From Romanomermis culicivorax (taxonomy: Eukaryota; Nematoda; Enoplea; Mermithida; Mermithidae): a stretch of 64,000 nucleotides of DNA. A program made the translations under genes and the position numbers. Below, piece by piece: positions 1-64,000 of this stretch. The notes beneath the pieces were generated by a model. The model ran no database searches and was not told the DNA's origin. It saw only the letters and a program-made list of their open reading frames with translations. Numbering within the stretch: position 1 is the first letter of the stretch; each line of letters opens with the position of its first letter. The stretch lies in NCBI GenBank assembly GCA_963922205.1, contig CAWUHX010000154.1:558001-622000 (forward strand), in the 5' to 3' direction.

Positions 1-168
1 TTTTTCTTAAAATGCTTCCAAATAATTTGTGACAACACTCAACTAGCAACCATAAATTTTTTGAGTAAAAAATTCTATAGTAAAAGATTCATGTAAAAGA
101 TTTTCAAATCAATGTATATTTGCACAATTTTTCATTTTAGAAGCATTTTACAAAAAAAAACACTATAG
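1..168. repeat. Short TIR element (MITE-like), cut by the window edge
   Basis: The left edge starts with a T-rich terminus followed by AAATGCTTCCAAATAATTTG, and the right part ends with the inverse (TAGAAGCATTTTAC then A-rich, ACTATAGG). Relatives lie at 5838-6090 and 22985-23226, with fragments near 1040-1200, 3458, 5609 and 46965. The TA steps at the termini suggest a Tc1/mariner-type non-autonomous element. No coding capacity is visible. Confidence 0.55.
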
Positions 169-510
169 GTATGTACTTGCTTTTAGGCTTTATTATTTAC
201 AAGCATTGAAAAACATATTATAAGGTTATCATTCCGTTTTTGGTACGTGTCATGTGTTGCCCAATTTTTCCGAATTGTATACTTCAGGTCCTCACGTAAC
301 AGAACAATTAGGTCTGGAAAAAAATTGTTTTTTTCTCGTTCAACTTGGAGTCGCTTTTTTATCTAACATATCACATGGTAGTAGTAATTATCTTATCATA
401 CATTTTTCGGTCATTTAGCCGAAAGTTTTTGAGAAGAAGCATGCTGACACGATCATTGTTATCATATTATTTGTGCTAAAAGCAAAATACACCCATAAAG
501 TTTGGCGAAT

Positions 511-2195
511 ATGGTTCATGCTTGGTTTATGAGCAATGATGTGGATGATGTTCATCTACCGAATAAGCCCATTAATGGCCAATACATAGATCTGGGTTAT
601 CTGAAAGAAATTGGAGTGACCTACGTTAAAGTAAGTAGAAAACCGTCGCCTTTGAAAATTTTTGGTGAGAGATAACGGCAGGAGACTGTAAAATTGCTTT
701 CAGTTCAAAGATTCCGAAAACTATCGCATAGAATTGAAAAAATTCTGCGACGAAAATGGCTTCAACTATACCGACGAATGTGCCGTGACGGAAAGAACGC
801 CAGAAGATAAAGTTATTTTTGGAATATTTTCATATCTGACTCTGTGCTGAACACTTACTTCTGTACCTGATTTTTACTTGTAAAATGTATGATAGCGATC
901 TGACTGATTGTACCAACATTCCGCCGGATCGTTGGCTCGAATTTAATCCTTGAATTAACTCCTGCTGCAGATTTTTCGCAACATTTCTGCCAAAGCTGAT
1001 TCTGATTACTACAGCCCGTTTTTTGTCAAAGCTTGACAATTAAGAGCTTAATCAGTACTGTTGTCAAAATCACTCACAGAAAGTACTGTAGAAACGAGTA
1101 TGCGCCAAAAAATTCCGGGCTACATATGACTCAGCGAAAAATGATAAAAATATCAATTAGCACTTGGTTTCCAGTTTTATTATTTGAGAGTATTTCAACA
1201 GAAAGTTAATGTTTCGTGAAATAAAAGTAAAAGTAGTATCAATGATTCCATTCGAATGTAACGTCTTACTATAGAAATATTTGACTTGCCAACATACACT
1301 ACATTTGTGCAATAGAGCATTATTTGATTGTTCTTGCTTCTGAAGTCCACTTACAGCGGCAACCAAAAAGGTGACTTAAATTCGGCAAACCGTTTGCACG
1401 AAGTAGAAATATCTTTATACTGTACCAAAAATGCAAAATTCTCTCAGAGAACAGGGGAAGCCAAAACCACAAAAATTACATCGTGTTTATGCACTTGATT
1501 TCAATGAAACTGTCTACACTTATCTACTCCAGAAATTAGCTCTTTGAGTATCGAGGAAAATGATTAGTTTTTGCTTGTTTGCTGTCCGTGAACGAGAAAA
1601 TTTTTCTTTGCACCACATTATAACTCGCTGGTTATTTTCACGACGAACTTTCTATCTTTGGTTCGCTCCATCTGCCATTTCAGAATGGATAAACTAACGA
1701 TAGTTAAAATTATACTCATCAATGTCGTACGTAAAGTCGACTCTGCATCGTCTTATTCATGATCACACATGATTAGTCACACTCATTGAATGCAACTTAT
1801 AATGCAACTAAAGCTACCTGAAACTTGTGCTTCATCGCAGATAAAAAAGTTCATTCAAGAACATATCCATTCGACCGATCAAGTTCGATACATTTCGGAC
1901 GGATCGGCTTTTTTCGACGTTCGCGATTTGCAAGATCGTTGGATTCGATTGGCCGTCGAAGCCGGCGATTTGATTGTCATTCCGGCAGGCATGTACCATC
2001 GGTCGGTAAACGACAAAAAAGTAAATCTGGCCATTTTCCTCCATTTTCGTCTATTAAATTTATTTTACTTTGTAGAATTATTTGATGACAATCAGAATTT
2101 TTCCGATTGAGCCGACTTACGACCAATTCAGTAGACCTGCAGAACACGTGATGGCCAGGAGCAAATATTTACAAATGATTAGTAACAAAGCGTAA
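511..2195 (+). CDS. ADI1: Acireductone dioxygenase, four exons, complete
   Basis: Spliced gene, exons 511-630, 704-811, 1841-2020 and 2076-2195, all joined in phase 0, giving 175 residues, close to the usual ~180 for animal acireductone dioxygenases. Seen: N-terminal MVHAWFMSN, cupin strand ISDGSAFFDVRD, DRWIRLAVEAGDLIVIPAGMYH, and a C-terminal RPAEHVMARSKYL block. Acceptors are TTTCAG, TCGCAG and TTGTAG; the donor after exon 2 (AAA/GTTATT) is weak. Family knowledge: the cytosolic/nuclear enzyme of the methionine salvage pathway oxidises acireductone to the keto-acid precursor of methionine, using Fe or Ni held by two His in HxH, a Glu four residues on, and a downstream His. Odd: here the motif reads HIHSTDQ, so the Glu is Gln; both HxH histidines and the later His are kept. 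The 1.03-kb second intron holds a MITE-like fragment. Confidence 0.93.
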
Positions 2196-2885
2196 TTTAT
2201 GACGATTTATTTTGAATGGATTTCCATCATTATCTGGAAAATTTTGATTTCAGAATTTTTGACAATAACATTCGAAATTTTGAAAAATAAATGTATGAGG
2301 GCCATTCCACGCCAAGTGAACTAGGGGCCCCCACTCGACCACTTTAGATTTTGACCAAATTTAGAATAGATGTCATCCAAAGTCCTAAACACTTCGGCAA
2401 AATCATTCCGTCCATGTCTCAGAATGGCGGAAGCTGTGGGATTTTTTGTGGACCTTACTTTTGTCAGGGAATTTGAAACTTTGATAAACTGCCAACTTTT
2501 GGGCAACACTGTCACCCAGAAAATCAAGCTTGGGGTTTACAAATTTGCAGCCTTTAGTCCTTTCTTGCCGTGATTCCAACTATGCTATTTAGAAATTAAA
2601 AAAAAATAGTGCGATCATAATATCTGACAGCTCTGAGGTATAAAGTGGAAATTTACGACACTTCGTCGTATCAACAGCTGTACTAGCGCGCTTTATGCCT
2701 AAAAATTTTGAGTTTTGCTGATAAGTTGTCATGCCAGATAAGTTTGAAGTTGTGACAAAATTCAAAGTATACACATGTACGAACGTTTGAAACGCAAATA
2801 GCAAAAATAAATGCCTTCAAATATTTTTATATTTCAGTTGGTTCGAAAAAGCGTTTTTCTGTCTATAAGAAATCGACCCAGAACT
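2196..2885. other. Downstream flank, no gene recognised
   Basis: AT-rich sequence after the dioxygenase stop. A GGGCCATTCCACGCCAAGTG stretch near 2310 looks like a DNA-transposon terminus, but I could not find its partner. The short open frames on both strands show no domain features. Confidence 0.4.
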
Positions 2886-3134
2886 TAAGCCCAATTCAGA
2901 AGTGAAATCACCGGCTGTCGCCGAATTGACAATCGGCAGAATATCGCAAAACAACAGTGTTCTATTTTCCGGATTTCATCCCCGATTCTCACGATTGAAA
3001 TCGGGGACAAAATGCTGGGATTTTTTCACTTCTGAATTGGTAAAATCAGCAACAGTCACTGATGACAGTCCTACGGAATCGAACTGTCAGCGACAGAAAT
3101 TCTAGAATTTTTTCATTTCTGATTTGGGCTTTAG
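2886..3134. repeat. Short inverted-repeat element (MITE-like)
   Basis: The left end reads AAGCCCAATTCAGAAGTGAA and the right end is its near inverse (TTTCATTTCTGATTTGGGCTT), giving ~20-bp terminal inverted repeats around a 250-bp core. A second internal inverted pair (TTCATCCCCGATT / AATCGGGG) lies near 2975-3006. No coding capacity. Confidence 0.5.
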
Positions 3135-3559
3135 GGCAATAATTTCATCCTCCAGACATAAAAACAATTGTGCTTTCACGTATTTGTATTAGTCAGAATT
3201 TCCTTATCAGATGCCAAATATCTTCTCCAATTCTCGTTTCGTCACTTATGTCCGATGGATCGCATATGCTCGTACAGTTTTATTAATATCGGAGCATTGC
3301 AGTGCAACATTTGTAGCATCTATTAGTTTTCAGAAAAAAAACATCCTTGCATGGGTCCATGGTTGCATTAGCCACATGCTGTCAGAAGCTGGTAAACGTA
3401 TCGCCTAAGGGTCAGGCCCGATATACAGGCAAGATATAGTCACGGGATACTTATCTATAGTCTGTTTTTTATAAAATGCCTCCAAATAGAAAAGTGACAC
3501 AAATCAGTATTGTCGTCAGAATCGTTTACATAGAGCTCTTACTGTAAAAGTTTTCACTT

Positions 3560-4800
3560 GAAAATTGTTAAAGCTCGTGTCACATTAAACGAACAGGAAG
3601 CCATGTCACATTAACGACTTGGTGATCAGTCACATGGATGGGAAAAACCCATACCATATCCCGTAGGAAATACGGCCATTACACTGTGAGTGACATGCTG
3701 TGACCCCGTTCAGTGGCTCCGTAAGGTATTCGTTGCAGGAACCTAACCCAGCTGGTACTACCACAAGAAAACCTATGGTGTACCTCGGCCTTGTCCTAGG
3801 GTTCAACTGTAGAATAATGGACAATGCGGTCGGGTCAGGGGTGGCAATCCCTAGTCCTCATTCACTGAGAATGAGAGACTGTGCCATTCCTGGAATGGCT
3901 TACTGTAGGGGACCCGATTGTCAACCTAAATCCCCTAATTGGCCCTGACCTTAAGGGTTCAAGGGCTTTCTCGACTGAGGGTACTCTCAAGGGAAAACTG
4001 GCTTAAGGAGGATTCCCACAAATATAACCTCAACAATAATAACCCCTGAGAAGACTCACTAAATCCTCCTCTCAAAGTACTCAGCATTGGGCGACGGGTT
4101 CAAGGGTCAAACATGGGCCCTATGGATGATGGGGGAAATGGGTTCGATAATCCGAAAGCGATTCGGTGTGGAAGGCAGGCAAGCGGCGGGCGATGATATT
4201 GAAATGTTCCTCGGGGAGGCGATGGGGGTTCTCGATCAACAGGCAACGGGGTAGACTCCTAAGGTTGGGTTACAGTAACTGGCAATGCAAGGGAGACCGA
4301 AGCTGAATATGAAAATTTATTATAGAGGCAGCGGACGCAGGCAAAATATGTAAATTTATAATAAAAATGACGCAGGTAAATGCAGGAACACAGGCTGTAA
4401 AACTCAAAGACCATTAGGCCCAAAAATGAGTGCTAAATTAACGAAACAGGCCCTTTTAAAGGGCCCTGTAATCTACAGTATGCCTTGGGTGGAGCTAAGA
4501 CACACCCATGCTAACTTCTGCAGCGGAAATTGCTGCAGAAGATGCCTATGGTCACATAGACATTTTCCAGTTCACTACATTAAGCATTGGGGCGAGTTTT
4601 CACTCTCCATGCTTAACATATGAACGTCATCTAGTGAGAATTTCCAACTAGGCTTTTCACGTTGCGCAACATTGCTAGTTTTTACTGATAAGAGGTGCAC
4701 ATTGTGCTCCAATTACAGGGATGAGCTCAGAGAGCTTATCTTTAACCGAAATTCTGACTAGCGGGCTACATACTGTAGTCTAGGTGCTCAATGAAAAATA
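3560..4800. other. GC-elevated block, unassigned
   Basis: This stretch is visibly richer in G and C than its surroundings. It has several short palindromes, for example CCTTTTAAAGGGCCC around 4450, and inverted pairs. No long frame, no domain and no matching copy elsewhere in the window was found. It could be an LTR or untranslated region of a retroelement, or a structured non-coding insertion. I cannot decide. Confidence 0.3.
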
Positions 4801-5837
4801 ACAAATCATAACGGAAATAAAAGTGTGAAAGTAAAACAGAAATGAAACACAAAAAGTACACACAGAAATTGCATGTAAAAATTATAAAAACGGAACGCAA
4901 GATTAATGCAAGTTACTGTAGAACAAAACATAGCGAAAAACATAATGGAGAAATATGATGTGAATCACGTGACACTGGGGGAAATTGGGCGGCACGTGAC
5001 ACTCCCAAACCACAGCGACTTCAGTATATTTTGTATTCCATTGCGGCCAGTCGAGGAAAATACAAATGTAAAACTTATCTCAACCAATATATTACATAAA
5101 AAAGCAATTATAACATAATCCGGAAATTGAGAAATTCAAGATGAATCAATGGAAAAAACCATAACAGAACACTAAAATTTCTATTAAAATTACGGAACTG
5201 TGTCGTTACTGTTCATTCGTGGCTGCTGTAATGGCTTTGTTCATCTATAGCGAAAAAATCAAATGCAAATACAAGTGAAAATTCTCTATTCCTGTACATA
5301 CACACTGAAAATTTGAATAATTACAGCCGTGAATCGTCATTGATAGACAATCCCTATGGAAGCATACTACATGTCAGGTTCCCATGAATGTTTTTCAGGC
5401 GATTTTTGCCGAGAAGCCTTTGTGAAGGCATAAATGCTATTGTTGTACCAACCTCAACCGAAGCCGATTCAAGACTATGGTCCATTTATGTTGAAATGAT
5501 CACAGCGGGCGAAGTTTTGGCAAATGCAGACTTACTATAAGTTTTATATTATAGTATATTATACTATAATATATTATTTTATATTATAGCTTTATGGTAG
5601 GTATAGTCAGTTTTTCTTGAAATGCTTCTAAATAATGAAAGTGGAAAGCAAGTAGTATTTCAGATTTTCACGATTTGTTGTGATAAACAAGATATCATAT
5701 AGGAGTGGAAATTTTTCGGCATACTGACCTAACCTATAAGGCACTTGCTCGTAAACAATGTGAAATTTCATAATTTTTCTTGTATCTTTACTGTTCATGG
5801 TTCAGATAATACTAATATTACTGAATGATTCGAACAC
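4800..5837. other. AT-rich stretch, no gene recognised
   Basis: Only short shadow frames. The run TTATATTATAGTATATTATACTATAATATATTATTTTATATTATA at about 5546-5590 is an imperfect AT palindrome cluster. A terminal fragment of the 5838-6090 MITE family occurs near 5609. Confidence 0.4.
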
Positions 5838-6090
5838 GTATAGTTTGTTTTTTATAAAATGCTTCCAAGTTGGAAAAAGACAAAAATCAACTATGCAGTC
5901 AAAATTGCGTACACTAGGCTTTCACGGAAAGATCTTTCACTGTAAATATTGTTGAAAGTTGATTGAATAAGCCCACAAATTTTCAATCTCTCGTGATGAA
6001 TGGTTCAGCTGAAAATTTTAAAAATCTAAAATAGTACTTGCTTTCCACTTTTATAATTTAGAAGCATTTCAAGAAAAACAAACTATAAGC
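5838..6090. repeat. Complete MITE-like element with TA flanks
   Basis: Starts TAGTTTGTTTTTTATAAAAT GCTTCCAA and ends with the inverse TTAGAAGCATTTCAAGAAAAA CAAACTA, with TA on each side. About 250 bp, no coding capacity. The terminal inverted repeats of ~28 bp and the TA flanks point to a Tc1/mariner-type non-autonomous element. It defines the family seen in pieces at 1-168 and 22985-23226. Confidence 0.65.
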
Positions 6091-6453
6091 ACATTTACTT
6101 ACATTATCTTCAGAAACGATGCAAGTCAGCTGAAAAGTCTCCACTTCTCAGGGAAGAAAGTGTTTTTGAATTTCGACCACCTCTTGTACATTTATTGTAA
6201 AACGGTGTGAATGAGCTTTTCCCGACACTATTTTGAATTCTATATCGATGGACAGAATGATTTGGCTAATAAAATAAATTATATTGAAAATGCTCTAGAA
6301 TGCATAGTCCCGCTTGAAATCATACTACACGAATGGATTACTCCAATTAACTATAAAACACTTTGAGCATTTGTGGTATTCTTTTAGCTTCATTTTGGTG
6401 CAAAAATCATCAAAAACGGCCGAGTATATCATGATAAATTAGGTTCTGGAGCG

Positions 6454-7456
6454 GGGGTGTAGCCAACTGCGCCCTTTTCATATGCGCTTTTGCCAATTGC
6501 GCCGATCCAAATTCACCACATGTCATATGCACCATTATCATATGCGCTATTAGCAAATGCACCATGTGTTAAATGCGCCATTTGCAAATGCACATTGTTC
6601 ATTTCGGCCATAATTCTAATTGGACACTGAAAAGATAGTATCAAATGAGAAATGTAGTTATTCTTGAAGACCAAACAAACTAGGCAAAAACAACATTGTA
6701 AATTATTATACAGTCATACAGGATCACACAGATAGTCACATAGCCAGAGTTGAAAATTACCAAAGTGCAATTATGTCACATTTGAAACTCTAGAATTTTT
6801 CACACTCAATCTACAGTATGATCAGAGTCAAATTAATGCTATTGATTTTATGACCAGTATAGCTTATAATTTGGCTGATCCATTGGCATATTAAATACTG
6901 TAACTCTACGCATTTGTGTCTTGCTTATTTTGACTTTCGAACTCAAGTGGTAAGATTTGGAGTAAATGTTTAGTTTTGCTGCTTCTGAACAAATTTGAAG
7001 TATGAAGGTACTGGGTACAGGATTATCTGATCATAGAATCATGATCAGATCAAAGAATCAAGATCAGCTCATAGAATCATGATCAGATCATTAAATCATG
7101 ATCATATCATAGAATCATTTGCAGTAGCTAAACTGTGATATAGATTAACTACGTAAGTCTGAAAAAAATAAACATACAGCAAAAATTTTCGGATTGGAAA
7201 AATTTTGTAAAAAAATGCTTCCTAAACAATTTCTGGAGACAATAGTCATCTTTGTCACTTTTTTTTATTACCAGTGCATCCATTGCCTTTCTATGATGAA
7301 TTAAAACACGAAGGCGGTGCATTTGCAAAAAGTGCAATTGCAGTTGTTGCATTGTACACATGGCGCAAATGCAAAGGGCGCATATAAAAATCGGCGCAAT
7401 TGGCTAGGGCGCAAATGGGAAAGCGCAATTGAAACTGGCGCATATGGCTACAAACC
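6454..7456. mobile_element. Non-autonomous hAT-type element (GCGCATATG family)
   Basis: Termini GGGGTGTAGCC and GGCTACAAACC are inverted relatives. The element lies between exact 8-bp copies of CTGGAGCG (6446-6453 and 7457-7464), the target-site size of hAT transposons. Both ends carry dense iterations of GCGCATATG, GCGCAATTGG and GCAAATG-type words, in opposite orientation at the two ends, as expected of subterminal transposase-binding arrays. The interior has no transposase. The open frame that spans the right end is a by-product of this array. Confidence 0.8.
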
Positions 7457-7780
7457 CTGGAGCGAAGTACCCCGAAACTACAGTTTATGTAGTTTGTATT
7501 TTTGTCCAGTCGAGTCTGGCGCCTTGTCGCTTTTGCGCAAGCGCTATCACCAGTATCTTGGGTTTGAGGAATGCAGGAAACTTCGACCCCTCGCAGAACA
7601 TTTGTTATCACACAGGCTAGCTGAAAGACGCAGAAAAATAATAATCTTGAACTTGCACAGCGAATTCATGAACTCTGAAGATGGTCAAGAAAATGAATAA
7701 TATTTTGATCTTGCGGATGGTGTGAATCTCGATAATTCGGGCATCCTCAAATTGACTAATCTTTTCATTACAGTTTCCTC

Positions 7781-8734
7781 CAGCGTTTTTCTTTTGTGCA
7801 CAGACATTTGTGTCAATTGGCACAAGAGGCCAAAAAAATTTGTGCCAATGGCAAAAAAATTTTTTTCTACAAGGAACATACTGAAAACTGAGGAAAAGTT
7901 TCAGGCCAAAAGTTTGATAAAAATATATCTATCTGAAGCTACTAACGGATTAATTTTTTGTAAGAATCATGCCCAACCTATTTTCAGCTAACCACGACAG
8001 TGAAATAAGAAAAAACTGCAAGAAAATAGCTCACGGTGACTTAAAAAGAAATGGAATGCTGAGAAAATTTGAATAACTCTAGAATTGTTCAGGAAGTTCA
8101 AATTGATTCAATTTTCGACTGCGAATATTTAAGGTAAAGTGGGGTGACTTTGATAAGGGGCGACTTTGATCAGAGTATGGCATTCCTGCTGATCTCAAAT
8201 AGTTATCAAATGCCATACTCTGATCGAGTCGCCCCTGATCAAAGTCACCCGCACTTTACACCTTATATTATGTAAAGACTAGAGAGAATGAAGTCTAAAA
8301 TTGTGTAAATTTTCAGTCGAAAAACTGTATTAACGATTTCTATTTTTCTATTAGAATCAATCAAACACAAAAATTAAGGATTTCAGTTCTAAATCCGAAT
8401 CTAACTGAATGAACAGAGAATATTCGGAATTTTTTTCATTCATCGGTCATTAACAGCCTGTAAAATTTGCTGCAGCCTGCAACGATACTCTAATACACTG
8501 TTTCGAAGAGAAATCGCTCGCGTTCGGGTCTAATATACGAGTAGGAAATATTATATTCATTGAATTCGGCGCGAAGCGCCGAAAATTTTTGGCATTTTCA
8601 GCGCCTAAAACGTCTAAAAGTCAAGGAAATTTAATGTTTGACTAGCCAAAAATTTTGTGCCAATTGGCACAAACGCTCAAAAACTTTTTTGCCATTCCAA
8701 ATTTTTTTGTGCCAAAAACCACAAAAAAACACTG
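7781..8734 (+). mobile_element. Non-autonomous hAT-type element (GTGCC family), copy 1
   Basis: Runs from CAGCGTTTTTCTTTTGTGCA to ACAAAAAAACACTG, flanked by exact 8-bp duplications GTTTCCTC (7773-7780 and 8735-8742). Subterminal words TTTGTGCCAATTGGCACAA recur at both ends. A GC hairpin (CGGCGCGAAGCGCCG, 8567-8581) sits inside the right end. No transposase. A small hairpin element is nested in it at 8131-8267. Other copies: 48816-49645 (complete), 25448-26847 (interrupted), 40675-41320, and fragments at 9417-9935, 13890-14031 and 29296-29368. Confidence 0.88.
8131..8267. repeat. Fold-back MITE nested in the hAT-type element
   Basis: Two ~60-bp arms, AAGGTAAAGTGGGGTGACTT ... and its inverse, with the shared word AGAGTATGGCATT / AATGCCATACTCT near the centre, form a nearly continuous hairpin. 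The paralogous element at 48816-49645 lacks this insert. A half copy begins near 52192 (AAGGTAAAGTGGGGTAACTT). Confidence 0.7.
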
Positions 8735-8742
8735 GTTTCCTC

Positions 8743-9416
8743 ATATATTGAGATTGACGACTTTATCATGTAAACTGAATGAATTTTAATCAATGTGTAT
8801 ACAAATGATTGTAATTATGAAATAAAGTGTACGCAATGTGCTAGATAGAATGAGGAATAGTTGACAAATGCGCGATCTGACTTGCAAGTTGTAATTTTTA
8901 TTGAAAAATTTGTGTCAAAGATTTACTGTACTTACCACAGCGCTATAGCCGCACACGGCGGTGTCTATTGACCGGATCCGGTTATATAAACAATATTTGC
9001 TTCTATGCAAATGCAGTTTGAGATTAGCAAATAAGTATGTTATTTTCGTTTCGAAGAATAGAAAATAATGACCGGTCAATATTTTTTTAGCTATTGACAG
9101 GATCCGGGCAGGAGAAGATGCTATGGGAGCGTGATATTGACTAGACGAAAAATAGAGTAAATTGATTGATCACGTGATTTCAACATGCAAAACACTATAA
9201 CATGTCAATCACACTCAGAAATATACACTCTGTTCCTTAGTGAAAACCTCATTGGATGTATATGACGTCATGATTATGCCTGGTCGAAGGAGGCAAGTAC
9301 TGCGTTTTAGCCTCAACACAATACAAAATAAAGTGCAATGGTTTTTAGCAAATCGATGTTGCAATATTCAGTTACTGTAGGTATTTAATCTATAAACACG
9401 TTTTTCATGTTTATCC
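8743..9416. other. Stretch with no gene recognised
   Basis: AT-rich. Two related words TATTGACCGGATCCGG (about 8966) and TATTGACAGGATCCGG (about 9094) form a loose direct repeat ~128 bp apart. No domain or complete element seen. Confidence 0.35.
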
Positions 9417-9935
9417 CAGTGGTTTTTTGTGCCAAAGCATGGTTTTTGGCACAAAAAATTGGAATGCACAAAAAGTTTTGAGCGTTTGTGTTAATTGGCA
9501 CAATTTTTTTGACTTTTTTAAAACTGAATTTCCTTGATTTTTAGTCCTCTTAGGGGCTGAAAAAGCAAAATTTTCGAGGCGCTTCGCACCCAGTCTTGTA
9601 ATATTACTTTTATTTGTCTAGAACGCGAGCGAATTCTGTTTGTATGATCGCAACAGACTTGGAGATTCTGAATGACTGATGAATGAGTAGAAATCGTTAA
9701 CTTCCTCCCCTTGTTCTATTTGGTGTTTGATTCGAACAGAAAAATTAACATTGTTTTGTTGGCACAATTTTTCAACCAAAAATTTACGCGACGGGACTAT
9801 CAGGAGAAAGCAATTATAGACATCGTTGAATTAATCTTTACATCGGTTTTAGAAAGAAAGTCAATATAAAAGAAAGTCAAAACACAAACATTGACTGCCT
9901 GACAAATTCTAGAAAAATATCGGAATTCTCGCAGC
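9417..9935 (-). mobile_element. Fragment of GTGCC-family hAT-type element
   Basis: Reads inward from CAGTGGTTTTTTGTGCCAAA with the same subterminal words and the same order as the right end of copy 1, but inverted. The other terminus is missing. The sequence runs into the next element at about 9936. Confidence 0.65.
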
Positions 9936-11307
9936 CTGGGTTGGGAAAAAACCCATTTTCAAAATTTCGAATTTGGGTTTTTTAGGTTTTTTATGAACTT
10001 TTCTGGCTTTAAACAGGGTTTTTTTCATTTCACAATTGTGGATCTGAATTAAGTATGACAGAGAAGCAAATGCAAAATATCTAAAGTTGTATTCTTCGTA
10101 ATGCAAGACATTTTCATATTATTTTTCCTGATTTTAAGCAAAAATACAGATTCCTTATCACAACAAATAGAATCATATACTAGTGCACTGTCTAAAAAAA
10201 TTTTCGGCATTGAATTTTATGAAGACTAGCTTTTCGACTGATCCAGATGGCAATCGATTATGCAACTTGCTGTGAACAAAGCCAAATGTTGAAAAATTAC
10301 GCTCTGATATGACGCAGTGGACACCAAAATGGAAAAGACGTGATTCTAACATGACAAAATAAACTTCGCTTATTCGCCATTAGTAGTCTTAAAAAAACGT
10401 ACTCTCAAGACAATTTTTTGGAATGAAGGCCACGTTTTGCCTTCCGTCAACCAATATTGCATAGCAGATTTTTGGCCACTCTCCAGCATTTTGTAACGAA
10501 ACGTATATTTTTTTCTTCATCTTCACTTGCCAAGATCATTTATTCATTGAGTTGCTTGTAAATTGTGCTTTTGTAGGCTGAAAAAAGTTTGATGTTTCTT
10601 TCTTCAACATTCATACTGCTTACAGCCATTCAACCAGAATACTTGGTTAGTGGTCCATTTTCAACCCATTTTTGAATCCAAAAGCCCTCAGCTGCCTCTT
10701 TCTCTAGTGGGTCTGCTGTCTCCCTCAAAATTTTAGGGCTGCTCAAGTCGGCTCACCAAATGCTGATGGCTGTGAGCAGACTTTAGCAGCCACAAGTAAT
10801 GCTGTGTAGTGTATTGCTCACTAGCACTGCTCATAAGTACTCATGACTCATGAACAGTAAAATCTGCCTAATATTCAGATAAACTACCGAATCGAATCAA
10901 CTTCAACCAAAAGACAATTCAAACATAAGTTAAATTTATTGAATATGAATCTTTAGCTTTTCGATTATAATAAGCAACTCAACAGAACAGTCATAGGAAC
11001 CGAATCGAATAAAGCTAAGAAGTCTCCTGAATTGAAGACTTACGATAGTATTTGATTTGTTTGTTGGGTGATCTCATCTCAACTATGTTGTCATGTCAGT
11101 GTCAGAAAAGACTGCATTGCAGTTATTAAAGTTGGCTTAACTCTCATTTTGATTATTAAATCAGGAAGAAACTTTATTCCTATGAACAAAATGGAAAAAA
11201 ATGAATTTTTTCCTGAAAAAAACCAATAAACCCAAAAACCCAGAATTGTCCAATTTTCCAACCCAAGAAAACCCATCAACTCAAAAACCCAATGCCCGCC
11301 AACCCTG
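9936..11307. mobile_element. hAT element remnant (GGGTT family), copy 1
   Basis: Begins with CTGGGTTGGGAAAAAACCC and ends ...CGCCAACCCTG, the imperfect inverted termini of this family; both ends are rich in GGGTTTTT / AAAACCC words. Relatives at 34649-36711 and 52377-53528 are alignable through the interior. The interior encodes a decayed hAT C-terminal domain on the minus strand (next entry). No clear 8-bp duplication was found around this copy. Confidence 0.75.
10200..10480 (-). pseudogene. hAT transposase C-terminal (hATC) remnant
   Basis: Minus-strand reading gives the hATC-like pattern FSTFGF, then H-S-K-L-H-NRL, then a VEKLVFIKFNA block, as in the cleaner copies at 52638-52826 and 34842-35078. 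Frames are broken here. hATC mediates transposase dimerisation in hAT transposons. Only this last part of a transposase is present; the catalytic regions are absent or unrecognisable. Confidence 0.6.
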
Positions 11308-11461
11308 ATAAACAATGCTTCTTTCAACAAATTTATTCAAAAACGCTCTTCAAAATCACAGTAGAAGCCCACGTTGCAGATCAATCATTTTGAATACGTA
11401 CTCAATCAAACAAAGAATAACAATGCTCACATATTAGATCAGTCATTATTCAAATCAATCA

Positions 11462-13890
11462 TCAGGTTTTTTTTGCAAATGGAAAAATTTGGCTGCACAC
11501 ATTTAGTTGATCACACTAAAATTGATAAATTCGCTTAGTTTGATCAGAAAAATGATAAAAAAATATTTCATTCACTTCATGTTAGTTCCAGACTGTTAGA
11601 ACTGACTTTCCTGAGTTTTGGAGGAAAAATCATAAAGCTAGCTACAGTAACTTGTTCGGCGCCCAGCGCCGAAAAATTTTGATTTCGAGGCCTCTAAAAT
11701 GTCGGTAAATGCATTTTTCAGCACATTCTACTGCAACTGCTGATGACCGATCGCGATGTTTTCACCATTTTGTTGGCGGAAGCATTCAAACGTTTCTCTA
11801 TAATTTTCGATCTAATATATCTGGAGCCAGTAATTTATACCAATCATAATTATTAGGGCTGTATCGATCAGAGAATTTTAGTAATTTCGAGTTCGAGTTC
11901 GAGTTTGCTCCTTTTGCTTTTCTGGGTTCGAGTTCAAGTTTAAAAATTTTTCTGAGTCGAGTTCGAGTTCGAGTAATTCACTATTGTATATAAGCGTCCA
12001 TTTTGTTACATAAATGCCGGTCAATATTATTATGTGCCTGGTCTGGTACAACTGAACTACATAGAACTGTTTAGCATATGTCATAGTTGTTGGGGATGTG
12101 CTTACGGCAGTAGCAATCCCACATCTATGCAAAATTGGTGAATCGACAAAGTTACGATTCCACCAAAAAAGGAAGAAACATTTATTATTCGTGTTTACTT
12201 TCGGCAACTTTGGTGTGTTTTGGGCGAGTCCCGTTCGTTATAACATTGTATTGTTTTGCTTCGCCTAGTAAAGGCAAACGTCGACAGCCCCACACCAGAT
12301 TTGCATATTATTAATATAATAATTATTTATTATTTATATTATTACTATTTCTCGCGCATTGAGCGGTTGGAGGGAGTCGCCTTACACGGGAGCCAAGCCA
12401 AGGTGAAGCCCCAGTCCTTTTGGATATTACTGAAGTGAGTTCTGTGTACTTGTGTGAACCTTTAGGAGGCATCTGGGGAGACCCTGAGTGCCCTTCGATT
12501 GCAAGAGTTAGAGTTTCCAGTTGCTAATTAGTGACTGAAGGTTGTGTTTATTTCTGCTTAAGGACTGTTGCACTGTGTTCAGTTGATTGCTAATAGGAAG
12601 CTCCTTTGAGTGACCTACAGTAGTCGATTGAGTACAAGCCGATAGGACTTGAGTTATATTGCTGACATCTTCGGATCTAAGCAGAGAAGTAAACATAACA
12701 TAGTTACTAGGTATAGAATTTTATGCAGTCACTATTTGTGTCATACTTCCAGGTTTAAGCAGATCCTATTTTTTAATCAAATGCATTATTTTGTATTACC
12801 ACACATGTTTTATCTATTTGAGCAATTTTTGACTTGACATCATTAATAAAATGCCTAGAAAAAGTATTATTTGGGATGGCTTTGGAGAAATTGTTTATCA
12901 GGCAATCAAGCAGAACGTCTATTGTTTTGCAAGTTGAATTTGATTGAAACAAAATTCAAGTATTGATTCATTGATAATGAAAAATGTGGTTTGTTAGACG
13001 AATAAAATGTTTGGGAAATTATGTTACTTATGACATATCTTTATCTTAAACACTAAGCAAATTCCATTATATTTTGAAGTTTAAACTCGAAAAGAACTCG
13101 AAATAATGATTGAAAAAAATCGAGTTCGAGTTTTAAATTTCGAAGTGTTCGAGTTCGAGTTGCCAAAATTGTCGAGTTTTAATCAAGTTCGAGTTCGAGT
13201 ACTCAAAACAGCCCTAATAATTATTCGTGATTGTTTTCAAACATGTAATGCATAAAAAGCGTGGTAGGTATTTCACTTCAAACTTGGATATCAGAAATCG
13301 ATGCCAGCGCTTAGGACCAGAAGAAATTTTTGGATTTTGATATTCTATAACATTGGAAAATGAGTATTTTTAATATCTATTTCCTGCATGAAAGGTCTAA
13401 TTTTTCAGTGAATTCAATGTGTTTTCAGTCAGGCAAACTAAAATTAAAAAATTAGGCAAGCAACAGAGAATTTGGATGGCTTTTCCAGTTAAAAGGTCTG
13501 CCACTTTTCCATGCTGATGACGCCTTAATCGTTTTCCAAATTCAAAAAGTTATGTTCACAAAAGTCGAAAATTCTAAAGGACCACAAAAAGATTTCAAAT
13601 ATTCATCCATAACATGCTGATATTTAAAAGCTATAGGCCTAAGCTGGGCCCACATTTTCCTACCACACAACAGAAATGATACCAAGAATCATATATGATT
13701 TGAAATCTGCGGCGAAGTGCCCGAAAATTTTTAGTATTTCTTTATCAAAGTGCATAGCAATGCATCTCGGGATAGGAAACTCACCTTATTAAAAGAATCA
13801 TTAGGCTCTAATTATTACAAGCCAATTTGGCTTGTGCCTCTAAATTTTTAGAAGCCAGTCAGAATTTTTAGGAGCCATGGCTCCTAATTG
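11462..13890. mobile_element. Dispersed composite repeat (CAGGGTTTTTT family), copy 1, interrupted
   Basis: Starts near CAGGTTTTTTTTGCAAATGG, contains TTCGGCGCCCAGCGCCGAAA (11655-11674), and continues after the nested element at 11854-13216 through GTGTTTTCAGTCAGGC and CAAGCCAATTTGGCTTGTGC to ...CCATGGCTCC near 13885. The same order is seen at 27326-27805 plus 31926-32446, and at 36773-38029. About 150 bp upstream (11310-11461) is also shared with 27190-27325, so flanking sequence has been copied along. No coding capacity seen. Confidence 0.6.
11854..13216. mobile_element. Non-autonomous hAT-type element (GAGTTCG family)
   Basis: Termini TAGGGCTGT and ACAGCCCTA, flanked by exact 8-bp ATAATTAT (11846-11853 and 13217-13224). 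Each end carries a dense array of GAGTTCGAG words (left 11885-11975, right 13085-13200, opposite orientation). The paralogous repeat at 27680-27720 shows the unoccupied site. The ~1-kb centre (12000-13050) has no similarity to anything else in the window and no convincing protein; it contains a more GC-rich part at 12220-12500. Confidence 0.85.
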
Positions 13891-14032
13891 GCCTAATAAA
13901 CCTGTTTTGGCATAAAACTTTTTAAAGGTTTTCAGCATATTTTTGAGGTGAAAATTTTTTTTGTGCCATTGACACAAATGTTTTTGGCTCTTTGTGCCAA
14001 TTGGCACAAATGTCCATGCACAAAAGACCACT
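13890..14032 (-). mobile_element. Terminal fragment of GTGCC-family hAT-type element
   Basis: Contains GTGCCATTGACACAAATG and GTGCCAATTGGCACAAATGT and ends CACAAAAGACCACT, the inverted left end of the GTGCC family. The rest of the element is absent. Confidence 0.6.
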
Positions 14033-14407
14033 ATTTTATCAATTTTATGGCGTTTATGTGCTCTATGTGGTGTGTACACTTTTTTAATGTTTATCGAAGC
14101 ATACTAATATTACGATATTGTATGTTCAATATTAATATATTACTTCAATTATTGACACTGAAAATTCTGATTTTTTCCGTACATGACAGTGCTGTTATAA
14201 TTTGATATCCTTGTTTGATTTTGAAGCATGTAATGCATGATCACATTGAATATATTGTATTTTTATTTGTGCTGCATTCAAATTAGCAGTGTCCAAAATT
14301 TGGGATACCCTACGGATACCCTACCTACCCTACGCACACAATTGAATCAGAATACAGTAAACCCTACCCTAATAGACGATCTAAGAACAGCAAACATTCG
14401 TAATAAC

Positions 14408-17400
14408 ATGGCAAATAATTTCTACGCGAAAAATACAGTATTCACGGGCGGCGTGACCCAACATTTTGGTGAATGGAACAAAAGATTAGAACAATTCATG
14501 GCACTCCAAGGCATGAAAGATACAGACATACAGTTAAAGTTGGCATGTTTAGAGATTCATTTAGGAGGAGCCGCGTTAGCAAAATTCAAAAGCTTAGCCA
14601 ACTCCGAAAACCCTCCCCACACATACGAGCAGTATAAAGTCGCATTACAGGCATTTTTCCCAAACAATAGAGATAATGAGCTACATCAACAATTCTTACG
14701 CGAGAGAAAACAAAAGCCATCAGAAACAGTAACTGAATTCTTATTTGATCTAGAACACCTCGCAACCCTCGCCTATCCTAACTTTAACACAGACGCAAGA
14801 GAAATGATCATAAAACCCCTCTTTGTAGAAGGCATGCAAAACGAAATCAGGGAAGCAATTAAGTATAGAAGGTTCCCAACTCTCAAAGAAATGTCAGACG
14901 AAGCAGCTTACATCGAACAGCAAATTCTTAGAAATGAGTTAAAATCTAACACCCTCCCCTTCATACCCCCAAAACCCGAACCCATCTTTTCCCTAACCAA
15001 AAATACAGACCAACAGGACCTTTTGCATCAGTTAGAACAACAAGTAAAAGATTTACAGTTGCAGATCAAACAAAAACCTCAACCCCCACAACAGAGTAGC
15101 TACAACAATTTCACTAACAATACTTTCAGCAGGAATAATGCTTACAGGAACAATACCACCCCTAGGCAACCCACATGCTTCCAGTGTGGACAACTTGGAC
15201 ACGTAGCTCGTAATTGTAAATCAGTAGGCACCCGGAAATCATGTGAAATTTGTTTTCATAATAATCACAGTACACGTGATTGTAAAAGCCGATGCATCCA
15301 CTGCTCCCAAACAGGACATAGATCTGATAACTGCCTTTCGAAACCCTACTCAAATTTTCAATGTTGTATATGCAAGCAGAGAGGTCATACAAGCAGGTAC
15401 TGTCCAAATCAACAGAGTTGTAATATTCAAAATTGCATTGAGTACAGGCAACCCCAACCCCTCATGGACATTGATGACCCCGCATTTTACTCAAAATTAC
15501 CCGCCATAACTAAGGGCCCTCAGACTACTTTAGGAACCATTATGCCCAGCACCCACCACCGTAGTGACAAATACGTCCTCGACCTGGACGTACCGGATTG
15601 GGGCGCCATGTCACCACCCCCCACGCCTGAAGCCGCAAAAATCGAAAAATCGCTGCCCACCATCCCCGTAGGCTACAAGATCCCCCGGAAGCAAGACACC
15701 ACGCCGCCCACCGCCCCCGAAACCCCATCGAAAGCAGGCCCTAACTTGTTGTCCCTTCTCCATGGCCTGACCCCCGAACCCTACCAATTCCGCCCCCGCC
15801 AAACATTGCTACAGACCCCCACAAGTAAGCAAGTCCAAACCCCATCCCATGACTCAACTTCTAAAGTTTTACAGACCGTTCAGATTGCAAACCAGCCACC
15901 CCCTCAGCCCAAAACCGAACAACACCAAAAGCCGCCACCCCAAACCGGCCAGAACGAAAATATACAGTACCCTGCTGCCTCCACTAAAACACTATATTGG
16001 CTGTTGTATTGTATATTTTTATGCATAATAATCCCCACATCGTGTAGTGCCCAATTTCAGATGTGTGGAACTTCATTGAGCAGTCACTCAGTCAGCATAC
16101 CAAAACTTGTATCATGCATGCCCCCCTCCACAGTAGACAAACCCGTACAGACATTCAGAAAAATCTATATCCCCTCCACCAAACCTCACATAACAGATGC
16201 ATACAAATGCAGTGTTCGCAAACGCAAAATTTGTACTAATACAGGATTTTTTGGCTCAAAAGGTATTGTCTTCGACCAAACCAAAATGCAAAATCTAACC
16301 CCACATGTTTGTAAGGCAATCATTATAGACAAAGAACACAACGGTCAAAAATTATATGAAACCCAACCAGGATTTTGGTCAACAAATAACTCCCTAAGCG
16401 TAGAATACACATGGTGTTGTACAGACCACTGTACCTCGGTCACTAACGTCATCATAGAAATAGGACAAATAGCATCTTGGAATGGAAAATCTATGACAGG
16501 TACATTAGGTGACCTGGGGTCATGCAAACCAACATCAGGTCATTGTGTCACAGCCGACGGATCCATTATCTGGAATGAAACAGCATTCAAAAACTTATGC
16601 CCCTTCGAATACAAAAATACACATCCCATCAAACTCACGCAAACCCACATGATAATAGAAGAGCTACAAGGTGCATTCTCCGTTAAAAATACACTCTTTT
16701 CGAACCCCAACTGCCCAGAAATCCAAGACAGCATTCTAACCGAACAAGGCATTATTGTACAATTAGACAAAAGCACCCCACATCGTAACGCATTTTTAAC
16801 CCCAAAAACCAACAAAACTCATACTACACTCTATGATTTTGATGATTTTGAACCCATTAACGCGAAACTAAATTATCTAGCAGACAAAATCCAGGAATTC
16901 GAAATTCAAAATTTCAAAAACATATGGAATGAATTATGCAGACAGGCACAGCGCCACCTTGATCTCGTATGGCAAATTTTGAGCCTTGATGCAACCCTCG
17001 GAGCACGTGCATTTCTACAGCGAACCGACATAATCGCAGAATTCACAGGAGAAGCCCTCACAGTCTGGCCTTGCAAGCAGGTAAACGCATCTAAAGTCTT
17101 TTACAACCATAAAATCAAACAAACATGCTACAAACTTTTGCCCATTCTGGTAGGAACCGAACTCATGTTTTCAAATCCAGGAGGCAACAATTTGACCCCT
17201 TTTTCACAAACCGTTGACTGCCATCACATGCATGTAGCCCTTTACAAACAGAACAATACATGGGTCAGTGACACAGGATCCCCGCATGTCACAAATTTAC
17301 CTTTAGAAATCGTCTGGAACCAAAATTTCTCCCTTTTCCATTTTAATACACCCGCCATTTTTCATGATCAACTCGCAACAATTTCGACAAACTTACTCTT

Positions 17401-18931
17401 TTTGAAACAATACATTTATAAAACTCACACACTCGAAAACGTTGTTAAAAAACTCGTCAATTACACTGCCCAAATGTCTCTTAACTCCGATACAGTTTAC
17501 AACATGATCTCAGGCACTGGCCAAGCACTTGGAAATACCTTCTCTGGCGCCGGTCAAGGCATAGAACATGTAATAACCGGTACCACCCAAAGTCTCACGG
17601 ACGGATTAAACAATTTACTCAAAGGACCCCTGCAAATCATTATTAATCTAGCCATTATTACTGTAGTTATTGCAGGCGTCTTTTATTCTTTTCTCATTCT
17701 TCGAAAATATTTCCCCTCTCCCAAGCATCATGACACAAATGAACATGCGTATGAAATACCATCACACAACAGACGTTTACACGAGACCATTCCCCCATCA
17801 TTCGGCCATGCCCTCTTAGAATTAGCTAATTGTCGTGGGGCACAAACACAGCAGAAATACGTCCTTGTCGATATTGATACCCCCCGAACCCCTGCAATCG
17901 AACTCATTAATCAAATTCATCAATCTGCATCAAACAAGCCACCCCAAAATGTACCTGAGAAGCATACCCCTCATATTCCAATCACACTTAACGGCAAATT
18001 AATCACAAAAGGTATGATCGACACTGGTGCAGTCTACTCCCTCATTGATTCACGCATCGCTCAAATTTTGCAGTTAGACATGAAACCCTGGCTAGTCCAA
18101 GCAAAAGCAGCAAATAATCTCCCAATTCACTTTGTAGGGACCACTTTTGTCACAGTGACAGCCCAAACAATCCAGGAAACAATCATGGTCCATGTCCAAA
18201 AAGATTGTACAGCAGATATCCTTCTAGGCAAAAACTTTCTCAGTCGATTTTCGGAATACACAATCAACAATCAAAAATCTCAGGTCAAATTTGGCAATGT
18301 CTTACTACCCTGTGACAGCCTCGAATATAGCCCCCTTTCGACCCATGGTGGAATATATCTAGATGAAAAATTAGAATTGCCACCCCGTACGGTAACCCAA
18401 TTTACTGTCCCCTTGCCCAAATCGTACCTACAAGTTAAACAGCTTGAATTTACTCCCAAACCCAAGCAGAATCCCAAAGTCCATTTCACAGCTTGTGTCT
18501 CTGAAAATCAAAACAATCGCATACGCATATCGGTCCTAAACACACAAGAAACAGCCCAAACTCTTTACCCTGGAACATGCATCGGTACAGTCTCCTGTTA
18601 CATTCCAAAACAAAATGCTCCCGCTAATGTAACCCCCTCTACGCAAAACCAGCCCAACCGTTTTGATACATTCACATGGTTAAAAGAAAATGTTAATTTA
18701 ACCTCCAGTGACCTCACAGAAACCGAGAAAATGCAACTCCTACGTGCCCTATCGAAGTATCCTACATTATATGCTAAATCCAAAATGGACGTAGGTAGAA
18801 CCACCCTTGTTTCACATACAATTGACACCAATGGCTCCAACCCGTACATAGACAACTTTATCGGACTTCCCCAAAAGAAAAGCAAATCATACAAGCAGAA
18901 GTTGAGCAACTCGCAGCAGCAGGTGTCATAA
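14408..18931 (+). CDS. Gag-envelope-like-protease polyprotein, continuous frame
   Basis: One frame is open from 14237 to 18931 (1,564 codons). I prefer the Met at 14408 (residue 58) because retrotransposon Gag homology begins there; the upstream Met region may be leader. Residue positions below count from 14237. Gag/capsid ~58-300; CCHC knuckles start at 314, 336, 353 and 377; Pro/Gln-rich linker ~395-580; hydrophobic signal/anchor 586-604; ectodomain ~607-1130; transmembrane 1134-1158 followed by R/K; tail; aspartic protease with active-site DTG at 1262-1264 and the ILLG core strand; then the start of the RT region. The frame leaves pol homology near 18850 because of an indel, so the last ~28 residues are out-of-frame. 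Usual Ty3/gypsy Gag-Pro lacks the membrane-bounded part. Confidence 0.9.
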   Translation: MANNFYAKNTVFTGGVTQHFGEWNKRLEQFMALQGMKDTDIQLKLACLEIHLGGAALAKFKSLANSENPPHTYEQYKVALQAFFPNNRDNELHQQFLRERKQKPSETVTEFLFDLEHLATLAYPNFNTDAREMIIKPLFVEGMQNEIREAIKYRRFPTLKEMSDEAAYIEQQILRNELKSNTLPFIPPKPEPIFSLTKNTDQQDLLHQLEQQVKDLQLQIKQKPQPPQQSSYNNFTNNTFSRNNAYRNNTTPRQPTCFQCGQLGHVARNCKSVGTRKSCEICFHNNHSTRDCKSRCIHCSQTGHRSDNCLSKPYSNFQCCICKQRGHTSRYCPNQQSCNIQNCIEYRQPQPLMDIDDPAFYSKLPAITKGPQTTLGTIMPSTHHRSDKYVLDLDVPDWGAMSPPPTPEAAKIEKSLPTIPVGYKIPRKQDTTPPTAPETPSKAGPNLLSLLHGLTPEPYQFRPRQTLLQTPTSKQVQTPSHDSTSKVLQTVQIANQPPPQPKTEQHQKPPPQTGQNENIQYPAASTKTLYWLLYCIFLCIIIPTSCSAQFQMCGTSLSSHSVSIPKLVSCMPPSTVDKPVQTFRKIYIPSTKPHITDAYKCSVRKRKICTNTGFFGSKGIVFDQTKMQNLTPHVCKAIIIDKEHNGQKLYETQPGFWSTNNSLSVEYTWCCTDHCTSVTNVIIEIGQIASWNGKSMTGTLGDLGSCKPTSGHCVTADGSIIWNETAFKNLCPFEYKNTHPIKLTQTHMIIEELQGAFSVKNTLFSNPNCPEIQDSILTEQGIIVQLDKSTPHRNAFLTPKTNKTHTTLYDFDDFEPINAKLNYLADKIQEFEIQNFKNIWNELCRQAQRHLDLVWQILSLDATLGARAFLQRTDIIAEFTGEALTVWPCKQVNASKVFYNHKIKQTCYKLLPILVGTELMFSNPGGNNLTPFSQTVDCHHMHVALYKQNNTWVSDTGSPHVTNLPLEIVWNQNFSLFHFNTPAIFHDQLATISTNLLFLKQYIYKTHTLENVVKKLVNYTAQMSLNSDTVYNMISGTGQALGNTFSGAGQGIEHVITGTTQSLTDGLNNLLKGPLQIIINLAIITVVIAGVFYSFLILRKYFPSPKHHDTNEHAYEIPSHNRRLHETIPPSFGHALLELANCRGAQTQQKYVLVDIDTPRTPAIELINQIHQSASNKPPQNVPEKHTPHIPITLNGKLITKGMIDTGAVYSLIDSRIAQILQLDMKPWLVQAKAANNLPIHFVGTTFVTVTAQTIQETIMVHVQKDCTADILLGKNFLSRFSEYTINNQKSQVKFGNVLLPCDSLEYSPLSTHGGIYLDEKLELPPRTVTQFTVPLPKSYLQVKQLEFTPKPKQNPKVHFTACVSENQNNRIRISVLNTQETAQTLYPGTCIGTVSCYIPKQNAPANVTPSTQNQPNRFDTFTWLKENVNLTSSDLTETEKMQLLRALSKYPTLYAKSKMDVGRTTLVSHTIDTNGSNPYIDNFIGLPQKKSKSYKQKLSNSQQQVS
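15992..17722 (+). other. Envelope-like glycoprotein region inside the polyprotein
   Basis: What is seen: a hydrophobic stretch (residues 586-604) ending in a signal-peptidase-like SCSA/Q; about 530 following residues with 16 cysteines, including a WCC and a CxxxxxHC-type pair; roughly nine N-glycosylation sequons; a Gly/Ser/Thr-rich membrane-proximal segment; a 25-residue hydrophobic span; then a basic RKYF stop-transfer. These are the traits of a type I viral surface glycoprotein with ectodomain in the lumen. Inference: Gag would stay cytosolic, the ectodomain enter the ER, and protease-pol return to the cytosol. I could not assign a fusion-protein class; no furin-type site is obvious. A cellular origin cannot be excluded. 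Confidence 0.75.
17940..18330 (+). other. Retroviral-type aspartic protease domain
   Basis: Residues ~1240-1360 of the polyprotein. The catalytic loop is DTGA preceded by a hydrophobic strand (GMI), and a second signature, ILLGKNFL, follows about 70 residues later, as in Ty3/gypsy proteases. It would cleave the polyprotein. Position immediately after the envelope-like membrane anchor is unusual. Confidence 0.88.
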
Positions 18932-20225
18932 GTCAGAGCAATTCTCCATGGTGTACCAACACAGTTTTATTCCCCAAAAAAGATGGAGGCCATCGGTTAT
19001 GCATTGATTTTAGAGGCCTCAATAAAGTAACCAAAAAAATACATACCCCCTGCCCCACATAGACGAAATTCTAGACACTCTACGTGGCATGAAATATTTC
19101 ACCTCTCTTGACCAATCCAATGCATATTATTCTATTCCCATTGCTCCAGCAGACAGAGAAAAAACGACCTTTAATTGCTCAGCCGGCCAGTATCAATTCA
19201 ACTACCTCCCCTTCGGTCTCACCAACGCTCCAGCCACATTCCAAAGGTTAATGGATGTTATTCTTTCGGGTTTGCAATGGAACACATGCCTTGTATATCT
19301 CGACGATGTTTTGGTATTCGCAGATTCCCATGCCCAAATGCTGGAACGTTTAGACACTATTCTTGCCGGATTCTCACAAGCAGGCCTTAAGCTAAACATA
19401 CAAAAATGCAAATTCTGCCAGCCCCAAGTCCAATACTTAGGCCACGTCATTTCTCAACAAGGCATTTCACCAGATCCCCATAAGGTACAAGCCATCTATG
19501 ATATACCCACACCCAAAAGCTCAAAAGAAGTTAAGTCATTCCTTGGCCTACCCTCGTATTATCGCAGATTCATCCCAAATTGCTCTCAAGTTTCTAGCCC
19601 ACTCACATCGCTACTCAAAAAGAATTCGAAATTTTTCTGGGGCCCTGAACAGCAAAACGCATTCACCAAGCTAAAAGAATTACTCATTCATGCCCCAATA
19701 CTGCAGCATCCTGATTTCACAAAACCATTTATACTGCAAACTGACACCTCAAAACTCGGAATCGGCGCCATTCTTAGTCAGCTCGATAGTAAAGGTCAGG
19801 ATCGCCCCATTGCTTTTGGGAGCCGCACACTCAAACCCGCAGAACGCAACTACCCGATAACTGAGTTGGAAACCCTTGCAGTAGTTGAGTTTGTCAAGTA
19901 TTTCCGCCCATACCTTTTCCAGCAACATGTTATTGTACACACTGACCATACAGCAGTTCAGGCAGTCTTACAAAAGGAAAACCCGTCCCCTCCCATTGCC
20001 CGTTGGGGATTAGCCCTCTCCCGTATTCAACTCAACATTCGACCTAAGAAAGGCACTGCTAACCGCAACGCAGATGCAGTTTCTAGATTCCCCTCACAGA
20101 CAGTGAAGCAATCCTTTGACATTGAGCAACTAGAAACCCGCCCTGAAATATCAACCATCAATTCCGTCCTGGAAGCTGAAGCGACTGAACAAGAAGAGCA
20201 ACAGAAAAATTTTGCCGAACTTTAA
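18860..20225 (+). pseudogene. Reverse transcriptase-RNase H region, broken
   Basis: RT homology begins in one frame before 18850, moves to a second frame (an LFPKKDGG-type motif near 18970 and an IDFRGLN-type motif near 19003) that ends at TAG 19060-19062, then continues in a third frame that is open as 19089-20225. That last frame contains the YLDD polymerase box (19296-19307) and the RNase H motifs (TDTS, TELE, HTDH), ending at TAA 20223-20225. The second shift lies next to an A7 and a C5 run, so an assembly error is possible there. The enzyme would copy element RNA into DNA; this copy cannot produce it intact. Confidence 0.9.
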
Positions 20226-21483
20226 CGCACTGATCCAACTGTCAAAAGCATTTTAGCAAAAATCGCCCAAAAACACCCCCTTACCCTGATCAAATTCGCA
20301 GTGCATCAAAACATCCTCTTCCGTATAGTCGACAAACAAGCAAAACTATACATTCCCAAGTCACAAGTCCAGCATCTCATCGCCTCACATCATGACAGCA
20401 AATTCACAGGCCATTTTGACAGGCCATTTTGCCGCAAGGAAAACATTACACTTGCTCAGACAAAAATATTTTTGGCCCCAAATGAGCCGTGATATCAAAT
20501 GGTACTGCAAAACTTGCCACCCATGCCAGACACAGAAAGCCCTCCGGCACAAAGTGCATGCAAATCTGGTACCAATTCAGCTGACTGGCCCATTTGATAG
20601 AGTCGGTGTTGATTGCATGGGACCGTTACCCCTCACTGAAGACGGCAAACGATTCATTGTCGTTTTCATCGATTATTTCACAAAGTATGTAGAGGCATTC
20701 CCGACCCCTGACATCACTGCAGCCACTATTGCCAAGTTATTCGTAACCAAAATTGTTTGCCGTCATGGGTCCCCAAAAATCATACATTGTGATCATGGCT
20801 CCGATTTTGTATCAGATCTCTTTTCACAAATCACTAGCTTATGCAATACTCAGAAAATTCATACCACCCCATACCATCCCATTGCTAATGGGGAAGTTGA
20901 GCGTTGCAACCAAACTTTAGCCACCCGTATCCCCATGTACATCAATTCAAATCACACTGATTGGGACACTTATCTGCCCTATGCCGTTTTTTCGATCAAC
21001 ATTCATAAAAATGATAGCACTTCGTATCCCCCATTTGAATTACTCCATGGTAGGCAAGCTAATCTGCCATCAGATGCAGCCTTAAATTTTTTCCCCACGT
21101 CCTACATGGTTGATTTAGACGATTACGCCCTTCGTGTAAAATCACATTTTACAGAAGCACTCTCAACCGTGCAGAAAAGCTTACAAAAAGCCCAAGACCA
21201 CTATACCCGTCAGTATAACAAGCATGCTCAGAACATACATTACAAGGCAGGCGATCTTATTCTTTACAAAAATCATTCATGTGAACAAGGGTTGACTCCC
21301 AAATTCCTCCCTCGCCAAAACGGGCCCTATACAGTTCAACATTTCATGTACCCCAATGTTACACTTAAACACCCCCATAAGAATATTACATTTACGGTAC
21401 ATGTCAATGAGACAACCCCTTTCTACCCTCGGAAAGCACCTATCGAAACTGCCCCCACCCCTCCTCAACCCCGAAAGCCTTGA
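20226..21483 (+). pseudogene. Integrase region, broken at its N-terminal zinc domain
   Basis: The reading frame of the RNase H region continues past the TAA as the start of integrase (a LIASHHD-type His pair near 20380). It is then shifted by a 13-bp tandem duplication of GGCCATTTTGACA (20409-20434). The downstream frame (to the stop at 21481-21483) holds the zinc-domain cysteines (CKTCHPC), the catalytic D, D and E (VDCMGP, HCDHGSDF, NGEVERC) and a C-terminal GPY-type segment (NGPYTV). Integrase would join element ends to the target DNA. Catalytic residues are kept, but the open frame is interrupted upstream. Confidence 0.88.
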
Positions 21484-21500
21484 ACGAGGACGTTCAACTC

Positions 21501-21514
21501 CGGAAGGAGGGAAA
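21501..21514 (+). promoter_or_regulatory. Polypurine tract
   Basis: CGGAAGGAGGGAAA directly abuts the TGTAACG start of the LTR. This is the expected primer site for plus-strand DNA synthesis. Confidence 0.85.
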
Positions 21515-22413
21515 TGTAACGTACCTGCTAAAGCAGTACTGTAAATATGTAGCATACTGTATGTGATAGACATTTATTAGATATTATTTCATTTTCACAT
21601 TTTTATCCTCTCAAGGGTGTCTGCGATTCACACCCAATATTCCTATAAAATTATGTGAAGTACATTATTTTGATCCGTTCACACCCTGGTAGCCCAATTA
21701 AGAGGCCCCAATTAATTTGCACAAACGGCAGCTGTTCCCCTAGAACCTACACTAAACTACACATTCCACAGCTACCGTAATCCCCCGTTAAAATCGTAAA
21801 CAACACCTGCACACAGTAAAATATGTAGAAGCCCCGCCAGACAGTAGTCTCAAGTGTAACGGTAGTCGCGGCCCCCACAAAACATGTGTATACAGAGAAA
21901 CCGATACAGGAAGCATGCACAGAAGCACAGAGGTGTGGCCAAGCCCACCGTAGAAAGCAAGCGAAGCACGAAAAGCATACAGTACCAGGAAAGCATTAGA
22001 AAGGCGTAACTAAGAAAGCATAAAAAGCATAGCAGGAAGCGACGATTGGGGGAAGAAGATGGACAGAAGCTCGACCTCCCGCGGTGCCCAGGGAGTGGCC
22101 AAAAACGTCGTATAAAAGAAGAAGCAAAGCGTGATTTAGTTAGTTGTTAGATTGTTGTAATCGTTTCATTTTTGATCCGCGGCCGTTCACTTTGGTTGCA
22201 AGCAACCGTCTTCGAAAGCAATTAAACCGTGTCGTATATTTTATTTGCAAGCAAACACGCCATCCATTTTTGTTATTCGACGTTCAAGCGACCGTCGATC
22301 ATTCGTTGTATTATTGTATTATCGTCTCGCCACGCCCCGTCCCGTTATAGCCTTTCCCGCCGTAGCGATCGTTGGTTAAAAGTAAAGTACCTCACACAAA
22401 TCTGGTCGTTACA
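21515..22413 (+). repeat. 3' LTR of the Ty3/gypsy-type element
   Basis: 899 bp, starting TGTAACGTACC and ending GGTCGTTACA, so the inverted ends are TGTAACG / CGTTACA. A TATAAAA box at 22111-22117 suggests U3 covers roughly the first 600 bp and RNA starts near 22140. ATTAAA near 22220 may serve as polyadenylation signal. No second LTR copy was seen in the window. Confidence 0.85.
22111..22117 (+). promoter_or_regulatory. TATA box in the LTR
   Basis: TATAAAA in the distal third of the LTR, at the place expected for the end of U3. It would normally drive the full-length transcript from a 5' LTR; here it would transcribe flanking DNA. Confidence 0.6.
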
Positions 22414-22594
22414 AGTGTTATAATTTGAGGATCGGGTCATGCTATAGGAATTGCTATGAGTGTCTATGATATCGTTTTGAATATTAATGTTTCAACATTT
22501 ATATATTTTTTCAAAAACAATGGCGATGGAGCATGAATCCAAGCAAAATGGATATCCAATTCTTTGTCGATGGTCGGAATTGTATGCTATCACA

Positions 22595-22985
22595 AGTTGG
22601 GCGACCTTTTTGGGGCTGGGGGTCAGTAATTCCCAAAATTTTAGGGGGAGGGTCTCTCAAGAAAAAAAATCGTTTTTTCACGAAAAAAGCCCGAAAAAAA
22701 GGTTAAAAAAATATTAATTTTTTCCTAAAAAGACCGAAAAAATGTATTCATGGCGCGAAGCGCCAAAAAAAATTCACTTTTTTACCTTTTTTTGTTCAAA
22801 AATTGACATTTTTCAGTATTTTTTCGACCAAAAGTATGGGGGTCCCTACAACTACCATATAGCTAGCCATTGGATTGGGAAATCCTGGGGGCGGTCGCCC
22901 AGTGGCTAGCCATGTGGTCGACGATTTCTGGGGGGGGGGGGGTTCCCATTGCATTTCCCCCCAGTTACATGTATGATCACAACTA
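22595..22985. repeat. Dispersed repeat with G/C tracts (TATGGGGGTCCC family), copy 1
   Basis: Shares GGGGGTCAGTAATTCCCAAA, a TTTTTCGACCAAAAGTATGG block, the GGCGCGAAGCGCC hairpin (22752-22764) and GCTAGCCAT words with copies at 37190-37595 (inverted) and 57775-58065. A G12 run lies at about 22931-22942. Non-coding. Confidence 0.65.
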
Positions 22986-23226
22986 CAGTCTGTTTTTCTT
23001 GAAATGCTGGCAAATAATAGAACTGAACTGGAGAGAAACGAATATTTTCCATTTAACGATTTTCTCCTAAACTGTATGTCACATAGACAGGAAATTTGTG
23101 ACCATACTTAAATAATGCAGCAAATTTTTTGAGTAATACATCTCAATTAAGGCTTTGTTTAAAAGACTTTGGGGACAGTACTTACTTTCCATTTTTCAAT
23201 TATAAGCATAATTAAAATAGGACTAT
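22985..23226. repeat. MITE-like element, third copy
   Basis: Opens with AGTCTGTTTTTCTTGAAATG and closes with the degraded inverse (ATAAGCATAATTAAAATAGG ACTAT). Same family as 5838-6090, more diverged. Confidence 0.5.
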
Positions 23227-24103
23227 TATATTCAGTGTCCTTAAAGTATTTCTGTTAATCAAAATATGATAAAAATTGCTTAGAAGTAGTTTTTACTGCA
23301 TAAAATCACAAAATATCTAATTACACCTTACTTTCTTTCTGCATCCATTGATGTTTACAAGAATAACAAAAGAAACAGACTAGATCTTGTAGTTAGCAGT
23401 TTGGCGTTCCTTCGATTATCTCCCTGTCTTTATCTGCCTTGTTATCTTGTCATTATCTTGCCCACGAGTGATCCCTTAGTAATGACAAAAATTGGCAAAA
23501 AAAACTATTGGGACTAAAAACTCGACCATCAAATGGGACAACATAAAGTCGAGTGTGATGCTCGCCATTGATAAACTAAAATTAATGCTGACACTGAGGA
23601 AAATGACTTGAAGAAAGTTTTCTTTTTGCACTACTATTTTTTCCTTGTCTCGGCACATAATCAAGATTGGATATCTGACATGCACGGCAAGAACTTTCCA
23701 GGGGAGGGGGTCCTTGGACTTTTTATTATGGGCTAGGAGGAGGGCGAGCAAAAAAACAGAAAAAAAGTTCTGCGAGCTTGTTTTTCATACAAAATATGCC
23801 GGAAAATCATTAGAGAAACTGTCTTGGAAGATGTTCAGGGAAGTGTTTCACAATTTTTTTGAGCCAGAGTCTCAGGTAAGGAGGTTTACCCCTCCTCTGC
23901 CCCCCGCCCCTATGAGCATATATTTCGGATATGAAAAAATGGCAGAAAGCAATGGCTACCGGGTTGTATAAGGTGCAATATGGCATAAGAAGCTCGTCGT
24001 AATCGTCTATGTATGTTTCTGCAAATGACTTGCAGGTTATAACTTTTTGCATGTTTGATAACGTGATCAATTGATTTACTGTACTTTTTGTCCGGTCATC
24101 AAA
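23227..24103. other. Stretch with no gene recognised
   Basis: AT-rich with purine-rich patches (GGGGAGGGGGTCC near 23700, CCCCTCCTCTGCCCCCCGCCCC near 23890). Short frames on both strands lack domains. Confidence 0.35.
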
Positions 24104-25447
24104 CACTGCCGCGGCACTCAAAGCATTGCGGAGCGAGATCTATCATCAGTTTGAATGGTCGAAAAATTTTATACCTTCAATTTGATTTGTCGATAATTCT
24201 TCGTGTTTGTAATCGTGAGTCTAAGCCTATACCCAAGCTTAAGCCTACACACCTAAATCTAAGCATAAACCTAAGCCTAAGAATAAGCATAAGCACCGTT
24301 TTTTTTCCTCAAATGGGGTCTTTTGAGGTAAAAAATTTCGAAATGAGGAAAAAAATTTTGGATATGGTTCTCATTGAGGAAAAAATTTGGGGGAATTCCA
24401 AACCGAAAAGATGCGTTTTGGTGGACTTAAAAGGGTCAAAATCTCAAAATTTTCCGGCGCTTCGCGCCGCCGGTCACGGGTACAATCTTGACTATTTTCT
24501 ATCAGGCGCGGCCATCAGCATATCTACTTCGACTTACTAATTAATGCTCAACAGTTTCTATCAATCAAGTTAGCTCGTTTCATTTTCTAATCGTTATCAG
24601 TCGATTATGTCGCCCAATATTGAGATTTTTCATCAATTTTCTCAATTTTTTCTCTCTATGTTTGGGATTTTTTAAACGTCTGCAACCTGAACTTTTGCGT
24701 TTATTGAAGATAGAAATTGAAGACATCATTCTAGACTGCAATTTTAGAACTTCTGTTTATGAATATCTGTTGGAGAGATTTATTTTCCAGCGTTTTAGAA
24801 TATAAAAACTGAAAAATTTTCCCGGCGCTTCGCGCCGGAATGGGAAACAAATTTTACTTCATGAGTCGAATTTTAATTCATTTCCCAACGTTGTGAAGGT
24901 TCAATTTCCAGCGTTGTAGAAAGTGAAAATTTGAAAATTTTTCCGGCGCTCCGCGCCGGATCAAAGAACTAAATAAAATTAGATGATTCTAATGAGAGCC
25001 ATAGAAATGTTAATAGCGGATAAATTCCTGAGAGAGAACTCTATCGTTATTCGTTAACATGCTTCACCCGCTCCTGTAGAACACCAATATATTCTTCATG
25101 AGCTCATTTTGGCTAATGTGTAACTAGAATTTTCTCAACTTTTTTCTCATTTTTGCAGGTTTCTGACTCCAAATACAACAAAATGCATGGGTATGCTCCT
25201 AAAATGCATAAAAAAGCATCCGTAGCCACATTATAAGCGTTTTTAAAAATGAGGAAAATTTTTGGTAAATGAGGAAAAAAATTTTGGGTCCGGTTCTCAT
25301 GTGGAAAAAATCTTCGAGGGAAAAAAACGGTGAGCATAAGCCTAGCCAGAAAATTTGCCAGAACAACTAAAAAAATCAATAAATTTTTCGACTAATCAAA
25401 TTGATGATAGATCTCGCTGCGCAATGCTTTCTTAGCGGCACTATTAA
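24104..25447. mobile_element. Element with ~55-bp inverted ends (CACTG...)
   Basis: The left end (GGCACTCAAAGCATTGCG then GAGCGAGATCTATCATCA) is mirrored at 25385-25441 (TGATGATAGATCTCGCTGCG CAATGCTTTCTTAGCGGCAC). The interior carries three GC hairpins (24454-24469, 24822-24838, 24943-24959) each beside AAAATTTT, and AAGCCTA-type iterations near 24225-24290. CACTG-like ends could mean a CMC/EnSpm-type element, but no target duplication was established. No protein seen. Confidence 0.5.
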
Positions 25448-26847
25448 CAGTGTGCACGCACCTGGGGCCGTATTCATAAAGGAGGCTAAAGTCTACAGTC
25501 TATAGACCGAGCTAAAGTCTATAGTATAGACCGGTCTACATTCAGACCGGGCTAAAGTCTGCATTCCTGAAAGATTTTTTTGGCTGTCTAAATGTAGACC
25601 GGTCTATAGACTTTAGCCGGTTAGAAAAAGACTTGTAGAAACTGTGATATTACTAAATGAATCGAATATTAGTAACCCTAACTCTGTAAATAATTAAGAT
25701 AGAACTTTTTGAAAGATTTTTTTGGATTGGTCTCAGGGAGATCTACAGACCTATGCCTAGTTTGCCGCATTTTGGAACAAAAAACTCAAATGCCCAGAAA
25801 AAAAGTTTCCCAAACCATTAATTTAAATGTAAAATGTTCAAATATGCTATAGAGAAAATACTAATGATTCCAAATGGCTCAACCAAATATTTTATCGTCA
25901 TTATATCACCAAAAACTTTTATATGTGATAGAATAGTCTTTGAGGCCGCATCACTGATTGATAAATGTTCACAATAATGTTGCTATTTGTAAAAAAATTC
26001 CACTTTCAATCAATGAAGAGAAAAAGTAAGATATGCTTTTGTAGGCCTCCCGCCACAATTCCCTTTGATATTCAACCCCCAAATTTCGAAAAAGCAACCA
26101 CTTCAATGAAAAATTTTGGTCTAAATACATTTAGCCCGCTAGGGAAGCAGGCTAAATTTTTGGTCTAAAAGTCGACAGATTTAGACCGACTTTTAGATTT
26201 TAGACTTTTTATGAATACCATTTTTTCTCGGTCTATAGACTTTAGCCTTTTTATAAATACGGCCCCTGTGCCAAAATTGGCACAAGAGGCCAAAAAATTT
26301 GTGCCAATGGCACAAAAAAATTTTTCCATCAAAAACACACTGAAAACTGCGAACAGGTTTTAGGCCAGAATTTTGATAGAAGTCAACGTTTAACGCATAA
26401 TTTAATTTGTTGTAAAAATCGTGCCCTGCATATTTTTCAGCTAACCATGTCAGTGAGATAAGAGAAAACTATGCAGTTAGTTGACGACTCGAAAACAAAT
26501 GACATTCTCAGAAAATTTGAATAACTCTAGAATTGTTCAGGAAGTTCAAATTGATTCAATTTTAGACTACGGGCTTTATAAACTTTACTGCAACGATGCT
26601 GATGCACTGTTCGGAGAGAACTCGTTCGCGCTTGGGTCAAATACGAGTAGATAATATTATATTCATTGACTCGGCGCGAGGAGCTGAAAATTTTTTACAT
26701 TTTCGGCCCCTAAATCGTCTGAAAATCAAGGAAATATAATGTTTGAACAGCCAAAAATTGTGTGTCAATTGGCACAAACGCTCAAATTTTTTTGTGCCAT
26801 TCCAATTTTTGTGTGTCAAAATCCATGTTTTGGCACAAAAAACACTG
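25448..26847 (+). mobile_element. GTGCC-family hAT-type element, copy 3, interrupted
   Basis: Begins CAGTGTGCACGCACC, is split by the TIR element at 25464-26266, then resumes with GTGCCAAAATTGGCACAAGA and follows copy 1 to GGCACAAAAAACACTG at 26847, with GTGTCAATTGGCACAAACG near the right end. An 8-bp duplication is not evident. Confidence 0.65.
25464..26266. mobile_element. TIR element GGGGCCGTATT (Harbinger-like or similar)
   Basis: Inverted ends GGGGCCGTATTCATAAA and TTTATAAATACGGCCCC, each followed inside by GGCTAAAGTC / GACTTTAGCC. Internal words TCTATAGAC and GACCGG are iterated in both orientations. It is nested in the GTGCC-family copy. The target duplication could not be fixed (two or three bases at most), so the superfamily is uncertain. 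No transposase. Confidence 0.65.
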
Positions 26848-27325
26848 ATTGGCATTTATTTTATTATGGAGTTTAGGGGGTACGGCATTTCTTTTGCAAA
26901 AATTTTCCAAATTTGCTAAAACAATGGCGCTGATTCCGAATATGTGAGTAGTTTTGCATAAAATCGAATGATTCAACTGCAAACAGGGTGTCCGATGACC
27001 ATATCTGTAAGAGGTCCGACCAGTTGGGGGGGGGGGTAAACCCGAAATTTTGGGGGAGGGGCAGGGTTCTTTTTTTGTTTTTCTCTCGACAGGCTATTTG
27101 GCTCCTAAGGTCAAAACTTTACAGACCAATAGGAATTTCAACAAGCCAAAACTAGAAAGTTTGTAAATCAATGTGGTAATAAAAACAATGTTTTTTTTCA
27201 ACAAATTTAGTCAAAAACGCTGTTTAAAATCAAAGTAGATGCCCGCATAACAGATCAATCATTTTGAATACATTCTCAATCACACACAAAATAATGACGC
27301 TCAATCATTATTCAAATCAATCATC

Positions 27326-27805
27326 AGGGTTTTTTCGTATGAATCACATTAATCTGTAACTTGGGGAAAAATTTGGTTGCACAGTAAATTTTTATAGTTG
27401 CTCACTCTAAAATTGAAAAATTCGCTTAATTTCTTCGTGTCAGTTCCTGACTTTTAAACTTGAATTTCTTGAGTTTTGGGTGAAAAATCAAAAGTCTGGC
27501 TAAAGTAACTTGTTCGGTGCCTGGCGCCGAAAAATTTTGATGTCGGGGCCTCTAAAATGTCGGAAAATGCATTTTCAGCACATTCTACTGCAACTGCCAA
27601 TGACCGATCTTTTCATAATTTGATTGATGGAAAAGGTCAAACATATTACTTACATTTCGGATCTTATATTTCTGGAGCCAGTAATTTACCAATCACAATT
27701 ATCAAAAGCGATTGTTTTCACATGACCTATAACATATAAAAGTGCGATTAGTATTTCATCAGGCTTGAATATCTCCAGCGTTTAGCACTGGAAGAAAATT
27801 TTAGG
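27326..27805. mobile_element. CAGGGTTTTTT-family repeat, copy 2, left part
   Basis: Follows copy 1 from CATCAGGGTTTTTTCG through GGTGCCTGGCGCCGAAAA to AGCACTGGAAGAAAATTTTA. The LINE inserted at about 27806 separates it from its right part, which resumes at about 31926 and runs to 32446. The upstream 27190-27325 also matches 11310-11461. Confidence 0.6.
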
Positions 27806-27829
27806 TTATGATTTTTTTGAATGAATGAA

Positions 27830-29295
27830 TTTATTTTGATGTTATAATGCAAAATACATTGATTAAATATAGTTAAATAAATGATTGAATATAGTAAGTA
27901 AGTTAGTTAATAGTATAACGTTAAAGAAAATACGAATTGGAAATAAGGTAAAGATTAGCAAATACAATATAACATCCGGAGGCTAAATGGGCAGTTATGC
28001 CTTGGTGATAATCTCTCAACACAATTGTTTCAGATCGTAAAGTTCAAGTCATTTCTTAAACAAAATCAAATTATTGTACAATTTAATTTCACTTGGTAGT
28101 TTGTTCCAATCAGAGCAAGCTCGGTTGGAAAACCGATTTTTTCTGGTATCAGTACGGGAATAGTTTATGTATAAGTCATTATTTGTGTTAAATTTATTTA
28201 AACTGTACGAAAATAATCCATCTTTTCCTAGATTCAATGATCAATCGTGTAAAATCCTATAAGTTTCAATGAGATCAATTTTTATCCTTCTTTCTTCTAA
28301 AGAGTCGGGTTTAAGTATAGAAAGACGATTTGGATAGTTGAGTTTTTCTCTGGTGTTGGAAAGAACCTTTCTAGTAAAAATTTTTGAATTTTTATTAAAC
28401 AATTTATATCCTGAACAAAGTAAAGTGACCAAATGAGTGAACAGTATTCTAGAGATGGTCTAACGTAAGTAGTGTAAGCTCGAACTAACATAGAAGGATC
28501 TTTTCATTGAAAAATTTGTTAAATTTTATAATATGCAATCTTTTTTATATTCCGAACATGTTTAGAGAATTTTCCATCTTCTAACATTAAAACACCCAAA
28601 TCACAACACGTTTCGACAGGAGTAATTGGGAGATTATTCAAGAGGTATATATGTTTAGCGTTAGAGTGACCTAAGTGGAGAACATTGCATTTTGGAATAG
28701 ATAAATTCAATTGCTAAGTTGTAGACCAATCGAAAATATCGAAAATATTATTGATTGCTTTCTGGAGACAATTTACATCGTCATCGTTATTTATTTCTTT
28801 ATAAATTTTTAAATCGCCAGCAAACATCAAACTAGTGACGTCATTTGTAATTGATCATGGAAGGTCATTTACGAAAATCAAAAACAGTACGGGTCCAATA
28901 ACGGATCCTTGCGGAACTCTGCTAGTAACCAGTTTAAAATCAGAATAGAAATTTTCAATATTTACTCTTTGTAATCTTGAAGATAAAAAAGCTTATATCC
29001 GTTTTCATAAGTCCCCTTTACCTAATGAATGTAGTTTTATAAATAGTTTATCGTCAGTGACAGTGTCAAATGCTTCGGCAAAATCGAAATAAATAAATCG
29101 ACACATTTTTTGGCATCCATAGATTTTGTCCAATCATTGGTACAGTTAAGTAGTTGCTTACAAGTTGATAAGTTTGATCTAAATCCATGCTGACATTTTG
29201 AAAGAATAGAATTATCGTCTAAATAATTCATCAATTTGAACTTGATAATCGAATCCATAACTTTACAGGCAATACAAGTGAGCGAAATGCGCCGA
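27830..29295 (-). pseudogene. LINE reverse transcriptase, many frame breaks
   Basis: Pieces in several minus-strand frames: ISLTCIACKVMDSI and QHGFRSNLSTC (29037-29290, RT motifs 0-2), a PKCNVLHLG-type segment (28519-28710), a YVRPSLEYCSLIW-type segment (28297-28491), and NRACSDWNKLPSEIK (28049-28237) typical of the domain after RT in CR1/jockey elements. The catalytic DD box region is too decayed to read with confidence. Confidence 0.8.
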
Positions 29296-29368
29296 GTCAA
29301 TGAATATAATATTATTTACTCGTATTTGACCCGAATGCGAACGAGTTCTCCTCGAACAGTGTATCAGC
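29296..29368 (-). mobile_element. Internal fragment of GTGCC-family hAT-type element
   Basis: The inverted sequence (GGAGAACTCGTTCGCATTCG, AATAATATTATATTCATTGA) matches the segment just inside the right end of the GTGCC family (compare 26610-26670 and 49400-49465). It is joined directly to LINE sequence on one side and a CAGAG-family element on the other. Confidence 0.55.
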
Positions 29369-30406
29369 CAGAGGTCCCCAAGCCGCCCAAGGTCGAAAAT
29401 TTAGGTAGGGGTAAAATCGTAAATTTTGAGGGCAGTACTTGAAATATGCCGTGACCTTTTTCTTTTTGCTCCAAACTTTTCTGCGGAGGGGGTAGTGCAG
29501 TACTCTCACAACAAAAAATTCTCAACTTACAAGAACGGATAATGCCCCTACTTTACGCTTTTTACGGTCAAACACCATTTACTATTTCAACCCCCTTTTT
29601 CCAGCTCCCAATCATGCAACTTGAATATACTAATTATACGCAGACAATAGTCATACTTTAAAGATTGTTGTGTGACCTGATTCCTGCACATTTCAAGAAT
29701 CGGGCACAACATACTTTTAGAAACATTATTTGAACCAGCATCTTCAGTAGTATGAGCTTATTCTATCACTGATAAGGGTTGAAACAGTGCTTCCAATTGA
29801 AAGTGCTGATGCTGAATGTGGCTATAGTATTATTAATCCCATTAGATTATGAACCACGAGTTTGGAATCAGGTACCACTCCTGATCCACGTCAACGGACC
29901 TCACATGTCTCAACTCATAGCAGGAAAGTATGCCACAGCTTGGGTAACCATATGCGCACAGAAGACTTAACGCAGAAGCGGGGAAAAGGAAAAAGGAGCA
30001 TGAAGAGGAAGAAAATTTTAAGAACATAATGTTTTTTTTCCCAAGGGGCGATTTTTTCATGAATCACATATACATAAGTCATTATTTGATCTCCCAACTA
30101 TATATATGATTTCCTACAAGTAGTATATATTAATGTGCTGATATCCTTTCCTGAAAATCACTATATGGCACAGAGGTTGCATACTTTCCCATTATCATTT
30201 GCTCAGTAAATGTGTCAAAAAGACCAAAGAGTAATTCCTCTCAAGTACACATTGTGCAATTTTTCTCGAATTACTATACCCTACCGAGGAGAGGATGAGG
30301 TCTACCAAAACTTTTTGCTATAGTGAGCTGTTTTTATGGTGGTAGTAAATGAATTTCCAAATCTAAGACCGGATAATACCCCCCATACCCCCCATGGGGT
30401 GCTCTG
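29369..30406 (+). mobile_element. hAT-type element (CAGAG family), left copy
   Basis: Runs from CAGAGGTCCCCAAG to ATGGGGTGCTCTG. It is the inverted counterpart of 32447-33494 over its whole ~1.04 kb. No 8-bp duplication: the left flank is the GTGCC fragment, suggesting a deletion or rearrangement after insertion. No transposase seen. Confidence 0.75.
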
Positions 30407-30665
30407 GCTGTTATTAAAAAATTTTAAGTGTCCGAAAAAACAACCCAAAAATCATTAATATTAGAGCAATCAGAACATGTGATTGGCCAATCTAAACTGT
30501 CAAGAAAGGAAGACATTAGCAGTGTAGTTAGCCTTAACAAAATTTGGTCGTTCATTTGGCGAGCTGTTTTTCGAGCAATTTAAATTGAGAACAACACCTT
30601 ATAGAAGCATGATCACTATTCGAAAAAGGTTCTAAAATTGAGTTTTCATACATAAGTTCGGGATT

Positions 30666-31505
30666 TCATGCAAAAACTAAATCAAAAACATTTTGATTTC
30701 CAGTAGGTTCTACAATTACTTGTGTCACGCCATTTTGATACATAGCGTAAACTAATGGGAATTTGTTGGGATCTGTATCAAGCCAGTTTATATTCGGTTC
30801 ATTAATGTTACCAAAAATGAAAGTAGGGGAATCTGATGAGCAAATTTTCTCAAACAAATCGTAAAGTGTTTCTTTTAAAGCTGCTGTTAAGGAGGGAGGT
30901 GAATAAACACAACAAAAAAGTGCAGTAGATGCATTGAAGTTAACATTGAGACAAATTAAATCGAAATTTTCTAGATTTTCGGATAGTTCAATTTGAGTAA
31001 ATGGTAAATGCTTTTTAATGAAACAAGCGACTCCACCACCTCTCTCCCCATTAAGCCTGTCATCGCGAACAACGGTATAATTAGTATTATTATGAAGTAA
31101 GGCGTTAGTGACTGAGATATTCAACCAGGTTTCTGTGGCTAAAATTATATCATATTCGTCTGTATCGAGTAAGAAAGAAAATTCATTAAGCTTGTTACAT
31201 AAACTGCGGGAATTAAAATAAAAGAACTTTACCGGGGGCTTAATGTCTCTGGCGGGAACATTGGGAGAATTTTTCGGTTTATAGTTATAATTAAAATTTT
31301 GGGTGAAACTACTGACCTTAACACAATCGTTTTTATAATATATGTAAAGGTTACTTTCACCCTTGGCTAATCTTCCTTGTAATTCAGCCTGGAGCTCCCT
31401 GGATCTTTTTCTCTGGAGGTACGATAAATCGGGGCGCGCTCGTAAATTTTTGTCGATCGAGTTTCGGCAATTTTTGTTGATTAATTTGATGAAGGCGGCT
31501 TTCAA
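30666..31505 (-). CDS. LINE apurinic-type endonuclease domain
   Basis: 279-codon open frame on the minus strand. From residue ~95 it reads as an endonuclease/exonuclease/phosphatase-fold domain: FYFNSRSLCNK, then a TETWL motif (catalytic Glu), a GGGVACF loop, CVYSPP, and a late NxxNxxW segment. The N-terminal ~90 residues are basic. In an intact LINE this enzyme nicks the target DNA to prime reverse transcription. The frame ends at a stop near 30668; the final DHAS-type motif is still visible just downstream (about 30615-30630), so this is a truncated remnant. Confidence 0.82.
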   Translation of the reverse strand: MKAAFIKLINKNCRNSIDKNLRARPDLSYLQRKRSRELQAELQGRLAKGESNLYIYYKNDCVKVSSFTQNFNYNYKPKNSPNVPARDIKPPVKFFYFNSRSLCNKLNEFSFLLDTDEYDIILATETWLNISVTNALLHNNTNYTVVRDDRLNGERGGGVACFIKKHLPFTQIELSENLENFDLICLNVNFNASTALFCCVYSPPSLTAALKETLYDLFEKICSSDSPTFIFGNINEPNINWLDTDPNKFPLVYAMYQNGVTQVIVEPTGNQNVFDLVFA

Positions 31506-31679
31506 TTTACTATTATTGCAATATACCTTGGAAAGTGAGGCTTGTCATCATAGGTCGGGCTGTTGCGAAAGACCCTGGTTATGTTTTCGGATCCTGCGTC
31601 TTCATTATCCGCCTTTTGGGCAATGACGGAAAAAAACGGGAAATTTTATATTCGGAAACGTATTGAATTTACCTGAAGT

Positions 31680-31925
31680 ATAAGAAGTGACCCTGAGGTT
31701 ATCGAAAACGGGCTGACCAGATTCAAGAATCATGATTTTTGCCGTGAGCTGGTCGATAATACTTTTGAGTTTCTAGACCCGCTTTTCCATCGACAGGGAC
31801 CATTGAACATTGGGAATGCAGTCGGTGCAGAAATAAGGCTGGCATGATTTGTTGAAGTATGTCAAAACTGTGGTGTTTAGGCCGGCGCATTTCATGTGAT
31901 GCCACTTGCGGCAGTATTCGCAGCG
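31680..31925 (-). pseudogene. PHD-like finger and helix of LINE ORF1
   Basis: The minus-strand reading of 31793-31925 gives CEYCRKWHHMKCAGL and then YFCTDC about 14 residues later, i.e. the second half of a PHD-type Cys/His finger, followed by a heptad-like charged stretch. The first cysteines are missing because the LINE is cut at this point. PHD fingers in ORF1 proteins are known from several CR1-like families. Confidence 0.6.
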
Positions 31926-32446
31926 TTGGAAAATGAATACTTTTAGTATCTTCTTCCTGCATCAAGGGTCTATTTTTTCAGTGAATTCAATGTGTTTTCA
32001 GTGGAGAAAATTGAAATTCAAAAATTAGGCAAGCAACCAAAGTTCACCAAAGCCAACAATTCTGAAGCACCGCAGAACAGTTTTGTAAAAATAATCTAGA
32101 AAAAATCTTCACTTTTGTCAAATACGTGAAAATAACAATACAAGGTCAAACATTCATCCATAACATGCTGGTTTCTGAAAGCTATAAGCATAAGCTAGGA
32201 TGACATTTTCTAAGCGCACAACAGAAATGATACAGAGAATCATATTCATAAATGAATTGAAATCCGGTGCGAAGCGTCGGAAAATTTTCTGTATTTTTCA
32301 TTTCAAAATGCATAAAAATGCATCTCGGCAGAGGAATCCCTATAGCCTAATCAAAAAGGGTGGTTAGGCTCTCATTTTTACAAGCCAATTTGGCTTGTGC
32401 CCCTAAACTTTTAGGAGCCTATCAGAATTTTTAGGGGCAATGGCTC

Positions 32447-33494
32447 CAGAGCACCCCATGGGGGGTATGGGGGGGGTGTTACCCCGGTCTTAGATTTGGA
32501 AATTCATTTACTACCCCCATAAAAACAGCTCACTACAGCCAAAAATTTTGGTAGACCTCATCCTCTCCTCAGTAGGTTATAGTAATTCGAGAAAAATTGC
32601 ACAATGTGTGCTTGAGAGGAATTACTCACTGGTCTTTTAGACACATTTACTGAGCAAATGATGATGGGAAAGTATGCAACTTCTGTGCCATATAGCGATT
32701 TTTAGGAAAGGATATCAGCACATTAATATATACTACTTGTAGGAAATCATTATATATATAATTGGGAGATCAAATAATGACATATGTATATGTGATTTAT
32801 CAAAAAATCGCCCCTTGGGAAGAAAAATATTATGTTCTTAAAATCCTTCCTCTTCATGCTCTCCTTTCCTTTTTCCCGCTTCTGCGTTGGGTCTTCTGTG
32901 CGCATATGGTTATATTTCTCCACCCAGCTGTGGCATACTTTCCTGCTATGAGTTGAGACATGCGAGGTCCGTTGACGTGGATCAGGAGTGGTATCTGGTT
33001 TCAAACTCGTGGTTCATAATCTGATGGGATTAATAATACTAAAGCCACATTCAGCATCAGCACTTTCAATTGGAAGCACTGTTCCAACCTTTATCAGTGA
33101 TGGAATAAGCCCATACTGCTGAAGATGCTGGTTCAAATAATGTTTCCAAAAGTATGTTGTGCCCGATTCTCGAAATGTGCAGGAATCAGTTGACACTACA
33201 ATGTTCAAAGTATGACTATTCTCTGCGTATAATTAGTGCATTCAAGTTGCATGATTGGGGGCTGGAAAAAGGGGGTTGAAATAGTAAATGGTGTTTGACC
33301 GTAAAAAGCGTAAAGTAGGGGCATTAATCATTTTTGTAAGTTGTAAGTGAGAATTGTTTTGTGGTGAGAGTACTACACCACCCCCTCAGCAGAAAAGTTG
33401 GGAGCAAAAAAAAGGTCACAGTATATTTCAAGTACTACCTTTGCAATTACAACGATTTTACCCCTACCTAGATTTTCGACCTTGGGGACCTCTG
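32447..33494 (-). mobile_element. hAT-type element (CAGAG family), right copy, with TSD
   Basis: Runs from CAGAGCACCCCATGGGG to CCTTGGGGACCTCTG and is flanked by AATGGCTC (32439-32446) and CATGGCTC (33495-33502), a near-exact 8-bp duplication. The first copy of the host repeat (about 13880, CCATGGCTCCTAATTGG) shows the empty site. A 176-bp internally deleted relative lies at 60977-61152. Confidence 0.85.
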
Positions 33495-33502
33495 CATGGC
33501 TC

Positions 33503-33690
33503 CAAATCGGCCTAAAAAAGCCTTGGGGAGGGAGTCGGAAAAAGTCGAAATGTTTCCCAAAAAAGGCACTTTTTTGCCAATTTTTTCTAATTTTTTTCAG
33601 TCTGGATGGGTTCCATTGAGTACATGGTTGGCCAAATTGGGGGGAGGGTTCCCCAATCTCCCCCCCCCCCCCAATTACAGGATTGCCGAT
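33503..33690. repeat. Short repeat with C/G homopolymer ends
   Basis: Contains GCCTTGGGGAGGGAGTCGG, AAAGTCGAAATGTTTCCC, GTTGGCCAAATTGGGG and a C14 run. The same parts occur in inverted order at 48425-48605. Non-coding; open frames through it are low-complexity artefacts. Confidence 0.5.
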
Positions 33691-34841
33691 GACAAATTGT
33701 TCTTGCAAAATTTGCACATGACTATGTATGGGCAAATCGATGATGCTGATTACGAATATGTCAGTAGTATTGCATGCAATCAAACATATTGATCAAAAAA
33801 GATAAACAGTGAGGTTTGCATTTTTATCAACGCTATACAGTTGATTGAAAAAGTTTGCACTTTACAGAATACACACACAATAGTCAATAGTTAACTTTGA
33901 GTCAGTGCAGTGTACATTATTTGGACGCTTTTGTTGTTAAATTTTTAATATGGCTAATAGTATACATGCTTTTCCCGATCTTTCTGATTTTAGGCTCAAA
34001 AATTTATATTTGGTCGCAGCCACAGTTCCTGAAGCTATTAAGTGGGCACAAGACCACAGCCTTTTGATACTTTTTGTTTATTTGCATGCAATACTACTGG
34101 CATATTCGTAATCAGCATCATCGATTTGCCCATAACAGAAACACAAATATGCAAATTTCGCAAAAAAATATCATAGGACACTCTGTTTACAGTTGGAATA
34201 TTCGACTTTATGGAAAACTACTAACATATTCGTTATCAGCGTCATCATTTTAGTGAGAAATTTGCTAATTTGGGAAAATTTTGGAAAAAAAATTTCGTAC
34301 CCCCTAAACTCCATAAGTGCCTAAAAATCTTATGCCAAAAGTATGATAAAAACGTAACTAAAGATACTTTCACCGCACTAATCTGCATCAATGTTTCTTT
34401 TTTCTCACCGGCCTTTTCCCCAAATGGGGGAAAGGGGTCCAAATTTTCCCTCCCATTTTCCCAAAATCGCCTTCTTCGCTTAAAAATGCTCATAGACGCT
34501 TTATTTAAGTGTCTTTGAGCTTTTTCAAACCTTCTGGTGTTTTTAGAGCCATTAATTCATTACTATTGGGGAAAAAATTGAAATTTTCGAGTTTGAAGTC
34601 TAATTTACAAACATTGTGGAACAAATTTTCCAGCAAACTATCCATGAGCAGGGTTGGGAAAAAACCCATTTTCAAAATTTCGGATTTGGGTTTTTTTGGA
34701 TTTTTTATGGGTTTTTAGGGTTTTTCTGGGTTTAATCAGGGTTTTTTTTATTTCAGAATTGTGGATCTGAATTAAGTATGAAACAAAAGCAAATGCAAAA
34801 TCTCTTAAGTTTTATTCTTCATAAAGCAAAACATTTTCAGA

Positions 34842-35078
34842 TCATTTTTCCTGATTTAAGTAAAAATACACAGATTCCTTATCATAACAAATAAAATCAT
34901 ATACTAATGCACCGTCAAGAAAATTTTTGGCATCGAATTTTATGAAGACTGGCATTTCGACCGACAAAGTTGACAATCGATTATGCAACTTCGTGTAAAC
35001 AAAGCCAAATGTTGAAAAATTATGATCTGATGACGCAGTTGACACCAAAATGGAAAACACCGGTTTATAACATGACAA
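34842..35078 (-). pseudogene. hAT transposase C-terminal (hATC) domain, remnant
   Basis: 78-codon frame with the hATC signature: SILVSTASSDHNFSTFGFVY region, then NRLSTLSVE and VFIKFDAK. In hAT transposases this dimerisation domain closes the protein. The catalytic Asp/Asp/Glu portions are not present. The conserved Glu of the usual SSER/E-like motif appears as SSDH here, unlike SSERIF in the 52638-52826 copy. Confidence 0.72.
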
Positions 35079-35157
35079 AAAAATTTTGCTTACTTGCCAT
35101 TATTAGTCTTAAAAAACGTATTCTTAAGGCATTTTTTTGTAACGAAGGTCACGTTTT

Positions 35158-36288
35158 GCTGATCAATCCAAGGGATTTTATATATATTGATTTTTGTAAA
35201 GCTTTTGATACTGTACCTCATGACATTCTCATTCAGAAGTTGATGAAGATCGGTATCCCCAGAATCTGTTTTGATTGGATTTATTCTTTCTTGAACAACC
35301 GTACCCAAAGAGTTAAAGTTAAGTGTGCCGTCTCAAAGTCATTGCCAGTAACTAGTGGAGTGCCCCAGGGTAGTGTCCTGGCACTTAGTCTATTTTTAAT
35401 CTATATAAATGATTTGTGTAAACTGAATCTTAATAGTGGATTGGTTCTTTTTGCAGATGATCTCAAAATTTTTAACCAATCAGTCAACTCAGTTATTTTA
35501 CAATCTGACCTAAACAACATTGATCTTTGGTCCAAAGAAAAAAAAGATTGAGTATAGCATTCAATAAATATAATGTTCTGCATCTTGGTAAAAACAATCG
35601 GTGTACAAATTACTATCTTGATGACAGTAATATACCAAGTACAATTACAGATGTAGGTGTTATAATTACTGGTACATTATCTAATGCTGCTCACTGTATC
35701 CATGTTTTCCGGAAAAGCTCTTTCACTGCAAAACTTCGTGGTTTCTCCAGTAGAAATAAAAATGTACTTACAAAGGCTTTCATTACTTATGTTAGACCTA
35801 TATTAGAATATGCCACAGTAGTTTGGAATCCTAATCTCTAGCAAGATATCAAAAGAATTGAGAAAGTTCAGCGGAGATTCACTAAGAGAATACTAGGTTA
35901 TGATACTACATTATCTTATGATGAACGTTTGAACTACCTGAGTTTAGAGCTATTAGACCTACGGCAGCTTCGTTTTGATCTTACTATGGTTTATAATATT
36001 GTCTATTTGTGCCAATTGATAACTTTTTCTCTATTGTTCATAATTCTAACCGTGCCAATAACTCGTTAAAACTGGTGTATTTTAAATATCATCATGATTT
36101 GTTGAAATATGAATTCTGTAGTCGGTTCTTTCTGATAGACTTAAAAAAGTAAATCTGATACCTTTCATAGAGGTGTAACTTAATTCACTAGTTTCTTTAG
36201 CTGTTACGCCTTTTACGTATATGTATTCCTTATATTTACTGCGTATTATTTTCGACCTAATAAATTATTATCATTATTATTATTATTA
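35158..36288 (+). pseudogene. 5'-truncated LINE with reverse transcriptase
   Basis: Frame from about 35172: IDFCKAFDTVPHDIL, TSGVPQGSVLALSLF and the catalytic FADD (35452-35463), ending at TGA 35549. A second frame (35550-35838) carries KYNVLHLG and AFITYVRPILEYATVVWNP, then TAG, and LSYDERLNYL in the following sequence. It ends in an ATT-repeat tail (36262-36290). It differs from the LINE at 27806-31925 in tail and sequence. It replaced about 400 bp of the host hAT element. Confidence 0.85.
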
Positions 36289-36772
36289 TGAGTGCTCAGG
36301 ACCCATGAGCTGTAAAATCTGTCTAGTATTCAGATAAACTACCGAATCAAATCAACTTCAGCCAAAAGACAATTTAAACATAAGTTAAATTTATTGAATA
36401 TGAATCTTCAGCTTTTCGATTAGAATAACAACTCAACAGAACAGTCATAGGAACCGAATCCAATAGCACTAAAATGTCTCCGAAATTGAGAATTTACGAT
36501 AGCATTTGATTTGTTTGTTGTGTTGTGTGATCTCATCTCGAATCTGTTGTCATGTCAGTGTTGCAGGAACTGAAGTTGGCTCAACTCTCAATTTGATTGT
36601 TAAATCAGGAAGAAACTTGTATTCCTGAGAACAAAATGGTAAAAATGAATTTTTTCTTATAAAACCCAAAAACCGAGAAATATCCAATTTTTCAACCCAA
36701 AAAAATCCTTGTCCATGAGCATAATGACTTTGAATTACATGAAAAATCGACGGTCAAGTCTTATATGATGAG

Positions 36773-38029
36773 CAGGGTTTTTTTTGCACAGGCCAGGTTG
36801 CAATGTGCAACTTGGGGAAAAATTTTGGTTGCACAGGTAAATTTTTGGTTGCCCACTCTATAATCGATAACTTTGCTTGAATTTAGCAGACAAACCATCG
36901 CAAATCAGTTTTGTTGTATTTTATCCGATCAGCGTCGGTTGTAGGCATTTAAAACCCAATTTTCTGAGTTTTGGAGAGAAAATGAAAAGATTAATATGAC
37001 TAGACTAGAGTAATTTGTTCGGCGCCCAGCGCCGAAATTTTTTTCTGAACTGCAATATCCTAGAACGCTGGGAAATGAATTCCCAGACAGAAGACTTGAT
37101 TTCTCAGTGAATTTTCTTTTCAGTCGGACAAACTAAAATTCAAAAAATAGGCAAGCAACTAACAATTTGTATCTTTCAACCCTACATTTAATTGCGGGGG
37201 TAAGTGCTATGGGAACCTCCTAGAAATCGTCAACCATATGGCTAGCTATTGGGCGACCGCCCCCCAACATTTTCCAATCCTATGGCTAGCCATATGATAG
37301 CCATTGGCACCCCCATACTCTTGGTCGGAAAAACACTGAAAAATGTCAATTTTAGAACAAAAATGGTCAAAAATGTTTCTTCGGCGCTTCGCGCTATGAA
37401 TACATTTTTTCAGTCTTTTTAGAAAAAATTACCATTTTTTCAACTATTTTTCCGACCTTTTTAGTGGAAAAATCGATTTTTTTTCTTGTGGGACCCCTTT
37501 CTCCCAAAATTTAGGAAATTACTGACCCCCGTCCGAAAAAAGTCGCCCGACCACCCCTCAGACTTCGGGGCCCCTTTACATGTATGCTTTCAACGGGCAA
37601 AAATTTCTAGCATTGTTTTACACTGAAAATGTTTTTATCATATGAAAGTAAAAATTTTTATGAAGATCGCAAAAAGATTTTGGGAAAATGACCGAGAAAA
37701 ATGTTAGTCTTCGTCGAATTCGTCGAAAAACAATACAGGATCAAACATTTATCCCTAATATGTTGGTAATTAGAATCTATAAGCACTACCTAGAATGACA
37801 TTTTCTAACCATGCACTTGAATAATATAAAAAATTAAAAATGAATTGGCGCGAAGTGCCGGAAAATTTTTACTTTTTTCCATTTTAGAACGCATAAAAAT
37901 GTATCTCCGGACAGAAAACCCTATAACCTGGTCAAAAGGGCGGTCAGGCTTGAAGTTGCACTGTGCAACTAGGCAGAAAAAATTTGGTGCACAGCCCGAA
38001 ATTTGGTTGCTGTGTACAAAAAAACCCTG
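36773..38029. mobile_element. CAGGGTTTTTT-family repeat, copy 3
   Basis: Begins CAGGGTTTTTTTTGCACAGG and ends GTGTACAAAAAAACCCTG, i.e. inverted CAGGGTTTTTT ends with GTTGCAC/GTGCAAC words inside each. Contains CGGCGCCCAGCGCCG and a GGCGCGAAGTGCCGG hairpin, and a nested TATGGGGGTCCC-family repeat at 37190-37595. The termini look hAT-like but no 8-bp duplication is visible. Confidence 0.65.
37190..37595. repeat. TATGGGGGTCCC-family repeat, copy 2 (inverted)
   Basis: Inverted counterpart of 22595-22985: ATGGCTAGCCATATG words, TTTGGTCGG, CGGCGCTTCGCGC at 37381-37394, and the CCCCTTTACATGTATG end. Nested in the surrounding repeat. Confidence 0.65.
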
Positions 38030-38369
38030 AGTACATCACAGTAGCCAAATTGCGGGCCGTGCAGCAACCAGGTTTCTTTGCACTGGCCAAATTGCTATGT
38101 ACGACTTGCGGAAGGATTTTGGTTGCACAGATGAATTTATGGTTGTTCACTCTAACATGAAAAAATCGCATAATTTTATCAGAAAAACTATGAAAAGCTA
38201 GTTTTCATTCGATTCGCGTCGGTTTCAGGCTATTAAAACCCAATTTTCTGAATTTTGGAGGATAGACGTTTTCCCAGTTCGAATACGTTTAGCATTGAGG
38301 CCGACTTTAGTGCCTATGCTGGGAAAATGGAAAGATTTCGTTTACCATTTAATTTTTTATAGTTTTCAT

Positions 38370-39046
38370 CAGTGTTTTTTTGCACTGTGCAAAACTTTTT
38401 CCGCTTGTGCAAAACTTTTTTTTCAGGTTTTTTGCACCGTGCAAAAAATATTTATCAATTGTGGAAAAAAATTTGGTGTTTTCATATAGAAAAGATACCT
38501 TTTGGTGCATTTTGGTAGACCCAAATTTCAAAATTTTCCGGCGCTTCGCGCCGGTTATAAGTTTGAAAATCATTATTATTTATTGTCATGGTCAGGCGCG
38601 ACTTTTAGCGTGTCTACCTTCACTTATCACTAATTTTCAATAGTTTTCGTCGTCTTAAACGTATTATTTCATGTCTAATTAGCGATCTTCAATTATCATA
38701 ATATTTGATGAAGGAAGATCCCCATTTTTCCTTCATACATTTTTTGAGAAAGATCAACACATCAACTTGGTGCGTTTCAGAAGGTAATAATCTCAAAATT
38801 TTCCGGCGCTTCTCGCCGGTTATAGCTTTAATAATCATTAGTATGTATTACATAGCTCAGACGCGGCTTTCAGAATGTCTTCCTTCACCTATCATGTAAT
38901 GTATAATAGTTTTCATCATCCCAAACGTATTATCTCATGTTGTACCAAAAAACCCTGTTTATAGCACAATAAAATTTTTCGGCGTGCTAAACTTTTTTGG
39001 TGATTTTTTTGCACCGTGCAAAAGAGCTCGTGCAAAAAAAACACTG
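38370..39046. mobile_element. Non-autonomous hAT-type element (GTGCAAAA family)
   Basis: CAGTGTTTTTTTGCACTGTG at the left and CGTGCAAAAAAAACACTG at the right, flanked by GTTTTCAT and ATTTTCAT (7 of 8 match). Subterminal GTGCAAAA words recur. Two GC hairpins (38538-38554 and 38803-38819), each beside AAAATTTT, lie in the interior together with two copies of a TTATAA...CAGGCGCGACTTTTAGCG-type block. No transposase. Confidence 0.8.
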
Positions 39047-40324
39047 ATTTTCATCATATCAAACGTTATTATCTCATGTTTTAAATGGTAATTTTCAATA
39101 TTTTGTCTTCGTAATTAACGAAGATCCGCATTTTTTCTTTGGCATAATTTTTTTAAAAGATCAACATGTGAACTTCCTAAACGTCTTGGAGCGATTGTTC
39201 CTTCCTTAACATAAATTGAATCAAAAATCTTCATGGAAGTATTTTTGGAAAATTTCTACTCTTCTTAACAATAGTTTTTCGGCCAAATTTGTGAAAGTTA
39301 ACGAATAAATTACTAGTTTAAAAATTTTTTAAATGATAAATTTCTAAAAAATACGATCTTAGAACAGATTATCAAAATTTAATTTTTGGAATAAATGTAT
39401 GAAAACTGATCTTCCAGTGTCGCAGAATTTTTAAAAGAAAGCTATGTCTGCGGTTCCAGCCGGAGTTTTTTCGTTCCGGTCGATCCGTACTATCCCACCC
39501 ATTTTCGTACAATTATTATCTCCTTTAGGTAGCTCAAAATACAATACATCGTTAAAGTTCGAACATGCTTGCTCACTCTAAAATTGATAAATTTACTTCA
39601 CTTTTATCAGAAAAACGACTAAACGTTTAAAATGCATTTTCCGCTATTTCTTCTGCAACCATAAATGACCGATCGTGAAGAAAGGTTTCCGAATTTCGGT
39701 AGCAGACATTCCATCTTTTAATCGAAGGTCGTTGATGCCGGCGTGTAGCGCCAGAGAATTTTCTAAATTTCAATACTTATGTCGGAAAATGCCAGTTTTC
39801 AACATTTATTTAATACAAAAATTAGGCACGCACCCGATAGTTCCGATTCCTCACACAAAAAAACATGTATCATTTTTCTGCGCTGATGATGTTTGAATCG
39901 TATTCCAAATGGCAAGTTAATGTTCACGAAACGATTAAATATTCAAACTCTGCAAAAGGATCGAGGAAAATCTTGATTTTTTTCAATTATGTCGAGAAAC
40001 GATACATTCATCCATGATGTGTTGAAGTTCAAAACCTATAAATAGGAGATAAGACGACGTTTTCCAACCGCGAACTATAGAAATAACATGCAAAATTGCA
40101 AATCATTTAAACCCGGCGTGAAGCGCTGGAAAATTTTCAGCATTTTTTGTTTTAAGACGCATGAAAATGAATTTCCGGACAGGAAATCCTATAACTCAAT
40201 CAAAAGAATCGTCACGCTTTAGGTTGCACGGTGCATCAAAAAATCCGGAACGTACGCAAGACTCTGTAAAAGTTTTCTGCACCACCCCACAAAAGTCCGT
40301 CTGGTACGGAAAAAAACCCTGGTT
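39047..40324. repeat. Diverged copy of the CAGGGTTTTTT-family, not fully resolved
   Basis: 39560-39660 matches the CACTCTAAAATTGATAAATT block, 39735-39780 carries GCCGGCGTGTAGCGCC, and 40105-40230 matches the GGCGTGAAGCGC...ATGAATTTCCGGACAGGAAA block of the family. It ends near GGAAAAAAACCCTGG (40322). Strongly diverged, no coding capacity. Confidence 0.45.
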
Positions 40325-40660
40325 CTAGCTATGCTTTTTTGAGCTCTCACTTATCATCGTAAGAGCTTTAACGGTTCATTTCTCATGTAACTCAAAGTCA
40401 TTATGCTATTGGATAGTTTACTGGAAAGTGTGTTTCGCAATGCTTGTAAATCAGACTTCAAACTCGAAAATTTCTATTTCTTCTTCAATTTTAACGAATT
40501 AACGGCTCTAAAAACATCAGAAGATTTATAAAAGCTCAAAAATACGTAAATAAAGCGCCTATGAGGATTTTTAAGTGAAAAAACAACCTGGGGAAAATGG
40601 GGAAAAAATTTTTTGACCCCTTTCCCCACTTGGGGGAAAACGGGGGGGGGGGGAACTGTG
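40325..40660 (-). repeat. GAGCCATTAATTCATT-family repeat, inverted copy
   Basis: Inverted match to 34400-36760 without the hAT insertion: GTAACTCAAAGTCATTATGC, then AGACTTCAAACTCGAAAATT, then TAAATAAAGCGCCTATGAGG. It gives the unoccupied site for the hAT at 34649-36711. A C4/G12 run follows at about 40625-40655. Confidence 0.6.
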
Positions 40661-40674
40661 TCTATGATCCTTGC

Positions 40675-41320
40675 CAGTGTTTTTTTGTGCCCATAAATTT
40701 GTGTAGATTGGCAGAATAGGGCTGAAAATGTGTGCCGATAGCACGAGAATTTTTTCGACAAAGGCTACTGAAGTTTGGGAAAATGTTTTGGACTAAATAT
40801 CTGATAAAAATGTAATTCAAGCTTCATTTTGCGCAAAACAATCGTGCCCACCTTCTTTTTCATCTATTTAGGTCAGCGAAGTGAAGAGAACAGTCGGGGA
40901 CAAACGGTTTCTGATTGAAAAAGAAATGGGATGCTGCAGGAATTCAGAGATCTCCATTAAATTGCCCAGGAAGTTTATATTTTCCTTTCATTTTCGGCTG
41001 CGAATTTTTTTTAACAACATGTAAAGATTGACAGTGTCTGTAATTGATTACTTCTGCATAAATTTTTTGTCGAAAAATTGTGCCAACAATGTCAATTTTT
41101 CTATTAGAATGAAACACAAAAAAGAATAGTAATTTCAGTTCCAAGTCCCACTCAAAATAAACAGAGGAAGTGTAGAATTTCTTTTCATTTATCATTCATT
41201 GACAACCTATAAGTTTGCTGCGATAATACAAATATACTATTCAGTGAAAAATTGCTCGCGTTCGGGCCCAGTAAAAGCCTATTTACATTGACTAGGTGAA
41301 GTGACGAGAAAATTTTGCGG
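40675..41320 (+). mobile_element. GTGCC-family hAT-type element, copy with missing right end
   Basis: Starts CAGTGTTTTTTTGTGCCCAT and follows copy 1 through the central GGAAGTT...TTCATTTTCGGCTGCGAATT and CTCGCGTTCGGGCCC blocks. The match fades near 41320 before the terminal inverted repeat. Confidence 0.6.
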
Positions 41321-41933
41321 TTCCAGCCACCATTTTTTTGCGAAGATTTCTTCCACATGAGAACCATTCTCCAAAAATTTTTCCCATTTAAGACACGATT
41401 CATAGACCTTCCCTATGATAAGTTGAAAATTAATCATATCTCAAAATAAGATATTTTGGGTAGTTTCATGCGAAGAGTTAAGTTATTCCGTTTTACGGTA
41501 CCAAAAAAGTGTATCTCGGTGGGTTTAGAACTTAAAAATCCGGAATTTTTTGATCCTTTGTGCCGATCATTTTAATTGGCCTACATTTGATCGAGCATAG
41601 GCTTTGAGAAATCTATTGTCATACACGAAATTAATATTCACTTTCTACGTAATTTACCCGATCAAACAACAAACAAATTTCATTGTTCAAGGGGTAAATT
41701 CCCCAAAACTCATCCTATTCAGACTAACTTGTTAACGTTGAAGTAGATCGTGGAAGAATTTTATCCGCGATTCCTCTTTTCAGATACTGAACATGAAAAT
41801 TTTCAAGATATTCAGTTTTAACTTATTGCTATAAAAAATTGCTTTCTTTTACATCATAATTCATAATCATATTGGAAGGGTAATATCGCTAGAATTCTTT
41901 CTATATTGATTCTTATTTACATATAGCTCGAAA

Positions 41934-43822
41934 ATGTCCGGTCGACCTGCATCATCCGTAGCAGAAAAAGCTTTCAAATATTTGCGTAATAGTCCTCGCG
42001 TTAGCGCGTATCAGGTTAAAGATAACCCAGGCGCGTTTACGAAAGTAAATTGATCATTTTTATTCTCATCCTATTGAGGTGTAATTGTATTTAATATTCT
42101 TCCTCAACCATTTGGAATACTAAAAATTTTCCTTAGGCAAGACAAGTCAAGTCGAACCATAACAAAGCTGGTCAGTCCCACAGAGAATTGCAGGGTGCTG
42201 GTAAGCCGCCATTAGGCTGGATATATGGTGACTGGTATCGATCGTTTTTCCAAATTTGGCCTTCGGATTTGAGTTATAATGCTTTTATACAGTAAGCGAT
42301 GAATACCGAAAGTCAATTTTTTGTTCACTTGTATTCATTTTCAGCATTCGTCGTGAATATCCGCCTCTCAGTTTATTAGAGTTGCAGCGATTGATAGATC
42401 TGGGTTATATCGATACAACTAAACCGATAGATTTAACCACTTTGTGCAACACGAAACAATATACGTGCGATCCTGGCCAAAGGCAATTCGGAGTGCAACT
42501 AACAGATCAGGTTAGTCTTAAATTTATATAAATAAGTTTAAACGAAATTCTAGGGATGTGCCGGTTAACCGAAACCGTGAAAACCGTCATTTTTCCGAAA
42601 CCAAAACCGTGAAACTCTAAATTGGAAAACCAAAACCGAAATCGGGATTTTGGGGTGAATTTTACGGTTTTCACAGTTGTCTACATAGTTTTAAAAATAA
42701 GGTATAAGAAATTTTTATAGAAGATAATTGTCATAAGTTATATCGTATATACCTGATAAAGTATAAGAGATAAAAAAGGAGATAAAAATAATGCTGATGC
42801 AATGAAAACTTTATTCAATAACAGACCCCTTTGCACAAAATCTAAGTTCTTTATTATTTGAAAAATTCAATGAAATTATGTTTCAAAAATAATAGCTTCT
42901 CTACTAATGTATCTGAAATATGATTTCGTAATGGCTGAAAGATGATTTCCACACGACTGAATAGCTGTCCTGAAAGTACACTCGTGGCTTTTTCTTCCAC
43001 TACATGAACTAGTCACCTGTCTTACTCCCCTTATATCAGATCTACTTATGCGTATGCTCCGAAGTGTATTCCCTTTCTGAATTTTCTCTGATACGTTATG
43101 TCATTATTAGGCGTTACGATATGTTGTTTTTAGGGTGCGGACATTTTTGCTGCTAAAATAAATATTGAAGTCCAATGGGCCAGCGAAGCAGCCATCGCTG
43201 CTGTAGAAAGAAATGGCGGTAAAATAACTTGCGCCTACTTCGACCCCATTTCTTTAGACGCTTTAATCGATCCGATGAAATTTTTCGAACGCGGTGAACC
43301 AATCCCCAAAAGATCCTTTCCGCCTATGGAAATAATACATTATTATATTGGTAAATAAACCTTGATATCGATTACATTGTAAATTTCTGAGTTGAAGAAG
43401 TTCTTGACTGACAAATGTTAATTTTCAGTTTTTTTGAATACTTATTTCCAAGCGATCCGTAAAACCCATGTTCTGAAAAATATTGGACTCTTGTTTATGC
43501 CAGGAATAAGAATTTATCTGATCGAAGGCTTAGAGTTCTCAATTCAATATTTGGATATTTTAATATTTTTCTAGACCCTCGTCTTAGAGGATATCTTTGC
43601 GATCCGTCGAAATTAGAAAGTGCCAAAATCGAACTCTCACAAAAATACGGTTACAAATTGCCGGACATTCGTCAAGATCCCGATTACGATTCTTTATTCG
43701 GCCCATCTAAAGATCCTTTGCAAGTTTTTTATGGCTTACAACCCGGTTGGGTTGTTAATATGAAAGACAGCAGCATATTGAAACCAAAAGATGAAGATTT
43801 GGTTTCTTATTATAACTCTTAA
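41934..43822 (+). CDS. MRPL15: Mitochondrial ribosomal protein L15, five exons, complete
   Basis: Exons 41934-42044, 42137-42291, 42345-42510, 43134-43350 and 43575-43822 join in phase to 298 residues, close to the ~296 of animal MRPL15. Seen: N-terminal ALDLLRNLPRVS-like segment ([16 protein letters not shown]), a K/G-rich rRNA-binding part in exon 2 ([17 protein letters not shown]), [19 protein letters not shown] in exon 3, [20 protein letters not shown] in exon 4, and [13 protein letters not shown] with [11 protein letters not shown] at the C-terminus. It is a component of the large mitoribosomal subunit and would be imported into mitochondria. Introns are 53-623 bp; intron 3 holds a hAT-like fragment. 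The next gene starts 192 bp downstream. Confidence 0.95.
42552..42720. repeat. hAT-like MITE fragment in MRPL15 intron 3
   Basis: TAGGGATGTGCCGGTTAACC is a typical hAT-style terminus, followed by AACCGTGAAAACCG and AAACCAAAACCG iterations. No inverted partner is evident in the intron. Confidence 0.45.
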
Positions 43823-44012
43823 TTTTAGGATACAAGATTGTAAAAGTATTTGTTTTTTTCTATCGTTAGTTTTCTGTGAAATTGATGAATAGAAAATTAC
43901 GTTTCAGCTTGTTTTCACTTTTTTTAAAGGGTTTTTTACCCGCTCGAATATTGTCGCTATTTTCTCCCGTTTCGGTCATCTTTAGAATCGATTCATTCTG
44001 TTTTACTTTCAG

Positions 44013-47000
44013 AAATGTCTCAGAATCACTATCCATCTATGATCAGTCGGAATGATCAACCGCAGATAGGCTTTCACGACTTGGATTCATCGTCGACCGT
44101 CATTCTGTATGGGGCGGGCGACGCACTTTTGCCCATTTTCTCACCATCTCTCGATCAGTCAACGATTAGTCATAACGACTACGATTATCCTTCAGGCTTG
44201 AATAACATTAATACGGCAAATGAACACGTGTTCAGTAATCATTCGAGAAATTTGTCACATGATGATACAATCGCTCTCGATCAAACTATAAATATAATGT
44301 CGAATGATCCCGAAAGTTCTCCTTTGGTAACAAATGAAATGGTATCAGATCTCATCAACGGTGATATTAAAAAGGAAATAAGTGAGTTCATTTAGTTCCC
44401 ATTTGATAACCAGTTTTGGCTTTCTGAAATCTAGATATTCATTCTTCTGCTCATTAGCTGCATTCTTCATTGATTTTCAGCATCGAGCAAACGTGTTTTC
44501 AAATGCAAGGACTGCGCTCGTGTTTTTATCCGCCGCCCATCATTGATAGTGAGCTCAGTTTTTGCTTACTCAAAAACTAATTCTTCGATCATGATTTTCT
44601 GATTCTCGGTCATGATTTTCTGGCCTGATTTTTCAGTTATGTTTTTAGCTTTGGCCTTTTAGATTCATCAGAGGATACACAATTCCAAATCGCCATATCA
44701 ATGTATGCTATGCGGCCGCCTATTCCGACAAAAATCTAACGCTAATCGGCACATAGAAACGCATAAGGTAAGTTTTGAGTACGGTTTGATATGGAACAAG
44801 TTTTCTACCAATAATTCTGGGATTGCATAGTATTAAATTCGTTTACGTACACTACATGTACAGTTAAAGAGTTAAACATTTAAGCCAAAACTTGACAAAG
44901 GTAAAAATGACTTGAATCTTGCAGAAATTTTGAAAAGAGTTGTGTTGGTTTCCTGGGTTAGATATTTGTCTTCACCACTCATGACTTTTTGCGTATTCAA
45001 GTAGTAGCGGATTTCGACGATCTCTTAATTTGTGTGCTCTTCGTAGGTATTTCCAAAATACTGTCAACAAAAAGCTAGCCTCGACGGTCAGTCGCAAAAG
45101 CTTATTATTAGCGAATGCAAAAGCAAAAAACAAATGGTAATTTGCAAATATTAACACAAATCTCGCATCCAAAAAATAGTCTAAACTTCATATTGATCGA
45201 AGATTTTCTTATAGCACGAATACGACTCGTACATGGTAGCATATCAGTGTAGTTATTGTGAAAATCAATTTGACTGCGCCCGTTGCCTCAAATCGCACGC
45301 CATAACGTCTCATCGTGACATAAGGGTCAGTAAGCTGATTTGTTACGGTTAATTTGCGTTGAGAAATATGACAATAAAAATTTGTTCTTTTCAGACTGTG
45401 AATTCTTCATTTTGAAGGTTGAGAAAAAACAAGTCAATACTAATCGATCGAAAACTTACACTTTTCTGCGATTGGGCGGGTCTGAATTCGACCTCAATTT
45501 TATTTGTTATTAGATTATTTTGCCTCACTTTTTTCGATCAACTTTTCATGTTCTTTTGCAATAGGTATTTGCTTGTCCGGCCGAAATATGCCAAATCGAA
45601 AGCGCCGATTTATCAGAAATCGTAAAACATGTGAGAGACATGCACAAATCAGACTATATCTACAAATGTTATCTATGCGACGAAAGTTTTCGAAGTTTAA
45701 CTTCAATCGAAGCTCATTTTTTGTCCCATAGATTGGAGAAGCGGCTCAAAGTCACCCGAAGCAGAATAAAGTATATATTATGTGCTTTTCTAACTTTTGT
45801 TTATCATACATCTTAAATTATTCTTTGAGAAAGAATGAACAGATTTCATGTCCCGTATGCCCGAATAAATATTCAACGCTTTACGAATGGAAAAGACACT
45901 ATTTTGCCTCACATTGGTTTTCGAGAAAGAAATGGGAGTGTGTGGAATGTTCAAAAAAGTTTTCTTACAAGATAACGTATAAAGTGAGTATCTTAGTATA
46001 GCGACAAATTTTCTTAGCTTTAACGCCTCCTAAATTCTTCGTTTTTATTTCGCTGCCTAAATCCCTCCTCGCTTTTTATGTTTTTCTACTACATTTGTTT
46101 TTCTGCTTTTCGTTTCCGGTTCACGTTACTCTGAGTCATTTTTTCCTGACAATTTATAGTTAAAATTTTAATTGACTGTTGATTAAAAATATTTTTTTAT
46201 TAACTTAAAATACATGTTTTCTTTCCTTTTCATGAACTTGAGAATCAGTTGCGTGTTTTGTTCCGTAATTTTCAGACTTTTGTCTTTTTCATTTTATAAT
46301 ATTCTCAATAGGTTAAAAGTTTTGCAGCTACACATGGAACGCCACAATCCAGTAAACTTGGATCCCGTTATTTGCGAAAAGTGCTCAAAAATTTTTTCAC
46401 GATTGGACGCCATGAAACGGCATTTACTCAGTCGGCATAATAATACAAACGACAGTATGTCACTTACTGTTGCCTACAAGTGCAGCTTCCATGGATGTAC
46501 GAAAATTTACAAAAGAAAGGATAGCCTACTTGATCATATGAAATGCCACTGTCAGACCAATAACGAACATTCGAATGCTTTTATGTGCAATGAGTGCGGT
46601 AAGTTAATTAAAATACACCAGCCTAAACCGGTTGGCTTCCGACGAGAATTACGGCGACATCTACAAAATCATGAAGCGTCATACTTGATTCGGATTTGAA
46701 AAATGCAAAATTAGTTTCCATTGATGATTAGAAACCGAAATTCTGATACCAGATTATTTTTATTTACTATTACGAGTAGTTTAGGTAGAATTTTTTCCTC
46801 GCAGAAAATTGAAAAACTGCAGTAGGAACCTATTTTTACTTTTTGCTGGTGAACAAAATACTTTTCTGTCTGTCCACAGTAAAAAAGGTTTCCAATTTTT
46901 CCCTGTTGAACTTACCTTCATCGATTAGGCTGAACTTCAGTTTAGGGTCAGCAGATTTGCATTACCTGTTTTTTTAAGTAAAATGCTTCTAAATCAAAAA

Positions 47001-48248
47001 GTGAGAACAATAGGTTTACACAAAGGTTTTTCTACATATTTTTTCCCGCAAAAATTGTTAATTTTCACTAGAATTAGTTTGAAAATTATCCAAATACAGA
47101 CTACATTTTCTATTTTTATTCGGAATTCGAATATCTTAAATTTTCCGTTGCTTCCACTTTTTTATATGCATAGTAAGATTTATTGAAAACTTACGTGATA
47201 ACAAGTTTGTTTGAGTTTCGGCTTCTGAAAATCGCTCATATATGAATCGAAGTGAGGACAAAGCGATAATTTTCTTGTTCGACGTGCGGCAAAAGCGTTT
47301 TAATATAACTATAGTCCATTTACATTGAGATGACTGGCGGAGTGAGAACCGAAAACGTAGGTTCAATGTGATGCGTAAGGTTTTAACCGTGTGGGAAACT
47401 ATTCTGTAGAAAAACGCTAAATTTCCCCGTGACAATGGGAATGCCAAAAACATAGAAGACTACGCTGCTTATTCACTATTAAAGTGGATAGAACGATGTT
47501 TGACACATGAATTTTACTCTGGGTTTTGGGTGGAGAGGGGAAATTTTCAACGGTATATTTGCATATCATGGACAACATATCTCATTCGTCACAGTAATAA
47601 AGTTTACTATGCTGCACTCATTTTTACCCGATACAGCGATCCCATGAAAGTAGGTTCTACACGGAAAGAGCTAGTAAGCTTATTATTGTAATCAATAAAA
47701 AATCAGATCAACGGAAAATTTCCTTCAATAACCTGGTTAACTGGTCAAAATTTCTCGAGTTAATGATTTCAGTTTTTTCCTAATCTCACGGAAAAATTCA
47801 GCATTTTTCTTCAGTTTACAGTTTTCAATCAAGTGAAAATTGCCCATCTTCGGCTTTCTCTGGGTCCATCACTTTGAATTAAACAGGCTATAGGTTTTCC
47901 GTGTTGAACTTACCTTCACGGGATTGCTGTATCGACCGTTTCAGAATGAATAGAGTATAGTAATTTTTTCGGAAAGAAGATCCATTAGATTAGAAACTCA
48001 ATCATTCGATTTAAGGGTTTTCATGTTACAGTTTCACATCACATCATCACAGTTTTTTATTTCGAACCTTCAATTATTATTTAGGAAAATCTTACAGTCG
48101 GCAAAGAGCACTTCGAGCACATATTCGCGCTAAACATGAAAATAAAAATAAATATCGATGTGCCAGGTGTGGAAAAGGATATGATCGATCACATTTGTTC
48201 GGAAAGCATGTAGTTAAATGTGGTAAATCAATAAAATTGAATGAGTAG
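44013..48248 (+). CDS. C2H2 zinc-finger protein, eight coding exons
   Basis: Coding exons 44015-44381, 44481-44548, 44663-44767, 45215-45325, 45565-45770, 45830-45983, 46328-46598 and 48085-48248 join in phase to 481 residues. The first ~122 residues are Ser/Asn/Asp-rich without a known domain. Then come about eleven fingers: CKDC, CMLC, CSYC, CPAEIC, CYLC, CPVC, CVEC, CEKC, CSFHGC, CNECG and a last CARC finger that ends in Cys (C2HC). Three fingers are split by introns (after exons 2, 6 and 7), and the split fingers have exact C-x2-C-x12-H spacing, which confirms the splice sites. Likely a nuclear DNA-binding transcription factor. I do not recognise the ortholog. An acceptor TTTTACTTTCAG ends 2 nt before the ATG, implying an upstream non-coding exon or trans-splicing. 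Confidence 0.9.
46599..48084. other. Large last intron of the zinc-finger gene
   Basis: 1,486-bp intron between GTAAGT and TTATTTAG. It holds a degraded MITE-like copy of the 5838-6090 family near 46965-47330 (TTAAGTAAAATGCTTCTAAA at the left). Two short related blocks near 46870-46930 and 47880-47940 share TTCCGTGTTGAACTTACCTTCA-type words. Confidence 0.55.
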
Positions 48249-48424
48249 TCAAGTAATATAATTAAATTTTGTCTTAATTATGTGTCGGAATTAAGTGTTA
48301 TACGACAAGTTATCATACATGCCGTTTCTTACTATACAGAAACATCATGCGGTTTACTGTGCATATTTTCCAATAACCTTCCTATTAAAGGCCCTGCTAC
48401 TTCGACGGCCGGCGCCCATACCTG

Positions 48425-48605
48425 TACTTGGGGGGGGTTGGGGGGGGACCCCCCAACTTGGCCAACCCTGTACCCAAAATCATTCCCCCCAACCCCCCCC
48501 CCCAGTTTGGAAAAAAAAATGTTCAAAAAAGTGTATGTTTTTTGGCCTTTTTTGGGAAAAATTTCGACTTTTTCCTACCCACCCCCCCCCCCCCCCCAAC
48601 TGGTC
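48425..48605. repeat. Short repeat with long G and C runs
   Basis: Begins near a G8/G8/C6 cluster and ends in a run of about 18 C before CAACTGGTCGG. Shares its core (AAATTTCGACTTTTTCC, TTGGCCAACC) in inverted order with 33503-33690. Its G runs could form quadruplexes. Apparent frames through it are proline- and glycine-rich artefacts. Confidence 0.55.
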
Positions 48606-48815
48606 GGAGGTCTTACAGGTATGCCGGCGCCGGTCGGGGTCGGACGGCGCCGTATGAAATATTTTTAAACCTGCGACAGCCGTCATCGGTTGCAAATTTT
48701 TCCTGCTATACTTCATTCGGGATTCGGTGCCGGCCGTGAGATACCTACTACAAACCTACGAAAAATGATGAAACATTAAGATGCATTTTTCGCACCATAA
48801 TTCATATGTTGTAAC

Positions 48816-49645
48816 CAGCGTTTTTTTTGCGCACGGACATTTTTCAATTGGCACAAGAGGCCAAAAAAATTTGTGCCAATGGCACAAAAATTTTTTTTTT
48901 ACTAGAGACATACTGAAAACTGCGGAAAAGTTTTAGGCCAAAAGTTTGATAAAAAGTAATTATTTAACGCATTAATTTTTTGTAAAAATCGTGCCCAACC
49001 CATTTTTCAGCTAACCATGTCAGTGAAAAGAGAAAAAACTGTGCAACAAAATAGTTCACGAAATCCCAAAAAGAAATGGAATGCTGAGACAATTTAAATA
49101 GCTCTAGAATTGTTCAGGAAGTTCAAATTGATTCAATTTTCGACTACGAACAAATATCTATGTTATGTATATTTAACAACTATGTAAAGAGAAAATAAAG
49201 TCAACAATCGCGTTGATTTTCGATCGAAACATTGTGCCATTATCAACGATATCGATTTTTCTATTTGAATCAATCAAACACAAAAAGTAACAATTTTAGT
49301 TTTAAATCCGAATCTGACTGAATGAATAGAGAATATTCAGAATTTCTTTTCACTCATCAGTCTAGATAGCCTATAAAGTTTGCTGCAACGATACTAATAC
49401 ACTGTTCAAAGAGAAATCGTTCGCGTTCGGGTTAAATATACAAATAGGAAATATTATATTCATTGATTCGGCTCGAAGCGCCGAAAAATTTTTGCATTTT
49501 CAGCCCTAAAACGTCTGAAAATCAAGGAAATTTAATGCTTGACCTGCCGAAAAATTTGTGCCAATTGGCACAAACGCTCAAATTTTTTGTGCCATTCCAA
49601 ATTTTTTTGTGCCAAAAACCATGTTTTGGCACAAAAAAAACACTG
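48816..49645 (+). mobile_element. GTGCC-family hAT-type element, copy 4, complete
   Basis: From CAGCGTTTTTTTTGCGCACG to GGCACAAAAAAAACACTG, 830 bp, flanked by exact GTTGTAAC (48808-48815 and 49646-49653). Interior aligns with copy 1 but lacks its hairpin MITE. CGGCTCGAAGCGCCG near 49470 is the GC hairpin of this family. No transposase. Confidence 0.9.
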
Positions 49646-49838
49646 GTTGTAACATACGCGACGGCTAGAGACGGTTCAGAAATTTCGATTGAATCGAAAT
49701 TGACAACCGGCGCCGTCGTCCGTGTCCGTCATCAAAAAGACGAAGTATAGTAGCTTGAAACCGGCGCCGGCTATGAGATGAGCTGCTCTTCTAACAGTGA
49801 CGGCCGGCGCCGGCCGTCGAAGTATAGCAGGGCCTTAA

Positions 49839-50272
49839 GGCAAAACATGGTTCGGCTCGGCCGGCGCAAAAAAATTGAATTTCACAAAAAATTTACGGCG
49901 TTCGTGCCAATTATCACAATTTTTTTGAGTGGTCGAAGACTCATTTTCTTTAATCTTAGGCATTTTAGGGGCTGAAAACGCAGAATTTTTTGCACACACC
50001 AGGTTGCAATGCAATCACTGTTTTTTTCCAAACTTGCACTATAATGTGGAAAAAAATCTGGAATAAGGAAAAAATTTTTAAGGTCTTTCCGCCAATGTGG
50101 AAGAAAGGTTTGGGGTTTCCACTTTGAAGAGATGCATTTTGGGGCATTATAGGAGCCTCAATCTCACAATTCTCCGGCGCCTCGCGCCGGTTATAACTCA
50201 TTATTAATTATTATTTATTACCAAGCTCAGGCGCGGCGGCTTAATTTTATAAGTCGGTTCCCGGCCTTCAGC
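49839..50272. repeat. Repeat fragments with GC hairpin
   Basis: 49890-49995 is an inverted remnant of the GTGCC family (TTCGTGCCAATTATCACAA). 50130-50245 carries GCATTTTGGGGCATTATAGG, the hairpin CCGGCGCCTCGCGCCGG (50174-50190) and the TTATAA...CTCAGGCGCGGC block also seen near 24480, 38555, 38825 and 61810. No gene. Confidence 0.5.
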
Positions 50273-51609
50273 CAGGGTTGGCAAGGCTTTGGTTTTTTGG
50301 TGTTTGGTTTTTTTGGTTTTTAAAAAAAACCAAAAAATTGGAAAATCTCTGGTTTTTTGGTTTTTTTGGTTTTTTTCCAAAATCATTGGGAAACTGTTTT
50401 TTCACATTAGTCGATCTTCTCGGCATGTACTGGTGTCTATCTAAATCAACAAAACAATTAATTTAGTTGAATTGACTTCACTTCAAAGTAGAAAAAAAGT
50501 CGTATTCTTATAATACATTTCGTACTCAAAAGATGTAATATAAATCAATCGATATCCTTCGTATCCATCTTGCAAGCACACATTTAGTACATGAGTCAAC
50601 TTTGCTATAATTTGCTCACAAAAAAGTAGACGCTAAATCTCTCGTGGAGTGTACTTCGACCATACGGGGTGACATCCATTGATCCATATAATCATCAAAA
50701 TGTTATAAAATATGATTGACTTTAATATCCTGAATTTATTGTTACAGTAAGCTTTTTAATTTTCTTAGCTCGAAATTTCAAAATATAAATGAGACAACAA
50801 TAATAAAATTTTATACAGATCAGTTAAGCATACTGTAGGTTGACAAAGAGAAGAGCTTTCGAGTGGCTCATTTTTATGTGACTTGACGTCGCTACTAAGT
50901 AGAAAAAATCTTACAAAAATATGTATTTATCATGCAAGCGAGAATAATATATATAAGACCCATTTGCTGTAGTTATAGCTCGCAGACAGGTTTGAAAAGC
51001 AAAAATTTGGAAACATCAGAAATGTCTATGTGTGACCTTAAAATGCAGTTTGTAATATTAATAACATGTAATAATCTATCAATTTAAAACCCTCTTGTCG
51101 AAAACGGTATGCTTAAAAATTGTGTCATTTCAACTTTTCTGTGCATGTGATGCATTGATACAATTCTGTAGTTGATTTCTTTTGAGTTTTGATTACGTAC
51201 ATTGTGTATTGTATATTTCTCTTTATTTGTAATTTTTCTTCTTTTCCTTGAATTTGCCCTTTACATATCGCATGCTCTGTTCCATTTTTACTTTTCTTAT
51301 GTTCTTCACTCATGGTTCCTTTCTTATGTGCCCACTATTACTGTATTTCTATTGCTATAATAGGGGTTTCCTAGAGCATAAAATAATGACACTTCCGATA
51401 AGATTAATACTTCTAGCTACCATTTTAAGGTCCCCTAACTAGTCTTAGATGATACAGAGCGCTTCCAGCAGTTTTTTACATAGTTATTTTGATGTACCAA
51501 ACATTCTAAAGAATTAAATCAGAAAAAAACACTAAAAAACCATAGAAAAACAAAAAAACCAAAAAACCAAAAAGTCGAAATTTCAAAAGTTTGGTTTTTG
51601 CCAACCCTG
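50273..51609. mobile_element. Non-autonomous hAT-type element (GGTTTTTTGG family)
   Basis: Starts CAGGGTTGGCAAGGC and ends TTTTGCCAACCCTG, flanked by exact CCTTCAGC (50265-50272 and 51610-51617). Both ends are arrays of TTTGGTTTTTTGG words (left 50285-50385; right 51535-51600, inverted). The outer 9 bases resemble the GGGTT family, but the interior is different and has no hATC remnant. Confidence 0.88.
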
Positions 51610-51819
51610 CCTTCAGCCTCATTTTTTATATGAGTTGTTTGTTAATTTTGAGCATGGATTTATGTGACTAGCGAGTAGAAATTTATTCTTCCTTTTAAAT
51701 TTTCCTTCGGATTAGGCTTAGGGTACAGGGGCGCAGCGCTGTTGAGGCTCTTCCAAATGAAGTTGTTAATTAAAATAGTATCAAGGGTCTTAAAGGAATA
51801 TAGTGTTTGTACTTTCTGG

Positions 51820-51900
51820 TGTAATTGTGTTGTGGCGAACGCATTAAGTCCATAGGATGGTGAACGAGGTTCGATTCTTGAAGTAGGTAGGATTTTTCTG
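51820..51900 (+). repeat. Possible tRNA-derived SINE head
   Basis: TGGCGAACGCATTAAG resembles a Pol III A box, and AGGTTCGATTCTTG about 30 bp later resembles a B box. No complete cloverleaf is convincing and no second copy was seen, so this may be chance. Confidence 0.25.
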
Positions 51901-52376
51901 TAGTGACAAGGAGTATGTGACATGTGTGCAGATTTCATGCAAATGAGTTCCTCAATGCCATGAGCGCCTGGATTTTCGAACTGATCTGGATAGCTGGCAT
52001 CTTGAGGAGTCCGAAAATGCCAGTTTGGACCATAATTGGGAAGGGAACCGACTTGTAAAAAAGTTCCAGCGCGGCTTTAAGCATGTCTACCTTCACTTAC
52101 CATTTAATCTTTATCAGATTTCATCATCTTAAACGTATTATTTCATGTTCACTTGGCAATCTTGAATATTATATCTTATATTTAAGGTAAAGTGGGGTAA
52201 CTTTGGTCAAAATCGAATCAGTTCGACTTCTCCAGCATCCTATAACTTGTTATACAAGGCGAATTCGTAAAAATGTTTCATGGAACTCATATATTTCAAA
52301 AATGTCAGGCAAATCGATCAAACATATCCTTTCATAAGTAGGATGCAGATTTAACCTACCGTAGATCGTTGAAAAG

Positions 52377-53528
52377 CAGGGTTGGGAAAAACCCCATTTT
52401 CAAAATTTCGGATTTGGGTTTTTTACGTTTTTCGGGTTTTTCAGGGTTTGTTATGGCTTTTTCTGGTTTTAATCAGGGTTTTTTATTTCACAATTGTGGA
52501 TCTGAATTAAGTATAGAAGAAAAGCAAATGCAACATCTCTAAAATTTTGTTCTTCATAAAGACAAACATTTTCAGATCATTTTTCCTGATTTTAAGCAAA
52601 AATACACAGATTCCTTGTCATAAGAAATAAAATTTTGTCAAAAAATTGTCAAAATTTTGTCAAAAAATTTTTTGGCATTGAATTTTATGAAGACTAGCTT
52701 TTCGACCGACGCAGATGACAATCGATTTTGCAACTTGGTGTGAACAAAGCCAAATGTTGAAAAAATACGCTCTGATGACACAGTGGAGGGCACCAAAATG
52801 GAAAACATCTGATTATAGCATGACAAAAAAATTTCGCTCGATTGCTATTATTAGTCTTAAAAAACGTACTCTCAAGGCAATTTTTTGGAACGAAGGTCAC
52901 GTTTTGCCTTCCGTCAACCAGTATTGCATAGCAGATTTTTGGCCGCTCTCCAGCATTTTGTAACGATACGTATTTTTTTCTTTATCTTCACTTGCCGATA
53001 TCATTCATTCATTGAGTTGTTTGTAAATTGTGACTTTGCAGGGTAAACAAAGTTTGAAGTTTCTTTCTTCAACATTCATACTGCTTACAGCCATTTAGCC
53101 AGCATACTTGGCGGCCCATTTTTGGTCCCAAAAAACCGTCAGCTGCCTCTTTCTCCAGTGAGTCTACTGTCTCCCTCAAAATTTTAGGGCTGCTCAAGTC
53201 AGCTCACGAAATGCTGATTGCTGTGAGCACTAGGTAACAAAAACTTTAGCACTTGCAAGTAATGCTGTGTATTGCTCACTAGCACTGCTCATAAGTGCTC
53301 ATGACTCATGAGCAGTAAAATCTACCTAATATTCAGATAAACTACCAAATCAAATCAACTTCAGCCAAAAGATGATTCAAACATAAGTTAAATTTATTCG
53401 ATATGAATCTTCATCTTTTCGATTAGAATAAGTCAACTCAACTGAACAGTCATAGGAACCGAATCGAATAGCGCTAAAAAGTCTCATGAATTGAGGTTTT
53501 ACGATAACATTTGATTTCTTTGTTGTGT
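52377..53528. mobile_element. hAT element remnant (GGGTT family), copy 3, right end missing
   Basis: Starts CAGGGTTGGGAAAAACCCC and follows copies 1 and 2 through the hATC remnant and the TTAGGGCTGCTCAAGTC block. The match stops near TTTGTTGTGTTCACG at about 53528, before the terminal inverted repeat. Confidence 0.78.
52638..52826 (-). pseudogene. hATC dimerisation domain, best-preserved copy
   Basis: 62-codon minus-strand frame containing SSERIFSTFGFVHTKLQNRL and VEKLVFIKFNAK, a clear hATC signature (usual pattern S-x-E-R-x-F-S, then NRL, then V-x-x-L-V-F). It shows these repeats descend from a hAT transposase gene. The rest of the transposase is missing. Confidence 0.82.
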
Positions 53529-54129
53529 TCACGTAAATTCAGCGGAAAAATTAGAATTCGTTATACCGTTGCATAGTAATAGTGAAATGAAAAATATTTC
53601 GGTTAATAACATATATATCAGCAAAGAAGCAACCAATTTCGGTGTACGATAGTGAATCTTTCATAATTATCAATTATCTTCAACATAGCGTTGCGATATA
53701 TTAATTTCAGTGGAATTTGTATACATTGCGGTATAATTGTTTACTGTAGTCAAAAATTCCAAACACTGCTATAATAGTTACGAAACTTTTCAGAGCGGGT
53801 TCCCTCATTTGGCGTGAATCAGGATTTTGCTGATCTTTATCTCACGAAGCATAGATTTTCTGGTCGGAAAAAGAATGCTTATTCTGAATCTACTTTTGCT
53901 TTTTGCCGCTGCGTAGTATTTTTGGACCTATCTGTTCTAGAATACGGACTATTCAACTATCGCTTGAATCGACGTGTGTTGTGTGCAAGCCTGTAGCCAG
54001 GAATTTTTTTCGGGGGGGGGGGGGAGGGGCACACATTTTTTCACTCAATTTACCGTAAAATTGGCATTTCTGACTTGACTTGAAAAAAACAAAGGTTTTT
54101 GCTTTTTTTAACACTTCAAACACATCGGG
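53529..54129. other. Stretch with no gene recognised
   Basis: AT-rich, with a G-rich run (CGGGGGGGGGGGGAGGGGC near 54011). No domain-bearing frame. Confidence 0.35.
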
Positions 54130-54600
54130 TTGAGCAATGGCCCCCCTCAAAAACACTGAAATAAAGCGTTGATAAGCATTTTCAAGCGTAGGAAGGAGAA
54201 TTTCAAGACGAAAACTTGTCAAAAAATTTTCCACATGTGGAAAAAAATTTGACCTTTTTCCACATCTGTGGCAAAAAGTTCGTGGAAAAAATCGTTGCAA
54301 TCACTGTTTTTTTCCTCCAGGCCGGGCTCACAATTTTTCTCCATTTTCCCGAAGTTGTTTTTTTTTCGTTTAAGATGCTCATAGGCGCTTTATTTAAGTG
54401 TTTTTGAGGGTTTTCAAGCCTTCTGGTGTTTTTAGAGCCGTTGATTCATTAAAATTGAGAAAAATTTGAAATTTTCGTGTTTGAAGTCTAATCACAAGCA
54501 TTGTGGAACAAATTTTCCCGCAAATTATCCAAAAGCATAATGACCTTGAATTACATAAAAATCGACAGTCAAGTCCTCTGTGATGACAAGTGAGAGCCCA
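54130..54600 (+). repeat. GAGCCATTAATTCATT-family repeat, third copy
   Basis: GTTTAAGATGCTCATAGGCG, TTTTTAGAGCCGTTGATTCA and CATAATGACCTTGAATTACA match 34480-36760 in the same orientation, without the hAT insertion. Repeated CCACATGTGG/CCACATCTGTGG palindromic words lie at its left. Confidence 0.6.
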
Positions 54601-54892
54601 AAAAAATGCGCGAAGCGCTGGAAAAATTTTTTTTAGCTATTGACATTCTGGAAAATCAATTTTCCGAAGACAGACTCCAAAGTAAAATTAGTAGATAGTA
54701 GTATTAAATGAGATTAATAAAGCGCTAATGGCGTAACTAGTTAGTTATGATCGCAGTTGGGTTATATTATTTGCTCAGCAGCTACTATATAACGCAATCT
54801 ATCACTATCACCACACAACACCATTCATCAACCATTGTGGATTGTACACTGATTGATGAATGATGTGTAATATGAGTAGGGTGAAGGCAACA

Positions 54893-54956
54893 TTTAGTTA
54901 CTATGAGTTAGTTACTCATAGTAACTAAATTACTATGAGTTAGTTACTCATAGTAA
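54893..54956. repeat. Two tandem near-perfect palindromes
   Basis: 54893-54929 has 16-bp arms (TTTAGTTACTATGAGT and its exact inverse) around the loop TAGTT. 54930-54956 has 11-bp arms of the same word around the same loop. The half word TTTAGTTACTATGAGT recurs at 54964-54979. Confidence 0.85.
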
Positions 54957-54979
54957 TGCAACATTTAGTTACTATGAGT

Positions 54980-56659
54980 GTACCTAACCACAATACTTTT
55001 TTTTGTACTTTCGAAACTTTGGTTTTTGATTTTGAGACTTCTAAATATGTTGGAGGAATCATTTTTGAGCTTTATCGATGATCGATCGTGATCTTCTTGC
55101 CATATGACGGAAACAGGATTCAACAATCAATGCGAGCAAACAAGAATATGAATTTTTCAACCTGCAAGAATTTCTACCATTTTCTAGGCTTGAAATGTAT
55201 TAATTAATTATTTTATCGAATGCAAAAAGCTATGTTTACGAAAAAAAATTTCAAAAATATTTACGGATCGCAATAAAATCTTGGGAAGATAACAGAGGAA
55301 AATTTTGGTTTTCATCAAATTCGTCAATAATCAACACAAGATCAAACATTTATCAATAATATGTTGATGTTTAAAAGCTAAATATATAAGCCAGAGCTAC
55401 ATGTTCTAACCGCACACGAGAAATAATATTTTAATGAATTATAGTTATTTTCATTCAATTTTAGATTTGAAGTAAGTGTTTTACAGGCTCTAAAAGCATA
55501 AAACACGGAAAATTTTCGGGCGCTCAGCGCCAGATTTCATTCTATAATTTTTCGCATTGGTCTATTCACTGTTTTTCTACAAATCAAACCTTCTTAGGAT
55601 AATTTTTCACGAAAAAGGGAAAAAATATGGGAGTTCGACAAGGAAAAGATGAATTTTGGTGCGTTTAAAAGGTCCAAATCAGAATTTTTCAAATTTTTTT
55701 GTAACTAGTATTTTAAATATGGAGCCGAGTTTGAATTTATAATCATAATGGAGGTGATTTTCATAGATTTCAAGTTTAATTTGAATTTTTTTCCATCTCA
55801 TGAAAGTATGAACATATTTTTTAATTTGTTAAATGATACATGTTTTCGAGCCTTATGTTTATTGGATAAGTTATCCTTAAATTGATTTTCCAGCATAGAA
55901 TGTCAGAGTCTAAAAAAAATTCGTTGCGTAACGTCATAAAGGTATTGGAAACAACAGAAGAATAAGAACAGAAGCTGCTTTTTCAAAATCCCATACTTTT
56001 GTACCAGAAATTAATGAACTCAAATGCTATCCTGGAAGAAAGTTTGTGCAAAGATAAACGCAAACTGTTTTTTGCATTAAAAAATTCTTTGCAAAAAGAT
56101 TTCTTGGCTGATCTTTGTACATGCAGAAAGAAGCCCGTAACCGAAAAATGCTGGTTGGAAATAAGATTTTAAACCATAATTTTTTGAGCACGTATCAACT
56201 GATTGGATATCCACGTTCCACAGTGTGTTATAAGCCTATTTTTCGATATTCTTCAATTGAAAGTTTTTCGCTCTCAAAATTTCAATTTGGCCCCTATGTA
56301 TTTAGACCTAGGAGCCATTTGGCTCCTTGTTTTCAAACCAAAAAAAGCCTGGCTGCAATAGAAATGCCTCCTAAAATTACAGTTCTGTGCGGAAAAAAGC
56401 AAAGATCGAAAGAATTCAGCGCGGTTTATTCAAAAACATGATAAATTCTGCTATGTACCTCCATTATACGTAAATTTTGAGATTTTTTTGCACTGATAAA
56501 TCGTGGTGTTCGAAGAAATCTTCACACACAGAAAAATCGAAGTTTTTCCTTCTGTAAATCCAACCTCTATGTTATGCCTGAACCTTGCGTAGATTTTAAG
56601 CTTCTTGTCTTTTAGTTTGCTGCAGAGTTTTTGCAAATTAACATCGAAGTCAAATAAAA
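54980..56659. other. Upstream region of AP1G1, no gene recognised
   Basis: Diverged repeat sequence: 55240-55530 resembles the CAGGGTTTTTT-family right half, with hairpin GGCGCTCAGCGCC at 55517-55529. The frame at 56115-56441 lacks domain features. Acceptor-like sites (TTGCTGCAG at 56627; others to 56650) precede the AP1G1 start codon, so the 5' leader exon probably lies near 56628-56659. Confidence 0.4.
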
Positions 56660-59600
56660 ATGGCGATGGCTGTGGTTCAAAACACCATCGGAAGACTGGA
56701 AGAATTCAAGAGCAAAGTCGGTCGTTCACTCGGTACTCCAATGCGACTCCGCGATTTGATTCGACAAGTGAGACTTTTCTATCATCTGCGATCCACTGCT
56801 TTTAGGACCGGTACGTTAGAGGCCGCCTTCACTTTTGAGCCATTATACCAATAGGAGTGTTGGGAGCCTGAAAGTTAGAAATGTAATGTTGAAGAATGAG
56901 AGGGAACGTCTTCAAAGCAAAATAGTAAAGCAATCGCAATAAGTTCTAGAATGAAACAAAATCTCAGCATCCAAATGTATTCAAAAAACTTTTTTGAAAA
57001 GCGACGATCAATCCAATAAATTTTCTTCTTGTAAATATTCGCATAGACGAGTCGGTCCGCACCAGACAATAACAGGAGCGTTTGGGTGTATCAGTCCTAT
57101 CAGGGGTTTGAAAAAACATTTACTACCTCGGAAAATTCTTAAAAGTTTTTCGAGAAAACTTGATTTAAGGTAATCGCGTTGGCGTGGGGTGACTTGAGCC
57201 AATTTTTCAAAAAACCAAATGGCTTTTTTGCTCAAAAATTCATTACTGAGGGTATAAAAAGACGAAGGTTGGCATGTACATCAGAAAATGGTTGACATCT
57301 CAGGAGTACAAGTTTCAGTTGACCAACTTTCACCTAAACTCATATTTTTTGAAATTTCTGGGATGGCTCAAGTCACCCCACTCGAGGGGTGCTATTTTTT
57401 ATATAAGACGTGCAAATGCGGATTTAAGGGGGCGGGGGGGCGGCCCCCCCCTCCGAAAATTTTGAAATACGATTTTTTTCTGTATACCTATAGGCAAATT
57501 TGAAAAATTTTTGAAAATTTTTTGAATTTTTTTTTGGAAAATTACTTAATTTTGAGCACCGCCCCCCCCCCCCTGAAAAAAATTTCTGGATCCGCCACCG
57601 AAGACGTGCACCATGGCTTGCTTAAACCCTCAATCGGGGTGACTTAATTACCTACATTGTTAAAAAATATTTTTATCATATCTAAGCCATCATAGATAGT
57701 GGCTCGCAAACTTTTTTGATTGACTTGAAAACTTTCTAAGATTAAGGATTTTGCAATCTTTGATTTTTGATTTTGCAGCCATGTGGTAGCCTTAGGGACC
57801 CCCATACTTAAGGTCGGAAAAATACTGAAAAATGTCAATTTTTAACAAAAAATGGTCAAAAACGTCAATTTTCTCGGCGCTCCGCGCCATGAATACACTT
57901 TTTTCGGTCTTTTAAAAAAAAATTACTATTTTTCGGACTTTTTTCGTGAAAAAATCAATTTTTTTCCCTCAGAGACCGCTCCATCAAAATCTTGGGAATC
58001 ACTGACCCCGGCCCAAAAAAGTGGCCTCCCAGACCTCGGGGCCCCGTTACATGTATGGTCGTAAAAGTACGGACATGGTCGCACACTCTAAAATTGATAA
58101 ATTTACTTACTTTAACGTTTAATCGTTCTTCTGATTAATTTTTTAAAATTTCATTTGCATCGCGTCAGTACTAAACTTTTGCAAGTGGATTTCATGAGTT
58201 TCGGAGGAAAATTATGAAAAGTCTGCCAAGAATACCGATAAATTTTCATTTCAAGGCTTCTAAAATGTCGGAAAATACATTTTCAGCTAATTTTTCTGCA
58301 ACCAATGTTATCGATTGTAAAAAACGGTTTCAAAAAATTCAGCGTGGCAAGCATTCCGTATTTTAGTCGGAGATCATTAATGCCGGCGCGTAGCGCCTGA
58401 AAATTTTCTAAATTTGATGTTCTAGCATGCAAGGAAATGAATCTTTTTTCAACATTTATTTGATACAAAAAATTAGGCATGCACTCGATACATACCTGGA
58501 CAAACCCTATCGGTTCATCTGGTACCAGTTAGTCGAAAAAGATGGTTCCCGAATCGTTTTAATGGTTTCCATGCCAAACAAGGATAGGGAACCAAATGCA
58601 TAGTGCATTTATCTTGCAGAAAATGGACAGAATGCAATCAAATTGATTTTCAAGCTTAATCCAGAGTCTGCAGATTTTTAGGGCATACCAGCATATCCAT
58701 CTAGGACCTAAAAAGTCAGAGTGAAAAATTTTGTCTTGAAAATCTGGAAATTTCTGAGAACTTGAACAAGTGCATTGTTGTGCATTTTAGAAAGTTGAAA
58801 TGTCAAAATTTTTCGGTGCTTAGCACCGGTGTTCACTCATCAGATTCGGCTCAAGCGCAACACTTAGAGGTCTAGCACTGTAACTCAATTAACATTTAAT
58901 TCAATTCTTCTGTTGATTTTATTGATATATTTGCTCGCTTTGTGAGTGTTATGAATCATGATAGTTATAGGCAGATTAAAATAGAAAAAATCACTGTGAG
59001 GAAAGCAGTGTGCTTTGTGCCTTTTACCATTTAACGAATGTATGGCTAATCACTTTTGCTCAAGAAAAACTTGAAAATTCTGGAAAAATTCCCAAAGTCT
59101 GGGAATTTTACTTTGGGAAACCAGGGCCAACTCATTTGGTATCGAAGTCCGGAGTTGCATACAGTTTAACCATACATGTGACAGAGTTTAACCATACATG
59201 TGACACATATTGAAAAGCAAATACACGCCTACATATGCTCATCTACTTGAACATGCAGTCATATTTCCACCAAGTCATGCATAAATGCTTCACAGGATTC
59301 CATTGGTGGTCAGTGTTCATGATGGTTAATTTCCTGATCGATTGCTTCCCTTTCCTGAATGTTTGATTGATTCTTTTTTTGGTTGGTTGCTTGATTCTTT
59401 AGTTGATCAATTGCTTGGGTGAAATTGATTTCTTGATTAGTTGATTCATTGACACCATGATTTGATTGGTAATTTGCTAACTGACTGTTAATTTCCCAGT
59501 TGTTTGGTTTTGATTGGTTATCAGATTAATATTAGATGGTTGGCTTCCTGATTCACCAGGTAATTGTTTGGTTGATTCCCTGGTGGTTGTTTGGTTCATT

Positions 59601-62600
59601 GATTCCCTGGTTGGTTGGTTGATTCCCCGATTGGTTGAGTTGATTCCCTGACTGATATAATGGTTGGATGGTTCATGAATTCTTTAGTTCGTCGATTGTC
59701 TGATTGGTTGGTTGGGTCATCAGTTCCCCGGTTAGTTGTTTCTTGATTGGTTGATCAGTTCATTGATTGACTTACTGACCAATTCATCCACGGACTCCCT
59801 GAATGATTGGTTGACTAATTGATTCACTGATCTTTTGATTGATTCTCTGACTGATTGGTTGGTTGATTCCCTGGTTGGTTGATGATTCCCCGATTGATTG
59901 GTTGGTTGGTTTATTGATTCCTTGGTTGGTCAGTTGTTTCCCTGATTGGCTGGCTGGTTGATTGATTCACTGGCTGACTGGTTGATTTCCTAATTGGTTG
60001 GTTGGTTGGTTCACTGATTTCCGGGTTATTTGAATGATTCTCTGATTGGTTTCTTGATTGTTTGGTTGTTTGGTTGGCTAATCAGTTCCCTGGTTGGTTG
60101 TCTTCTTGATTGTTTGATTGGTTCATTGATTCCCTGGTTGGTTGAATGATTCCCTGATTGGTCGGTTGGTCAGATCAGACTATTATTATCATTAAAAAAG
60201 CATAGTGGGATGAAAGAATTCACCTGAGCAGATGAACATTGCGAAAGTGAACGAAATTGTTGATTGATTTTGTTAGGAAATCAATTTGCCTGTGAAATCT
60301 GCATAAATTTTGCTGTGTTGTGCGAATTTATGGAAAACGACTGATTTCTAGGTAATTGTTAGGTTTTTTAGGTGGTTAACAGCATTGTAGCAGGCACTGG
60401 GCGAATGGGAGGACATGTTTGGTAGCTGTAGTGCACTGTGACGGTCAGTGTTTTTTTTGCACTCGGTCCATTTGTACTGGTACAAACGACTTCTCAAAAA
60501 CCGTTTGTACTCCAAAACTTTCGAAAATTCGCTGAAATTTGCTGAAAAACATTCATTGTAATAAAATGCAACAAATATGATGTGAAATATGAATATGTTG
60601 ACGAGACACATGAGAAGACTACGAATGCACAACATAAAACAGTTGACCATGAGGCACAGAACATGCACTAGTAAAATACTCCACAAAAAGTTTTTATTAT
60701 TATGCCATGGCTGCTAGTTTGCCGTTATCGATGCGAACGCGTAACAAACAAGTCCATTGTGATAGAAATTTTTTTGCGCTAAAATTCCGTTTGTATTAGT
60801 ACAAACGAAGCCAAAATTTTCGTTTGTACTCTGGACCGTTTCGTTTGTAAAGTACAAAAAAAACTCTGGTGACAATCCCATAGCACATGGCGTTGATAAA
60901 AAACTCACTCTACTACGCTGCCAAAATCAGCGATTTACCCCTATCAAAATCGCGGACCTTGTTTATGTATATGGTCCAGACTGCCCTATGGGAAGAGGTA
61001 TGAGGGGTTATTACCCTTATCCGAAGTCTTGAGAATTGATCACTGGGTGCCTAGTTTTGGGAGACATAGAATGTTTAGTGAACATTAGCTACATTATCTG
61101 CGACAGATTTTCTACTTTACCCCTACCTGAAAATCTGACCTTGGGGACTCTGATGTAGTCCGTACCGCGCATAAATCACAAAACCCTGCTCCGAAAACAG
61201 TTTAAATCAAGTAAAATACATACCAAATGATACCAGTATTGTATAGATTCACAAGAAAATCATCAAATATAAGTAATTGTTCAACTTGGCAACATCATTC
61301 TGGAATAACGAGAAAAATTATTTTACGATAATCAATCATATGGGTAAACTCAAAATTCTAAGTTATTCTGAGTAATTTTAGGAGCGTAAAAATAAATAAG
61401 ACTGAGAATTGAAAGTATGGTGAAGCTGCATACTGCAATGCAACTGTGAGGCAAACTTGAGAAAGTAGACTTGATGGCTCCGACAGCATACAAGCAATAC
61501 CTTGGCCATGCTGGGTGGAGGGAGTACCGGGCCTCATAGTGGTAGAAGGTCCCATATGAGTTGGCATTTTTTGGAAATCCGCTTATCTTGGATATTTTTC
61601 AACACTCAGCTGATTTGAGGCATGTTTGGCTGAGGGAGCCGAAATTTGGATGGTGGGGTGGAATTCCCCCATTACTCCCTGTTATATTTATATGCAATCA
61701 AGGATGTGTTTGGGAGAAGGGGACGGCTGCCCCTTTGGGACTTTTCATATGTCGATTTCCAGTCTATCCTTGAGAAAAATCTCAAAGTTTTCCGGCGCTT
61801 CGCTCCGTTGAATGAGTATAAACAGTCATTGTTCCTTATCAAGTGTGGCCATTAGCATATCTACTTCGAGTTACTACTAGGAAAAGTGTTACCATCCATT
61901 AGTTCCAATTAATTTTCATTGTTATGAAAATTCATTTTCCAGCCTTTTACAATGTAAAAACCTAAAAATTTTCTGGCGCTGGGCCGTGGAAAAAAATTTT
62001 TTTGCTCGGTCCGCCCCCTTAAAAAATTCCTGGCTAGGGCCAGAAATTGTTCCTTTGTCGAATATGCTCATAAAAACACTTAAAATATTTATACACCTTT
62101 CAAAATCAATTGTTCCTGTTCTGTGCGGAAAATTGCCAAAAAAAATTTCGCGCAGCCAAAAAACTTCCCACTGTGCAGTGAGAAGCCCATTGTCATGTGT
62201 TAAAAGGTAGTACCTGCTAGGTGGATGCTATTAAGATAGATGTACCCGAGCGCGAGCTAGGTTTTACCATTTAAATATATACAAAGTAGCATCACCTAGA
62301 CGTTTAGCATCGCAACTAGTTGCCACTGATACAAAAGGATACATTTTCTAGACTGAATTAAGCACAAGCTAGATTTTAACATACAGCCCCTGCTTCCACG
62401 TACGCTACGCTATGTAATTTATATATTACTGATCAGTGATCACAAATAAAGTCCCAATTTCGGTTTTGAAGGTTCGGGCTGCACGAACGGCCGCTGAGGA
62501 GAGACAAGTCGTTCAAAAAGAATGCGCCAATATAAGAGAAATGTTTCGAGAAGAAGACAACGTGTGGAGATGTAGAAGCTTCGCAAAATTGCTGTATATC

Positions 62601-62821
62601 CATATGTTAGGTTATCCTGCTCACTTTGGTCAGGTAGTGACTAACTTTTTTTGCCCTGTTGAATATGGTGAGTTCAATTTGTCCTTGATTTTTCAGCTCG
62701 AATGTCTTAAATTGATAGCTTCTTCTCGTTTTACGGACAAGAGGATTGGATACCTGGGCGCAATGCTCTTATTGGATGAACGAACAGATGTTCATTTGCT
62801 GATCACAAATTCGTTAAAAAA
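56660..62821 (+). CDS. AP1G1: AP-1 complex subunit gamma, first three coding exons (continues off the window)
   Basis: Exons 56660-56767, 62472-62633 and 62697-62821 join in phase to 131 complete codons plus two bases. The joined start reads as the N-terminal trunk of gamma-adaptin: [10 protein letters not shown] / [18 protein letters not shown] / [10 protein letters not shown] / [16 protein letters not shown] / [20 protein letters not shown] / [16 protein letters not shown]. Gamma-adaptin is a large subunit of the clathrin adaptor AP-1 at the trans-Golgi and endosomes. Odd: ~26 residues precede the usual start, or the true start may be internal (Met28). Intron 1 is 5.7 kb and filled with repeats. 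Exon 3 ends at GTACAT, seven bases before a mariner-like insertion. Later exons are outside the window. Confidence 0.95.
57180..57660. repeat. Repeat with GGGGTGACTT words in AP1G1 intron 1
   Basis: GGGGTGACTTGAGCCAATTT (57185) is mirrored by TGGCTCAAGTCACCCC (57364-57380), and a third GGGGTGACTTAATTACC lies at 57637. The 57420-57600 part is a G/C-run insert (GGGGGCGGGGGGGCGGCCCC; C12). The opening word is shared with the hairpin MITE at 8131. Confidence 0.5.
57775..58065. repeat. TATGGGGGTCCC-family repeat, copy 3
   Basis: Same orientation as 37190-37595: CCCCCATACTTAAGGTCGG, TCGGCGCTCCGCGCC at 57874-57888, GGGAATCACTGACCCCGG and CCCCGTTACATGTATGGTC. Confidence 0.65.
58070..58500. repeat. 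CAGGGTTTTTT-family fragment in AP1G1 intron 1
   Basis: CACACTCTAAAATTGATAAA, ATGTCGGAAAATACATTTTC and GCCGGCGCGTAGCGCC (58382-58397) follow the order of the family seen at 11515-11740 and 27405-27600. Confidence 0.5.
59336..60175 (+). repeat. TTGATTGGTTGG minisatellite
   Basis: About 840 bp of degenerate tandem units built from GATTGGTTGGTTGATTCCCTG-type words, with strong strand bias (T/G-rich on +). Unit length varies around 20-30 bp. Lies in AP1G1 intron 1. Non-coding. Confidence 0.85.
60446..60868. mobile_element. Short non-autonomous hAT-type element (GTACAAACG family)
   Basis: CAGTGTTTTTTTTGCACTCG at the left and GTACAAAAAAAACTCTG at the right; flanks GTGACGGT and GTGACAAT match at 6 of 8 bases. 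Subterminal GTTTGTACT / AGTACAAACG words recur at both ends. 423 bp, no transposase. Confidence 0.7.
60977..61152 (-). mobile_element. Internally deleted CAGAG-family hAT-type element
   Basis: CAGACTGCCCTATGGGAAG at the left and CCTTGGGGACTCTG at the right match the ends of 32447-33494, but only 176 bp remain. Flanks ATATGGTC / ATGTAGTC match at 6 of 8 bases. Confidence 0.65.
61153..62471. other. Right part of AP1G1 intron 1
   Basis: Repeat-derived: 61760-61880 carries CTCAAAGTTTTCCGGCGCTT CGCTCCG and the AAGTGTGGCCATTAGCATAT CTACTTCGAGTTACT block also seen at 24440-24540. The remainder to 62471 shows no gene. The intron ends ...TTTTGAAG before exon 2. Confidence 0.45.
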
Positions 62822-62828
62822 GTACATA

Positions 62829-63686
62829 CTGTGTGGTTCAAAAGTTTAGACGCACTTTGCAAAGTTCGATTTTCCGGAAAAATTTGATCAACTTTTAAAT
62901 TAAGTTCATTCGCTTGGTACCACTGATTGTTGGCGGATTTATTCTACGTGTCTTTATTAAAAGACGGAAAACTACTAAAAAACCTTTCTTGTCTTTTTGT
63001 GAGCAATTTTTGATTATCAATGACATTTTTCGAAAATTATTTCCGTGGAATTCATGCAGATCAGTTTTATATGCTGATTCCATTAGTGCAAGAATTATGA
63101 TCTTAGCTAAAAAACTGAACGCAATATTCAAAACCCAAAACAAAATCGGATACTTCGTTCGATACTGATTTATTTACAATGTTTTAATCATAATTTTTTA
63201 GTCATAATTGAAACATCATATCGCAATTCACAATCATTAGAATCGGATTGGACCTGATTCTAATTGTTCTGAGATTCTAATCTTTTATTTATAAGATTTC
63301 GATTCTAAGCGTTAAATTATTTATACAAATACGGGCAATCTTTCTTGGTTTTTGGGAAATCGAGTGTATTTCGTTAGTTCATCCACCATTGAAGTCAACA
63401 TAAAAAACTAAGGCATAAATTCCGTCGGAAAAATTCTAGAAATATGTCATTAGTATTCGAAAATTGCTCACAAAGTAGATAGAAAAATTGTATTCTAGTC
63501 CTCTGTTATTTCGTAAAGCAAATTTGCCAACAATATAACCACTCCGTAAAAAATGAATATGGTACGGAACGGTACCAAGCGTATCGTAATCCGTTAAATA
63601 TTCATTGAATATCTTGATTCAAAGTTGATCAATTTTTTCGGAAAACGGAACTTTACAAAGTGCGTCGAAACTTTTGAGTCGCGCTG
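62829..63686. mobile_element. Tc1/mariner-like non-autonomous element in AP1G1 intron 3
   Basis: Inverted ends of about 55-60 bp: CTGTGTGGTTCAAAAGTTT then GACGCACTTTGCAAAGTTC at the left, mirrored at 63620-63686 (GAACTTTACAAAGTGCGTCG ... ACTTTTGAGTCGCGCTG). TA lies on both sides (62827-62828 and 63687-63688). 858 bp, no transposase frame recognised. Confidence 0.7.
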
Positions 63687-64000
63687 TAAATCTGTATGAA
63701 TCGTTTGAAAGAATTGAACTTGGACTAGAATTACCGTTGTTTTTCCTCGAAAATTTTTTCTACATGAGAACCGGACCCAAAATTTTTTTCCTCATTTTCC
63801 AACCATTTTCCACATATTTAAAAACGTTTACGATGTTTTTTATGCATTTCAAGAGCGTACCCAAGAATTTTGATGTTTTTGGTGTCAGAAACCTGTGGAA
63901 ATGAAAAAAATTTTGATTAGGTTAGTCAAAATGAGGTGATAAAGAATATTGTGGTGTTCTGCAGGAGCAGAGAAAGTATGTTAACGATAGACTTGAATTT
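63687..64000. other. AP1G1 intron sequence to the window edge
   Basis: Contains CTACATGAGAACCGGACCCA AAATTTTTTTCCTC, a block related (inverted) to 25230-25320 and 41335-41390. The frame at 63674-63904 runs through this repeat and has no domain. The next AP1G1 exon is not in view. Confidence 0.5.

What the first reader, a model, noticed from the sequence alone, without database searches (positions are those of the whole stretch)
14408..18931. Envelope-like glycoprotein module placed between Gag zinc knuckles and protease in one open frame
Seen: a single frame of 1,564 codons goes from Gag through four CCHC knuckles to a signal/anchor, a ~530-residue ectodomain with 16 Cys and about nine sequons, a transmembrane span, then a DTG protease. 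Known: env-bearing Ty3/gypsy elements (errantiviruses and similar) and retroviruses carry env downstream of pol. Inference: this element makes a Gag-Env-Pro(-Pol) membrane-threaded polyprotein, or expresses Env by splicing or internal initiation. The two hydrophobic spans would put Gag and Pol on the cytosolic side and only the ectodomain in the lumen, a self-consistent topology. This may be a distinct retroelement lineage or virus-like particle strategy.
Basis: partly seen in the sequence, partly recalled or inferred. Interest (0 to 1): 0.92.

Follow-up and report, generated by a model that had tools for sequence, protein, structure and literature searches.

The report
Retroelement with fusion glycoprotein inside Gag-Pol
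This animal genome carries some two hundred or more copies of a virus-like jumping element whose probable cell-entry (membrane fusion) protein sits in the middle of its single long protein, between the shell part and the enzyme part, instead of at the end as in described relatives, and distant relatives in other public sequences share this odd order.

Summary
One frame (14237-18931) runs Gag, four CCHC knuckles, hydrophobic span, 519-residue ectodomain, second span, aspartic protease; RT-RNase H and integrase follow in other frames because this copy is 5'-truncated and decayed. The ectodomain is a class III (gB/mononegavirus-like) fusion glycoprotein (PF24664, E 2.4e-19; the AlphaFold model matches herpesvirus gB). 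No assembly join: hits in the host genome merge into 208 copies (lower bound) with constant Gag-Env-RT spacing; 68 of 109 scored RT hits lie in a stop-free frame of 2400 or more codons, and the RT frame runs on through integrase in 19 of 20 copies read. Env shows purifying selection. Ten copies show ~900-bp LTRs, 97.8-99.9% alike, with 4-bp target duplications in 9. Seven deposited polyproteins, 32-40% identical in Env, carry Env internally, six with the protease after it. Env and RT trees are compatible with one capture; an env-less relative keeps two hydrophobic spans. Best reading: a Ty3/gypsy-type lineage making one Gag-Env-Pro-Pol polyprotein threaded through the membrane, like a flavivirus polyprotein. 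Order well supported; expression route inferred. Ten paper searches found no precedent, but a key survey was not held.

The parts
14237..18931 (+). Single open frame Gag-CCHC-Env-protease, 1564 aa; natural frame in other copies is longer on both sides
   Evidence: long frames
14326..14326 (+). About here element similarity begins; upstream is flank (this copy lost its 5' LTR, leader and first residues of Gag)
   Evidence: compared by eye with printed copy L013
14555..14776 (+). Gag capsid region (Retrotrans_gag PF03732, borderline score)
15176..15403 (+). Four CCHC zinc knuckles (nucleocapsid)
15989..16045 (+). First hydrophobic span (internal signal; likely signal peptidase site after Ala606, inferred by eye from C-S-A|Q)
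16055..17611 (+). Env ectodomain, class III fusion glycoprotein, 16 Cys
16808..17344 (+). Pfam PF24664 Monjiviricetes_fusion match
17636..17692 (+). Second transmembrane span, preceded by an LLKGP-Q motif shared by most relatives and followed by positive charges
17978..18247 (+). Aspartic protease (gag-asp_proteas PF13975), DTGA at residue 1262
19089..20225 (+). Reverse transcriptase (part) and RNase H, in a separate frame in this decayed copy
20392..21483 (+). Integrase (H2C2 and core domains; GPY-type C-terminal motif seen by eye), separate frame in this copy
21502..21514 (+). Polypurine tract next to the 3' LTR (label mine)
21515..22413 (+). 3' LTR, TGTAACG...CGTTACA, 899 bp

Best explanation
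It is a high-copy, recently active Ty3/gypsy-type LTR retroelement of an animal (possibly a nematode related to mermithids, not proven) that carries a class III membrane fusion glycoprotein between nucleocapsid and protease, in one open frame Gag-Env-Pro-RT-RH-IN. Most likely the full-length RNA is translated into one polyprotein of roughly 2,400 residues. Gag is made in the cytosol; the first span acts as an internal signal sequence at the ER and is probably cut by signal peptidase; the fusogen folds and is glycosylated in the lumen; the second span brings the chain back so that protease, RT, RNase H and integrase are cytosolic. The element's own protease then frees Gag on one side and Pol on the other. 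Env and Pol thus reach the assembling particle by covalent linkage, without a spliced env RNA. SHOWN: order, one frame, copy number, selection, conservation in other deposited sequences; fold class by profile and model. INFERRED: polyprotein translation, membrane threading, cleavage, use in particle entry.
For: Stop-free frame of 2400 or more codons in 46 of 73 scored Env hits, 68 of 109 RT hits and 37 of 116 Gag hits (one search counted 46, 69 and 38; one RT and one Gag row carry a TGA inside, and are taken off here). Spacing kept in frame: gag-env 25 of 26, env-RT 46 of 48 within-copy pairs, gag-RT 29 of 34. Deposited relatives with Env inside: P0004, P0005, P0006, P0007, P0008, P0033, P0061; Gag-side knuckles, two spans with Env, protease, RT, RNase H, integrase in one protein in P0005 and P0008, and in P0061 with protease by motif only. 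K+R after the second span exceeds K+R before it in 9 of 10 (not P0031), and before the first span exceeds after it in 6 of 7 (not P0031). No Met in about 300 residues before the first span in P0006 and P0007. No GTRAGT donor in window 14318-21514 and acceptor motifs at chance level. Class III. Selection on Env: 19 copies picked by Gag, pN/pS 0.165, shared variable sites by codon position 31/14/95 against singletons 73/44/91. LTR pairs 97.8-99.9% identical, 4-bp target duplication in 9 of 10 (read by eye). Env-less P0031 keeps two hydrophobic spans before the protease.
Against: No RNA or protein data. P0007's frame ends 79 residues after the second span without a protease although its contig is 18.8 kb, so not every member need have one frame. 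could only return long proteins (0.55-1.75 times 1564 aa), so it favours Env inside polyproteins; with Env-sized candidates returned only three shorter proteins of 338-407 aa (P0001-P0003), none a complete separate Env, and the frame layout of their elements is unknown. Splice scan was by consensus only, on the window copy, without the leader; zero donors is little below the 1.4 expected by chance, and the printed leader of copy L013 contains GTAAGA and TTTTCAG (seen by eye). AlphaFold mean pLDDT 67, pTM 0.48; the stem (about 440-557 of the model) is unreliable. An equimolar Gag:Env:Pol product is unusual for particle assembly. 7 of 19 Gag-picked copies carry a stop in env and several have frame-breaking indels, as expected for decaying copies. 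In P0008 and P0061 a Met lies 4 and 11 residues before the first span, so internal starts are possible there. In Env the split of {window, P0004, P0033} from {P0005, P0008, P0061} has only 67/80 support.
Confidence: 0.7

Rival explanations
1. Same element, but Env is expressed from a spliced or spliced-leader RNA (as in errantiviruses) and the open frame with Gag and Pol is only how the genomic RNA is laid out; or env is removed as an in-frame intron to make Gag-Pol.
For: Insect errantivirus-type env is typically made from a spliced subgenomic RNA (PMC12992720, passages); one YTTTCAG at 15123 and weak leader signals seen by eye in L013.
Against: The frame is open across both Env junctions in the five cases where both can be seen (window, P0005, P0006, P0008, P0061), which a spliced env RNA alone would not need (P0007 shows only the upstream junction); no GTRAGT donor inside the window element, though only 1.4 were expected by chance; no env-excised copy among 34 gag-RT pairs.
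Confidence: 0.22
2. The internal glycoprotein no longer serves entry but anchors Gag-Pol to membranes for assembly or intracellular budding.
For: P0031 has lost the ectodomain yet keeps two moderately hydrophobic spans between knuckles and protease.
Against: Env is under purifying selection across copies and keeps invariant cysteines among relatives 31-45% identical. P0031 is a single contig and its charge pattern at the spans is unlike the others.
Confidence: 0.08

Closest known systems
Dingle (Ty3/gypsy of the annelid Dimorphilus gyrociliatus; PMC7854359, passages read)
   Same: Ty3/gypsy element with a glycoprotein B-like env
   Different: its env lies downstream of the integrase; here env lies between nucleocapsid and protease in one frame
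Atlas virus (BEL/Pao of hookworm; PMC9094657, passages read)
   Same: invertebrate (nematode) element, env fused with gag and pol in a single 2828-aa open frame
   Different: order Gag-Pol-Env, class II phlebovirus-like fusogen, BEL/Pao RT; here Gag-Env-Pol, class III, Ty3/gypsy-like RT
Anakin (BEL/Pao with a Chuviridae glycoprotein, mosquitoes; PMC7642597, passages read)
   Same: retroelement that captured a chuvirus-type glycoprotein
   Different: BEL/Pao backbone; a passage says that in Roo, Tas and Cer-7 the envelope-like protein is downstream of the polyprotein; no internal env in the passages seen
Insect errantivirus-type elements (PMC12992720, passages read)
   Same: Metaviridae (Ty3/gypsy) with an env
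   Different: F-type env from a spliced RNA; position downstream of pol is recalled
Cer1 of C. elegans (PMC10309623, passages read)
   Same: nematode Gypsy/Ty3 element with no stop between gag and pol
Flavivirus polyprotein (recalled, no call)
   Same: works-like comparison: capsid, internal signal, lumenal envelope, return to cytosol for enzymes
   Different: unrelated proteins; comparison of topology only

Membership tests
Ty3/gypsy (Metaviridae) LTR retroelements | Pol order PR-RT-RH-IN with an upstream Gag containing CCHC | tested here: met
   in one deposited protein in P0005 and P0008
Ty3/gypsy (Metaviridae) LTR retroelements | LTRs ending TG...CA with 4-6 bp target duplications | tested here: met
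   4 bp in 9 of 10 copies; the tenth shows none
Ty3/gypsy (Metaviridae) LTR retroelements | RT nearest to Ty3/gypsy RTs | tested here: inconclusive
   many of the nearest named hits are called K02A2.6-like, one 17.6-like; no reference set of all retroelement families was in the tree
Errantivirus-type env-bearing Ty3/gypsy | env downstream of pol | tested here: not met
Errantivirus-type env-bearing Ty3/gypsy | env from a spliced subgenomic RNA | not testable with these tools
   no RNA data; consensus scan only
Class III viral fusion glycoproteins (gB / Monjiviricetes type) | sequence profile match | tested here: met
   PF24664 69.2 bits against a cut-off of 27; gB profile PF00606 17.3 bits, below its cut-off of 43; profile A2 finds gB chains, best 5cxf_A E 1.5e-4
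Class III viral fusion glycoproteins (gB / Monjiviricetes type) | fold | tested here: met
Class III viral fusion glycoproteins (gB / Monjiviricetes type) | fusion loops and triggered membrane fusion | not testable with these tools
   candidate loops only by eye in the alignment
BEL/Pao (Atlas, Anakin) | BEL/Pao-type RT | not tested
   no BEL/Pao reference was placed in the tree; nearest named hits point to Ty3/gypsy

The most novel reading that the evidence does not exclude
A separate, old lineage of env-bearing retroelements whose defining trait is a membrane-threaded Gag-Env-Pro-Pol polyprotein: Env delivery to the particle is covalent, no spliced env RNA is needed, and Pol is carried into the particle on the cytosolic side of the envelope protein, a strategy more like a flavivirus than a retrovirus.
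Probability: 0.6. Interest if true: 0.92.

Novelty: new variant of a known kind. Interest (0 to 1): 0.85.

Why it matters
In the env-bearing retroelements of the passages I read, and in retroviruses as I recall them, env lies after pol. An env inside Gag-Pol breaks that rule, is shared by deeply diverged relatives, and gives a testable alternative to splicing for co-delivering capsid, fusogen and enzymes. It also adds a Ty3/gypsy-type lineage with a mononegavirus/chuvirus-type class III fusogen, and an env-less relative that may show how such elements fall back to intracellular life.

Tried and rejected
Assembly join or late insertion: rejected. Chance hydrophobic stretches: rejected by conservation and fold. 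Internal initiation of Env: disfavoured, not excluded (a Met lies 4 and 11 residues before the first span in P0008 and P0061, 39 in P0005, 127 in the window). Viral contigs: two scans found no relative. phmmer against PDB with the single window Env: no hit; only the profile found gB. Window Rfam and tRNA scans: nothing. Tree: the quick 121-row tree does not resolve whether all env-bearing rows are one clade (2 changes, P0008 apart, env-less P0067 and P0118 near P0061, many open forks); with nine rows held together the AU test is not rejected (p 0.52, log-likelihood 0.84 higher), which does not prove a clade. The RT search listed only the best 120 of 3915 hits, so the control covers 128 proteins (127 found plus the window), not all relatives. 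Host identity could not be settled: the nearest named Env is from Romanomermis culicivorax (53% over 48% of the query); requests for mitochondrial COX1 and SL1 RNA did not complete. Literature: 10 searches listed no report of a gag-env-pol order that I recognised from titles, abstract starts and the passages opened; Chary and Hayashi 2025 (eLife 108449), the broad survey of envelope-carrying gypsy elements, is not held and was seen only through citing passages. Of the Troyka paper (PMC12440569) part 1 of 5 was read; its 3-bp duplications and CG...CG ends do not fit. Of PMC11952523 only the outline and abstract were seen.

Full report
WHAT IS THERE. The window holds one frame of 1564 codons, 14237-18931 on the plus strand. 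Reading along it: a Gag capsid match (PF03732, borderline), four CCHC knuckles, a hydrophobic span at 580-607, an ectodomain of 519 residues with 16 Cys, a second span at 1126-1159, and an aspartic protease with DTGA at 1262. RT-RNase H (19089-20225) and integrase (20392-21483) follow in separate frames, then a polypurine tract and a 3' LTR of 899 bp, 21515-22413. This copy is damaged: element similarity begins only at about 14326, there is no 5' LTR, and pol is interrupted. The first ~30 residues of the window ORF are therefore flank.

COPIES IN THE SAME GENOME. The genome (359 Mb, 595 contigs) gave 73 scored Env hits, the window's own and 72 others at 95-97% identity, 116 Gag hits and 109 RT hits; merged they are 208 distinct copies, a lower bound because only the best candidates are scored. 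Where two parts of a copy were both listed, spacing is constant: gag-env 26 pairs at 1545-1554 nt, env-RT 48 of 49 pairs at 3135-3139 nt (the other joins neighbouring copies), gag-RT 34 of 34 pairs at 4668-4689 nt. A copy lacking only env would show about 2.9 kb. A stop-free frame of 2400 or more codons was reported for 46 of 73 Env hits, 68 of 109 RT hits and 37 of 116 Gag hits (less one RT and one Gag row with a TGA inside). Ten plus-strand copies that I took from all three lists report the same frame length for Gag, Env and RT, and in 19 of 20 RT-picked copies the RT frame runs on through the integrase to the same end, the other having an earlier stop. Twenty plus-strand copies chosen by their Gag hit, none in the Env list, were read at the expected env place: 19 have it; one (L086) shows RNase H and integrase there instead, a large internal deletion.

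THE ELEMENT IS YOUNG AND MOBILE. In ten copies with long frames both ends were read: LTR pairs are 97.8-99.9% identical, begin TG and end CA, and 9 of 10 are flanked by 4-bp target duplications (read by eye from the printed flanks); a primer-binding-like TGGTGACCGTACC follows the 5' LTR by five or six bases, and GGAAGGAGGGAAA precedes the 3' LTR (the labels are mine, the primer tRNA was not identified).

ENV IS UNDER SELECTION. In the 19 Gag-picked copies pN/pS of env is 0.165. Variable sites shared by at least two copies fall 31/14/95 on codon positions 1/2/3, whereas singletons fall 73/44/91, as expected if env is constrained in replicating lineages and decays after insertion. In 27 copies picked by Env the ratio is 0.08, in 20 RT pieces picked by RT 0.01, both biased by the pick.

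RELATIVES. A search with the length window of a polyprotein found five proteins with Env inside: P0004, P0005, P0006, P0007, P0008, 34-40% identical over 93-95% of Env. An RT search added P0033 and P0061 with Env, and P0031, P0032 and P0055 in which BLAST finds none; P0032 and P0055 begin too late to tell, and P0032 has a hydrophobic span before its protease. P0005 and P0008 (2597 and 2685 aa) show knuckles, span, fusogen, span, protease, RT, RNase H and integrase in one protein (a weak Gag Pfam match in P0005, none in P0008); P0061 has the same pattern with the protease by motif only. P0006 shows knuckle, spans, fusogen and protease up to its contig end; P0007 ends shortly after the second span. 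Their sources are metagenomes or unnamed, so the host organisms are unknown. As a control, 31 of 128 proteins had both a CCHC and a protease motif; two spans between them occur in P0005, P0006, P0008, P0031, P0061 and the window; the other 25 have none in that gap (for the window the script took the false DTGS inside Env as protease).

HISTORY. In six-row trees Env and RT both split {window, P0004, P0033} from {P0005, P0008, P0061} (bootstrap/SH-aLRT 67/80 in Env, 100/100 in RT) and join P0005 with P0008 (93/93, 75/77); the order inside the first three differs with modest support. In the 121-row RT tree a six-row clade with the window has SH-aLRT 100, and holding all nine rows together is not rejected. 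P0031, without ectodomain but with two hydrophobic spans, groups with the window and P0055 at 68/80: a likely secondary loss. The simplest history is one capture followed by common descent; it is not proven.

HOW IT PROBABLY WORKS. Pol lies downstream of Env in the same frame, so in the absence of another start Pol must be made by reading through Env or by cutting Env out of the RNA in frame. No GTRAGT donor exists in the window element (1.4 expected by chance, so weak evidence) and acceptor motifs are at chance. In P0006 and P0007 no Met lies within about 300 residues before the first span, so an AUG just upstream cannot start Env there. Charges after the second span fit a cytosolic Pol side in 9 of 10 cases. 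I therefore favour one polyprotein threaded twice through the membrane, cut by signal peptidase on the lumenal side and by its own protease on the cytosolic side. No RNA or protein evidence exists here, and leader signals seen by eye in one copy leave room for some splicing.

AGAINST WHAT IS KNOWN. Dingle has a gB-like env after integrase (PMC7854359, passages). Atlas virus has one Gag-Pol-Env frame with a class II fusogen (PMC9094657, passages). Anakin joins a chuvirus glycoprotein to BEL/Pao (PMC7642597, passages). Insect errantivirus-type elements make env from a spliced RNA (PMC12992720, passages). Cer1 has its extra ORF after pol (PMC10309623, passages). None has env between nucleocapsid and protease in the passages read. 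Ten searches listed no such report, but the main survey (Chary and Hayashi 2025) is not held. I rate it a new variant of a known kind: a Ty3/gypsy-type element by parts, with an order and probable topology that I know of in no other.

Noticed in passing
window 1790-2110 (+): Exon of an acireductone dioxygenase-like gene (PF03079, 1.9e-22): host gene beside the element.
   Followed up: partly
window 62436-62849 (+): Stretch matching the AP-1 complex gamma subunit (PF01602 3.2e-21; PDB AP-1 gamma 4.9e-41), fitting a eukaryotic host genome.
   Followed up: partly
window 30669-31505 (-) and 34970-35548 (+): Fragments of non-LTR (LINE-type) elements: endonuclease-like (PF03372, below cut-off) and reverse transcriptase (PF00078, 1.8e-17).
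   Followed up: no
window 46214-46696 (+): C2H2 zinc finger stretch (PF00096).
   Followed up: no
database protein P0031, residues 509-588: Relative with the Env ectodomain gone but two hydrophobic spans kept between zinc knuckles and protease; may show that membrane threading outlives Env.
   Followed up: partly
database protein P0002: Env relative filed under a gammaproteobacterial metagenome bin; by its homology more likely a eukaryotic contaminant contig.
   Followed up: no
copy leader in L013 (about 2080-2520): GTAAGA in the leader and TTTTCAG early in Gag, a possible small leader intron that would move the start to the MANN methionine (seen by eye).
   Followed up: no
window 59160-60165: Dense degenerate TTGATTGG-type tandem repeats with strong AT skew.
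   Followed up: no
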